Shown here in pieces: positions 1-64,000 of a stretch of DNA of 64,000 nucleotides. The stretch's first letter is position 1. Every line of letters starts with the position of its first letter. The translations under genes were made by a program, and so were the position numbers. The DNA is from Maylandia zebra (lineage: Eukaryota; Chordata; Actinopteri; Cichliformes; Cichlidae), in NCBI RefSeq assembly GCF_041146795.1, contig NC_135175.1:31313075-31377074 (forward strand), read 5' to 3'. The notes below the pieces were generated by a model. That model searched no databases. It was not told the origin of the DNA and saw nothing but the letters and a program-made list of their open reading frames with translations.

Positions 1-667
1 GACAGTGTTGACTGTGAATATGGCTGCTCAGAATCCATGACATCTAGGCCTCAGTAGGGCCTCAGAACACAGCTAGAGCCAGGGTAGACCCAGATGTGTC
101 TGTTTTTTGTTGTTTTTTAATTTGTAAGTCTTGATTTTGACATAGTTAGTGAAGTTTACTCTGTGCAGTAGAACAACACGTCGTAGTTGCACATAAAAGA
201 TTTCAAAGCCACAATACCTGAAGCTTTTTCAGTCAAAGTCTCATCTTATAGAAACCTTTTAGTTTGTACATACACGGGGTAAAAGGTAAAAGCAGTGTAT
301 TGCATAGTGCTTTTCTGCTCAGTCTGAGCACTCAGAGCATGTTATTTACTACACTTTTTGAATTTGTTCAACTTGTGTGGGTTTTATTGAGCAATATAAA
401 GTTCAATAAAAGGTGAAGTTTTAACAGCTGTTCAATGACTTTGCCTGGCTACACAATACATACTCGAACTGCTGTTCCTGCAGTTTCTCAGGCAGAAACC
501 TGTTAAATGTTCCCAGCTCATTCTAAAAGACAAAAGGCGACTGAGCGTTTGCTGTTAGTGCTCCTCGGTTGTGGAATGACCTCATCGGTGTCTTCTTTTT
601 TAGTCACTGCTAAAGACTTGTTTATGTCATAAGGGTTTTTTGAAAATCTACTTTTTATTTTTGACAT
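1..667. other. Intergenic, no gene recognised; possible poly(A) signal
   Basis: No convincing coding exon is visible on either strand. An AATAAA at 405-410 could end an upstream plus-strand gene outside the window, but nothing else supports this. The block ends at the 5-bp duplication that borders the solo LTR. Confidence 0.3.
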
Positions 668-800
668 TGTTAGGGAAAATATTCTAAAACACTTCTTCAG
701 TAAGGACTCAGAGAAGAGAAAGACACAGAATTCTTGCTAGCAAGGGCAGCTCCCTACTGAGAGACTCGCACTAAGAAACTGCCCCGGTCTTTATTTATAC

Positions 801-838
<38 letters not shown>

Positions 839-1232
839 TGCTGATCAAAGGGTCATGAAAGCACAAAAGGTACATCCTTGGTCAGGAAGAGGGTAATCTC
901 CCCCTCACCCTAGATGGTTCACCCTAGATAACACAGTGAAGAAGTCCAACAGTTCATCTAGACAAAAAGGCACTTAGACTAAAACAGACATAGCTATGTT
1001 AAAACAATAAAACAAGGTACGAACTCTCATGCTCCCAGGACGTGGGGGTGCATTCCTGGAGTGCACACCAAGCCTGCAGCCTGTTAGAGATCACACACAA
1101 TTGATTATATGCCTCTAAGTATACATGGTTGAATATTTCCTAATACAAATAACTACAAGCAGTATTCTACCGTATGCAAACTTATATCACTAAAAGATTA
1201 TACTGACTACTAAATACAATTTTCCATTGACA
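668..1232 (-). mobile_element. Solo LTR with 5-bp target-site duplication
   Basis: The segment begins TGTTA and ends TGACA, the TG...CA ends of an LTR, and GACAT flanks it on both sides (663-667 and 1233-1237). Read on the minus strand it has a TATA/poly(A)-like TATAAATAAAG near 790-800 and ends ...CCCTAACA, so the LTR is probably antisense. A (GT)n tract lies at about 805-836. No internal coding region remains, as expected after recombination between two LTRs. The distal sequence (about 1108-1135) resembles the LTR at 45489-46135, so both probably belong to one family. Confidence 0.75.
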
Positions 1233-1237
1233 GACAT

Positions 1238-3322
1238 TCTCAACCAAAGTCCATCTTATTCTTTTAATGTACTGTTTTAAAATGTAGTTAAGTTATTAAT
1301 CACAGTGGAGTCAAAGCGTGGTTTTGTTCTTTGTCTTATTTTGACCTTACACCTGTGTCTTGCGTGTCCTATCTTTACCCGTATGTAAACTGTTCTAGTT
1401 TGTTCTTTTGTTCTCCGTTTCTGGGAAGCACTTTGTACTGCTGTTTCTTTTAATTGTTATATAAATACATTTTGCTATTAGTGTTCAGAAGTGCAAATAT
1501 ATACAAAAGCCTGCTGATAAAGACCATGAGATGTGGAAAAAGCGTGAAAATTAAAGCTATAACTGACAAAAGTATAGTTTGAATGTTTCTGATATACACG
1601 TGCATTCCATGTGCAAGAGTAATTCCTCTTTTAAGGTTAAACAGTGTCTCATGGAACCATGACTGTTTCCTTTTTTCGTTTATTATGGCAACCGTGGGTG
1701 CTACAAATAGCTGGTTAGTCAGTCTCTGAGGGCTATTCTTAGCACGTCTCTGATCATGCCCATGAGTTTGGGTGATTCCCCTGCTGTTTCTCACATGTGG
1801 CACCAAGAATAGTTTGTCTATGCTGAAATAATTAATCGAGCATTCATTAAGATAATTTGTGTTGTATTGTTGTATTATTTAAGTCTTTCTGTTTTAACAT
1901 CACAAACCTGTGCAGCAGCTTTTATGAGTCCACATTCTATGTCTACTTGTACAGTTCATAATATCAGCACATGCCTTACAGTGACCACTTGCATCTACTC
2001 AGTTTCAGTTCCTTCAGCTTCAAGTGGAGGATCGTCACTGGTGACTGGGCTGTAACCACAGACTCGGCTGTGGTTACGGCCAAGAGACCGAACAGCAGTC
2101 TTCAGAGGAAGAGCCCTCAGTTGTAATGTCAGTTTTATGAATGAGTTCAAAACGACCAATAAAAACTGACACTGAAAGAAAGAACTATAATGTGGTGGCT
2201 GTCAGTTGAAAGCAAAAGAGGTAACAGAGCTCTGATTACAGACAGCAAAGCATCAAAAGGCCATAATGAATGAAGCTGTTATTAAAGGTTGAGCGATTTT
2301 GCTTTATATTGGTGGACTTTGTTGAGAAATAGTTATATTTTCCAGAGCTTATTTAGTGCTATAGCTTGCTGTATGCATTTTAATAACAGGTCAATTTAGG
2401 AGAAGGCCAGCTGTGAGAGAGAACTAGGTCAGAGGGTGACGGGTTGTTGAACTTATCTTCTCTTCTCATTGCACATTTTTCATCAGTCTGCCTGTGATTT
2501 TTCAGCTACTTACCTATGTCACCTATGTCTGCTGTGCAGGTTTCATCTCCTCCCTTCATTATTACCTGCTCTACTCTACTGTGTTTCACCTACTTAATCT
2601 GTGAATTAACTCACCAAATTGTCTATAAATTTCATAGCAGTCTAGCATTCCTCTTGTGACAGTCGTCTCACAAATTTGACACAGATCAGTTTCCTGGTTT
2701 TTGCATCTTCCCGCTGTTTGTGTGATTGGGTTGTCTTTCCGTTACTTCTAATTTGAGGTGTTATCATAAGATTTGACCTTTTATTACAGTGCTTTCCATA
2801 AAATAGCTCTATGGGCTAATTACCGCTGCCCCAAGATGATTTTTGGTAGTATTTGCATGTGTGCGTGACGTTCTGTCTGTAAACACAATCGTGTGAAAAG
2901 TTGTAAAGGAATTCTTTGTAGGTGTTTAGAGTGGGGTCATGTTAACAAGCCGTTCTAATCTGTCTGGGCCTTCAAGGACAGCTCACTGTTTTATTGGCCG
3001 AAAATTGACAAAATGCCTTATAACTTAGAAACTACGATTCTTACAAGTGTGGCGGTACTTATAGAAAGTACCATATAAAGATCATATCCAATCTGACCTC
3101 TGACCTTTCCTTCAAGGTCATTAGATTCATCTGAATGTTAAAGTGATAATTATACTATATAGAGCTATTTAAAATTATGTTCCTCCTATAAGCATATAAG
3201 AAGGTCAAAGGTCATGGGGATTCTAAAAATCACGCTACCCTGGATGTCTGGATCTCTTTGTCAAGTTCAAATGAGGCCAAACTTTTATAAAATGTCTTTC
3301 TCCATCTCTAAATACATATATA

Positions 3323-3356
<34 letters not shown>

Positions 3357-4160
3357 GATGCTATATATATAGATGCCAGTTACTTCTGGAACTTTTGACT
3401 TTAGTCCATTCAAAACTCTTTTGAGCTTTTTTGTTTACAGATGAAATGACTCATGTTTGCAGATGCAAACAAGAAAAAGAAAGCATGTCCAATTTGCGCC
3501 AAGTTTATGTACGTACATTACGCATATAATGGCAATTGTCTGTATATCTTTTGACTTTTTCAGCCAAAAACATTTGGCTCTAAACTGGAATGTTTAATGA
3601 AGTTGTGCAAACTGTATAAAAACTACAAACTAAATGGAAAGAACAGATACTCTCAGAGAAACATATATTCATCTGCATCTATACTTTCCTGGAGGATTTT
3701 ATTAAAAGTTTAATCCCGATTACCGTATGTGCTTTTATTTGGGGATAAAACCCAAAGGGTTTCTCTTAGTTCTCAGCAGTATTTTCTGTTCCAGCAGAAA
3801 GTTGGGAAACATGTTCTCCTGGTCACAGATATCACCATAAAAGGACAGGAAATTGGAGACTTAGTGATACAAATGGATTAATCTGCCTTGTGTATTTTGG
3901 GATAAACCCAATGAAATGAACATTTTCTATAAACAAATACAGCAGTTTCTGTTTAAACTCACCGATTCATCTGTTTATTTGTTTTAGGCAGGATTCAAGA
4001 AGTTCAGAAAAGGTATTATGATACAGAAACAACAGTAAGAACAGTTACAGTGTGTTCTTATTTCTCTAAAGTTCTTACAAGTTGATTTTCAAGTCTAGCT
4101 TGTATTTTTAGTGCTTTTTCAACCAAAACTCTCATCACTCGAGAGAGCCATTAAGCCATC
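1238..4160. other. Non-coding stretch, no gene seen
   Basis: Open frames are short, have no recognisable domain and no splice-consistent partners. A mixed TA/TG simple repeat lies at about 3313-3371. Nothing else could be supported. Confidence 0.4.
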
Positions 4161-4170
4161 TCTCTTCAAC

Positions 4171-5275
4171 GGCCACTTCATTAGGTACATGTGTTAAGCT
4201 TCTTGTTAATTTTTAATCAGCTCATTATATGACAAAGACTACATTTAGGTATGTAGACATGGTCAGAATTTTCTGCTAACATTTAAACTGAACATCAAAA
4301 TAACGGAAAGGGGAAAGGCTGGTCTGACTACTTCAGAAAGTTCTGATATGTTGGGAGTTTCCTACACAATCATCTCTAGTGTTTACAGAGAACTGTCTAA
4401 AATAGAGAAAATATCCAGTCAGAAACAGTTCTCTTGGTGAACTGCTTCAAGCTGATGGGCAACATTAACTCAAAAACCCACTCATTAGGCTAATGCTTAA
4501 GTTCTGCCGAAGAACATCTCTTAATGCATACAAACCTGACTTTGAAGCAGATGAGCTACAGCAGTTGCTCCTGTCTGCAAAGAACAGGAAAATGAGCATC
4601 TATGTTGCATCAAAGTTGGACAATAAAAGACTGTAAAAATATTTATTGGTTTGATGAGATGACAGGGTCACAATTTTGCAAAAACAGCATGAAAGCATGG
4701 ATCCATCCTGCCTTCTAGCAGCAGGTCAGGCAGTGAAGTAATAGCATGGGGGCTTATCACAGTGGAGCATAATTTAAACACCACAGCCTACCTGAATACT
4801 GAATAGGAGTACTGTTGCTGACCAGCTCTTTATGACCACATTGTGTTGGCTGTAGCTCAGGTGGTAGACCAGGCTGTAGGTTGGTAGTTCAATGGTGGAG
4901 TAGAAATGTGCTACATAAGAACCAGCCCTTTACCATTACATTGGACATCTTCTGATGGCTACTTCCAGCAGGATAACAGACCATATCTCAAAGCTCAAAT
5001 CACTTCAAACTGGTTTCTTGAACATGATAATGAGTTCACTGTACTCCACAATCACCAGATTTCAATCCAAGCGAGCACCTTTGGGATTGCTGTGCTGATT
5101 CACATAATGCATGTGCAGCTGACAAATCTGCAGAAACGTTCTGATACTCACACAACATGACATGCAAATGTTATGAGAAATAAAAATGGACCAAATTCTT
5201 TGAGGAATGTTTCAGGCACCATGTTGAATATGTGACATGAAGAATTAAGACAGCTCTGAAGGCAAAATCTTGAAA
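4171..5275 (+). mobile_element. Decayed Tc1/mariner-like transposon
   Basis: Near 4960-5240 the plus strand translates to scraps of a Tc1-type transposase: QQDN, then a WF.EHDNEF stretch, then IHIMHVQLTNLQ and an EECF...RIKTALKAK tail. These match the last third of a common fish Tc1-like transposase, with many stops and indels. The left end carries a GCCACTTCATTAGGTAC motif typical of such elements. A SINE is nested at 4844-4937. The element is inactive. Confidence 0.6.
4844..4937 (+). mobile_element. Truncated tRNA-derived SINE nested in Tc1 relic
   Basis: A tRNA-like A box (GGCTGTAGCTCAGGTGG) opens the insert, and the sequence interrupts the Tc1-like transposase relic. ACATTG flanks the insert at 4838-4843 and 4938-4943, consistent with a short target-site duplication. 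Related SINEs occur near 14450 and 21690. Confidence 0.6.
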
Positions 5276-5517
5276 ATTAAGTCACTTTGCATGGGAGGAA
5301 TAGTACAAGGTGGACACCAGAGTTCTCAAAAACGATGAGCTCTTGTCTGAGATACTGAAACGGATCTGCACATATATGGATATGATCCAGTCTTTTCTGA
5401 GTGCATGAGTCTTTGTCCTCTGTCTCGTCATTTTGGGTGCATGAGTATTTCCATTCAAAAAATGTTGCGTGACATATATAGTTCCCATATTGTTCCTCTT
5501 TTTGTGTGCAGCTACAG

Positions 5518-5525
5518 TATAAAAG
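5518..5525 (+). promoter_or_regulatory. TATA box of chemokine gene 1
   Basis: TATAAAAG lies 106 bp upstream of the ATG at 5624. The three paralogous genes have TATATAAG at exactly the same 106-bp distance, which supports both the promoter and the start codon. Confidence 0.75.
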
Positions 5526-5623
5526 ATCACCTTCCTCTGGCTCATTTATCCTCAGACTTTTGCAAATCCTGCACAAAGTAACAGAAAGAACAGGAAGCAG
5601 TTTACAGCTGGGACTCTGTCAGC

Positions 5624-7992
5624 ATGAAGATGTGGACGGCCCTCTCTGTCAGCCGCTGGATTTTTCTCCTCAGCCTGTCTGTTGTGATGTTCTTCTCAGC
5701 ATCTCAAGGTAAGCCTGAACTCATGATTGAATGCAGTCTTATGTGCCATGTTAAACCTCTGCAGGTCTCACTGTGCAATGCAAAACAAAAAAAGGAAATA
5801 TGCAGAGAAACAGTCAAAAGTTGTGCTTGTGATCAAAAGCGAGAAGGGTTAAATCTCCTACATTTGAGGTTATTAACAGGAGATCAGTAAATAGTCAGTA
5901 AACTGGACGTAAATAAATACTGAGAGTAGGAATGAAACCAAAGTAAAAATCCCCAAACAGGTAAAATCAAACGGAGAACATTAGTGGTTTTAAAAATAAG
6001 AAAACGGTTGTAAAACCGAGCAGGCTCTGACTGAAATCCCTCATGACTCACTCGAAAGTAAGTTCGGCATTTTGTAGTGCTTTTTAAATTCATACTGAAA
6101 TCAATGTATCCCACAACACCTCTTAAAAAAGCAGTGTACAATCAATGGTAAGTACCCAAGCACTCCAAACCAACATGCAATGGGCTGAAAAAACACAGCT
6201 GCATGAGAGGAATGAAAACAGAGCATCACAACATAAACCACCACAAAGCCTTTTTATGTGATTTGAAAAACACACTCAGCTGGTTTGTTTAACACAAAAA
6301 AGCATCTCACAGCTTTTTTATTTCAGCAAAAATATTTGTCAGTATGTAACTGTGGGATAAAATAATGAGAGTAAAGACTTCCCTCTACAGCAACAAGTAA
6401 GTAGTGAATGAATGCTTAAATTTGGATGTAATAATCTGTGGGTAGGATGACAAATCTGGCAGGGAACAAAGAGCAGTGTGGATAATAGGAAACACGTGCT
6501 ACTGCTCAGGGTGGGGTAGGCAATAACAGAAGGCTGGAAATCAAACAAAGACTGAAAGCAGAACAAACAGGGATAACAGTATGTCGCAATGTAGATACTT
6601 GTGTTGCCACATTTATATGTAGTCTTCTTCAGTATTCGACGTATTTACTTGTATGGCACAGTCATTTTTCTCGAATCAAACACAGTTAACTGTAATTATT
6701 TTGCTAGTTGCTCTATTTTGTGAGCATTTGTTACCTGTTGCGCCTCTAACTATCCACAACATTAAACCTTGAAGATTTAACATGCGCAGACATCAAACAA
6801 TACAACAAAACATGTTATGTGCAGCTTTGCCAAGCAGCTGCGTCTAGGCCTAAAAATAAGGCCAATTTAGAAGTGCCTAAGTGACTCGAAGACAGTCAGA
6901 ATTCTGCACTTGTTAGCATGAGCGCTATTAAAAAGAGTTAGAAATTTGAGACACAGCAATGGTGACTGATTTTAAAGTAAAACTAGTGACCCAAACTGAA
7001 ACAATATCTCATGATTTTAGGAAAATTAACTACTGAATGAGTGTCAAATGAAAGTGTTCGTAGATTAGCCGTCATTTCATACATTTCTTGTCTAGCTGGT
7101 TCGATCAGTACAACAGGAAGCCATCTAACCATCAACCACAGTGAAATGGCTTTACATAAGTGCTTCTACTTTTTAGCGCCTCATTCTGGCCACAGCTGAC
7201 CAAAGAAGAATTCTTGTAATATTGACTAATCTCCTTATTTTTCTCTTTTTCTCTCTTTTTTTGTCTGTGCAGCGGATTCGGTTGTAGGTCTGTCCTGCTG
7301 CCGTAACGTCAGCACCAGGAAGATAGCACGGATCAAATGGTGCTATGAGCAGAAACCACGTGAGGGCTGCAACCACCATGCTTTCTTGTAAGATCATCAT
7401 AATTTAAACACGCTCACGCCACTCACAATGTTTCCATACATGTAAATATTAAATAGCTGTCTCTGGACTTTTTCTCCCCCAACATTTGCCACCGTGGGCT
7501 TCACCGTAAATATAAATAATGTATGAACTTCTTTTCTAAAGTTTAATGTGGTGGGAAGAACTGTTAGTGTGATTCCCACTGTTGATCTTAAATCTAGATA
7601 AGAACAGGGGGAAATAAAGATACAATATTGCTGGGGCAGAGGTGTTACATTCAGTTTCACTGATGGCTACACTGAGAAATGACAATGACATCAAGGTCTA
7701 CCATAGTTTTCCAGTGTATTTTCATGTAATTGAAAATAAATGCTCATTATAGCCTTCTTCTGTGCAATTTGGTTCACATATTCGCCCTCAGCAACTCCAC
7801 AAAACTTTTATAACATCCACCAAGGCAGTTTACCTGTACAGCTTAGCAATGTGAGGAAATTAGATTAGATTAGATTAGATAGAACTTTATTAATCCCTCG
7901 GGTGGGTTCCTCTGGGAAATTCGATTTCCAAAAAAGCACAGCACCGACAGAAGTTACAGAGTTACAGAATATTATATATATATATATATAAT

Positions 7993-8029
<37 letters not shown>

Positions 8030-10048
8030 AATACAGAGACAATATAAATAAATTATACGAAGGGGATAAATAGAATAAATAGGAATAAAAATAAAAATAC
8101 AAGTGAATTGCACATTTCAAGTATTGAGTCTATTGCAAATTAAAGCAGCCTAAAGTTTTAAAACTTCGGTTGAACAAACATGCTCTTTCCAGTTCTGTAA
8201 CTTTCTGAAGCTTCTGATTCACATGCATGACTGTGTCTTTGCTGGTAAGTGGAATTAAACCTCAAAAGAAGAAAACAGTAAAAATGAAACTGTTGCGGGC
8301 AAGGTAGACATGCAAGCCGCTCTTCACATTCAGTAAAGATGAAGGCTGCACAGTCTGTCACCTCACCTGAAGCTGTCTGTTAGCTAGATTGTTAGCTGCC
8401 TTTCCTGCCTACAGCTAAGCAGGCCAAAATTGTAAAGAGGTAATATAGCTATTACCTGGAGGACCAGATTTGACATTAATATCATAAAGTTTGTAACTGA
8501 CTTTAACTGATGTTTCTGCTCCTAGGATTGCAAACCAGCGCCATAAAGATAAACCGTGGTGTGTCAACCCAAATTCTAAGTGGCTCAAGGACAAAATACA
8601 GAAGGTAACATGAAGCCAGACTGTAGATCTGTGTCTGAACTACCAAAAAAGTGTAAATTAGTGGTTCACCTTGTCATACCACATTAAATGGCTTGTGATT
8701 TTATTTAATTTCAGATAATTATTTGCGTTGAAATCTGAACCAAAGAAAGTCAATTCAGACCAAGGATAGAGGATTAAGGAAAAATGGAACTTTGTCTTAA
8801 TCTACTCATCTACACATGTAATTTATGTACATTATTTATTAGCTCTATTAGTAATGTAAATTAGTACAGCCCTGAAATAGCTGAATATTTCTTTTTTTCT
8901 GCCGCATTTGCACATGTTATCTAGTTATCGCATAGTTTCAGATGCTAGTCACACTGCAGATTTACATTTTACCACTATACGGTTTGTGGTTTGCCTTTTT
9001 ATCTGAGATAGTGTCATCAGTGTACTGCTGGAGAGTGGGCACTCATCAGTTCTTTCACCAAAGTTCAGCTGCTTGTAACAAGCTCGTGTCCTTTCAATCT
9101 AGAGTTCCCATTTAGCTCATCGACTGTTTTTATGATGTCCTTTAGTTGTTTTGAATATCTTAAACCTGCACTCTTTCTAATGGCCAGCAGGGGGCGACCC
9201 ATCTGATTGCAAAAAGACTTCTTGTTGTATAAAAGCTGCTCGTTTCAGGTCATATTGGATAGAACAACAAGCTCAATTTGTAAATTGTGATAATGCTGAG
9301 AATTAGAAAGATGGATATTCAAAATATGCTCTTTGGTTAACAGCTTTACTCATCATGTCCCATTCCAAAACACCACAATCACCATCGTAGCGATGGATCT
9401 AAAACCAATGGGAGACATCACTGTCACAGCTACCATTTAATAATTTAATTCTCCTGTATTTAAACAATATATCAATAAAATTTGGAAGTAGATCATCTCC
9501 TTTTTACATGATCAGTGCGATGTGAAAGATTACTAAATGTAATCTTTAACCTCTAGTCTACATCTGTTGTCAACCACTCAGGTTAAAGGTGTAGAGGAGG
9601 TGTTTGTGAAGACCTCTCATTAAAAGTTGTCAAAGATGAAAATCACAGGGGAAAGTACTTTTAGGAAAGTACTTTCAGATTCGGCCTCAAAAGCTGGTCA
9701 ACCAATAATGTCATCACTTTAATTAGAGATGCCTGTTGAAAGGAAAGCCCCATAAAGTGAAATGTAGGAGGTTCAAACCACTTGTTAATAAGCGCAGCAC
9801 CCACATGTTATCAGGTATGAAGCTGGTGGAAGGTGGTGAGGTGGTGAGTCCCCCCTGCTTGATCCGTGGAAAGCTGGTTTCATGGACCGAGGGAACATTT
9901 ATTAATAAAACGTATTAAAATACTTCTCTGTATGTAATAAACTCGTCTAACTGCATCTTTGCTTTTCCTACATTTGCAGGGAGAATTAAACTGCCCTCAA
10001 GATCTGTCATTATTAAATGAAGTTCCCAACAAGCCAACAACAGCATGA
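5624..10048 (+). CDS. Six-cysteine CC chemokine, CCL27/CCL28-like (gene 1)
   Basis: The gene encodes a secreted chemokine, expected to signal through a G-protein-coupled chemokine receptor. Four exons join in frame: 5624-5708, 7273-7387, 8526-8604 and 9980-10048 (phases 1, 2, 0; all GT-AG), giving 115 residues. Residues 1 to about 28 are a signal peptide with a hydrophobic core (WIFLLSLSVVMFF). The adjacent C37-C38 define the CC class; C61 and C79 are canonical Cys3 and Cys4, and C79 precedes the VNPNSKWLKDKI helix. Two extra cysteines, C52 (eight residues separate it from C61) and C98, match the extra disulfide of CCL28 in relative order. It heads a cluster of three derived paralogues. The family is certain; the CCL27/28 assignment is an inference from cysteine pattern only, and other six-cysteine fish CC chemokines are possible. 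An AATAAA follows at 10193-10198. Confidence 0.88.
7859..8135 (-). repeat. Dispersed fish repeat (LINE/SINE tail) in intron 2 of gene 1
   Basis: A (TAGAT)n run leads into AACTTTATTAATCCCTCGGG and then TA/CA microsatellites. The same sequence recurs at about 63590-63812, so it is a dispersed repeat. Its internal CA and TA runs explain the tyrosine/isoleucine-rich open frame on the minus strand. Confidence 0.65.
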
Positions 10049-10192
10049 AGTAAAACAGCAACGTTTTATCCTGAAATACTATTTATTTCTTTTACATACA
10101 TATCTATTTAAAATACAAGATATTTTTTTTAAGTAACTGGAAAAATGATCATTGTGGTGGCATTATTTTATTAAGTTGTTGTACATTTCAAC

Positions 10193-10198
10193 AATAAA
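10193..10198 (+). terminator. Poly(A) signal of chemokine gene 1
   Basis: AATAAA lies 145 bp after the stop codon of gene 1, followed by GT-rich sequence (about 10225-10260) typical of a cleavage region. Confidence 0.6.
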
Positions 10199-11113
10199 AG
10201 TGTCTTTTTGCATGTTAAAAGGAAAATGTGTCTGTTTGGCATCTCTCTTGTTTGTGTGTGATGGCTGTGCTGACAGAACTTCTGGGTTGATTCAGTTTGA
10301 TGTGTAAAACAGCAGCATTTAGAACAAATATATGACAAGCAGACACATTAATTTAAACAGGTGCAAACTTATTGTCCATGTATCTAACTGGGATGTGCAT
10401 GACTCGTCGATTATACATAAACATGTTGTTACTAGTCGAGATTCATCAACCCAGGCAATGTTATTGCCATCTCCAGTTATACAGTTTTGGAGCCTGTGAG
10501 TGTTTATACACATGTGTGGAGTAAACTCCTAATGTCCACACAGGATAATTTGCTTGATGATGAATGATGCCCTGTACTCTTTAGTGAGCTCTCATTTCAT
10601 CCAGATGCCGAAGTTCATTGAAGGTAGCATGTTTTTGACCTTACAGCACACCCTGACAACTTTTGTTTTATTAAGATTAATACTACCAAACAAGCAAATC
10701 ATAGAGAGCAAAAGTCAATGAAAGAAGAAAAAACATCTGACTTGGCTCATCAGTGTCAGTTACATTGTTTCCTCTGTTTTAGTCTTGTATATGAAGTAGG
10801 CCATTTTCTTCTCAGAAGGGAAGTTTGATTTCCCAGCATCTGTGCAGCTTTCTTGGTATATTAGCAGCAGCCAGCGTCTCCTCACAGATGGTACCGATAT
10901 TGCAATTATAAATATGTTATTAAACAACACATATGCAATTACTTCACAGCAGCTTACTTAGGAACTACTACTCTAAAATGCCCCTTTTGTGTGATGACAT
11001 ATAGTCCATAAATAGACGACATATAGTCCATTTATAATAGATATTATCAGGTATAAAATCATAACAGAAACTTATTAACCTGGAATAAACTATATGACAA
11101 ACCTCAACACAGT

Positions 11114-11311
11114 AGGAAGGAAGCTACCCACCACACAACTCTGTGGGAGTTTATTTTTGTGTAAATACATCACCAAACAGCCCCTAATTCAGTGACAAGC
11201 TACAGTATATAAGATGAGCTGCTGTCACACTTTGACAAGTTCATCAGCTGGTAACAAACCTGTTCACCGCTCAGATCCAGACTCAGATTTGGTGCCTTTC
11301 AGCGTCTCAAC
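11114..11311 (+). promoter_or_regulatory. Promoter and 5'UTR of chemokine gene 2 (TATA 11206-11213)
   Basis: TATATAAG sits 106 bp before the ATG. The flanking block, including CACCAAACAGCCCCTAATTC upstream and TTTGACAAGTTCATCAGCTG downstream, is almost identical before genes 3 and 4. The three genes therefore share one duplicated promoter and probably similar expression. Confidence 0.75.
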
Positions 11312-12601
11312 ATGTGTTCGAGTCTCTCCACCAGCCGCCTGATTCTTCTGATCTCCCTGAGTGTGGTGATGCTCATCTCTGTATCAGGTACAGTTTTTAT
11401 TTCTGGAGTTTGTTTTGTTGTCATAGTTCTGTAACAACAGCTAAAAGTCTGTTTCTCAACATGGTTATAAATCTATCTGGTCTTAATGCAACTTACTACC
11501 TGATAACTAATAGTGTCTAAAGAGACTAAAGCTAGCACAGACTGTAGCAGAGCAGGTGTTTCTGGACAAATTATAACTGACTAAAAGAGGGTTTGGGGTT
11601 TTTTTTGGGAGCCACTCTGGACCAATTTAAAACACGACTTCTAGATATGTACCACTGATAAAAGACAGGTGTATTTTTTTCAGTAATGTGATTTTTCATA
11701 TTACACATAATAACTGGATCAGTAAATTATTTATACAACATCTGAAAGCTCAGTTTATTTCATTCTCCATGATATCTGAAAGGCCCTGAAAAATAATGAC
11801 AATGTGTGTGATGATGTGCTGCAGGGGCTGACCACGTGGTAAATGACTGCTATAAAGATCATTCTAAGCAAAATGCAAGAACCACGTTTACACCTCAATG
11901 GGCAAAAAACATCAACAGCTGCGTTGAAGACAACAGACCAGGCTGCCTTCATGGCTATGAGTAAGTAGAACTTCTTCTAAATTCACTTAAACCAAATAAA
12001 ATGTAGAAATTAATTCTTGATTAAAAATCTACAAACACAACAATGAAAATGAGATTTGCACTGAAACCTTGATGTAGCAGATAAATGTTCCCCTCTCTAA
12101 CATACAGCACTACTGTTTGCTCTGTGATTGTTTCTAATGTGGTGACGTTGGGGAATCTGTGAGTTTGTGCTTATGAGCTTGGAGGAAACCTGAGCTGTTC
12201 TCTCACAGCATAATGCAAAATGGACCCTGCACATGTTCAGTTAACAATAAAGTGAAAATGTCCAATCCTTTGATTTGTCTTCCTGTCTCTAAACTTCTTT
12301 CTTTATTCTTTTATTTTTTCTTCCAGAGTCAAAACAAGTGGAAATAGAACATTTTTCCTCAGACCAAACACCGAGTGGCTTAAAAGGAAAATAAATGAGG
12401 TGAGAAACAAATTATTTATAAAAATGTGGACACAAAGTTTAGAAAAACCAGCAGTGACTTTCTATCAAAAGTGTAATATAGGTTATAAAAAGACACTGTG
12501 TATATCTGTCTAATGGTGCTTCTCGTTTTTCTTTTCATGTCACCTTCTCTCTTTCACCACCACAGGGAACTCTGCTGTGTCCTCCAGCGATTTCTAAATG
12601 A
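11312..12601 (+). CDS. Chemokine-like secreted protein, 4 cysteines (gene 2)
   Basis: Exons 11312-11387, 11825-11960, 12327-12399 and 12566-12601 join in frame (phases 1, 2, 0) to give 106 residues. A 26-residue signal peptide (RLILLISLSVVMLI core) precedes the mature domain. Only C34 remains of the CC pair, followed by Y35. C58 corresponds to the extra Cys of gene 1, C66 to canonical Cys3 and C100 to the second extra Cys. Canonical Cys4 is replaced by Phe81 in TFFLRPNTEWLKRK, aligned with PWCVNPNSKWLKDK in gene 1. The C-terminal helix and WLK motif persist, so the fold is probably kept by C34-C66 and C58-C100. One entire canonical bridge is absent. It is not an XC chemokine, which keeps Cys2 and Cys4. 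Receptor binding is unknown. All splice sites are canonical and a poly(A) signal follows, so the gene looks functional. Confidence 0.85.
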
Positions 12602-12830
12602 AGATGATGGAAACGATGAAGCAAAGTAAAGCAGCAAATGGAAACAGTTCTGCAGATTTATGATTTCACACTTTTACAGAAATATTTGTTAAGAAATGTT
12701 GATTATTGTTTGTAAATTATAGATAGAAATTAAAAACCACTTTTGTTTTCATATTTAGTAAAAATGTCATTAAATATGAATGTTCGATTTTTTCTTATTC
12801 TATCTTCAAGCTGTGAACAAAGACAAAATC

Positions 12831-12836
12831 AATAAA
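12831..12836 (+). terminator. Poly(A) signal of chemokine gene 2
   Basis: AATAAA within ATCAATAAAAGCC, 230 bp after the stop. The same 13-base context is found after genes 3 and 4 at similar distances. Confidence 0.65.
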
Positions 12837-12976
12837 AGCCTTTGAAACTGCATTCTTTAATGGTCTGTGTGATCATTTACTAATTACTGTAAAAAAAAAA
12901 GTAACTAATGAGATATCACAGCTGTGAGGTGCTGCATGTGAGATGCGAATAAAATGTAGATGTATATAAAATTAAA

Positions 12977-15735
12977 ATGAACACATCAGATACCCCCATG
13001 ACTCTAGTGGAGGAGAATGCACATTTCCCGTTTATGTTAAATTTCATTAGTTTTATTTCATTAATGCTGGGTTGCAGGAGCAGCAGACTGAGCACAGACA
13101 CTCATGCCTCCCTCTCCTCAAGAAACACGCACCATTATCATTCCTTACGCTGCACATGATATTCCCACTCCTCACGCTTTAGCACCTCTCACTACAGATG
13201 CCAGTGGAAAAGGTGAGAAAGAGATATAAGAGCAGATGAAACAGGAAGTCAACACACTCAGACATCCTCGCCTTGTTTTAAAACATAAAAACACATTAGG
13301 AAAAGACACACCAGTACCTTCTTGATTACAGCTCCTCCTGCAGCCTCCTCACTCTGTCCACTAAATACATATTAGAGGTTGCAACATCTTTCAACTCAGA
13401 CTGGGAACAGGCACGAATCAGAGAAAGGAGAACGGTGACTTGTCTTTTATTGCTATAGTGATTGTGGATTCTTGTAGTTACACTTCCTTTGTTCATCTTT
13501 AATTCCATATTACTGTTGTGTTGTGTAGGGTTCTATCTTTATGTCTTGTCTTTGTTTTCTCCTATTTTTACAAATAAATCTGGGAAATAAAATTCTCAAT
13601 CTCTTCAAAGTGGTAGAGCAGCTCACTCAGAGGGTGTACTCGTTAGAAGCCCAAAATACTGGAGCTCTACTCTGAGCACCTTCTGAGGCTGAGCCCAGAA
13701 ACCCTTTAGAGAAAGTTTATTTCCACTGCTTCATTCATTGATATTTTTGTCTGTATCCAACAACATGTGGCCATTTGTGAAGGTGGTGACTACAATCACC
13801 GACCCTGTGTTGGATACATAAACCCACCGTTTATGTATCCAGCTATGAATGCAAGAGGTAAGAGGTCATGTTGATGTTGGCAGCACATGACCAATCAGAG
13901 ACAGGGATACGTAGATAACCTGGACAAGAAAACTAAACATATTTTGCTGAAAATACTTTAGGACCCAGGGGATTAAAGGGAGAGAGTGTAAAGCAGTGGG
14001 TGCTCACTGAAAACAGTAACATTTTAGCTAAAGTGTGAAGATTATAAATGAAATTAAAGGTTATAAAAAGACACTTTGTATATCTGTCCAATGGTGCTTC
14101 TTATTTTTCTTTTCATGTCATCTTCTCTCTAAGCAACACAGCTACTGGAAACAGTTCTGCTTATTTATTAGTTCAAATATTTTACAGAAATATTTGTTAT
14201 GAACTGTAGATAGTTTTCATGCAAATTATTGATAGAGCTTTAAAAACAGTTTTGTAGTCATATTTATCTTTTAGTTGTTTTCTAAATGATATTTCTCATG
14301 TTTGATAAGATTCATTACAAAACTTGAAACATTCCAGTGCTTTCCACTGTTTGCTCTGATGTAGCTGAGGTGTTAACATAGTTTAACAAACACAATGAAG
14401 TTAATGAGTAAATAACGATCATACTTTCAACACACAATGACTTCAGGGTGGCTGTAGCTCAGGCAATAATGTGGGTCACCTACTAAACAGAAGGTTGGTG
14501 GTTCAATCCCAGTCTGTACACCAACCCAATGTTGCTCTTGGATAAATCCATCAGAGTATGAATGTGTGTGTAAAGGTAGGAATGGAAGCATTTAACAACA
14601 TCTTAGAAAAAGCGATTAGGTGAATGAAAAAGTTGTGTAAAGGTATACAAAAGAGTAGAAAAGTGCAACATAAGAACAAGTCCATATACTCAAAATTACT
14701 TTTACATTAAATAATTTTCTTTAAAATATAATAAAAATATATAAAAACTATGAATAAAACTGAATTCAATTGAACTGAATTGAAGATGTATTCTATTCTA
14801 TTCTATTCTAAGATGTGATGAATCCAGGGAACCTCCAGGGGGAGCAATATTTACAGAATTAATTTACAGGACACTGAATAACTGGTTTTGGTTTAGAATT
14901 AATTCACATATCCACATAACACTGCATTCTAAAATGCGTGTGCACGTTTAGTTTACACTGTTATGTATGATTAATCTTTGTTTTCTGAGTTACTTTCGTT
15001 GCAGCTGCTTCAGTCCCTTGATTAAGGAGCCAATAGGTGGGAAAGGGGCAGAGCGAGTTTCAGTTAGGTCAGTTTTTAGTTATCAGTATGTTTTGTTTTT
15101 TCTTTTAACTTTGAGCAGAGTTCTGTTATTTTGACCTCTTTTATGGGCCCAAGATTTTGATTCTTTTTGCCTGATTTGACCAATTATGTTTTGGGGTCAC
15201 ATAAAAATTCCATTTTATCCTTTTTTTGGACTTTAACCTGTGTCTAAGTTTCCTTCGCTGCTCGGTACATCACACAGCCAAACAACTATAAGTGAAATGA
15301 ACACGGTCCACAGGTGCCAGGCAGAAAAGGAATCATCAAATGTGACGCAACAGCTACATGAACTCTACATGTCTGTGACCAAGATGAACTTAACATGCCA
15401 GCTGACCCTGAACAGTTGGTGGCACACACAAGTGTAATATTTTCCACAAAGAAGTCCCTAATACAGCAACATAAAAGGAGTTTGTTTGACAGTCTTCGTT
15501 GGATTGACTTTTGAACGACAGGAACTCACTGTATATTTATACTAGTCTAGAATGACTTGTGGAGCCATCTAACCAAGTGTGGGGTCAAAGGTTCAAACAA
15601 TTGTATATAAACACAAATTCTTTGAGTGTGTAATCAATTTGCTATAAGATGAAATTAACTAGGAAAATAAGGAACAACCCAGAAGGAAACCAGTAGATGA
15701 CATCACTGTCATGGCTACCTCTGTCTTACTGTCTA
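12977..15735. repeat. Intergenic part of the duplicated chemokine unit (copy B)
   Basis: Several blocks recur about 7.2-8 kb downstream: 13066-13120 at about 21106-21160, 14280-14510 at about 21520-21730, and 15287-15735 at about 22595-23110. A fragment at 14058-14150 resembles the sequence before exon 4 of genes 2-4 without a usable exon, and another lies at about 20610-20700. No functional gene is seen here. The region marks the tandem duplication that produced genes 3 and 4. Confidence 0.6.
14446..14690 (+). mobile_element. tRNA-derived SINE
   Basis: GTGGCTGTAGCTCAGG (A-box region) and GGTTCAATCCC (B box, about 14500-14510) form an internal polymerase III promoter. The tail contains the fish-SINE phrase about 'aaaagtgcaacataagaac'. 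It is conserved at the same place in the next duplicate (21691-22010), so it predates the duplication. It is not a tRNA gene, because no acceptor stem is formed. Confidence 0.6.
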
Positions 15736-15738
15736 TGG

Positions 15739-16261
15739 CAGGCCACTTCTAGCACCGTCATCTCATTGGAGGGCCACTTTAGTGTTCAAGTAGTACAAAA
15801 AAAAACAAGAAAAGAAAAGAAAACACCCACTAATATTTCCAAAAATGTAATGTTTTGCTTGTTTTAACACGAACATGGTGTAGAGTCGAGTCTTAACAGC
15901 TTACTTAGAACTGGGCTCATCAGGCACTCTTTTTGGCTGCAGTGGCCATTATCATAATATATACATGCTTCCAGCTCCCGTTTGTGGTCGCTAGCACCTC
16001 GTACTTTTCGACTTTGCTTTTTCTCCCACCATCGCGCTCGCACACGAACAGCGGGAGGGGCGGTCCCACATGTTCTCCCTGCAGCACGGACTACACCGCC
16101 CATGCGGCTACAGTCGTAAAGGGCCATGCCTGTAACACTCTGCTCCTATTGCCTTCATATGAAATCATTTTTCAAATAATATTTTTAAAAAACATTTCTT
16201 CACATCAATATGCGGGTCACAAGTAGAGGTGATGTGGGCCGCAAATGGCCCGCGGGCCGTG
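15739..16261. mobile_element. hAT-like non-autonomous element in unit B
   Basis: The left end begins CAGGCCACTTCTAG and the right end has GGCCCGCGGGCCGTG, typical of Charlie-type hAT ends. It interrupts sequence that is continuous in unit C (about 23105-23120). The flanks GTCTATGG and GTCTGTGC look like a decayed 8-bp target-site duplication. No transposase frame is visible. Confidence 0.5.
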
Positions 16262-16945
16262 GTCTGTGCTCTTCCACCTGCTTTTTTAAACATATTTTTT
16301 CCCCTGAGCTCAAACACTTTATTAATAAAGTTTGGAAATAGATCATCACGTACCTTGTGTTAAAGATCACTAAATGGTAATCTTAAGCCTCTAATTTAAG
16401 GTCTGTACCTGTTGACAATTACTAAGTGTAGAAGCAGTTTCTGTGAAGCCCACTCATTAAACGCTATTAAAGACAAAGTCACAGGGAAAGTCCTCTTAAA
16501 TGTGGCCACAGAAGCTGATCACCCAGTAATGTCACTGTTTTATTCTGAGTTGTCTTTGAAAGGAAACCACCATGAATTCAGATGTGGGAGGTACAAACCA
16601 CTAATAAAATCAACACCCACAGATTAACAGGAACGAAACTGGTGGAAGATCACGTCACAGAGAGTCCCCGTGCTCAGCCAATGGAAAGCCTTTCCACACA
16701 CCGAGGGAACATTTGTAATAAAACATGTTAAAATACTTCTCTGTATGTAATAAAATAACTAACTTTACCTTTCCTGCTCTCTCTTTTCTTTTCTCTACAT
16801 TTCAGAGAGGATTAAACTAAAGATTTGTCATTAATAAACTAAGTTGTGTGCAAGTTTCCAACAAGTCAACAAAAGAGTGAAACAAAAACATTCATTCCCC
16901 ATCTGTTTATTAGAGATGCGACGGACTACTCAACAATCCATTTAA
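16262..16945 (+). pseudogene. Relic of gene-1-type chemokine exon 4 and flank (unit B)
   Basis: From about 16310 the sequence matches intron 3 and exon 4 of gene 1: the phrases TTATTAATAAAGTTTGGAA, AAAATACTTCTCTGTATGTAATAAA, and then an acceptor-like CATTTCAG followed by GAGGATTAAACTAAAGATTTGTCATTA in place of gene 1's coding start. In-frame stops and indels destroy the exon (about 16806-16860), and no upstream exons 1-3 are present. It is a broken duplicate of gene 1. Confidence 0.65.
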
Positions 16946-17930
16946 ACCAGAGCTTCCCAAAGTGTGGGGCCTGCCCCCTGTGGGGGAGGGGGGGGGGGGG
17001 GGGGGGGCGCAGAGCCATTGCAGGGGGGGCACGGTATGAAAAGGAAAAAAAAATGAAACGCTTGGACACTGCTAGTGATCGATGTAGCGATTCTGTGCTG
17101 TTGAGGGGAGCACGGCATGGCATGGGGGAGATGACAATGATCTACAGCCGATCGGGACACAGAACACAATGCGCTTTAAAAAAAAAATAAATCATGCAAG
17201 GCGAGGCTTCAAACGGTGAACCGCGTTATAGCGAGGGACCACTGTAATTGTGAAGATAAGTTCCAACATACCCTTCGTAAATACTAACATATAGAGACCC
17301 TTGCCCACAATCATTCATGTATTTTTTTATGTCCTGTGGCTTTTTTTCACGGTTTGTTGACATGCTGTGTAGGTGTGTACTTATATAGACATAATGGGGA
17401 AACATCTGGCTTTGACTATTGTTCACCTGTAGTTTGAATGCTGGACATTGGCCTGTTAAATCATAAGAACAGTCACTATACAGAGATGTGCTTCTGAATG
17501 TGGACGATGTGTCTTCTGCATGCAGTAATGCAGTTCTGCTTATGTTGAGTGATGTAAACAAACAATCGATCTACACACTTCGAACATCAAAATTGATCAT
17601 TTGATTTTTTATGACACAGCAGTGGTGAGTGTTCACACCCTCTGCTCTTTGTAACCTAAAGTAATCTTTCCGTTTTCGAGTTTTGGTCATGATTTTTGAG
17701 TCCACCTTCGCAGTAGCAGTTGACTGCAAAATAAAGCAACCAGAACCGTACAACCTTACATCTGGTCTTAAAACAGGAAGTTAGCATTTTCTCGTGCACA
17801 GGGTCTATAACGTGGCGCACAGCGTGACGTGAAAAAAGGCACATACCTTTGACATTGCGTGACGAACTCTGTATGAGGTGTGAAATAAACCCCAATGGAG
17901 TTTGAAAACAAAATATGTGTGTGCGTGTTT
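16946..17930. repeat. Composite DNA-transposon repeat with pogo-like end
   Basis: This segment is absent from unit C. It holds a run of 20 G (16988-17007), a CTTCCCAAAGTGTGGGGCC start, and at 17218-17246 GAACCGCGTTATAGCGAGGG and the following bases, the inverted terminal repeat typical of pogo/Tigger-type elements. The part from about 17070 to 17860 is repeated at about 39330-40066. No intact transposase is present. Confidence 0.55.
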
Positions 17931-18119
17931 GAAGGATGAATAATATTATTTATGAATTGGATAAATAATATATGTTGTCTGACAGCAGAACAACACTTGT
18001 TTCACAGCAGCGTACTGCTGCTCCTACTGCTACTGCTGTTAGTAATGTTAATATTACTACTATAAAATGTCAATACTTGTGGGATGACTGTTCATATATT
18101 TCCAGTTTATAGTACACAT

Positions 18120-18389
18120 TATCAGGTTTAAACCCATTACAGACACATTGAGCTGTACAACAAACCTCAACACGAGAAAGGAAGCTGCACGCCACAGCAG
18201 TCTGTGGTTGTCGTGTTTCCATCAGTGTTTATTTTTGTGTAAATACATCACCAAACAGCCCCTAATTCAGTCACAAGCTACAGTATATAAGATGAGCCGC
18301 TGTCACACTTTGACAAGTTCATCAGCTGGTAACAAACCTGTTCACAGCTCAGATCCAGACTCAGATTTGGTGCCTTTCAGCGTCTCAAC
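18120..18389 (+). promoter_or_regulatory. Promoter and 5'UTR of chemokine gene 3 (TATA 18284-18291)
   Basis: TATATAAG lies 106 bp before the ATG at 18390. The block is nearly identical to the promoters of genes 2 and 4, including the CAGTCTGTGGTTGTCGTG segment shared with gene 4 only. Confidence 0.75.
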
Positions 18390-19631
18390 ATGTGTTCGAG
18401 TCTCTCCACCAGCCGCCTGATTCTTCTGATCTCCCTGAGTGTGATGATGCTCATCTCTGTATCAGGTACACTTTTTATTTCTGGAGTTTGCTCTGTTGTG
18501 AAAGTTCAGTGACAACAGCTAAAAGCCTGTTTTTCAACATGGTTATGAATCTATCTGACCTTAATGTAACTTTCTAACTGACAACTAACTGTGCGAAAAG
18601 AGACTAAAGCTAGCACAGACTGTAACAGAGCAGCTGTTTCTGGACAAATTACTGTCAACTGCATTTAATAAAATCTATATGGTTGATTAAATCCAGTTGT
18701 ATTGTTGTCAGCTATGTAATTTTTTGAAATTAACATAATAACTGCATCAGTAAATTATTTATACAACATCTGAGAGTTGAGATTGTTTCAGTCTCCATGA
18801 TATCTTAAAGGGTTTGAAAAATAATGACAATGTGTGTGATGATGTGCTGCAGGGGCTGACTTCGTGGGGAAAACCAGCTATAAAACACATTCTAACAGTG
18901 GTGTAATAAACATGTCTGCACCTAAATGGGCAAAAAACATCATCAGCTGCTTTGAACAAAACAGACCAGATGGCTATGTGTAAGTAGAACTTCTTCTAAA
19001 TACAATTTAACCAAATAAAATGTAGAAATGAATTCTTGATTAAAAATCCACAAACACAACAATGAAAATGAGATTTGCACTGAAACCTTGATGTAGCAGA
19101 TAAATGTTCCCCTCTCTAACATACAGCACTACTGTTTGCTCTGTGATTGTTTCTAATGTGGTGACGTTGGGGAATCTGTGAGTTTGTGCTTATGAGCTTG
19201 GAGGAAACCTGAGCTGTTCTCTCACAGCATAATGCAAAATGGACCCTGCACATGTTCAGTTAACAATAAAGTGAAAATGTCCAATCCTTTAATTTGTCTT
19301 CTTCGCTCTAAACTTCTTTCTTTATTCTTCTGTTTTTTTCTTCCAGGGTCAAAACACGTGCAGGAAGAACATTTTTCCTCAGACCAAACACCGAGTGGCT
19401 TAAAAGGAAAATAAATGAGGTGAGAAACAAAATATTTATAAAAAAAAATGTCAACACAAAGTTTAGAAAAACCAACAGTGACTTTCTATCAAAAGTGTGA
19501 AGATTATAATATAGGTAATAAAACGACACTGTGTGTATCTGTCTAATGGTGCTTCTTCTTTTCATGTCACCTTCTCTCTTTCACCTCCACAGGGAACTCT
19601 GCTGTGTCCTCCAGTGATTTCTAAATCATGA
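18390..19631 (+). CDS. Chemokine-like secreted protein with only 2 mature cysteines (gene 3)
   Basis: Exons 18390-18465, 18853-18979, 19347-19419 and 19593-19631 join in frame to give 104 residues. The signal peptide (residues 1-26) is almost identical to genes 2 and 4. In the mature part the single N-terminal Cys is Ser34 (TSYKTHS). A 9-base deletion removes canonical Cys3, leaving NRPDGYV, and Cys4 is Phe78. Only C58 and C97 remain, the pair equivalent to the extra, non-canonical bridge of gene 1. The WLKRKI helix and the exon 4 tail LLCPP are intact, and the stop moved two codons beyond that of gene 2 (the third codon now reads TCA before TGA). Splice sites, TATA box and poly(A) signal are all intact. 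It may be a functional divergent ligand or antagonist, or a gene starting to decay. Confidence 0.82.
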
Positions 19632-19798
19632 TGATGGAAACGATGAAACAGAAATATTTGTTAAGAAATTTTGATTATTTTTGTAAATTGTTTCTGGAGC
19701 TTAAAAATAGTCCTGTAGTAATATTTATTAAAATGTCATGAAATATGAATGTTTGAAGTTTACTTATTCTGTCTTCAATCTGAGAAGAAAGATAAATC

Positions 19799-19804
19799 AA
19801 TAAA
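19799..19804 (+). terminator. Poly(A) signal of chemokine gene 3
   Basis: AATAAA in AAATCAATAAAAGCC, 167 bp after the stop codon, homologous to those after genes 2 and 4. Confidence 0.65.
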
Positions 19805-21690
19805 AGCCTTTAAGTTCAGATTTATAATGGTGTGTGTGATTATTTAGTACTTGCTGTAACAACATATTCTCATGATGATGTCATGATCTCAGGACACCAG
19901 GAAGCACAGACGGCAGAAATCACTTGGAAAAGTTCTTCACGAATACATAAACTATCAACACAAGGACACATAAATGGATGCTCTACAAACTAGAAACACA
20001 AAGATTCTAACATAGGAGACACATTAGAGACTACAGCTTGCCTGTTTATGTAATTAGACTTAGACATTAGACTTGGACTGCAAATGACTGGCTCCACTCC
20101 TCACACCTTGGAGCCTCCCACTACAGAAGAAAAAGAGGAGATAACAGGATGTTAACACACATCTTTGAAACATTAGTTTTAATGTTTTGTCAGTTAAATG
20201 TAAAAAAGAATAATGTGATGTCAGACCTTTTTTAGTCACAGGCACAGAAATAGTGAACTGTAGAAAGTCTGATCAGCTTAAATAACTGAAGCTGTTGATC
20301 TTTAGTCCTCCCACTATAGTTTGTGTATTCCAGCTGTGCCACAGTGTTTAGAAGATGTGACTCTCTGTCCTCTTACATGCCTCGTAGATTTCTTAATTCA
20401 CACGATTTCATAGAGGCAGCTGCTTTTGAAGAATCATCAGTCCTGCGACTGTGTGTGGCTCAGTGTTGTCCAACAAACTGAAGTTGAAGGCCTGATTTTC
20501 TCTTTAAAATCCTTTTAAATCATCTGTAGAGAAAATTTGTGAAAGCAGCGGGTGTTCACTGAAAACCAGCATTAACATTTTAGCTAAAGTGTAGATTATA
20601 AATGAATTAAAAGGTTATAAAAAGACACTGTGTATATCTGTCCAGTGGTGTTTGTTATGTATATCTTTTCATGTCACCTTATCTCTAAGCAACACAATTA
20701 CTGGAAACAGTTCTGTTTATTTATTAATTCACACTTTTACAGAAATATTTGTCAGGAAATTTTGATTTTTATGTAAATAGAGCTTTATAAATAGTTTTGT
20801 GGTCATATTTTATAAAAAGCTATTGAATATAAATGTTTGAAGTTTTCTTATTCTGCCTTCAAGCTGAGAGCAAAGAGAAATCAATTAAAGCCTTAAAAAT
20901 CTGATTTTTGCTAATGCATTGTGTGTGATTATTTAATATTTACTCTAAGTATTATAACGGACAACAAAATACTCATTGTCATGACAACATCATGATCACG
21001 GGACACCAGGAGGCAGTATATGGCAGAAGTAAAACTGAACATTCAAAAATCACTTGGAAAGTTATTCACAGATACGTAATACGTGTTTTATTCATACTTT
21101 CATTAATGTTGGGTTGCAGGAGCAGCAGACTGAGCACAGACACTCATACCTCCCTCTCCTCAGCCTCCTCCAGCTCCTTTAGGGAAGCACTGAGGCATTC
21201 CCAAGTCTGCCAAGAAACACATGTCTTTCTCATTCCTTAAACTGCACATGATTAACTCCACTGCTCCCATCATAATCCCTCTCACTGCAGAATGCTGGAG
21301 AGGAAGTGAGGATATAACAGATATAACAGGACATGAGACATCTTTGTCTGTTAACGTCCTGTTATATCCAACCCATGTCCAAACATGATTTGATGCTCGT
21401 ACATTGCACTAAGTACAGGGTACTTGCATCGTATTTACCAGTCATGTTATAAAATGATACCAAGATTTCAAATAATCGTGCAAACACTCTATAAGAACAA
21501 AATCTTTTAGTGTATTTCTAAATGATATTTCTCATGTTTGATAAGGTTCATTACAAAACTTGAAACATTCCAGTGCTTTCCACTGTTTGCTCTGATATAG
21601 CTGAGGTGTTAACATAGTTTATCAAAGACATGGATTAATTAAAGGTTAATGAGTAAATAAAGATCAAACTTTCAACACATAAGTATTTTG

Positions 21691-22010
21691 GGGTGGCTGT
21701 AGCTCAGGCGGTTGTGTGGGTCACCTACTAAATCCCAGTCTGCTACAGTCTGTATACCAACCCAGTGCTGCTCTCCAATGCATCCATCAGAGTGTCTGTG
21801 AATGTTAGACAGGAAACATTTAACAGCATATCGTTAGCTTCATAGCATAATTGCCTAAGTCATTTGACTAAGTCAATGACTTAGGCACTTATGCTATGAA
21901 GCTAACGATATTAGAAAAACTGCTTTTGTGATTGGGTGAATGAACAAGTTGTGTAAAGGGCTTTGAGTACTCAGAGTAGAAAAGCGCACCATAAGAACCA
22001 GTCCATTTAC
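21691..22010 (+). mobile_element. tRNA-derived SINE, B box partly deleted
   Basis: This is the unit C counterpart of the SINE at 14446-14690. It begins GTGGCTGTAGCTCAGG, but the GGTTCAATCCC B box is shortened to AAATCCC. A perfect-looking hairpin (21829-21910) has been inserted into its body. Confidence 0.6.
21829..21910. repeat. 82-bp foldback: 35-bp inverted arms with one mismatch
   Basis: The left arm (21829-21863, starting TATCGTTAGCTTCATAGC) and right arm (21876-21910, ending GCTATGAAGCTAACGATA) are reverse complements with one mismatch. A 12-base spacer (TTGACTAAGTCA) separates them. The paralogous SINE in unit B reads straight from 'aacatct' into 'tagaaaaa', so the hairpin is an insertion specific to unit C. 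Confidence 0.8.
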
Positions 22011-23383
22011 CATATTGTTTCCTCTTGAAAAAGGTCAAAGTCCATATACTCAAAATTCATTTTACATTAGTGATCGACTTACATACAAGACTGTGCCACA
22101 CTAGTGGCCCAGATTATACAGAGTGTCTGGGGGAGGAACATATATTTGTTGACGTTTTCTTGTATTCTTGTAAGGTCTTTTCTTTAACATAGAATAAAAA
22201 AATATAAATTATGAATAAAACTGAATTTAATTCAATTGAATTGAAGATCTGATGAATCCAGGTATTCTGAAACTCACTTTGCATGGACAGAAAGAACCTC
22301 CAAGGGGAGGAATATTTCCAAGAAACTCCATCATAATCCACTTTTTTAGTTCTAGCTAACACTAGAACTATTAATACTGCAAGTCTTTTCAAACAAAAGA
22401 TATTTTAGACACATGATGAAGCAGCTCATAATCGAGTCAGGGTTCAAGTTCAAATATTTTATTCGAGCTAAAATATAGTTGCAAAAGCCTAAACAAGACA
22501 GCAGCAGAGTAGAAAAGTTATCCAGGATTCTCCCTACTAAAATCTAAATTACAGACCTTGTGCTGCAATCCTTCTTCCCACCATTAAGCATTGAACAGTC
22601 AAACAACTACAAGTGAAATGAACACGGTCCACAGGTGCCAGGCAGAAAAGGAATCATCAAATGTGACCCAACAACTAATCAAGGTACATGAACTCTACAT
22701 GTCTGCAACCAAGATGAAATTAACATGCCAGTTGACCCTGAACAGTTGGTGGCATACGCACAAGTGTAATATTTTCCACAAAGAAGTCCCTATGACACCA
22801 ACATAAAGGGGATTTGTTTGACAGTCCTCGTTGGATTGACCTTACTCAGAACGACAGGAACTCATGTATATTTATACTACACTAGAATGACTTGTGGAGC
22901 CATTTATAAGAAAATGTGGGGTCAAAGTTTCAAAATAAAGACAAATTCTTTGACTGTGTCACTAATTTGTTATACGATGAAATTAATTAGGATGATAAGG
23001 AACAACCCAGAAACCACCAGGGCTTAAGCCTGCCAAGTGCTTCATAATGAGACCTGAAACCAGTGGATGACATCACGGTCATGGCTACCACTATCTTTTA
23101 ATACTGTCTATGGCCCTCCCACCTGCTTTTTTAAACATACCTTTTCCCCAGTGGCAGCTGAACTTCATTCGACCATGGCCTGCAATGACTTTGCCAAATT
23201 CTTCACTGACAAAATCCAAAAGATTAGACAAGCAATTGGTACATCAACAGCAGATTCAGGATATATACTGTGTCCACTGAAAAACTGTTTAAACATGATG
23301 AAACAGTTTCACCCTATTAACAGCAAAGACCTGGAGGACATCTTAGGTCAACTGAACTCCTCCTCTTGCTGTTTAGATGTCCT

Positions 23384-24034
23384 TGTCATGGTCCTGGGTT
23401 GTGTGACCCAGTGTGTTATGCTTAACCTATTTTGATGTTTATTGTTTGCTTAGGTTCTTTAAGGTAGTCCAGCCCTTTTTGTAATTATGTTACCCTTGCA
23501 TTACGTCTCCCTTGCCCTTCGTGTGTTTATGTCTGTGTGTCTTGTACTGTCAAGTTCATGCTGTCAGTTATGTCACCTCCCCCTGTACTACGTCTCCCCG
23601 GTTCATGTCTCATGTTTCCTGTTTTACTTTGAAGGCCTGCATTCACTGTCTGTGTATTCAGCTCACTCCTCCTGTCCTGTCGTTAAGTTCATGTGTGTCA
23701 GCTGCGTTCCCATGTGTGGCCACTTCCCCTGATCATCCCTCATGTGTATTTAGTCTCTGTGTTTCTTACAGTCTGTGTCGCGTCGTCTGTGTTATCTCCC
23801 CTACCCCTTGTCATAGTTCCCCAGCCTTAACTAGTCCTAGTTTGTACTTTGTTTAGCCATAGTTTTCCCAGTCTATGTTCAGGTTTTCCCTCAGTTGCTT
23901 TGCTGCCTTGTTCCTTAAGTTTTCGGCCCTAAATAAAGGCTCGCCTTCTGTTAAGTCCGGTTTTGTGTCCTCACCTCTGTTTGCTCTTGGGTCCTCCACT
24001 CACTCCACACGGTCTGCCCCGGCGGTCCGTGACA
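23384..24034 (+). mobile_element. Solo LTR with perfect 5-bp duplication GTCCT
   Basis: It starts TGTCATGGTCC and ends CCGTGACA, 651 bp, flanked by GTCCT at 23379-23383 and 24035-24039. It carries an AATAAA (about 23931). Removing it restores the L2 frame across the junction (…CCLDV then LPTSSF…), which confirms both borders. Confidence 0.85.
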
Positions 24035-24282
24035 GTCCTGCCAACAAGTTCTTTCAAAAAGGTCTCAAAGACTTTGGAGTCAGACCTGTTACAGATCGTC
24101 AACTTTTCTTTAATATCAGGTGTGTTTCCAGAACCACTAAAAACTAATTAAACCTGTACTGAAAAAGGAAAACCTTGACAAGACACAAATGAACAACTAC
24201 AGGCCGATCTCAAATCTCCCATTTTTAAGTAAGATCATTGAAAAAGCAGTTTCTCAAAAGCTCAATCCGATCGTTCAGTCTG

Positions 24283-25110
24283 ACGTCACTAGCCGTGTCT
24301 GGGCCTAAACTCCGCTGCAGGTCCATATATCAAATGATCGCTGTGGCATTACTGAGAGTTCAAAAACTGTCTTAAGTCTTTCATCTTTAATAAAATGATC
24401 AGCGTTCTGCTCTACCACGTGTAACAACTGAGTTTAACATCCAGGCATCCATGAAAATGGAATTTATGACATTTAACGGAGTTAGAAGTTAGCAGGAAGT
24501 TAGCTCGCTAGCTTCCACCTAAATACAATATAGCATATCCTGACTGCGGGGTTTTGGAAACAAATTAAAATGTACAGCTCTGTTATCACTTCCAACATAA
24601 ATTAAGACAGAAAACTAAACAGCAGTGACGTTTGTAGGGTTACTGAAGTTGGGCTAGCTGGTATATAATGATGTGCTACGTGACTGCTAGCGACACAGCT
24701 ATTTTAGCATAATATAAACAAGCTAACTTTTTTTCCACTTGATAAAAGTTAACGTGAGTGTTGTCGGTGGTCAGGAACAAATGTAATTGCATGGCAGGAT
24801 GCTGTAAAAGGACCAAATTTCAGCCAGGAGAACAACTGAGATAATCCATCCACAATACGAGGTTAGTCATTCATATACTGCTGCATGGGCTGTGCTGTAG
24901 TTACATCGTAAGGTTTTAAAAACTGAGCTTAAATAAATGATTAGTGGTATTAAAAGCCGAGGGAGGTCAACGGTGATCACTGACTTTTTTAGGAGCTTTT
25001 TGAGATTAAATAGAAGAAAATACAAAGCATTAAACATGTTAACAACACAAAAGCCATATTAAACGCAGACTACTTTAGGCCCGGAAGTAGGATTCGTCAC
25101 GTCATCACTT
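24283..25110. mobile_element. DNA transposon fragment inside the L2 relic
   Basis: This AT-rich non-coding insert separates two adjacent parts of the L2 reverse transcriptase. Its ends have related motifs (CTGGGCCTAAACTCCG at left, TTTAGGCCCGGAAGTAG at right, roughly inverted). Exact borders and family could not be fixed by eye. Confidence 0.4.
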
Positions 25111-25676
25111 AATAATCGGATTACTTTTAATTCTAACTGCTATGACGCCTTCCAGTCAGGTTTTAGACAGAACTACAGCACTGAAACTGCTCTGACCAAA
25201 GTGTTTAATGACTTATGTCTGAATACAGACAGTGGAAAAATGTCAGTTTTAGTTTTACTGGATCTCAGTGCAGCATTTGATACAGTTGACCACAACATAT
25301 TACTCAAACGAGTGAAGAACTGGGCAGGTCTTTCAGGAACTGTACTAAACTGGTTCAAAACCTATTTAGAAAACAGGAAATACTTTGTATCAATAGGTAA
25401 CTTCACATCTGAGCAGACAAGTATCACATGTAGAGTTCCCCAAGGTTCCATCTTGGGACCCGTTCTGTTTAACATTTACATGCTCCCACTGGCACAGATT
25501 ATAAAGCACAACAAAATAAACTATCATAGCTATGCAGATGACACACAAACATACAGTGGCTTGCAAAAGTATTTCGGCCCCCTTGAACTTTCCCAAATTT
25601 TGTCACATTACAGCCACAAACATGAATCAATTTTATTGGAATTCCACGTGAAAGACCAATACAAGGTGGTGTACAC

Positions 25677-26066
25677 TGTCATGGTCCTGGGTGATCCAGT
25701 GCTTTACTATTATTATTTTCTAGTTTATTCTGAATTTGTATTAGTTCTTTGGGTTTGGTTGTCGTGTTTATTATCCCTACCTGTGGTTCTCTGTGAATCT
25801 TCTGTGTTACTCAACATTAAACTGTATTTCTCCGCGTCTCTCTGCCCAGCATTCTTCATCTGCCATCTCTGTATATCTCCCGCTGTCCTCATGTTTTTCA
25901 GGTTTGTTTGTTAGTTTTCCCAGTTTAGGTTTAAGTTCAGTTCTGCCCTCACCTTTGTTATTTTCACTGTAAATAAATCTCCACTCGCATCTCCACTGCC
26001 ATCTGCAACTTGGCAGCATCAAAGCAGGAGTCATTCCACCACACGACTGCTGACCCAGCCGTGACA
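25677..26066 (+). mobile_element. Solo LTR nested in the Tc1-like element
   Basis: It starts TGTCATGGTCCTGGGT and ends CCGTGACA, with TACAC (25672-25676) and TACAT (26067-26071) as a 4-of-5 target-site duplication. Its ends match those of the LTR at 23384-24034, so the two are related, but this one is shorter (390 bp). Confidence 0.75.
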
Positions 26067-26337
26067 TACATGTGAGAAGTGAAACAAAAATCATACATGA
26101 TTTCAAACATTTTTTACTGCAATAACATAATAATAACTACATAATAACTGCAAAGTGCGGTGTGCGTAATTATTCGGCCCCTTTGGTCTGAGTGCAGTCA
26201 GTTGCCCATAGACATTGCCTGATGAGTGCTAATGACTAAATAGAGTGCACCTGTGTGTAATCTAATGTCAGTACAAATAAGGATGCTCTGTGACGGCTTC
26301 AGAGGTTGTCTAAGAGAATATTGGGAACAACAACACC

Positions 26338-27197
26338 ATGAAGTCCAAAGAACACACCAGACAGGTCAGGGATAAAGTTATTGAGATATTTAGACTACAA
26401 AAAGATTTACCAAGCCTTGAACATCCCACCGAGCACTGTTCAAGCAATCATTCAGAAATGGAAAGAGTATGGCACAACTGTAAACCTACCAAGACAAGGC
26501 CATCCACCTAAACTCACAGGCCAAACAAGGAGAGCGCTGATCAGAAACGCAGCCAAGAGGCCCATGGTGACCCTGGACGAGCTGCAGAGATCTACAGCTC
26601 AGGTGGGGGAATCTGTCCATAGGACAACTATTAGTCGTGCACTGCACAAAGTTGGCCTTTATGGAAGAGTGGCAAGAAGAAAGCCATTGTTAACAGAAAA
26701 CCAGAAGAAGTCCCGTTTGCAGTTTGCCACAAGCCATGTGGGGGACACAGCAAACATGTGGAAGAAGGTGCTCTGGTCAGATGAGACCAAAATGGAACTT
26801 TTGCCAAAATGCAAAACGCTATGTGTGGCGGAAAACTAACACTGCACATCACTCTGAACACACCATCCCCACTGTCAAATATAGTGGTGGCATCATCACG
26901 CTCTGGGGGTGCTTCTCTTCAGCAGGGACAGGGAAGCTGGTCAGAGTTGCTGGGAAGATGGATGGAGCCAAATACAGGACAATCTTGGAAGAAAACCTCT
27001 TGGAGTCTGCAAAAGACTTGAGACTGGGGCGGAGGTTCACCTTCCAGCAGGACAATGACCTTAAACATAAAGCCAGGGCAACAATGGAGTGGTTTAAAAC
27101 CAAACATATCCATGTGTTAGAATGGCCCAGTCAAAGTCCAGATCTGAATCCAATCGAGAATCTGCAAAGAAGAATGGGCAAGAATTTCAGTCTCTAG
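26338..27197 (+). pseudogene. Tc1-like transposase, frameshifted
   Basis: The start MKSKEHTRQVRDKVIE reads to about 26390, where a small deletion shifts the frame into YKKIYQALNIP. The paired helix-turn-helix region and an AT-hook-like RQGHPPK follow. The catalytic triad residues are visible: D in WSDETK, D in QQDNDLKHKA and E in SPDLNPIENL, a DD34E-type core. A second frameshift near 26800 separates the first D from the rest, and the C-terminus after IENL is missing. A working protein would be about 340 residues; this copy cannot make it. Confidence 0.85.
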
Positions 27198-27410
27198 ATG
27201 TGCAAAGCTGGTAGAAACATACCCTAAAAGACTGGCAACTTTAATTGTAGCAAAAGGTGGTTCTACAAAGTATTGACTCAGGGGGCTGAATAATTACGCA
27301 CACCCCACTTTTCAGTTATTTATTTGTAAAACACTTTTGGAGTCGTATGATTTTCGTTCCACTTCTCACGTGTAAACCACTTTTGTGCTATATAAATGAA
27401 CTTGCCTTGC

Positions 27411-28160
27411 CATGAGTTCAAACACTTTATTAATAAAGTTTGGAAATAAAACAGCACGCACTTTGTACATGATCAGTGTGGCAGTGAAGATTACTAAATG
27501 GTAATCTTAAGTGTGTTATTTAAGGTCTGTACCTGTTGACAATTACTAAGTGTAGAAACAGTTTCTGTGAAGCCCACTCATTAAACGCTATTAAAGACAA
27601 AGTCACAGGGAAAGTCCTCTTAAATGTGGCCACAGAAGCTGGTCACCCAGTAATGTCACTGTTTTATTCTGAGAATTTAGATGTGGGCGGTGCAAACCAC
27701 TAATAAAATCGACACCCACAGGTCAACAGGAACGAAACTGGTGGAAGATCACGTCACAGAGAGTCCCCGTGCTCAGCCAATGGAAATCCTTTCCACACAC
27801 CGAGGGAACATTTATCAATAAAACATATTCAAATACTTCTCTGTATGTAATAAAATAACTAACTTTACCTTTCCTGTCACTATTAAACAAAGTAATGCAA
27901 GTTTCCAACAAGTCAACAAAAGAGTGAAACAAAAACATTCATTCAAACAGATGCATTTAATTCTCCATGTTTTTATTAGAGATGTGCAACAATCCATTTG
28001 AACACTGCTGCCCTCAGCTCTGGAAATATCGCTTGCAATAATACACAAAACTGTGTTATTAGAAAACTGTGAAAAATAAAAATAATAATTAGTAAAATGT
28101 TTCCCTTCAGTGTTAAATGGATTGATATTACAGCAGCTTATGTTTAAGGTTAAACTCATA
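27411..28160 (+). pseudogene. Relic of gene-1-type exon 4 flank (unit C)
   Basis: It is homologous to the relic at 16310-16945: TTATTAATAAAGTTTGGAA, the ATACTTCTCTGTATGTAATA phrase, then TTTCCAACAAGTCAACAAAA. The region corresponding to the coding part of exon 4 is mostly deleted (about 27878-27900). It shows that the unit containing gene 4 also once carried a gene-1-type copy. Confidence 0.6.
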
Positions 28161-28164
28161 CACT

Positions 28165-28242
28165 TCAATTCAATTCAATTTTATTTATATAGCGCCAAAT
28201 CACAACAAAAGTCGCCTCAAGGCGCTTCATAGATACTTGTGT
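28165..28242 (-). repeat. Short dispersed repeat
   Basis: TTCAATTCAATTCAATTTTATTTATATAGCGCC with the following CAAGGCGCTTCATAG is a very common fish repeat tail. Only the terminal ~75 bp are here. Confidence 0.5.
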
Positions 28243-28539
28243 TTCATGTCCAACATCATATTTAATAAATCATTTGTTTGTAATGGCTGTCGTCTGAGGT
28301 TCTACGATCTCTAAAAGGGAAAGATTAAAAAACAAACAGTTGTTCATGAGCTCAGAAATACGAAACCTACATCTTGATTTTATTTATTGCTATTGGATAA
28401 ATAATATATGTTGTCTGACAGCAGAACAACACTTGTTTGACAGCAGCGTACTGCTGCTCCTACTGCTACTGCTGTTAATACTACTACTATAAAATGTCAA
28501 TACTTGTGGGATGACTGTTCATATATTTCCAGTTTGTAG

Positions 28540-28816
28540 TACATGTTATCAGGTTTAAACCCATTACAGACACATTAAGCTGTACAACAAACCTCAACAT
28601 GAGAAAGGAAGCTGCTCACCACAGCAGTCTGTGGTTGTCGTGTTTCCATCAGTGTTTATTTTTGTGTAAATACATCACCAAACAGCCCCTAATTCAGTGA
28701 CAAGCTACAGTATATAAGATGAGCTGCTGTCACACTTTGACAAGTTCATCAGCTGGTAACAAACCTGTTCACCGCTCAGATCCAGACTCAGATTTGGTGC
28801 CTTTCAGCGTCTCAAC
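28540..28816 (+). promoter_or_regulatory. Promoter and 5'UTR of chemokine gene 4 (TATA 28711-28718)
   Basis: TATATAAG is 106 bp upstream of the ATG at 28817, in a block almost identical to that of genes 2 and 3. Confidence 0.75.
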
Positions 28817-30060
28817 ATGTGTTCGAGTCTCTCCACCAGCCGCCTGATTCTTCTGATCTCCCTGAGTGTGGTGATGCTCATCTCTGTATCAGGTACAGGT
28901 TTTATTTCTCTGTTGCGAAATAGAATAGAATAGAATAGAATGAATAGAATGCCTTTATTGTCACTATACAGTTGTACAATGAGATACAAAGCAGAAAGCT
29001 CAGTAACAGCAGCTAAAAATCTGTTTCTTAACACGGTTACAAATCTATCTGGTCTTGATGTAACTTTCTTACAAACGGTAACAGAGCAGCTGTTTCTGGA
29101 CAAAATACAGTCAATTACATTTAATAAAATCTATATGGTTGATTAAAGCCAGTTGTAGTTTTTTGTCAGTTTTGTGATTTTTGGTATTACACATAATAAC
29201 TTGATCAGTAAATTATTTATACAACATCTGAGAGTTGAGATTGTTTCAGTCTCCATGATATCTTAAAGGGTTTGAAAAATAATGACAATGTGTGTGATGA
29301 TGTGCTGCAGGGGCTCAACACGTGGGAAATGCCTGCTATAAAACATATTCTAACAGTGGTGTAATAAACATGTCTACACCTAAATGGGCAAAAAACATCA
29401 TCAGCTGCGTTGAAGACGACAGACATGGCTGCCTTCATGGCTATGAGTAAGTAGAACTTCTAAATAAATTTAAACCAAATAAAATGTAGAAATTAATTCT
29501 TGATTAAAAATCCACAAACACAACAATGAAAATGAGATTTGCACTGAAACCTTGATGTAGCAGATAAATGTTCCCCTCTCTAACATACAGCACTACTGTT
29601 TGCTCTGTGATTGTTTCTAATGTGGTGACGTTGGGGAATCTGTGAGTTTGTGCTTATGAGCTTGGAGGAAACCTGAGCTGTTCTCTCACAGCATAATGCA
29701 AAATGGACCCTGCACATGTTCAGTTAACAATAAAGTGAAAATGTCGAATCCTTTGATTTATTTCCCTCTCATTATAAACTTCTTTTTTATTCCAGGGTCA
29801 AAACAAGCAGAGGAAGAGCATTGTTCCTCAGACCAAACACCGAGTGGCTTAAAAGGAAAATAAATGAGGTGAGAAACAAATTATTTATAAAAATGTGGAC
29901 ACAAAGTTTAGAAAAACCAGCAGTGACTTTCTGGCAAATATGTGAAGATTATAATATAGGTAATAAAACGACACTGTGTATATCTGTCTAATGGTGCTTC
30001 ACCTTCTCTCTTTCACCACCACAGGGAACTCTGCTGTGTCCTCCAGGAATTTCTAAATGA
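28817..30060 (+). CDS. Chemokine-like secreted protein, 4 cysteines (gene 4)
   Basis: Exons 28817-28892, 29311-29446, 29796-29868 and 30025-30060 join in frame (phases 1, 2, 0) to 106 residues, the same length as gene 2. The signal peptide is identical to gene 2. The mature protein keeps C34 (NACYKT), C58, C66 and C100 and lacks Cys2 (Tyr35) and Cys4 (Phe81 in ALFLRPNTEW). Between C34 and C58 it matches gene 3 (SNSGVINMS.PKWAKNII) rather than gene 2, while around C66 (HGCLHGYE) it matches gene 2. This mosaic suggests unequal exchange or deletion in gene 3. Intron 1 holds an AATAGAAT-type repeat (28916-28985). It is probably functional: canonical splice sites, TATA box and poly(A) signal are all present. 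Confidence 0.85.
28916..28985 (-). repeat. AATAGAAT-type SINE tail in intron 1 of gene 4
   Basis: Repeated AATAGAAT units lead into GCCTTTATTGTCACTATACA, also present at about 33943-34010 inside a hAT element. It is absent from the same intron of genes 2 and 3, so it inserted after duplication. Confidence 0.6.
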
Positions 30061-30293
30061 AGATGATGGAAATGATGAATCAAAGTTGAAGTAAAGCATC
30101 AACGGGAACCATTTCTGCTGATTTATTAGTTCACACTTTTACAGAAATATGTGTTAAGAAATGTTGATTATTTTTGTAAATTATTCATATGACCTAAAAA
30201 CAGTCTTATATATTATATTTATTAAAAATGTCATTAAATATGAATGTTGGAATTTTTTTTATTCTGTCTTCAATCTGAGAAGAAAGATAAATC

Positions 30294-30299
30294 AATAAA
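30294..30299 (+). terminator. Poly(A) signal of chemokine gene 4
   Basis: AATAAA in the conserved ATCAATAAAAGCC context, 233 bp after the stop codon. Confidence 0.65.
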
Positions 30300-30555
30300 A
30301 GCCTTTAAGTTCAGATTTATAATGGTGTGTGTGATTATTTAGTATTTGCTGTAACAACATATTGATCATGATGATGTCACAATCACAGGACACCAGGAGG
30401 CACAGACGTCAGAAGTAAAAGTAAATATTCAGAAATCACTTGGAAAGTTCTTCACGAATACATAAACCATCAACACAAAGACACATGATCTGAAATCTAG
30501 AAACACAAAGATGTTCAGCTAGAAGATGAACTAAACTGGATGAAAAAAATTAATA

Positions 30556-30860
30556 ATAATAATGGATTGGATTTATATAGCGCTTTTCAAGTCACCCAAA
30601 GCGCTTTACAATTCCATTATTCATTCACACACTGGTGGAGGCAGCTACAGTTGTAGCCACAGCTGCCCTGGGGCAGACTGACAGAAGCGAGGCTGCCATA
30701 TCGAGCCATCAGCCCCTCTGACCAACACCAGTATGCGGTAGAGTAAAGTGTCCTGCCCACGGACACAACGACCAGGACAGAGAGCCCGGGGATCGAACCG
30801 GTGACTTTCCAGTTACAGATGCGCTTCCCAACCTCCTGGGCCATTGTCGCCATTAAAGTA
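30556..30860. repeat. Dispersed fish repeat (ATAGCGCTTTTCAAG family)
   Basis: The (TAA)n run, GGATTTATATAGCGCTTTTC and the following 280 bp are repeated at 62570-62785 with high identity. The interior resembles a tRNA-like or LINE-tail consensus, but the family was not resolved. Confidence 0.6.
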
Positions 30861-30999
30861 ATGAGAAAGTTGCAAAACTGAAGTGCTGCATGTGAGATAT
30901 GTATAAAATGTAGCTGTATACAAAATAAAATAACTAATATAAGATGAAACCTACAACATCATCTTGCAGCAGATGGTGTCACTGTGTTCAACAATTCAG

Positions 31000-31253
31000 C
31001 GCAACAATTTGCACAAGGAGATGCTGTATAGGAGAATAACGCAGAAGAAGCCTTTTCTGCGCACATGCCTCAAACAGAGTCGTTTTAGCTATGCTAAAGC
31101 ACATTTGGACAAGCCGGCTTCATTTTAGAATAAGGTGCTGTGGACTGATGAAACTAAAATTGAGTTATTTGGACATGACAAGAGGCGGTATGCATGGAGG
31201 AAGCAGACGTTAAGTAAGTAAAAAGATCACGAAGTACTTCTCAAAGGGATGAC
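31000..31253 (+). pseudogene. Tc1-like transposase fragment
   Basis: The plus strand reads scraps such as TQKKPFLRTC, FSYAKAHLDKP, KVLWTDETKIELFG and RYAWRKQ. These are the middle of a Tc1-type transposase with the first catalytic Asp (TDETK). It differs from the copy at 26338. A hAT element is inserted directly after it at GGGATGAC, and the Tc1 sequence continues at 32416. Confidence 0.65.
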
Positions 31254-32407
31254 CAGTGTTGGTCAAGTTACTTGAAAAAAGTAATCAGTAACTAATTACT
31301 GATTACTTCCCCCAAAAAGTAATCCCGTTACTTTACTGATTACTTATTTTCAAAAGTAATTAATTACTTAGTTACTTTTAAAAAACACGATTTATAACCT
31401 GAATAGGTGATAAAGCGATAGATCTCTCAGCCCAATTCTACTTTTTCTGCATAATCCATCATACAAAATGTAACCAAATGGAAAAGTCTCTTTTTTTAAC
31501 TTGTTTTATCCATTTTAATCTTTTAACTTTATGCATCAAGCAAAAATTAAATTATATGCACCATTCTCTGACTTGAAGAAATTAGTTTAACATTTAAACC
31601 TATTTTCTGCACATTCCAGCACATAAAATAAAATATTTTTTGTGTTTGCACTCAGTCTTTCAAATAGATGCAAGTAAAACACAGCAGAAAGTAAATGTTA
31701 GTCCTCATAGGGAAATATTTCCTCTGCATTTAACCCATTCACCCAGTGAAGCAGTGGGCAGCCACCAATGCAGCGCCCGGGGAGCATTGTGTAGGGACGG
31801 TACCTTGCTCAGGGGTACCTCAAGGTAGCCATTCAGTGGAGTTGAACCCCCGACCTTCCGATCATGGGGCCACCACTCTACCTACTGAGCTATCCCTGCC
31901 CTGTTGCTCTTTTTTCACCTGTAAAGCAGGAGTGGGGTAGGCGGAGGTGTGCTCTGGTGTAAGTGTGGCGCAGCGGTCAGTGGAAGAATCCGCGAGTTTC
32001 TCTGTGAATTTCCCATTACGTCGTTGCGCACTCGGAGCTTGTTTAGGGTATTTTTCGGTGTAAAGAGAAGTTTTCTTCTAATGTTTTTGTCACTTTTTAT
32101 GGAATCAAACTCAAAGTAAGGTCAGTACTTCCAAGCTTTAAACGCTGCATGCTCATACTCTCTCCCGCACTCGATATTATCCATTGTTGATCTGCAGACA
32201 GCTGTTGTCACGAACGTCGCACTCGCTTACGTCACTGTCATGAGACATTCTCGCAAAAAAATCACGGTTTTACTAACGCAATAACGCAGCGTTCCTACGG
32301 GAAAGTAACGGTAATCTAATTACCGTTTTTGCAATAGTAATCCCTTACTTTACTCGTTACTTGAAAAAAGTAATCAGATTACAGTAACGCGTTACTGCCC
32401 ATCTCTG
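31254..32407. mobile_element. hAT element with perfect 8-bp duplication GGGATGAC
   Basis: Its ends are CAGTGTTGGTCAAGTTACT and GTTACTGCCCATCTCTG, imperfect inverted repeats rich in GTAATCAGATTAC-type motifs. GGGATGAC flanks it at 31246-31253 and 32408-32415. No transposase is present. A SINE lies inside at about 31700-31905 in antisense. A relative lies at about 35284-35440. Confidence 0.8.
31700..31905 (-). mobile_element. tRNA-derived SINE, antisense, nested in the hAT element
   Basis: On the minus strand it begins GGGATAGCTCAGTAGG (A box, 31881-31896) and has GGGGTTCAACTCC (B box, 31838-31850). The SINE body and a poorly defined tail follow to about 31700. The cloverleaf is incomplete, so it is not a tRNA gene. 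Confidence 0.7.
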
Positions 32408-32424
32408 GGGATGACAGAGTATAA

Positions 32425-33240
32425 AACGTTAAAAGTTAACAAAATGCAATTCTAAAAAGATGTGTTTTAGTTGTTTTTTAGAAGAGATCACTGACTGCAC
32501 AGATCTTAAACTCCGAGGAAGAGTTTCACAGTCAAAAGCTCTGTCTCCCTTGGTTCTCAGCTTTGTATATTGAATAACCAGTAGGCCCTGATCACATGAT
32601 CGCAGGGACCTCCTAGTGAATGAAATGAATGCATGAATAACAATCTCCAGTTCAGAACGAGATACAATAGGGCTTGATTTAGAAATGTGTCTTACGCTGC
32701 TGGCAGGCCGTTTGATTCTACTAAGTTGGAAACAAAAGGTGCCTCCTACCACATCAGCGTTAATACAAGATGTATTGAGACACTTGCAGCTGGAAAGAAT
32801 TAAACTCCTACTAAAGGGGAGGTTGGAGGAATTCCATTCAACCTGGCAACCTTTTATAGATCTCTTCAATACTGTACAGATATAAAAGATCACTGAGCCT
32901 CATTGGTAGTTCGATAAATAGCATCCTCTGTCCAACGTTCTTTCGTTGTTTGTTGTTGCCTTTTTTGTTTTGTTTTTACTTTGTTTAATTCTTATTGTAT
33001 ATATGTAATCATTTATATTTGAATCTTAGTTGCCTTTATGATAAAGAACACTGGAAAACCAAATAAAGAGATTTGAGAAATGTGTCTTAAATAATAGAAG
33101 CAGGACTGAAACAGAGATTTGATATGAACATCCAAAGTAAGAGCAGAGTCACAAATTGAAGAATGGTCCAAAATACCTTCAACAAGAATCCAGACTGTCA
33201 TTGGAAGTGATAGGAATCAATTAGAGGCTGTTATTTCTGC
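32425..33240 (-). mobile_element. L2-like LINE RT C-terminus, antisense, split by an L1 fragment
   Basis: The minus strand encodes DVHIKSLFQSCFYYLRHIS, then IVIHAFIS, then DQGLLVIQYTKLRTKGDRAF and a KKQLKHIFLE end. This is the usual order of the C-terminal region of fish L2-type ORF2. Frameshifts and an internal deletion inactivate it. Confidence 0.65.
32695..33075 (+). mobile_element. 5'-truncated L1-type fragment with 14-bp target-site duplication
   Basis: The plus strand encodes an L1 ORF2 C-terminus (LISWKQKVPPT..., LERIKLLLKGRLEEFHSTWQPF). An AT-rich 3'UTR with a terminal AATAAA follows. AGAAATGTGTCTTA flanks the insert at 32681-32694 and 33076-33089. The long perfect duplication and 5' truncation are the signature of target-primed reverse transcription. 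Confidence 0.8.
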
Positions 33241-33360
33241 AAAAGGAGTATCTACTAAATATTGATGTAAATTTTCTGTTGGGGTGCCCAAATTTATACA
33301 GCTGCCTAATTTAGTTTAAATAACTATTGATAGAAACTTCATTTCACTGTGTTGAGGTTT

Positions 33361-34700
33361 GTTTTAAAGATTACGAAATGGTAATCTTAAACCTCTAGTT
33401 TAAGGTCTGTTGACAACTAGGGATGGGTACCGGTATCTGGTGCCATGATGGCACCAGTTCTGACATAAACGGTAGTAACCAGACCGAAAAGCAGCGCACA
33501 TTTCAGTGCTTTATTTTGGTGCTTTTTTTTCCTGAGATGTCATACTCTTTGGATTTTAGCCAATCATTTTACCTTTGCAAGCGTAGTAGGCGGGCCCAGG
33601 TACGTACATTCTTTTAGAGCAGAGCTACAGATTAAAAATGCCCAAGGCGAAGCGGTCAAACGTCTGGCTGTACTTCACAGCAAAAGATGCAAACTCAGCA
33701 GTTTGCGACAAGTGCTTTAAGCTGATACTGTCAAAGGAGGTAACGCCTCCAATCTGATGAAACACCTGTCGATGCACAGCAGGTTTTTAAAAGCCGAGAA
33801 ATGTATCGTATTGTGTGAGACCTCACACCGTGCACATCTACTGTGGGTGGTTTGCCTGTTATCGGACCCGGAGTTAGCAACATCCCCCAAAAACCCGAAG
33901 AGGAGAGTCCTGGCCCCTAGCCCTGCCAGTGTAGCAGAAATGATAGAATAGAATAGAATAGAATAGAATGCCTTTATTGTCAGTATACAGTTGTACAATG
34001 CAGAGCATCTCAGTGTAAACATCCTGGGGGGGAGGTACAGTTCTGCAGCGCTATGTACATATGGACAGTATTAACATAGGGAAAAACATATATATATATA
34101 TATAATGTACAATATACAAGCCGTAAGTAATATGTAATAAATAGGGTTATGTATATACAGTTGAGTTATTGCACATAGATGACAGATGATGATGGCAGCA
34201 GCAGCAGCCGTTCTTCTCTGTGTGAGTAGCTTAATGTTGTTTGTGTGTAATTTACATTGAGTAGGCTAACCACATTATTAAATTAACGCATGTAGGGTGA
34301 ACTAGCAAACACCGTAGTAGTTACATGCGGCTGTCTCTTGTTTGATGGCAGATACTTCACCCTGGCCAAAAAGACTAAAATGACCAAAGAAAAAGTGGAA
34401 AACAGCTAAACATGAGAGGTTTTTGGACAAAGTGTGTGTTCTTCATTCTTTAAGCACCGGTTTGAGCACCGTTTAGGTACCGACACCGTGTCGAAGGTAT
34501 CAGTTTGGTACTGGTATCGGATAAAACCTAAACGATACCCATCCCTATTGACAACTACTAAGTGAAGAAGCAGTTTTTGTGAAGACCACTCATTAAATGC
34601 TATTAAAGACAAAGTCACAGGGAGAAGTCCTTTTGAATACAATTAATCACTGGACAGCTGGACTGAAACTTGCAAATTAAAAACATAATGCATTTAAGGT
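33361..34700 (+). pseudogene. Fourth relic of gene-1-type chemokine flank, split by a hAT element
   Basis: Sequences before 33418 (AAATGGTAATCTTAAACCTC) and after 34556 (ACTAAGTGAAGAAGCAGTTT, CTCATTAAATGCTATTAAAG) match the relics at about 16375-16500 and 27490-27620, which lie in gene 1 intron 3. Nothing of the exons remains. It indicates a further duplicate of the chemokine unit downstream of gene 4. Confidence 0.6.
33419..34548 (+). mobile_element. hAT element with BED zinc-finger remnant and 8-bp duplication TGACAACT
   Basis: Its ends are AGGGATGGGTACCGG and CGATACCCATCCCTAT, and TGACAACT flanks it at 33411-33418 and 34549-34556. From 33638 the plus strand encodes the start of a BED-type finger: SNVWLYF, then CDKC, then after a frameshift LMKHLSMHS, fitting C-x2-C...H-x4-H. 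The rest of the transposase is missing. An AATAGAAT-type SINE is nested at about 33943-34170. Confidence 0.8.
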
Positions 34701-35710
34701 AACCCGTTTTCATTTTTATTTAAGAAGAGAATTTGTTCCACTGTGTGATGGCCGAGTCTGCTTGTTTTCATGGAGTAATTTCTCCTGCCTTAAAAAAAGA
34801 AACCCCTCTCAAAAGAGGCTGGAGTGCACAGAAACTGGTAGAGATGCAGGTATCTGGTCGTCCTGGGTTTCACAGACTATCAGCTAAAAAGAATAAACAC
34901 ATTAAGTTGCTGCACATTTGTAGAATAACATTTAAGATTACTTTATAAATAAAATATATTTTTTATTACATTAAATGTAAAGAGTCAAATGGAAGTCTTT
35001 GTAAAGTTATTTCATGATATTTATATTATGAAAAGCAGATTTTTGACAATTTAAGGTTTTTACATTTTTAGATAAAATAAACACGCAACAAACAAATAAC
35101 AAGAACACAAAACTGGCAAACCCAACCAAAACTGACCAAAATCTACCAAAAATACTCCCACATGACAGAACCTCTCCTCTGCCTCTCTGGCTCCATATCT
35201 CTCAATAGAACGATCTGTGGTTTGCTATCTCTCACCATCAGAACACTCCACAAATCCTGCGAATGATTCACTTCCTTATAAACAGTGTTGGCGAGTTATT
35301 TTGAAAAAGTAATTAATTATAGTTACTAGATACTTCTTCAAATAAGTCACTTAGTTAGTAACTGAGTTACAAGATTCTGAAAGTAATGAATTACTTGAAG
35401 AGTAACTATTGTGTTACTTTAAAATACGTTTAACCCTCTGGGCTCCAGGGGATAATTGGCCATTTTTAACTACTTTTGATTTTACCTCCATATTTCACCT
35501 TTACAAACGATTTACTTTGCCTTGTTTGGCATCATTCTTTTCAGCACAACCTCAAGTGTCTGAATTTACAGTTATGTTTTCATTTTGACATAATGTACTG
35601 ACACAATTGATCTAAAATCAGACAAAAACATAAAATATATTATATATTTTACTGTAACAACCACAAACATGTTTAATGAATCACATTTCATAATTTTAAA
35701 TGCAAATATT
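34701..35710. repeat. AT-rich repeats, no gene seen
   Basis: A hAT-like GTTGGCGAGTTATTTTGAAA block (35284-35440) resembles the element at 31254. The rest is AT-rich with no supportable coding exon or RNA gene. Confidence 0.4.
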
Positions 35711-36152
35711 AATTGACAATTTTAAAATCATATGCAAAAGTTTTGCAAACAACAAATATATATGGTTACAATAATAAATCTGAAAATGATAAATTACTTG
35801 ACTCCTTAGAAGAAATAAAGAATAACTCCTTACTAAAAGATAAAATGGTTAGAACGCAGATTAATAAATTAATGGCTCATTATGGAATAAAGCTAACACA
35901 GAGAAGTCCTTTTGTACCAATTGGGAACTTTTTAAATTTGAAGCATGCAAATTCTTGAGAAGATATGGGAGTCAAATTATTAAATCAAGGAAAGCTGAAG
36001 AGGAAGAAGTGATCAGCAAAATTGCCTCTTATTACCAGAAATCCCCAGAAGAAATCTCAGAGGAAGATAAATTAACTTTACTAGACCTTCAAAATAAATT
36101 GGACGGTTTATATCGATGCAAAGCTGAGGGTGCTTTTGTAAGATCCAGGAAG

Positions 36153-37854
36153 ATTCACCAACGAGCTGAATCGGTTCTACGCCCGTTTCGAGGTTAGCCA
36201 GGCGGCTAATGCTATCTACCGCCTGACTACCGAGGACAGTGACGGCATCAGCGAGAGACCGGTGACCAGCATCGCGGAGCATGACGTCCGAGCGGCACTG
36301 AGGAGAGTGAACACAAGGAAAGCGGCGGGGCCAGACGGCATCACCGGCCGTCTGCTGCGCTGCTGTGCTGACCAGCTAGCAGGTGTGTTCACTTACATCT
36401 TCAACGAGTCCCTGGCGAAGTCTGTGGTCCCCACATGCTTCAAAAGATCCACCATCATCCCTGTGCCCAAGAACAGCAAACCCTCATCCCTGAACGATTA
36501 CCGGCCAGTTGCACTGACCTCGGTAGTAATGAAGGTGTTTGAGAGGCTGCTGAAGAACATCATCTCCTCCTCCATCCCAGACACCACAGATCCGCTGCAG
36601 TTCGCCTACAGATCCAACAGATCCACAGAGGATGCCATCGCCCACGTCCTACACACCACTCTCAGCCACGTGGACAAGAAACAGGGTAACTATGTGCGAA
36701 TGCTGTTTGTTGATTACAGTTCAGCGTTTAACACAATAGTGCCCTGCAGACTGTTCACAAAGCTGAGGGATCTGGGACTTAACAGCCGTCTGTGTGCATG
36801 GGTGTTGGACTTCCTCACTGGCAGAACTCAGGTGGTGAGGGTGGGCAGGTGCTTCTCCAACAGCATCACCATCAACACAGGAGCACCTCAGGGATGTGTC
36901 CTCTCGCCACTGCTCTACTCCCTCTACACTTCAGACTGTGTGGCCACCCATGGCTCCAACACCATTGTGAAGTTTGCTGACGACACAGTGGTGTTGGGTG
37001 CCATCTCCAACAACGATGAGGCGGCCTACATGGATGAAGTGAAGAATCTGGCATTGTGGTGCCAGGACAACCACCTCCAGCTGAACGTCAGCAAGACCAA
37101 GGAGCTGGTGGTGGACTTCAGAAGGGGTCAGCACAGAGACTACAAGCCCATTATCATCAATGGAGCTCCAGTGGAGAGGGTGCAGTCCTTCAAGTATCTC
37201 GGTGTTCACATCTCCTCAGACCTGACATGGTCTGCCCACATTCAGGTCCAGACCAAAAAGGCTAGGCAGCGCCTGTATCACCTACGACAACTGAGGAAGT
37301 TCAGGGTCTCTCCAAAGATCCTCAGGATTTTCTATACAGGCGCTGTGGAGAGCATCCTCACACAGGACATGACATCGTGGTTCGGGAACAGCTGTGTGAA
37401 GGACCAAAAAGCTCTCCAGAGAGTGATCCGTACAGCAGAACGCTGCTGCAGGATTGCTCTCCCCCCGCTTCAGGACACCTACACCAGGAGATGCCAGACT
37501 AGAGCAGCGCAGATACTGAAGGACCCGTCCCATCCTGGCAACAAACTGTTCCAACTTCTGCAATCTGGTAGAAGGTTCCGCATCTTCCGGGCAAGGACAG
37601 AGAGACTCAAGAGGAGCTTCTATCCCCAAGCCATCCGTGCCCTAAACACACACACCCGCCCTCTCACATCATCTATAATTGACTGAGACAGGACTCTTCC
37701 AGACACTCTAAACCAAGGCACAATGTACATTTCAATTCCTTTAATTTTAAATATGTTTATATTGTCTATCCTGTAAAATAGTCAGATGTCTATTCATATT
37801 AATGTACAGAATTCACCTGCTTGCTGCTACTACTGCACATTCACCCAGTGTATA

Positions 37855-37896
<42 letters not shown>

Positions 37897-38196
37897 CCCA
37901 GCACGCCCCTGCGGGCGGTTTATCCTTCAAGCTCGGGTCCTCTACCAGAGGCCTGGGAGCTTGAGGGTCCTGCGCAGTATCTTAGCTGTTCCCAGGACTG
38001 CGCTCTTCTGGACAGAGATCTCCGATGTTATTCCCGGGATTATTAAAAACTTCAGCTGCTGCAGCTGTTTATCTTCTCATTACTCATTATGGTTATTTTT
38101 CATTGCATTTTCACTGTGTAACAATTGATTGTTTGTATCTTCCTTTAAATGCCAATATATTTCCTTGACTTATTCGAATAATGGTGTAATTAATCA

Positions 38197-38259
<63 letters not shown>

Positions 38260-38391
38260 GTTCTTCCTCTACACCCCCCCCCCCCATTTTTGCACATGTC
38301 GAGGAGCGTGTCAGACTACATTTCACTGTGTGTTATACTTGTATAACTATGCATGTGACAAATAATAAAGAACCTTGAACCTTGAACCTTG
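36153..38391 (+). mobile_element. 5'-truncated jockey/Rex-type LINE nested in L1
   Basis: The insert starts inside ORF2 (FTNELNRFYARFE) and ends in tandem ACCTTGA repeats after AATAAAG, a LINE-type 3' end. Two (TA)n arrays, 37855-37890 and 38199-38257, lie in the 3' untranslated part. The reverse transcriptase frame is open throughout, so this insertion is the youngest LINE in the window. Confidence 0.8.
36262..37686 (+). CDS. LINE reverse transcriptase fragment, uninterrupted
   Basis: This is the C-terminal 474 codons of a non-LTR retrotransposon ORF2; the same frame continues upstream to 36151 without a stop. It shows the RT blocks in order: KAAGPDGITGRLL, NDYRPVALTSVVMKVFE, LFVDYSSAFNTI (first catalytic Asp), TGAPQGCVLSPLLY, VKFADDTVVLG (catalytic AspAsp) and FKYLGVHI. 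A C-terminal region with CRIALPPLQDTYTRRC follows. The N-terminal endonuclease is missing through 5' truncation, so the copy cannot move alone. The first methionine is arbitrary. It could belong to the CR1/Rex1, jockey or I-like groups; which one needs a tree. Confidence 0.85.
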   Translation: MTSIAEHDVRAALRRVNTRKAAGPDGITGRLLRCCADQLAGVFTYIFNESLAKSVVPTCFKRSTIIPVPKNSKPSSLNDYRPVALTSVVMKVFERLLKNIISSSIPDTTDPLQFAYRSNRSTEDAIAHVLHTTLSHVDKKQGNYVRMLFVDYSSAFNTIVPCRLFTKLRDLGLNSRLCAWVLDFLTGRTQVVRVGRCFSNSITINTGAPQGCVLSPLLYSLYTSDCVATHGSNTIVKFADDTVVLGAISNNDEAAYMDEVKNLALWCQDNHLQLNVSKTKELVVDFRRGQHRDYKPIIINGAPVERVQSFKYLGVHISSDLTWSAHIQVQTKKARQRLYHLRQLRKFRVSPKILRIFYTGAVESILTQDMTSWFGNSCVKDQKALQRVIRTAERCCRIALPPLQDTYTRRCQTRAAQILKDPSHPGNKLFQLLQSGRRFRIFRARTERLKRSFYPQAIRALNTHTRPLTSSIID

Positions 38392-39319
38392 AAGAGGTGG
38401 CTGGAGGAGGGAGAACAAAATTCTGCTTTTTCAGGCTTGACAAATACAGATCCAAAACCAACTAAATATTAATGGCACTGTTTCTGACAAGCCTAGAGAA
38501 ATTTCACATTTCTGTGCCAAATTCTATACTAAACTGTACAACTCAAACTATAATGAGGATGTCTCAACACTGTTTCTCAATAATATTAAAAACCTAAAAA
38601 CTATTGTTGTGGAAGATAGAAGTCTCTGTGACAGCCCTCTGACTGTGGAGGGAGTTTGTAATTCTATTTCTGCACTTAAGGCCAACAAATCTCCTGGCAC
38701 AGATGGTTTAACTGCAGAGTTTTATAAATCATTTTCTAATCTCCTGGCTGCGTTCTTACTGCAGGTTTTCATAGAAAGTATAGAGAATAACACCCTCCCT
38801 CCTACTCTTACTCAGGGTCTCATAACACTTATTCCAAAGCCAAACAAAGACTTACTTCTTATTGATAATTGGAGACCCGTCTGTCTGCTCAATAATGACT
38901 ATGAGATTATGGCTTTAGTACTTACTAACAGAATTAAAGAGTTCTTGGACACAATTATCGATGAGACACAATCAGGCTTTATGAGAAATAGACACATTTC
39001 TAATAACATTAGACTGGTTTTGGATCTACTTGATTACTATGATTTGATATCTGACAATAGCTTCATTCTCTTCCTGGATTTTTAAAAGGCTTTTGATACA
39101 ATTGAACATCCATTTATTTTCCAGTCTTTGGAAAAATTCAGCATTTTTCTGTAAAGCTTCAAAACCTTGCACACAAATGGCAATAGCTCAATTAAAATGA
39201 CTAACGGCTCCACCCCGAGATTTGACCTGTTATACAAGGAATCACCATAGCTGATAAGGAGCTCATCATCAGCCAGCAAGCTGATGACACCACTCTTCTT
39301 GAAGAATGCAAATCAAATC

Positions 39320-40066
39320 CGTCCAGCCCATGGTGATCGATGCAGCAATTCTGTTCTGTACAGGAGAGACGTCACGGAGGAGATCGTCTGCAGTGATCAG
39401 GACACAGGACACAATGTGACGTAAAAAAACGTGCAAACTTGCACTAAAAAAATCTGTGAAACAGCGAGGTGGAAGATGAACCGCGTTATAGCGAGGGACC
39501 ACTGTAATTTTGAAGGTCAGTCACAACATACCCTTCGTAAATACTTATGTACAGAAACCCTTACCGGCAATCATTCGTTTTTTGTGTGGCTTTTTTTCAC
39601 GGTTTGTTAACATGCTGTGTAGGTGTGTACTTGACTAGCTGATATCAACATAACGTGGGAAACATCTGGTTTGACTATTCTTCACCTGTAATTTGAATGC
39701 TGAACATTTGCCTGTTTAAATCATAAGACCAGTCACTATACAGAGATGTGCTTCTGAATGTGGACGATGTGTCTTCTGCTGTAGTGATCCAGTTCTTCTT
39801 GTGTTGAGTGATGTAAACAACTGATCGATCTAAACTCTTTAAACGTCAAAATTGATCATTAGATTTTTTTATGACACAACAGTGGCGAGTGTTCCCACTT
39901 TCTGCTCTTTGTAACTTAACGTGATCTTTCCGTTTTCGAGCTTTGGACATGATTTTGGAGTATATCTTCGCAATAGCGATTGACCACAAGGTAAAGCTAC
40001 CGGAAATGTACAACCCCACATCCGGTCTCAAACCAGGAAGTTAGCATTTTCTCGTGCACAGGGTCA
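39320..40066. repeat. Second copy of the pogo-like composite repeat
   Basis: It is homologous to about 17070-17860, including GAACCGCGTTATAGCGAGGG at 39478-39497 and the following CACATTCGTAAATACT-like body. On the minus strand of both copies a short stretch reads ARKRKDHVKLQRAE...HCCV, possibly the start of a DNA-binding domain. It sits inside the L1-type element. Confidence 0.55.
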
Positions 40067-41099
40067 ATTGGTGGCTCAGCTGGTTAATAAAGAGGGAGTA
40101 CGACTTACTTACAATGAATTCCTTACACCATATAATTTCCCATCAGTGTTTGGGAATTCTCAATGGTGCTTGGTGCCATACCCTCAGGTACTTTAATGTT
40201 ATATAAAAACACTGACAGTTCAATATCTACCTCAGTCACTCTCCCTGATCCAGCTGAGTCAGCAGTGGGAAAAATCTGCTTTTCACAGGAACTTGGTAAC
40301 AGCAATAAGAGAATACGTAGTTTATTCCAAGAAGATATCGTGTCTCTCCCATATATATAATATCTTACTGGAACCAACATGTTCCAGATATCACCTGGAA
40401 GACAGTCTGGATGATCCCATAAATATCTAATTGTAAACAAGGTGAAGGATATCTCATGTAAAATTCTTCATAAATGTTACCCTGCCAGTCACTATATGGT
40501 AACATTTAAAAGAGACATAAATACTAATTGAACTTTCTGTGGGGATCATCCAGAAACTGTAGCACATCTTTTTTGGTACTGTTCCTCTACACAGAGATTC
40601 TGGAAGAATTTAGCAGTTTTGTTATTGTCCATATTTTAAGGGAGTTTTCTTAATGATGGGAAAATGTTTTTATTCTGTTTCTTTAAGTTCACCAGGAAGA
40701 ATGATAAATGTTTTTTATAATACATTTCTTAATACGTTTAGCTAAATTTTCTATCCATAAATGTAAGTTTATTAATAAAACACCACATTTCTGCTTTTTT
40801 ATAAGGATATGGAATAGTACATACAATCAATATCAGACTCAACCAACAAAAAGGAGCAATATTTATATATGTTGATTTTTGCCCGTACTCATATAATAAT
40901 TTTTTTTACCCCTGATTTTGTATGTTCATGTTCTGTTCTTTCTTAAACTTCATCTGTTTGTATGTTGTATACTTATTGTGTTTCAATAAAGTTCAATTTT
41001 TAAAAAGTACATTCTAAATGAAGCTTCAGACGTCACTAATCACGTGACTCTGGCCAAACGAATCAAGCCTCGACACGTGCTTCTGAAGCAGCGTGTTGA

Positions 41100-41164
41100 T
41101 CTTTTTCACACACGCACCGGAGCGTCAGCTTCAAGCGGACCATTGCTACCTCTCACATCTAAAG
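41100..41164 (+). other. Probable non-coding first exon of zinc-finger gene copy 1
   Basis: GCTACCTCTCACATCTAAAG is followed by the donor GTAAGTG at 41165. The same exon end, donor and about 100 bp of intron recur upstream of copy 2 (exon end 56650). Neither has an in-frame ATG linked to the fingers. The 5' limit of the exon is not visible. Confidence 0.5.
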
Positions 41165-41445
41165 GTAAGTGTCAAGGTAACTTTGAACTGAGTTCAGTCA
41201 ATCTCGAGTTTTTTTAAGTTTTCTGTTGCTCTCTGTGAGAGGAGACCGTTAAAGGCGAGGCTCTCCAGAGTGTAGCAAAACAGGAAACAGCTGCTGGGTG
41301 TGTGTGCGTGTGTGCAAAAGAATAGATTAGAAGTGCAAGTGAGCCACGAGTAAAGAAAGGTCAAGTTTCGTGAGTTGTTTTTCTCACCACTGATCACGCG
41401 CTCAACACTCTACACATACTTGCATCACACGCGCGCTCTCGAGCA

Positions 41446-43810
<2,365 letters not shown>

Positions 43811-44293
43811 GCGAAACAGTACAGAGAAAGTGAGTGAATACTTTGGCTATGAATTAGGTAGTGAGTACACAGAAAGTGTGCTTCGCATGAAGCACGTGAA
43901 GATTATACTATGAAAAAGAATGTATTTAAAAGTTGTTAATTAAATTGCTAAGCAAATAAGCTACTCAGAAACACCACTGTGTTTGAGCAGGAACAGGAAG
44001 TGATACTCTACCGTAGAGCGAGCGAACACCAAGTGACAGCGCCACCAAGAGTCTTATCGTTGCAAATCAGTGTGTCGGCCCACTGGGCATTTGATTCCAA
44101 TAACAGGCCTCAGTCTCTCCTGCTACTGGTCTGCCATACTGCTAAATTTGGTATCGGTGCTCAAACCTTTTGTGTCTGTTTGCCCACTTGGGGAAGCAAA
44201 ATTCTTTTGTTTTTTGTGGTCAGATGAACATATGAGACACTTTGACTCTTCAGTGCAGTGTGGAGCCTAACAAAGATCTGTTTTGTGTCCCAG

Positions 44294-45739
44294 CTGATCA
44301 GCAGGAGGAGAAGAGTCTGACGGAGCAGCAGAGGAACATTTTCAGCTACTTGGACTCAGCTCAGCCACTACAGAGAAAACAATGAGCTCAACACAGAAGG
44401 TGACAGACAGAGCAGGGCGATATGACCAAAAATATTTATCACGATATACATTTGAAAATTTGCGATAACAATATAGCTGACGATATAATTGATGCAAGAC
44501 AAAATACTTTACAACTCCACAACTTTATTAGTGCAAAAAAAAAAACCCCATCAATGTATTTGGACTTAAAGAACTATGGGCTCAAAATGTGGTCATAAAT
44601 ATTTTGTACTTGTAAAAAAGATTTGTATGTGTAAAAAGAATTTGTGTGTGCGTAAAAAAGATTTGTGTGCGGACTTAGAAAAAAAAACCCTGCAAGTTAC
44701 AAATGCGGATTTTGACCCTATTTTTCTTCCTTTCATCTGATTGGATTGTTACATTTGTGATTGACCAATCAGATGAAAGGAAGAAAAATAGGGTCAAAAT
44801 CCGCACTTGTAACTTGCAGGGTTTTTTTTTTCTAAGTCCGCACACAAATCTTTTTTACGCACGCACAAATCTTTTTTTACGCACACACAATTTCTTTTTT
44901 ACAAGTACAAAATATTTATGACCACATTTTGAGCCCGTAAACAAGCAGCTTTTTTTTTTTAATGTGTATTAAAATTTAACAGTGCAAATGCAAATGTCAG
45001 CCAATTTCCTCTGGAAAATCCTTTTGGTTAAACTGTCAGCAAGCAATTTGCATTTGCACTGTTAAATTTTTATATAACTTTAATGCACATAAAAAACAGC
45101 TGCTTGTTTAAGTGAAAATATATTGATGGATTTTTTTGCACTAATAAAGTTGTGGAGTTGTAAAGTATTTTGTCTCGCCTCAATTATATCGTCAGTTATA
45201 TTGTTATCGCAAATTTTCAAATGTATATCGTGATAAATATTTTTGGTCATATCGCCCTGCTCTACTTTCATGTGTTACTGTTTAGGCTTAAATTGGTTTG
45301 ATGTTTGGTGCCTTTTTCTTAATGTAAAAAAAAACCCTTAGGTTACAATCAGACATTTTTCTTGCATTTGATTTGATAAATTTTGATCTTTTGATTGATA
45401 AACTAAAATGTTATGGATTTTCACCAGCTGCTTTGTGCTGGAAAAAAATTATTTGGACAGAAGATAGCAGAAGGTTTATTGTAATGGTTGATAGGTTTGT
45501 AGCTTGAACCTATCCGCTGGAACGTTGAGGACAATATAATTACACTGCAAAGCAAGACACAAGTAGGCAAAGTTCTTCATGGTACTCGTGCACGGGAGAG
45601 ACCGGACAAACGCCGTTCCTTCGCTTGACCCCAGTTGCTCTCGCCCACTCTCCCGTACCACTGTTCTTTTATTGAGGTTACATGAATATGCATCAGTTCA
45701 TTAACATATGACGTCTACATACACACAAAGAGTACCTTG

Positions 45740-45806
<67 letters not shown>

Positions 45807-48800
45807 TCCAGATGTGACCCTGTGAAGACTCCCCAAAGCTGGTGCCAGGAGTCTAGCGGTCCATCTGAACAAAAGGCTCTTATACTTAAACAGATATACG
45901 TGTGCTTGCTATACCATAAATCAATAAGAAAAGATACGACCTCTCCTAGGAGGTGTGATCTACGCCGGAACACTCTGTAGAGGGAGTGAACGCACTCCCC
46001 CTTCATGCTACACAGAGCTGTTACAGACCTCCTAGGATGAGACATTCTTTCAATCTACAAATGATTATACACCTCTAAGCATATATGGTTAAATATTTCT
46101 AAGCATAAATGACAATCAACAATACAAATCTAACAATGGTTATTTCTCAGTTATGAACTGCGGTTTACCCCAAGGCAGCTGCCTCGCTCCACTTCTCTAT
46201 TCAGTTTTCACTGATGATCTGCAATATGTCTTGGCTTAATCTTGGGTATGCCAATGATTCCACCTTGTTTTATTCAGCCAGTGACAATTCTGAACTGATC
46301 AGCGTGTCACAACAAAATTTGCTGAATGTGTTTGACTGGATAAGTAAAAACAACATGATTTTAAATGTATCTAAATCCAAATCTATGTTAATTAGAAGCA
46401 GATTAGTCAACAGCCCACAACTGAGTCTTTCCATAGCCAGTGTTAGAACACGTCACCCAGATGAAACTACTCGGCATTACCATAAATCACCACCTTTCAT
46501 GGTCTCAGCACATCGATTGTTTTTAAGAAAATGGGACAAGGCATAGCTATGGCTATGAAATGCTCTTTCTGTATCACTTCAATTATGAAAGATGTCATTA
46601 ATGCACTAGTAATGTCTCATCTGGAGTATTGTTCAATCATTTGGTCAGCAGCTAATAAGACAGATCTTAACAGACTTCAGTTAGTCCAGAATAAAGCATA
46701 CAGATTAGTGTTAAGATGTTCATACTATAATAATATTGATAAAATGTATTATCAACTTTCTTGGCTTCCTGTACAGACTAAAATATTCTATGGCTTACTT
46801 GTATTTATAAAGAAAGCAATTCTCTTAAACACACCACATTTATTTCTGCTCAGCTGCAGTATCCAGATGAAATACATAATCATATTACACAGTTTTCAAC
46901 AAACTGCAATTTAGTAAATGCTCGAGTTAAAAGTAACTTTTTGTAAAACTGTTACATTTAGAGCAACTTTTAAGTGGAATAAATTGCCTTATAAAATTAG
47001 AGAATTATTCAAACTATTCAAAACTTCAATGAACACTTAACTATGGAAGCCCATTTCCGCCACTAAAAAAAAAAAAGGATCCATAACTCAAAATTTCAAG
47101 TTACTTTTCTCAAAATTTTGAGTTATTAACTCGAAATTTCGAGTTAGCGCTGCCAATCAGTAATATATGTGAATGACGTCATTTCCTCGTTACCCGGAAG
47201 CTGAAGCCCTCAGCTACAAATGCTACAACTAAGCTTACATCCAGTCGTGAATGCACAGATTGCTGAGTGTTTTCAGCCTGGCTTCACAAATGATGAAATC
47301 CCTGTGTTATTAGCTGAATCACATGGTGTTACTATCAGCAAACGTACTCGCGAAAGCGCCAATTTGTTGGGATCCGTTTTTGAGTGCACGTTCCTCTGCC
47401 ATGTGCTTCCGGGTAACAAGAAAGCGACCTCATTCACCTATATTTTTGATTGGCAGGGCTAACTCGAAGTTTCGAGTTACTTTTCTCAAAATTTCGAGTT
47501 ATATTTCTCAAAATTTCAACTTATGGATACTAGCTGTTTTGTTTTTATTTAGTGGCGGAAACGGGCTTCCATACTTAAAAGCCGATTCACAGAGCTTTTA
47601 GTTGTTGTAAATATTGTAAGAGATGATTTGTTTTTGAAATTTGTGTAATGTGCCTGAATGTTATTGATATTATTATTATATTGTTATTATTGATTGCTTA
47701 TATTTTAACAATTGTGAAACCTCACTGTGGATGTAAGAGCCAAATTATGCGGATATCTTGAATCCACTTTATTGTATAATATTTTATGTGATTGTATTTG
47801 ACGGAAGATGAGCAACATCTGTTGTGGAAGCTAATGGGGTTCTTTTTAAATAAACAAAAATACGATTTAATATCACTGAATAATTATGTATAAATCTATA
47901 AAAATTAAAGAAATATGTAATAGGAAACTACACTATAATATAAATTATAAAATAATATAAAAGTGTGTGTGCATGTGCGCGTGCAATCACGAGGGATGGG
48001 CATGATTTTAGTGTTTGAACAGTCATGAATTATTTTTAACAGCAGGTTGGATGTAATGTGTTAGAACTACCAGCAGGTGGGGATAAGAGACCTTTAAGGT
48101 GTTTGGTGCCACACTCCACCTTCAGGTTTAAAACTAGTGTTAATGGAGGGAGTTTGAAGGTTGAGTTTGTTCCACGACTGCATTTCACTCACTGCCTCTG
48201 TTTGTATCTCTGTCACTGCAGGACCAACATGGAGCGAGAAGTCAGCGCTCTCAGGAGGCCGACAAACCTCACAGAAGAAAGAGAGAGAAAAAACACACCT
48301 GTGACGAGTGTGGGAAGGGTTTTACTGAGAAGGGTCATCTAAAACAGCATCAGGTCATCCACACTGGAGAGAGACCGTTCAGCTGTGACTTGTGTGGAAA
48401 GTCTTTTTCCTGGAAGGTTGCTCTAAAACAACACCAACTCATCCACAGTGGAGTTAAAGCGTACAGCTGTGATCAGTGTGGCAGAGCTTTTACTCGCAGT
48501 AGCAGCTTACAGAGTCATCTAGTTACCCACTCTGGAATTAAGGCATACAGCTGTGACATCTGTGGAAAAACTTTCAGCCAGAGAGGGCACCGAAATAGAC
48601 ACCTACGCATTCACACCAGACATGATGTGTACAGCTGTGAACAGTGTGGAAAACAGTTTGTAACTTACACACAGTTACAACAACACATGTTTAGCCACAC
48701 GGATGAGAGACCTTATAAATGTGACCTGTGTGAGAAGACTTTTAAAGCTCCACATTACCTGAGAGAACACCAACAGATCCACACCAGAAAGAGACTCTAC

Positions 48801-49836
48801 AAGTGCAGTTACTGTGAGGTATGTATTTATATTGTTATCTTGTCATTTTAGCCTGACTGTTTGGAACAACTCTGCTCATTAAACTGTGTTAGCATGTTAG
48901 CAATTCTACTGCATGGAAAAGCAGCTCTGAGTGATTATTCAGATTTTCATGTCAGTTATGATTTTAGTATTACTGTAGTATTATGGTGGTAGTATTGTAG
49001 TTATTGCAGCCCAGTAAACTGAGTGTGTTAACTGAAACAGTCAAATGTAATTGGACGTCTGCAGAGATGCTCTTTATTTCAGGTGACGTTCAGGATAAAA
49101 ATGTTGAAGGACTGACTTACACTGTCTTTGTGTCTTTGTTTAGAAGCAGAGCGACACAGATGGATCCAGTTCTCAACCCTGTCATCACCGTGGTGGTGGG
49201 AAAGACTTTCGTTGTGACCTCTGTGGAAAAACTTTCAGTCGGCAAAAGACCCTAAAAAGACATCAACGTAGACACACTGGAGACAAACTGCAATACTGCA
49301 AAGAATGTGGGAGAAGCTTCACCACACCAGGTGACTTAAAACGACATGAACTGATTCACAGTGGGGTTAAAAAGCACCTCTGTGATCAGTGTGGGTCATC
49401 CTTCACCACTACAAATAAGCTTAAAAGACACAAACGAGTCCACACAGGAGAGAAACCATACAAGTGCAGACACTGTGACAGAAGCTTCTCAGATTCAGGT
49501 CATCGTAACAGGCATGAACATACACACATGGAAGGAAACTACAGCTGTGACCAGTGTGACAAGAGCTTCAGGAATCTCAGTTCATACTCCAAACACAAAC
49601 GATCCCACGTTACTAATAAACTGTTTCACTGTTACCAATGTGCCCAAACATTCACCTCATTGTCTGCTCTGTGCAAACATCAGCGTGATCACTCAGGGCT
49701 GAAATCACTCCCATCACTGGATCACAGTGAATCTGAAGAGACAGAAAGATCCTCTGGTTTCAGTGTCAGACTCAAAAAGCTTGAGATCAGGCTCCACAGA
49801 GTTCAGATAGAATCATTTAAACTTGTGTTGAACTGA
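44294..49836 (+). CDS. C2H2 zinc-finger protein, 12 fingers (copy 1)
   Basis: This is a probable nuclear DNA-binding transcription factor. The transcript joins exon 2 (44294-44399, ATG at 44382), exon 3 (48222-48818) and exon 4 (49144-49836) with GT-AG sites in phase 0, giving 435 residues. The start codons MSSTQK join DQHGARSQRSQEADKP, a leader common in fish C2H2 genes. Fingers of the C-x2-C-x12-H-x3-H type lie at residues 31-53, 59-81, 87-109, 115-137, 143-165, 171-193, 227-249, 255-277, 283-305, 311-333, 338-360 and 366-388. Linkers are TGERP, SGVKA and TGEKP types. A lone CSYC at 200-203, at the exon 3/4 boundary, is a dead finger. A 47-residue charged tail ends FKLVLN. No KRAB, SCAN or BTB domain is seen. 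Targets are unknown. Confidence 0.88.
44409..45263. mobile_element. Giant-hairpin MITE in intron 2 of zinc-finger copy 1
   Basis: The ends AGAGCAGGGCGATATGACC and its reverse complement open an inverted repeat that runs almost without a break to a loop near 45030. Each arm is about 240 bp once the nested element is ignored. Copy 2 has the same element at 59515-60015. It begins only 9 bp after the exon 2 splice donor in both genes. Confidence 0.8.
44571..44937. mobile_element. Second foldback MITE nested in the first
   Basis: Its long inverted arms contain GGGCTCAAAATGTGGTCATA and the reverse complement. An internal palindrome is built on CCTTTCATCTGATTGG / CCAATCAGATGAAAGG. TAAA flanks it (44567-44570 and 44938-44941). 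Zinc-finger copy 2 has the empty site (CACTTAAACAAGCAG at about 59666), which proves insertion after gene duplication. Confidence 0.8.
45489..46135 (-). mobile_element. Solo LTR with 5-bp duplication ATGGT
   Basis: It starts TGATAGG and ends TCTAACA, and ATGGT flanks it at 45484-45488 and 46136-46140. Removing it rejoins the LINE codons …MV-NGYFSV. On the minus strand it has CAATAAAAGAAC. A long (GT)n run lies at about 45740-45804. Its distal end resembles the LTR at 668-1232. Confidence 0.8.
47044..47571. mobile_element. MITE-like element with TA duplication
   Basis: Inverted ends TGGAAGCCC(A/G)TTTCCGCCACTAAA are flanked by TA. Tandem and inverted TCAAAATTTCGAGTTA motifs fill both sides. 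The centre (about 47222-47400) reads CFQPGFTNDEIPVLLAESHG, which resembles a helix-turn-helix start of a transposase-like protein, so it derives from an autonomous element. Confidence 0.7.
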
Positions 49837-50086
49837 ACTGGTTGCTGGGCTGAACTTCTACATAATACAGATTTACATGGGATCTTATTTTCTGTCGTTT
49901 TACTGAGTCAGTTTTGTCCTTTTTTCTCTGTCCTGGTTTTGCTCGTCTGTAAATAATTGAAACTCAGTCAAATAGTTCATTGTTCTCCAGCAAAACGTTT
50001 TGGAACCTCATGTTTAACCTTTAAACTCTGACATGTTTTAGCACACAAGGCTTCATCGGGGAGTTCACTCATGATTGGACCATGAG

Positions 50087-50092
50087 AATAAA
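50087..50092 (+). terminator. Poly(A) signal of zinc-finger copy 1
   Basis: AATAAA within GAGAATAAAGG, 251 bp after the stop codon. The paralogous block in copy 2 ends before this point (62182), so copy 2 lacks this signal. Confidence 0.5.
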
Positions 50093-50299
50093 GGTTTTTA
50101 GTTCTTTCAAAGAGAGTCTTGGAGGTGTTTGATGTTTCTGTTTTTTCTACAGAAAGGAAGAAACTATTTTTCTTGCTTTGTGTAGTGTGGAAGTTTTTAA
50201 TGTTTCTTTCATCTGTGATGTTCTTGATGTAACTAACAGTGAAGTGTTCCAATGTTTTTCTTCTGTTTATATTTGTAAGTTTCCTTTAATTGTGGAACT

Positions 50300-52450
50300 T
50301 TGTTTTGTAATTGGTGGTAGCGGAAGTAACGTGCAGCACGGACTGAGTTTGTGGTGACACTAGAGCAGAGAAGCATGGCGCTCTGTGAGTTCAGCTGCAT
50401 CGTCCTACTGCTTTAAACTGGACTTAAGTTTTAAAGAACACATAAGTTAAGTTAAATTAAACCCAATTGTGGACTCACCGTTGAGAGGAGTAGCGGCTCG
50501 CGCGAAGAACGGACTTTCTCCCGTTTGGCTACAGCAGGCAATGAGGTGTGTTCAGGGTGCCTCTGTTAATTTCAGTTTCAATGAAAGTGCCATAAAAGGG
50601 CATTTATGTGTCTATACCTTTATTGTTTGGATTTACTGTGATAAGAGTTATTGTAAACATGTTGCTTATTGCAATTGTTTTCTTTGGGTAGTTCTCACGA
50701 TGATGATGATGATGACGACGCTGAGTGATCTTGTCGCCGAACATTGAATAAATCATCTGTAAACAAGAACTTGTCCGCGTGGTGGCTAACGGGAGCTACA
50801 CTTGAATGTGTTGACATGAAGATGGTACAAATAAACTGTCCTTTTAGCTTTAGCTCCTAATTTATTCATTATTTGTGGATGTAGCACAGCAGCAGTGTCT
50901 TGATTAACACATGGAGGGCTCGGGATCTGATGGTGTCATCTCCCTAATTTGCCCACTGCGTAAATCTCACTCTTTGCCAAGAAATTGAAATAAATCTTGT
51001 TTCCCTGCTGGATAGTGATCCACTGTAACTCTGCTCCTCCTTCCTATTTAGGATTTCTGTGACTGAAGTAAAATTCCCTCCATCCATCACTTATCCCAGC
51101 TAACCCAAAGTAAAATAAAGTTTTGCTCATCTTAAAAAAGCATTACAATAATGGGCATTACCAATGCAAACTGAATAATACAGAAGATGAAAGAAGAGAC
51201 TTTGATCAGTTAATAAAGCTCATGATCTTGATTCATTGTGGCTGCTACACAGATACTTCTGGGTCACTTCTCTCAGTTAGGAACCTTCCTCACCAAAACT
51301 GACTGTTGGACCACACCCCTGGTTTCATGAGAAATTGTTTCAGCCATGATTTCTCTTCCTGTATTTCAGAGTAAAGACTGAAGTGACAAATGGAAACATG
51401 TTTAAAAAACGCAATGTGAGAGAGACGTTGAGGTCCTTAGAAGTTACCCTGGGTTTTTCTGTCACCCTGCTAGATGTTACACACCTTGTTATTGGACTGA
51501 TTTCTACTGCTGGACTACTCCTGGGGAGAGTAACAATACTCTTACTAATTAGCTCCCTTTCACACCTTTGGGGATATTTATTTTTGTGCTTGCAGCGCTG
51601 TGAGCCAGAACAGCGAGAGAAAAATCTGCAACAGCGACGAGCCGAATGCTTAAGTGAATCCCAGCAGCTGCACATGTGCTACGCTGATTTAGAGGATATC
51701 TTTGCTCTGGATTTATATTTATACTTTTTCATTTCTATATGATTCTTCTTGCATCTAAACAAAGATGATTCAATTTGCTAAATTTTGATGGCTCTTCGTG
51801 CTCGGGTGTAAATGAGACGTAATATTTGCTCTTGGTTTGTTTCTCCTGTACAGAACCTTGCAGTACAACAGAAACCTAAAAACATTATTTGTAGTTGTTA
51901 TTCTTAGTTGTTCTGCTGCCTAAATACCACAGGGTGTAATTATGAAGTTATTGAGCTGCACATACTTTACGACCTGCTTAAGTTCGAGGTCACAGCGTCT
52001 GTAGAGCAGCTGGAACATAATGAAGTCTACAAGGTTAAAGTTTTATCTTCACTTGTTGTTCTCTCTGCTGCTTGGTTTGATGGATCTGAGAGCTTTTGTT
52101 TTTATTACTGTTATTATAATTATCATTAATATCTTTAAAAGCTTTAAAATAGTGTTTGTGTTTGAAAAATGGATTTCAGAATTGAACAGAAACATCTGTC
52201 ATAAAAATCGCCCAAAGGCACAGAGACAAACTCAAAGGATGCAACCTGTAACTTTCTCTTCCTTCATGTCAGCACCATCATCGATTATTTATAGTAAATG
52301 CATATAGCAACAGTAACACTTTAGTTTGGATTTCATGATTTCTGTAATTGGAAAATATTATTTTGTTTAAAGACAGAAGTGACTGTGTAGTTGCAACATT
52401 AAAGTGAAATATTTAATAGTCTAATAACAGATTATGTGTTGAAGCTGTCG
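50300..52450. other. No gene recognised
   Basis: Open frames up to 119 codons occur (for example 51383-51742), but none shows a domain, splice partners or a paralogue in the window. A (GAT)n-like run lies at about 50699-50720. The block before 50770 ends with an AATAAATC and could be an LTR-like or gene 3' end, but no duplication was found. Confidence 0.35.
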
Positions 52451-52454
52451 TTTC

Positions 52455-52740
52455 AGGAGGAGAGAAGCTGCAGAGAGGCGTGTAAGACTGCAACTCTGCT
52501 TCCTGGTCCCAGCTCTGGATAGTCATATTTTAGGGGGTTTAATAAATGTGTCCATATTTCTAGAAAGGAGAGCTGCTCCATCCAAAGTGGGATCGATGAC
52601 GTCTCTCCTAACAAGACCAGGTTTCCTCCAGAAGATTTGCCAATCATCTATGAAGCCCACATCGTTTCTTGGACACCACTCAGACAGCCAGCAACTTAAG
52701 GAGAACATGTGGCTAAACATGTCACTCCTGGGCTGTATCC
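52455..52740 (-). mobile_element. L2-type ORF1 esterase fragment, antisense
   Basis: The minus strand reads [20 protein letters not shown] and [15 protein letters not shown], closely matching the ORF1 at 42940-43140. In this copy the final His block reads IDPTLDGA instead of IHPTLDGA, so the catalytic His is lost. Confidence 0.7.
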
Positions 52741-53009
52741 CAGTTCAGGGTCTGCAGCCTTAAAGGCTGCGTTTTAAGGCCGATTACGTCACAGCATCGC
52801 GACGAAGGCTGTTCCAATTCAAAGGCTGCTCGAAATGCGGCCCTCAAATGTGTCCTTCATTTCCCTGAATTTTAAAGATGTGTCGGTGTAGACTTCGTGG
52901 CCCAACATATCCCAGATTGCATAGCGCGGCGGTGGGTGTGGATAATTTTGCCGAAAAAAACGGTGGAAGCGGAGCGGCCAAAGAGTAAACGTTTAAAAGT
53001 AAGTACTGT

Positions 53010-53289
53010 TATGATGTCTCAACAGGACCTGGAAAAACTAGTCCATGCATTCATTTTTAGTAGGCTTGATTACTGCAACAGCATCTTTACAGGTCTACCT
53101 AAAAAATCAGTCAGACAACTGCAGCTCATTCAGAACTCTGCTGCTCGAGTCCTCACTAAGACCAAAAAAGTGGACCACACCAGTCCAGCTCTGAGGTCTT
53201 TACTCTGGCTGCCTGTCCGTCAGAGGATAGACTTTGAAGTTCTGATGCTGGTCTATAAAGCTCTGAATGGTTTAGGACCAAAATACTAG
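53010..53289 (+). mobile_element. L2-type RT C-terminus fragment
   Basis: The plus strand reads [52 protein letters not shown] and ALNGLGPKY. This is the characteristic C-terminal region of fish L2-like ORF2. It stops at the border of a hAT element. Confidence 0.75.
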
Positions 53290-53569
53290 TGATGGTGATA
53301 TAAAGCCCCGTGATGAACTGAAGCTTTCATCCAACTGGTCGACTCATGGTTCGAAGCATTGTGATGATTCATTTGCTCTACTTCGCCATCAAGTGGACGA
53401 TTCAAGTGAAACAAGCTCTGTGATTATAATGATGTGACGTGTAAACCGCTAAACTGAATAAATAAATTGTTTTCATGATTATTTATCCCGAATATTGTCT
53501 CAGTATGTCTGATACAAAAGAGAAAGTGGAACCTATCAGGACAGAGTTTTGGTATGATTGTGTAACTGT

Positions 53570-56171
53570 TAGAGCTGGGTATCGTCACTGATTTCTAGAA
53601 TCGATTCGATCCGATCTGGGTAAATTTTTCCTCAGACAGTCAGAAATGTTATAATTCAGATCACGGATCAGTACATTTCCATATTTTTATATCTATAAAA
53701 AGAAAGATGAGATTTGCGAGACTTTATCAAAGGTGTAAGCATCACAGCAGATGCCTTTGTATCAAAGTAGCTGAGGCTAAAACAGAAAAACGATTTTATA
53801 AAAATATTCTGCAGTAGATCAAAAACGAAAGAAAACCATTAATCAACATATGAACATTACCTGATGCTGCTGAAGTGAAGCAGAGAAAAGTTACAGAGGT
53901 TTAGAGACACGGCTAAGCGTTTTGCATTTTGCATAATTTTAAAAAGTTTACATTTGTTCAGTAGCCTACTGAACAGCAGAAATTAGGTTTTCTTTTTGGA
54001 AGTAAGTAAAAGGGAAAAAAAACAGCGACCGACAGCGCTGTAAACAACGGTAGACAGCAAATCCAGCATGTCCAAATTAACACTTTCGGATTTGATTTCA
54101 ACACTATTAAAGTGTCTATATGGGTCCACACCAGAGAGTGTTAATTTAACTCTTTTTGGAGAGTTGGTACGTTAACTCTGATTTAGTGTTAAACACCAAA
54201 TCTGTCTGGAGTTGATCATTTAACACTGGGTGTTAAGAGTTTATATATTAACTCTCAAAGAGTATTTTAGTTTAACTACGTAAGAGTTATCTTCTAATTC
54301 ATTCTAAAAAGCGGGAATTTTACTGTTCTGAACTTCTAGAAATTTCTTTTGGAAATAAACATTTACTAAAAAGATGCAATGGTTTTTGAAAAACATTTAT
54401 TCTGAACTGTGCACCACAATATCAAAACATTTTCTGAAAGATGTAACAGTATACATGTTCTCACTTTCATTAGAATTTTGTTTATCAAAAGGTCTGACAT
54501 AGGCAAGCTGGTAAATGCAAATAACAGCATTCTCATCACTTATTTCTTCAATACAATATGCATGTCCTTCATTCATCCCTTTGTGGAACTTCAACGCACT
54601 TCTGCTCTCCCTCATATTCCATCTTCACAAGCATATCCTGTGCGGAGATTGAATAAAAAATTAGTTGACACTAATTAATGGCACAAATAATCCAGTAAAC
54701 AATTGCAGCACAGTAAAAAAAAAAAGAAAAGGAATCCTCTTTGAGCCATTACTTGTGTAAAGTATTTTCCCAAAAGACAAAGACACAGGCAACAGGTAAT
54801 ACTGAATTAAATGTAAAACCTCAACCTTTTTCATTTTTACCCAAACCGTGTGCACAAAACTCTGGAGGGATCTATGCTAACGTAGAATCCAGTCAGGACG
54901 TCTGCTACTGCTGTTTGCTCGTTTTTTTTTATGGGCGATCGTTTTCAGGCTTCAAGTAGCACCATTATACCAACATTTCACATTCTAGACATTGTTTTAG
55001 GTGTATTTGACCAAAAGTTTGACTGAAAATTCACATGCAAGCTTTTTTTCAAGGCTGTGGTATTTGCCCGCAAACAATACCTTTCAGCTAGCTAAAACAG
55101 AATATTATGCTATCACCGAGCAACATGGCTACTGCCTTCCACACAGCTTTGTCTCAACTCCAAAGAGCCACAGAAGTAAAAGCTCATAATAATAATTGAA
55201 ACAATCTTTGAAAAAATGACTTACCAAGCATGGCAAACAACTCGAATATGTAGAGCAAAATGTTCTGAAACGGCTTCACTTCAGCTTCGATTGAAGCCGT
55301 GCTGGGGGCGGAGTCTGTGAATTTACTCTGTTGGTGTCATAGCCCCTCTAGGAGTTCAGAGTTAAGAGGTCAAGAGTTAATGTTTCCATTGTAACACCTC
55401 CAGATTTGACATAGAAACACTCATTTTTAACACTCGATTTTAACTACTATCATTTTACACCTCAGAGTTACATTAAAAGAATGTGACTCTGCTTAGAGTA
55501 AAATTAACTCTACTTTTGCAAGAAGACTATTAACACCAAAACATTTAACACTTTTGAATTTGCTGTGTAGACTTGTGCATAACAAGCAAGTGAATAATGC
55601 AGAAAACAGATTTTTAGACGGGAAACTGTTCTTGGAGTACAGAGAGAGACCACGAGCTGTGCATGAAGTGTGATTTTATCGTGGTGGAAGCAAAATAGCA
55701 AAAGTCAGAGGGAATTCATGGCTATGTTTATGTGAAGCGTAGTTTGGATCTTCTTTTGCTGCTGGTTCAGTCAATATTGTTTGGAGAGGTAAAACCTACA
55801 GCTTCAGAATCAGTGCAAAAAGGGCGTAAAACACAAGGCCCGCCGACAGATCAGAACCAGCGAGCTGTCGGATTTCGGCCCTAACCGTGTCCGTGCCGTA
55901 GGGTGAGAAAGGCCACATCTCACTGATTCTGATGTGTCGGCGGGTCCGCGCTTTGTGTTTACGTCTTTATGCATAATAGCCTACGTGTATCTGCTGTCAT
56001 TTACTGTTTTAGCTGTTTGGTGGTTGTTGAAATTTAGTGAGGTTTAACCTGAGATTCTGGCGTTTGGGGCAAAATAAATTTATATTAAAAATCGATTCAG
56101 GATTTTAATGAATCAATATCACGTTATCCAAGCTAGAATCGATTTTAATCGATAATCAAAACCCACCCCTA
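53570..56171. mobile_element. hAT element with perfect 8-bp duplication GTAACTGT
   Basis: Ends TAGAGCTGGGTATCG and CAAAACCCACCCCTA are imperfect inverted repeats, and GTAACTGT flanks it at 53562-53569 and 56172-56179. ATCGATT motifs occur near both ends. A second DNA element lies inside (54054-55566). No transposase domain could be read. The outer sequence (53287-53569 and 56180-56635) may belong to a third, surrounding hAT (AGTGATG…CATCACT ends), but without a matching duplication. Confidence 0.75.
54054..55566. mobile_element. DNA element with 4-bp duplication GTAG, rich in GTTAA motifs
   Basis: Inverted ends ACAGCAAAT(C/T)C and G(A)ATTTGCTGT are flanked by GTAG (54050-54053 and 55567-55570). 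Both ends are filled with scattered AACTCT and GTGTTAA motifs in opposite orientation. The core is non-coding. A 4-bp duplication would fit several superfamilies, for example Chapaev or Kolobok. The family is not assigned. Confidence 0.65.
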
Positions 56172-56559
56172 GTAACTGTGTAATCATGCTTATGTACATC
56201 TGGATAATGACACAAACTGTGTGGCGCTCCACTTTTTAATAAACTAAAAGACATTATAGGATCTGTAGTGTTGTTTATTTATATTATGGTACTTATCATT
56301 TGTGATATTTATTACTGTGTACATACTTTATTAGAAGAGAAAAAAAATCTCTTCCTTGCTGGTTCCATCGAAGAAGAAATGCTCAAGTAACTGTGTAGCA
56401 CGTAGGTAATCCAATTCCACAACACAGCGTGATGAGGGAATCAGCTGTGTTTTGCTGCCCATTTTATTTCGAATCTGGCGCGAACCGGCGAGCCAGTTCC
56501 TGAATCACGTGGTACGGACTGCCCACGAGGCCTCGAACGTCACTGCATACGTAATCAAA

Positions 56560-56650
56560 GCGAGCCTCGATACGCGCGTCACAAAAATTCCCCCGAGATT
56601 ACTCGACACGCTTCGAAGCTTCGACACATCACTACCTCTCACATCTAAAG
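56560..56650 (+). other. Probable non-coding first exon of zinc-finger gene copy 2
   Basis: ACCTCTCACATCTAAAG precedes the donor GTAAGTGTCAAGG at 56651, homologous to 41148-41175. The upstream sequence (CGAAGCTTCGACACATCAC) resembles a hAT end, so part of the exon or promoter may derive from a transposon. Confidence 0.45.
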
Positions 56651-56799
56651 GTAAGTGTCAAGGTAACTTTGAACTGTTCAGTCAATCTTGAGTTTATCGA
56701 AGTTTTCTGAAGGACGCTTTCTGTTGCTCTCTGTGAGAGAAGACCGTTAAAGGCGAGGCTCTCCAGAGTGTAGCAAAACAGGAAACCACAGCTGTGTGC

Positions 56800-57560
56800 G
56801 TGTAATGCTGGGCTTATGCTGGGCTTACACTGTGCGATTTTTGGCCCATTTTGAGCCGATTTTTGAGTCGTGCGACCGTTTTGGCGATCGGCCCGATTTT
56901 GGCCTTCGTCGTGCATCGCGTAGTATACGTGGGCTAATGCTGGGCAGACACTGCGATTTTTTTCAGTCGCGCGATTCAGCTCCTACTCAAACTGTACGTT
57001 GACTCGCAGGGGTTAGAAGTTCATAGGTCACGGTGCAGGGTCTCACACTATACGGCCCGATGCTCTGATGCGACCTGAGTGCTCACACTGTGCGTCCATA
57101 AAATGAAGGTTATAACGGAAATTCTGTCGCTCGCTCTCCCTCTCTGTCTTTCACTCACACAGACACACCACCACCATCAACTTTGCTAAATTGCTAATGA
57201 AAAACATTGATCAGGCAGCTGTGATTGAGCAGCAGTGTAGATCCAACTATTTTCACGGTTGTTGTGGTCGTGATAATTTTGTGAGGCCACATCGAAAAGG
57301 CTCGGATGAGCTTTCCAAAGTTCTACAAGTTGTGCCTCCATCGCTTGTGTCCAGATCACACACATGTGCTGTGCTGTGCCGTCTTTTTCGCTGACATTTG
57401 TGTTTGCGCGTGCGCAGTGTGACAAACTGCAGTGACACCCTGGTCAGTTCTTCTTTCATTGACTGAAGGGTACCAACAATTTTGTCCACGTCTACGGCGC
57501 TACTCCCTCGGACTGAGAAACCCCTCTCTCTCGGGTCTGGGTGACGGTATTGCTCTTGAG
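56800..57560 (-). mobile_element. DNA transposon fragment with MADF-like domain
   Basis: The left side has repeated TGCTGGGCTTACACTGTGCG motifs. On the minus strand (about 57370-57220) a frame reads WTQAMEAQLVELWKAHPSLF and ASQNYHDHNNREN, which fits the MADF fold of Myb-like DNA-binding proteins used by Harbinger-type transposons. The frame degenerates after this. It lies in intron 1 of zinc-finger copy 2 and is absent from copy 1. Confidence 0.5.
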
Positions 57561-58059
57561 CTCATGTAGAGCACACTGTCCTTGCTAGAGACAGATGAAG
57601 GCGGATTCCTCTTCACTCAAGTCTTCCTCCGACAGCTGGCTTTACCAATTCACTGTTGCTGGCTGCAAAGGGTTACTACTCACTTGCAGGAGTGGCCGCA
57701 ACCACTGGCAATAAGCTGTTCTTTATAGAGGACTCATGCTCGGGGAGACGTTTTCTGGTCCACCCTCTCTCCCAGAAGAGCCCCGGGAACGCTTGTGTCA
57801 TCTTTGCATACCTCCACAATTACATATTGTTTAGTCTTTAAAAAAAAAATTGAGATTTTCCGTGTACCACCAGAGAGAGACTAAGTACTACTAGTGGTAT
57901 GTGTACCACAGTTTGAGAACCACTGTTCTAAACCATGCTGTGAAACTCCTGGGGACCACCCCTTAAGGGTGAGATTAAAAGTATATGTGTATGACTGAGG
58001 GGCTGCCCCTCAGATCTGCTCTGGGAGAAACATAAGAATGTAGAAGAGGTGAAGGGAGT

Positions 58060-59092
58060 GTGTTTTTAAAAAAACAAAACAAGCAAATACGTTCGATAAA
58101 GTGCTTTCGGTTCGGTATGCATATGTATCGAACAATACAAAATCTTTTATTTGTTTTATCAACTTTTCTTCCAACGATGCTGTCTGTGTTGAGCGCTCAG
58201 TAGATCTGTGTTCGACTACCCCGCCTAGGCTGCACTGTCGAGTGCAGATCCACTGAGCGCAGCGCAAGCTAGCAAGACAGAAGCCAAGCTCGTTGCAATA
58301 TGGCAACTGCCTCAACGCTACCCGAAATTGAACCTCCCCCACCTTCATTCAGATCTGGCGTTTGAAACTATCGTGATGTTCATGTGAAGCATGACCCTGA
58401 TGGTAAGCGCGTCATGGACAAAAGTAAAACAGTATGTCCGATGTGCCACGCAATGCTCAATTGGTTGGAACTAGTGCGTTATCGCAGTTAGCTCGTTAAC
58501 ATGTTGATGCCGTCCAGCCCCACGCACACGATCCATGGTAACTCGTTAAGGGAGATTTGCAGCGTTATGGCGTTAACGTCATTTTAACGAGTTTAACGCT
58601 GACAGCACTAGTGGGAACACAATGAATATGACTACACATTTATGCCGACATCATCCTAGTGCAAAGACAAGTGGAAGCAGACAAAAACAACAAGCACACA
58701 TGCCACAAACGCTACCAGAGTCATTTAGGCAGCCGTTAGCACATGATTCTCCTTATGGGGACCTGATATGTTTAATATGCTGCTGAGAGTATAGCCCAGA
58801 AGAAGCGTATAGAATAGCTTTTATTTTGGAAAGAGCCATTTCTCTGTAATAAACTCTCTTTTCCAAAGATGAGTGATTCCTCAATCAGATTTATTTATTT
58901 ATTTATTTTTGTTGTTTCATCAACATTAAATTTAAAAACTGTACTTTTGAGTTAAAATATATATTTATAATGTTAATAAATGACTAATTAAAAAGGCATG
59001 AACATTTTTTTTTTTGTATCGAAAAAATATCGAACCGTGACACCAAAGTATCGAACTGAACTGTGAATTTTGTGTATCGTTGCACCCCTAGT
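58060..59092 (+). mobile_element. hAT element with BED-finger relic
   Basis: The right end GTATCGTTGCACCCCTA is a typical hAT end. From about 58366 the plus strand reads YRDVHVKHDPDGKRVMD, KTVCPMCHAML, then, after a 150-bp insertion (about 58460-58612), MNMTTHLCRHHPSAK. This is a BED zinc finger (C-x2-C ... H-x3-H). The rest of the transposase is missing. The left border is uncertain. Confidence 0.6.
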
Positions 59093-59399
59093 TGGAGGTA
59101 AAAGTGCTATAATGAAAAACATTTCAAGAAAATGTAAAATAAATGTATTCCAGGATAAAACACAGCTGTCTTTGTCTTAACGCTGCAAATCGGTGTGTCG
59201 GCCCACTGGGCATTTGATTCTAATAACAGGCCTCAGTCTCTCCTGCTACTGGTCTGCCATACTGCTAAATTTGGTATCGGTGCTCAAACCTTTTGTGTCT
59301 GTTTGCACACCTCGGGAAGCAAAAATTTGTTGAACATATGAGACACTTTGACTCTTCAGTGCAGTGTGGAGCCTAACAAAGATCTGTTTTGTGTCCCAG

Positions 59400-60176
59400 C
59401 TGATCAGCAGGAGGAGAAGAGTCTGACGGAGCAGCAGAGGAACATTTTCAGCTACTTGGACTCAGCTCAGCCACTACAGAGGAAACGATGAGCTCAACAC
59501 AGAAGGTGACAGACAGAGCAGGGCGATATGACCAAAAATGTTTATCACGATATACATTTGAAAATTTGCGATAACAATATAGCTGACGATAAAATTGACA
59601 CTAGACAAAATACTTTACAACTCCACGACTTTATCAGTGCAAAAAAACCCCATCAATGTATTTTCACTTAAACAAGCAGCTGTTTTTTATGTGCATTAAA
59701 GTTATATAAAAATGTAACAGTGCAAATACAAATGCCTTGGAGCAAATGTCAGCCAATTTCCTCTGGAAAATCCTTTTGGTTAAACTCTCAGCAAGCAATT
59801 TGCATTTGCACTGTTAAATTTTTATATAACTTTAATGCACATAAAAAAACATCTGCTTGTTTAAGTGAAAATATATTGATGGGTGTTTTGCACTAATAAA
59901 GTTGTGGAGTTGTAAAGTATTTTGTCTCGCGTCAATTACATCGTCAGTTATATCGTTATCACAAATTTTCAAATGTATATCGTGATAAATATTTTTGGTC
60001 ATATCGCCCTGCTCTACTTTCATGTGTTACTGTTTAGGCTTAAATAGGTTTGATGTTTGGTGCCTTTTCCTTAATGTAAAAAAAACCCAGTATTGTTCAA
60101 TCATTTTGTCAGCAGCTAATAAGACAAACATAGGATTTATTATCACTGAATGGTTATGTATAAATCTAGAAAAAGT

Positions 60177-60234
<58 letters not shown>

Positions 60235-61964
60235 TCAGGAGGGATGGGCATGATTTTAGTGTTTGAACAGTCATGAATTATTTTTAACAGCAGGTTGCAT
60301 GTAATGTGTTAGAACTACCAGCAGGTGGGGATAAGAGACCTTTAAGGTGTTTGGTGCCACGCTCCACCTTCAGGTTTAAAACTAGTGTTAATGGAGGGAG
60401 TTTGAAGGTTGAGTTTGTTCCACGACTGCATTTCACTCACTGCCTCTGTTTGTATCTCTGTCACTGCAGGACCAACATGGAGCGAGAAGTCAGCGCTCTC
60501 AGGAGGCCGACAAACCTCACAGAAGAAAGGGAGAGAAAACATACACCTGTGACGAGTGTGGGAAGGATTTTACTTTGAAGGCTAATCTAAAACAGCATCA
60601 GGTCATCCACACTGGAGAGAGACCGTTCAGCTGTGACTTGTGTGGAAAGTCTTTTTCCTGGAAGGATTCCCTAAAACAACACCATCTCATCCACAGTGGA
60701 GTTAAAGCGTACAGCTGTGATCAGTGTGGCAGAGCTTTTAATTGCAGTAGGAGCTTACAGAGGCATCTAGTTACCCATTCTGGAATTAAGGCATACAGCT
60801 GTGACATCTGTGGAAAAACTTTCAGCCGGCAAGAGAACAGAAATATACACCTACGCATTCACACCAGACATGTTGTGTACTGCTGTGAACAGTGTGGCAA
60901 AGAGTTTACAACAGATGCACAGTTAAAACAACACATGTTTACCCACACTGAGGAGAGACCTTATAAATGTGACCTGTGTGAGAAGACTTTTAAATCTCCA
61001 CATGACCTGAGACGACACCAACAGATCCACACCAGAAAGAGACTCTACAAGTGCAGTTACTGTGAGGTATGTATTTATATTGTTATCTTGTCATTTTAGC
61101 CTGACTGTTTGGAACAACTCTGCTCATTAAACTGTGTTAGCATGTTAGCAATTCTACTGCATGGAAAAGCAGCTCTGAGTGATTATTCAGATTTTCATGT
61201 TAGTTATGATTTTAGTATTACTGTAGTATTATGGTGGTAGTATTGTAGTTATTGCAGCCCAGTAAACTGAGTGTGTTAACTGAAACAGTCAAATGTAATT
61301 GGACGTCTGCAGAGATGCTCTTTATTTCAGGCGACGTTCAGGATAAAAATGTTGAAGGACTGACTTACACTGTCTTTGTGTCTTTGTTTAGAAGCAGAGC
61401 GACACAGATGGATCCAGTTCTCAACCCTGTCATCACTGTGGTGGTGGGAAAGACTTTCGTTGTGACCTTTGTGGAAAAACTTTCAGTCAGCAAGCCACCC
61501 TAAAAAGACATCAACGTAGACACACTGGAGACAAACTGCAATACTGCAAAGAATGTGGGAGAAGCTTCACCACACCAACTGAGTTAAAACAACATGAACT
61601 GATTCACAGTGGGGTTAAAAAGCACCTCTGTGATCAGTGTGGGTCATCCTTCACCACTGCAAGGGAGCTTAAAAGACACAAACGAGTCCACACAGGAGAG
61701 AAACCATACAAGTGCAGACACTGTGACAAAAGCTTCTCACAGTCAAATAGTCGTAACTCTCATGAACGTACACACATGGAAGGAAACTACAGCTGTGACC
61801 AGTGTGACAAGAGCTTCAGGAATCTCAGTTCATACTCCAAACACAAACGATCCCACGTTACTAATAAACTGTTTCACTGTTACCAATGTGCCCAAACATT
61901 CACCTCATTGTCTGCTCTGTGCAAACATCAGCGTGATCACTCAGGGCTGAAATCACTCCCATAA
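59400..61964 (+). CDS. C2H2 zinc-finger protein, 12 fingers, C-terminally truncated (copy 2)
   Basis: It is a paralogue of the gene at 44294, joined the same way: exon 2 59400-59505 (ATG 59488), exon 3 60470-61066, exon 4 61392-61964, giving 395 residues. All 12 fingers keep both Cys and both His and lie at the same residue positions as in copy 1. Fingers 12 and 13 of the series (338-360, 366-388) are identical in the two copies, but helices of the others differ. A C-to-A change turns TCA into TAA after LKSLP, removing the 40-residue tail, whose sequence still follows in frame. Intron 2 is about 1 kb instead of 3.8 kb, having lost most of the LINE. It is probably a functional DNA-binding protein; the effect of the missing tail is unknown. 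Confidence 0.86.
59515..60015. mobile_element. Giant-hairpin MITE in intron 2 of zinc-finger copy 2
   Basis: This is the counterpart of 44409-45263 without the nested element. Ends AGAGCAGGGCGATATG and its reverse complement enclose arms of about 240 bp around a loop containing CTTTTGGTTAAACTCTCAGC. It begins 9 bp after the splice donor. Confidence 0.8.
60178..60230. repeat. (GT)n microsatellite
   Basis: An uninterrupted GT run of about 53 bp lies in intron 2 of zinc-finger copy 2. Copy 1 has only a short GTGTGTGT at about 47963-47972 in the same place, so the array expanded in copy 2. Confidence 0.85.
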
Positions 61965-62183
61965 CTGGATCACAGTGAATCTGAAGAGACAGAAAGATCC
62001 TCTGGTTTCAGTGTCAGACTCAAAAAGCTTGAGATCAGGCTCCACAGAGTTCAGATAGAATCATTTAAACTTGTGTTGAACTGAACTGGTTGCTGGGCTG
62101 AACTTCTACATAATACAGATTTACATGGGATCTTATTTTCTGTCGTTTTACTGAGTCAGTTTTGTCCTTTTTTCTCTGTCCAG

Positions 62184-62570
62184 GGGCCCGTTCTTCGTAC
62201 GTCGCTCACTACATCCAAGATCAAATGACACATCCAAGACCAAACCATCGCGCTAACCGTGAGCTCGCTAATCCGGTTCCCCGAACACACCTGCCGTTGA
62301 CGATTAGTACAGCAGTAATGTGACATCACTGGGTGTCGTAAAAGGGGCTACGCATCGATAGTAGAAACATTGATCGGCAACCCGCTGAGTGGTCAGCGAA
62401 AATGTCGAAGGAGCGCGCTCAGTATTGTTCGGCAGCAGAGCAAGAACTCTTGATTGAGGGATTTCAGGAGTTTCAGAGTTTAATTAAAACGCAAGGGAAC
62501 ACTGCAAAGGCTGCAAAAGCAAGGAGAGAGGGCTGGCAGAAAGTTGCTGACAAATTAAACTCGTAGGTGA
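62184..62570 (+). mobile_element. Harbinger-like fragment with Myb/SANT-like exon
   Basis: It opens AGGGGCCCGTTCTTCGTACG exactly where homology to copy 1 ends. From 62402 the plus strand encodes MSKERAQYCSAAEQELLIEG followed by FQEF and a WQKVADKLNS end, about 54 residues. The spacing fits the first exon of a Harbinger Myb-like DNA-binding protein. A dispersed repeat truncates it at about 62570, and no transposase is visible before the window ends. Confidence 0.6.
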
Positions 62571-62785
62571 TTTAATAATAATAATAATAATAGATTGGAT
62601 TTATATAGCGCTTTTCAAGGCACCCAAAGCGCTTTACAATGCCACTATTCAGTCACTCTCACATTCACACACTGGTGGAAGCAGCTACGGTTGTAGCCAC
62701 AGCTGCTCTGGGACAGACTGACAGAAGCCAGGCTGCCATATCGCGCCATCGGCCCCTCTGGCCAACACCAGTAGGCGGTAGGGTA
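62570..62785. repeat. Dispersed fish repeat (ATAGCGCTTTTCAAG family), copy 2
   Basis: It starts with (TAA)n and matches 30556-30750 over most of its length. The repeat ends near GGCGGTAGGGTAG. Confidence 0.6.
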
Positions 62786-62789
62786 GATC

Positions 62790-63580
62790 TATCATATGAC
62801 ACGATATTATCCAATATTATATGGCATTATATTGTATTATAATATGTTATATTATATCCCCTTACACATTAGAGCCACAACAGGACCCACTAGAACATGG
62901 GAACAAATAAAAGTGAAATATAAGAATATTCTACAGAATGGTAATATTTATCTCTTATATTGCTTTTCGTCTCTTGGAAAGAGACCCTGTAATAGTCTGT
63001 TAGTTTGTTCATAACAGCAACCAAGAAAAGGGCAGAGCAAAAAAAGACAGGTGGTGGTCCTGCACCCCCTTGTCAACAAGTTGGTTAAGTAAATAATACC
63101 CTCACGGGAATATCGATATCTCTCTATGAGCACACTGTCACGCTGAGCTGAAGGATCCTGTCTGTCCCGCAATATACGCTGAATTCTGAGGACTCTCCTT
63201 ATCAATCTTGCACCTTCCGCAATGGGTTGGTCGCGTATACGGACAGGACATGGCTGCGACAGACTTCCCAAATCCACCTTCGCTTTTATAGCCGTGGTCT
63301 CTCATCTTGATTACACGAAGTAATTTACAATTACTACTCTGAAATATGAATTACATCTGTAATAATCACATACACGTAATAGAATGTTAATAGTACATTT
63401 CCCTTTTTTAGGAAATGACCTGTATGTATCTGTGTGAAATCAATAAAAGGATCAAGTGCTGCATTATCTTTAGTTACATTGATAATATTTATTTATGGTG
63501 AAACAGTGGTGGAATATCGCTGTTGCTTTCGTATAAATGAAGCGGACATACCTGCATGGCCGCGATCTAATCCTGTTTAC
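62790..63580. other. No gene recognised
   Basis: AT-rich sequence. The minus strand at about 63270-62960 has an open frame of about 109 codons reading RLIRRVLRIQRILRDRQDPS, which might be a worn transposase N-terminus (Harbinger type), but the support is weak. Confidence 0.35.
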
Positions 63581-63589
63581 ATAAAGTAA

Positions 63590-64000
63590 GAGATAAGATA
63601 AGATAAGATAGAACTTTATTAATCCCTCGGGTGGGTTCCTCTGGGAAATTCGATTTCCAAAAAAGCACAGCACCGACAGAAGTTACAGAGTTATACACAC
63701 ACACATATATATAAATACAGAGACAATATAAATAAAATATACGAAGGGGATAAATAGAATAAATAGGAATAAAAATAAAAATACAAGTGAATTGCACATT
63801 TCAAGTATTGAGTCTATTGCACCGTTGACTATTTACAAAAGTATTGCACAAAAGGTATTGCACAGTGAGGTGAAGAGGCACTACAGCTTAGTTGTTCCCC
63901 CCTCCTTTGTCCTCCTGTTTCCCCTCCCTCTCCCCTCCAGAGAGGAGTTAAACAGTCTGATGGCGTGTGGGACAAAGGAGTTTTTAAGTCTGTTAGTTCT
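63590..64000 (-). repeat. Dispersed fish repeat, second copy of 7859-8135
   Basis: (AGATA)n then AACTTTATTAATCCCTCGGG and the same 200 bp as at 7880-8135. It continues here to AGTCTGATGGCGTGTGGGAC and TTTTAAGTCTGTTAGTTCT, cut by the window end. The longer copy suggests a LINE 3' region on the minus strand. Confidence 0.6.

Follow-up and report, generated by a model that had tools for sequence, protein, structure and literature searches.

Organization of the array

The window analyzed here, a stretch of 64,000 nucleotides of the Maylandia zebra genome, contains a tandem array of four chemokine-related genes on the forward (+) strand, in which gene 1, a six-cysteine CC chemokine, is followed by genes 2 to 4. 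Gene 1 (5624..8738; exons 5624-5708, 7273-7387, 8526-8604, and 8715-8738) encodes 100 aa with cysteines C37, C38, C52, C61, C79, and C97; it lies upstream of, and is excluded from, the span 11312..30060 given in an earlier sequence-only reading of this locus. Gene 2 (11312..12601; exons 11312-11387, 11825-11960, 12327-12399, and 12566-12601) and gene 4 (28817..30060; exons 28817-28892, 29311-29446, 29796-29868, and 30025-30060) each code for 106 aa with mature cysteines at positions 34, 58, 66, and 100. Gene 3 (18390..19631; exons 18390-18465, 18853-18979, 19347-19419, and 19593-19631) codes for 104 aa, retains mature cysteines at 58 and 97 only, and carries a 9-base in-frame loss in exon 2. 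The C2 residue of genes 2 to 4 belongs to the signal peptide and was left out of these counts. All 12 introns are GT/AG, and the reading frames are kept, with phases 1-2-0 in each of the four spliced models. These final models confirm the series of six (gene 1), four (genes 2 and 4), and two (gene 3) mature cysteines proposed in the earlier reading, as well as the deletion in gene 3; of the gene 1 positions listed there, five are correct and the sixth, given as C98, is C97.

A TATA-like element lies 108 bases before the ATG of gene 2 (11204..11212, +), gene 3 (18282..18290, +), and gene 4 (28709..28717, +), with motif and offset identical across the three, and gene 1 has TATAAAA at -106. The AATAAA signals and splice sites of genes 2, 3, and 4 are all present. 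A blastn search of the window with the gene 2 region (11000-13200) as the query also located two remnants of further copies, both on the + strand, in which sequence of intron 3 and of the 3' UTR is left but the exon 4 stretch is missing, one at 14055..14266 (92% over 76 bases and 79% over 136 bases) and the other at 20612..20948 (87% over 75 bases and 78% over 259 bases).

Relationship to chemokines

Gene 1 matched the Pfam IL8 family (PF00048) with an E value of 2.3e-7 and 31.3 bits (curated cut-off, 21.3), and its best PDB matches were CC chemokines (best E, 6.3e-4). Genes 2, 3, and 4 gave no match to Pfam IL8 at E values up to 1; the standard chemokine profile overlooks genes such as these. 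The mature part of gene 1 nevertheless scored z values of 5.2, 6.6, and 7.3 over shuffled sequences against genes 2, 3, and 4, respectively, so the idea of a single chemokine-derived tandem family is borne out. When a profile of genes 2 to 4 was compared with the PDB at E values up to 10, 8/8 distinct matches were interleukin-8 or a variant of it, which amounts effectively to one weak match (best E, 0.094). These interleukin-8 matches (E, 0.09 to 0.42) hint at a CXC origin of genes 2 to 4, which we discounted because the three genes are more closely related to gene 1.

Chemokine classes are defined by their cysteines. Only gene 1 shows the combination typical of CC chemokines, an adjacent N-terminal pair together with Cys3 and Cys4. 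A single N-terminal cysteine is found in genes 2 and 4, which keep Cys3 and have Phe at the Cys4 position; all four canonical cysteines are absent from gene 3. Of the 60 alignments per gene, 55 (gene 2), 51 (gene 3), and 56 (gene 4) had Phe at the Cys4 position and the remainder had a gap. The N-terminal half of genes 2 to 4 is also longer, by about 8 residues in most alignments, a feature absent from the earlier reading.

An extra cysteine pair at the positions of CCL1

In a MAFFT alignment of the four genes with human CCL1 (five sequences), the two extra cysteines formed the only invariant cysteine columns, and the helix tryptophan was invariant as well. The extra pair of gene 1 aligned onto the pair of genes 2 to 4 in 173/180 alignments, and the spacing from the first extra cysteine to Cys3 is 8 in CCL1, 9 in gene 1, and 8 in genes 2 and 4. 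By this one alignment and the spacing, 4/4 genes carry the extra pair at the CCL1 positions. In CCL1, the additional pair ties the beginning of strand 1 to the C-terminal helix. The surviving bridge had been thought impossible to place among described classes; this view has to be abandoned, as the pair coincides with the extra pair of human CCL1/I-309 (PDB 1el0 and 4oij), matching it in location with respect to Cys3, Cys4, and the helix. However, CCL1 has four canonical cysteines and genes 2 to 4 have at most two, so that a CCL1-type class defined by all four canonical cysteines in addition to the extra pair includes gene 1 but not genes 2 to 4. None of the four genes, not even gene 1, was significantly similar to CCL1 (z, -0.5 to 1.7), and CCL1 was not among the 47 PDB sequences matched by gene 1 at E values up to 10; the link to CCL1 is therefore one of position alone. 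Keizer et al. reportedly described an additional disulfide bond of I-309 in 2000, to judge by the title.

A flounder chemokine from 2007, described in its title (reference list of PMC4690017) as having a fourth exon in addition to two extra cysteines, resembles gene 1 by that title alone, since gene 1 has both two extra cysteines and four exons; genes 2 to 4 differ from it in that canonical cysteines are missing. Given the pair at the CCL1 positions and the cited flounder chemokine, the extra bridge is not new.

Divergence among genes 2 to 4

Most of the variation among genes 2 to 4 lies in the N terminus, the N-loop, and the 30s region, and strand 3, the helix, and the C-terminal part show almost no change (17/22 residues vary in 27-48 and 1/26 in 81-106). 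For the three mature copies, dN/dS was 2.50 (P = 0.011) with a kappa of 2.07 and 2.12 (P = 0.032) with a kappa of 1; when the calculation was limited to exon 2 and the nine opening codons of exon 3, P was 0.022 and 0.062, respectively, and pairwise dN/dS reached nominal significance for genes 2-3 only. The N-terminal half is thus possibly under diversifying selection, a point likewise missing from the earlier reading. In 3/3 pairs, the divergence of exon 2 surpassed that of introns 2 and 3 combined. We rejected exon 2 as a hot spot relative to all neutral sequence, since its divergence exceeds that of intron 1 for genes 2-3 only (P = 0.019) and that of the 3' flank in 0 pairs. The introns beside the conserved 3' half are likewise just 4 to 6% divergent, so recent gene conversion could explain the conservation of this half.

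Decay, antimicrobial function, or loss by bridges

The locus could alternatively be a birth-and-death array in which genes 2 to 4 are young pseudogenes that lost their cysteines by relaxed constraint before stops or frameshifts arose. Two further copies of the array are indeed already broken, genes 2 to 4 have lost both the class-defining cysteines and recognition by Pfam, and the absence of stops alone is not rare (P = 0.19 for 53 neutral substitutions), so their open frames could be partly luck. However, the reading frames are constrained: the coding sequences contain one indel, in-frame, against 6.03 expected from the introns (P = 0.017), and zero frameshifts has a P value of 0.009 given the intron indel rate. 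Together with a dN/dS above 1, not near 1, and with TATA-like motifs, splice sites, and AATAAA signals intact in all three genes, this makes decay quite improbable. Of the claim that selection on foldable proteins, not decay, shaped the array, the gene-like appearance of genes 2 to 4 is supported, and its argument from the loss of whole bridges is not established. Slightly less improbable, although still unlikely in our judgment, is that genes 2 to 4 are cationic secreted antimicrobial peptides in which the receptor role is gone and the chemokine bridges are dispensable. Their mature net charges are +4, +8, and +6 (genes 2, 3, and 4; pI, 9.05 to 10.02), and there are precedents for killing without disulfides: excerpts of a review (PMC3531597) state that CXCL9 and CCL28 retain antimicrobial activity when linearized, and those of PMC8235156 that a disulfide-less XCL1 variant retains Candida killing. 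Yet gene 1 is equally cationic (+8; pI, 9.51), so charge is no mark of genes 2 to 4, each of which still keeps one cysteine pair.

The sequence-only reading had the cysteines lost selectively and strictly as bridge partners, Cys2-Cys4 first and Cys1-Cys3 next, with Cys2 replaced by Tyr35 in genes 2 and 4. This replacement is seen in the commonest alignment, but it is one of several, and the sequence does not fix it. Residues 34 and 35 fell at Cys1 and Cys2, respectively, in 144/180 protein parameter sets (gene 2, 46/60; gene 3, 42/60; gene 4, 56/60), and a BLASTP comparison of gene 1 with gene 4 concurs; for all three genes, the BLOSUM62 score against gene 1 of the residues following the cysteine is better in the Cys1 register, and an even number of cysteines is left in each gene, all as partner loss would have it. 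On the other hand, C34 was placed at Cys2 by MAFFT with CCL1, by the interleukin-8 matches, and in 12/60 sets for gene 2, in which case the lost cysteines are Cys1 and Cys4, which are not bridge partners. BLOSUM62 scores against six known chemokines were mixed, and the mean over gene 1 and these six slightly favored Cys2 for genes 2 and 3 and Cys1 for gene 4. The DNA is likewise divided, with MAFFT of exon 2 giving a 3-base gap at the site and not a Cys-to-Tyr change. When exon 2 of gene 1 was aligned with that of each other gene under 72 parameter sets, residue 34 of gene 2 fell at Cys2 in 33/72, and an arrangement that pairs Cys1 with residue 34 and leaves Cys2 opposite a gap was obtained in 6/72 (gene 2), 14/72 (gene 3), and 25/72 (gene 4). 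With the losses taken at face value, random loss of two and then two more cysteines would remove two whole bridges with a probability of 0.067, and genes 2 and 4 are possibly not independent. Loss by whole bridges is thus alignment dependent, and we consider it rather doubtful.

A probable derived branch of six-cysteine chemokines

The explanation that we favor, and consider probable, is that genes 2 to 4 make up a rapidly evolving, derived branch of the six-cysteine CC chemokines, whose products are probably secreted and have the CCL1-type bridge as a staple. The locus would be a tandem array of CC chemokine genes of the six-cysteine, four-exon type, of which gene 1 retains all six cysteines; in the branch of genes 2 to 4, the adjacent CC pair would have disappeared, Cys4 would have changed to Phe, and the N-terminal half would have lengthened. 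If expressed, the products would most likely be secreted proteins with a putative chemokine core stapled by the CCL1-type bridge, genes 2 and 4, but not gene 3, being predicted to have a second bridge (C34-C66). The N terminus and N-loop may thereby have been freed to diversify, and the target could be either a receptor or a microbe. More tentatively, genes 2 to 4 may represent a putative subclass that can do without both class-defining bridges and whose sole invariant staple is the CCL1-type bridge between strand and helix; gene 3 would then encode a functional protein of chemokine fold with no other staple, its N-terminal half longer and under positive selection. Excerpts of PMC5666770 call the canonical bridges crucial to structure and receptor binding. 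Genes 2 to 4 have lost most of the usual cysteines yet still look intact and are therefore a testable case of a known fold maintained by other staples; six-, four-, and two-cysteine paralogs next to each other in one genome would offer a direct test of which bridges are needed for folding, signaling, and microbe killing.

Other cysteine-variant chemokines

Among the matches listed in our search of titles and abstract openings of the open-access literature, we found no chemokines with these cysteine losses, which is no proof of their absence. XC chemokines (XCL1, lymphotactin) have, like genes 2 to 4, at most one canonical bridge. To our knowledge, they have no CCL1-type pair. The XC combination, with Cys1 and Cys3 absent and Cys2 and Cys4 kept, is found neither in genes 2 and 4 nor in gene 3: XC chemokines keep Cys2 and Cys4, according to the portions of PMC2416438 consulted, whereas genes 2 and 4 keep Cys3 without Cys4. 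Chemokine-like folds with disulfides off the canonical positions, missed by sequence profiles as here, have been proposed for human B42 and a CXCL17 model (PMC3346806, in excerpt); compared by description, that proposal is based on threading and mass spectrometry and ours on kinship with a clear chemokine gene. The zebrafish CX chemokines, as described in part of PMC2416438, resemble genes 2 to 4 in deriving from tandem CC genes, in missing one N-terminal cysteine, and in having extra family-specific cysteines and a tryptophan seven residues past the Cys4 position. However, CX genes keep Cys3 and Cys4, and Cys4 is lost in genes 2 to 4, which therefore do not show the CX combination of one absent N-terminal cysteine with both Cys3 and Cys4 kept. 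The same portions of PMC2416438 give five coding exons for the CX genes on chromosome 24, in contrast to the four exons found here.

Gene structures and cysteine content

The four tandem chemokine-type genes all lie on the forward strand (gene 1, 5624-8738; gene 2, 11312-12601; gene 3, 18390-19631; gene 4, 28817-30060), each with four exons and GT/AG introns in phases 1, 2 and 0. Genes 2-4 have intact spliced reading frames, share a TATA-like element at exactly -108 from the ATG and are followed by AATAAA signals; gene 1 carries its TATA-like element at -106, and no AATAAA was found in the 400 bases downstream of it. Gene 1 has mature cysteines at 37, 38, 52, 61, 79 and 97 (the last misplaced as C98 in the sequence-only reading); genes 2 and 4 have theirs at 34, 58, 66 and 100, and gene 3 at 58 and 97 only. 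The final spliced models bear out the 6, 4, 2 and 4 cysteines previously reported for genes 1-4, and the observation of these sets stands.

Kinship with chemokines and the extra cysteine pair

Genes 2-4 are related to a six-cysteine gene, gene 1, and to judge from their sequences are very probably chemokines by descent. Gene 1 passed the Pfam IL8 cut-off; genes 2-4 had no match to this family at E up to 1. Against gene 1, the mature products of genes 2, 3 and 4 scored z values of 5.2, 6.6 and 7.3 (2000 shuffles each), and BLASTP of the full-length precursors of genes 1 and 4, which include the signal peptide, gave an E of 4e-13. A profile of genes 2-4 searched against PDB at E up to 10 matched eight distinct sequences, all interleukin-8 (best E, 0.094), near copies of one molecule that count as one weak match. 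All four genes have a tryptophan seven residues past the position of Cys4, the fourth canonical cysteine, a feature described as frequent in chemokines (PMC2416438).

When genes 1-4 were aligned with human CCL1, a chemokine with an additional cysteine pair, just two columns had cysteine throughout, those of the extra pair. The first lies 8 residues from Cys3 in CCL1 and in genes 2 and 4, and 9 in gene 1; the second lies 18 residues past Cys4 in both CCL1 and gene 1, and C100 lies 19 past Phe81 in genes 2 and 4. The extra bridge is therefore not new, a CCL1-type pair being kept in all four genes. Since the overall similarity of CCL1 to each gene was not significant (z, -0.5 to 1.7) and CCL1 was not among gene 1's 47 PDB matches, the likeness is positional only. 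A flounder chemokine cited in PMC4690017 shares with gene 1 both the two additional cysteines and the four exons; considering this and the CCL1 positions, gene 1 belongs to a known kind. The earlier statement that no described class fits went too far as regards the bridge, but is fair for the set of features combined in genes 2-4, which fit none of CC, XC and CX.

Which cysteines were lost

In protein alignments of genes 2, 3 and 4, the Cys4 position is Phe in 55/60, 51/60 and 56/60, respectively, and a gap in the rest. Cys3 corresponds to C66 in all 60 alignments for gene 2, likewise for gene 4, and to a gap in 60/60 for gene 3. The N-terminal cysteines are less clear. Residues 34 and 35 fell at Cys1 and Cys2 in 46/60, 42/60 and 56/60 protein parameter sets (genes 2, 3 and 4), C34 of gene 2 fell at Cys2 in 12/60, and the CC of gene 1 fell at residues 42-43 in 6/60 (gene 3) and 4/60 (gene 4). 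BLASTP favours Cys1 for the retained cysteine, whereas the MAFFT alignment that includes CCL1 favours Cys2, as do the IL-8 matches. At the DNA level, MAFFT placed a 3-base gap in exon 2 spanning the second TGC and the following codon, and pairwise alignments were split, with both codons gapped in 21/72, 21/72 and 38/72 (genes 2, 3 and 4). The identity of the retained cysteine in genes 2 and 4 thus depends on the alignment, and it does not follow, as an evolutionary claim, that these genes lost one whole bridge and nothing else. Nor is loss in pairs established, since besides this dependence a whole-bridge pattern has a chance level of 0.067 (3/15 x 2/6), which is modest; the losses in genes 2 and 4 are possibly one common event. 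Because Cys1 and Cys2 are adjacent, C34-C66 pairing is possible in either register, which leaves the biochemical proposal for these two genes standing.

Length, variation and a possible mode of action

The N-terminal cysteine lies 32 residues from Cys3 in genes 2 and 4; Cys2 to Cys3 spans 23-25 across gene 1 and seven known chemokines used for comparison. Most alignments show the extra length as a longer N-loop; the few that set the CC column at residues 42-43 would make it a longer N-terminus. Variation among genes 2-4 is concentrated in the N-terminal half: within bounds that we set, 17/22 residues vary at 27-48, 6/16 at 49-64, 10/16 at 65-80 and 1/26 at 81-106. Both features had been missed.

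We propose that the products of genes 2-4 would be secreted via their nearly invariant signal peptide, with a core held together by a C58-C100 bridge (in gene 3, C58-C97) and the N-terminus and N-loop released. These are the receptor-contacting parts of a chemokine, and would diversify through contact with changing receptors or microbes. The charge (+4 to +8) fits a heparin-binding ligand as well as an antimicrobial, without separating the two.

Selection or decay

The array is a birth-and-death array, so that genes 2-4 being dead or dying copies stays a real rival explanation. Two broken copies (14055-14266 and 20612-20948) retain only intron 3 and 3' UTR, without the exon 4 stretch. Similarity between units begins 1.4-2.1 kb upstream of the ATG (9459, 16302 and 27410), genes 2, 3 and 4 are each preceded by a common block (9459-10055, 16302-16887 and 27410-27876; 67-86% identity) that is part of the duplication unit, and genes 3 and 4 are ~95% identical across ~540 bases at the 5' end. 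Against decay, the 123 variable columns of the introns include 14 indel events, 11 with lengths not divisible by three, and the 53 variable columns of the coding sequence come with a single indel, of 9 bases (P = 0.017 for an indel count this low; P = 0.009 for no frameshift). The lack of stops is only mildly informative (probability 0.19 at 53 changes).

This frame constraint is firmer than the dN/dS and divergence tests. On the three-copy tree the mature part has ~43 non-synonymous and ~6 synonymous changes. Its dN/dS is 2.50 (P = 0.011) with kappa at 2.07, the value derived from the introns, and 2.12 (P = 0.032) at kappa 1; the test was picked after the data were seen, and would be weakened if changes are clustered or conversion has occurred. 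Restricted to exon 2 and the nine leading codons of exon 3, it gave P values of 0.022 and 0.062 at the same kappas, and pairwise only genes 2-3 were nominally significant (P = 0.03; other pairs, 0.24 and 0.31). DNA divergence among genes 2-4 is 0-1%, 17-27%, 8-11% and 3-6% in exons 1-4, 12-18%, 4-5% and 4-6% in introns 1-3, and 3-10% and 13-22% in the 5' and 3' flanks. Exon 2 strongly exceeds introns 2 plus 3 in the three pairs (P = 8e-13, 6e-7 and 4e-5), but intron 1 for genes 2-3 only (P = 0.019) and the 3' flank in none; hence the low-divergence introns 2 and 3, rather than exon 2, may be the unusual part.

Exon 1 (11312-11387, 18390-18465 and 28817-28892) shows no difference between genes 2 and 4 and a single change in gene 3, in contrast to the adjoining intron 1. 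This sameness may reflect either strong constraint on the signal peptide or gene conversion there.

Surroundings of the array

Between genes 3 and 4 there is a reverse-transcriptase reading frame at 25063-25914 (RVT_1, E = 5e-22), as well as part of a transposase at 26694-27197 (DDE_3, E = 1.4e-7). LINE-like reverse-transcriptase reading frames also occur at 36142-37686, which in addition matches ALKBH8_N, and at 38441-39085. A C2H2 zinc-finger reading-frame region is present in two copies ~12 kb apart (48000-49933 and 60248-62181), 96% identical over 1934 bases.
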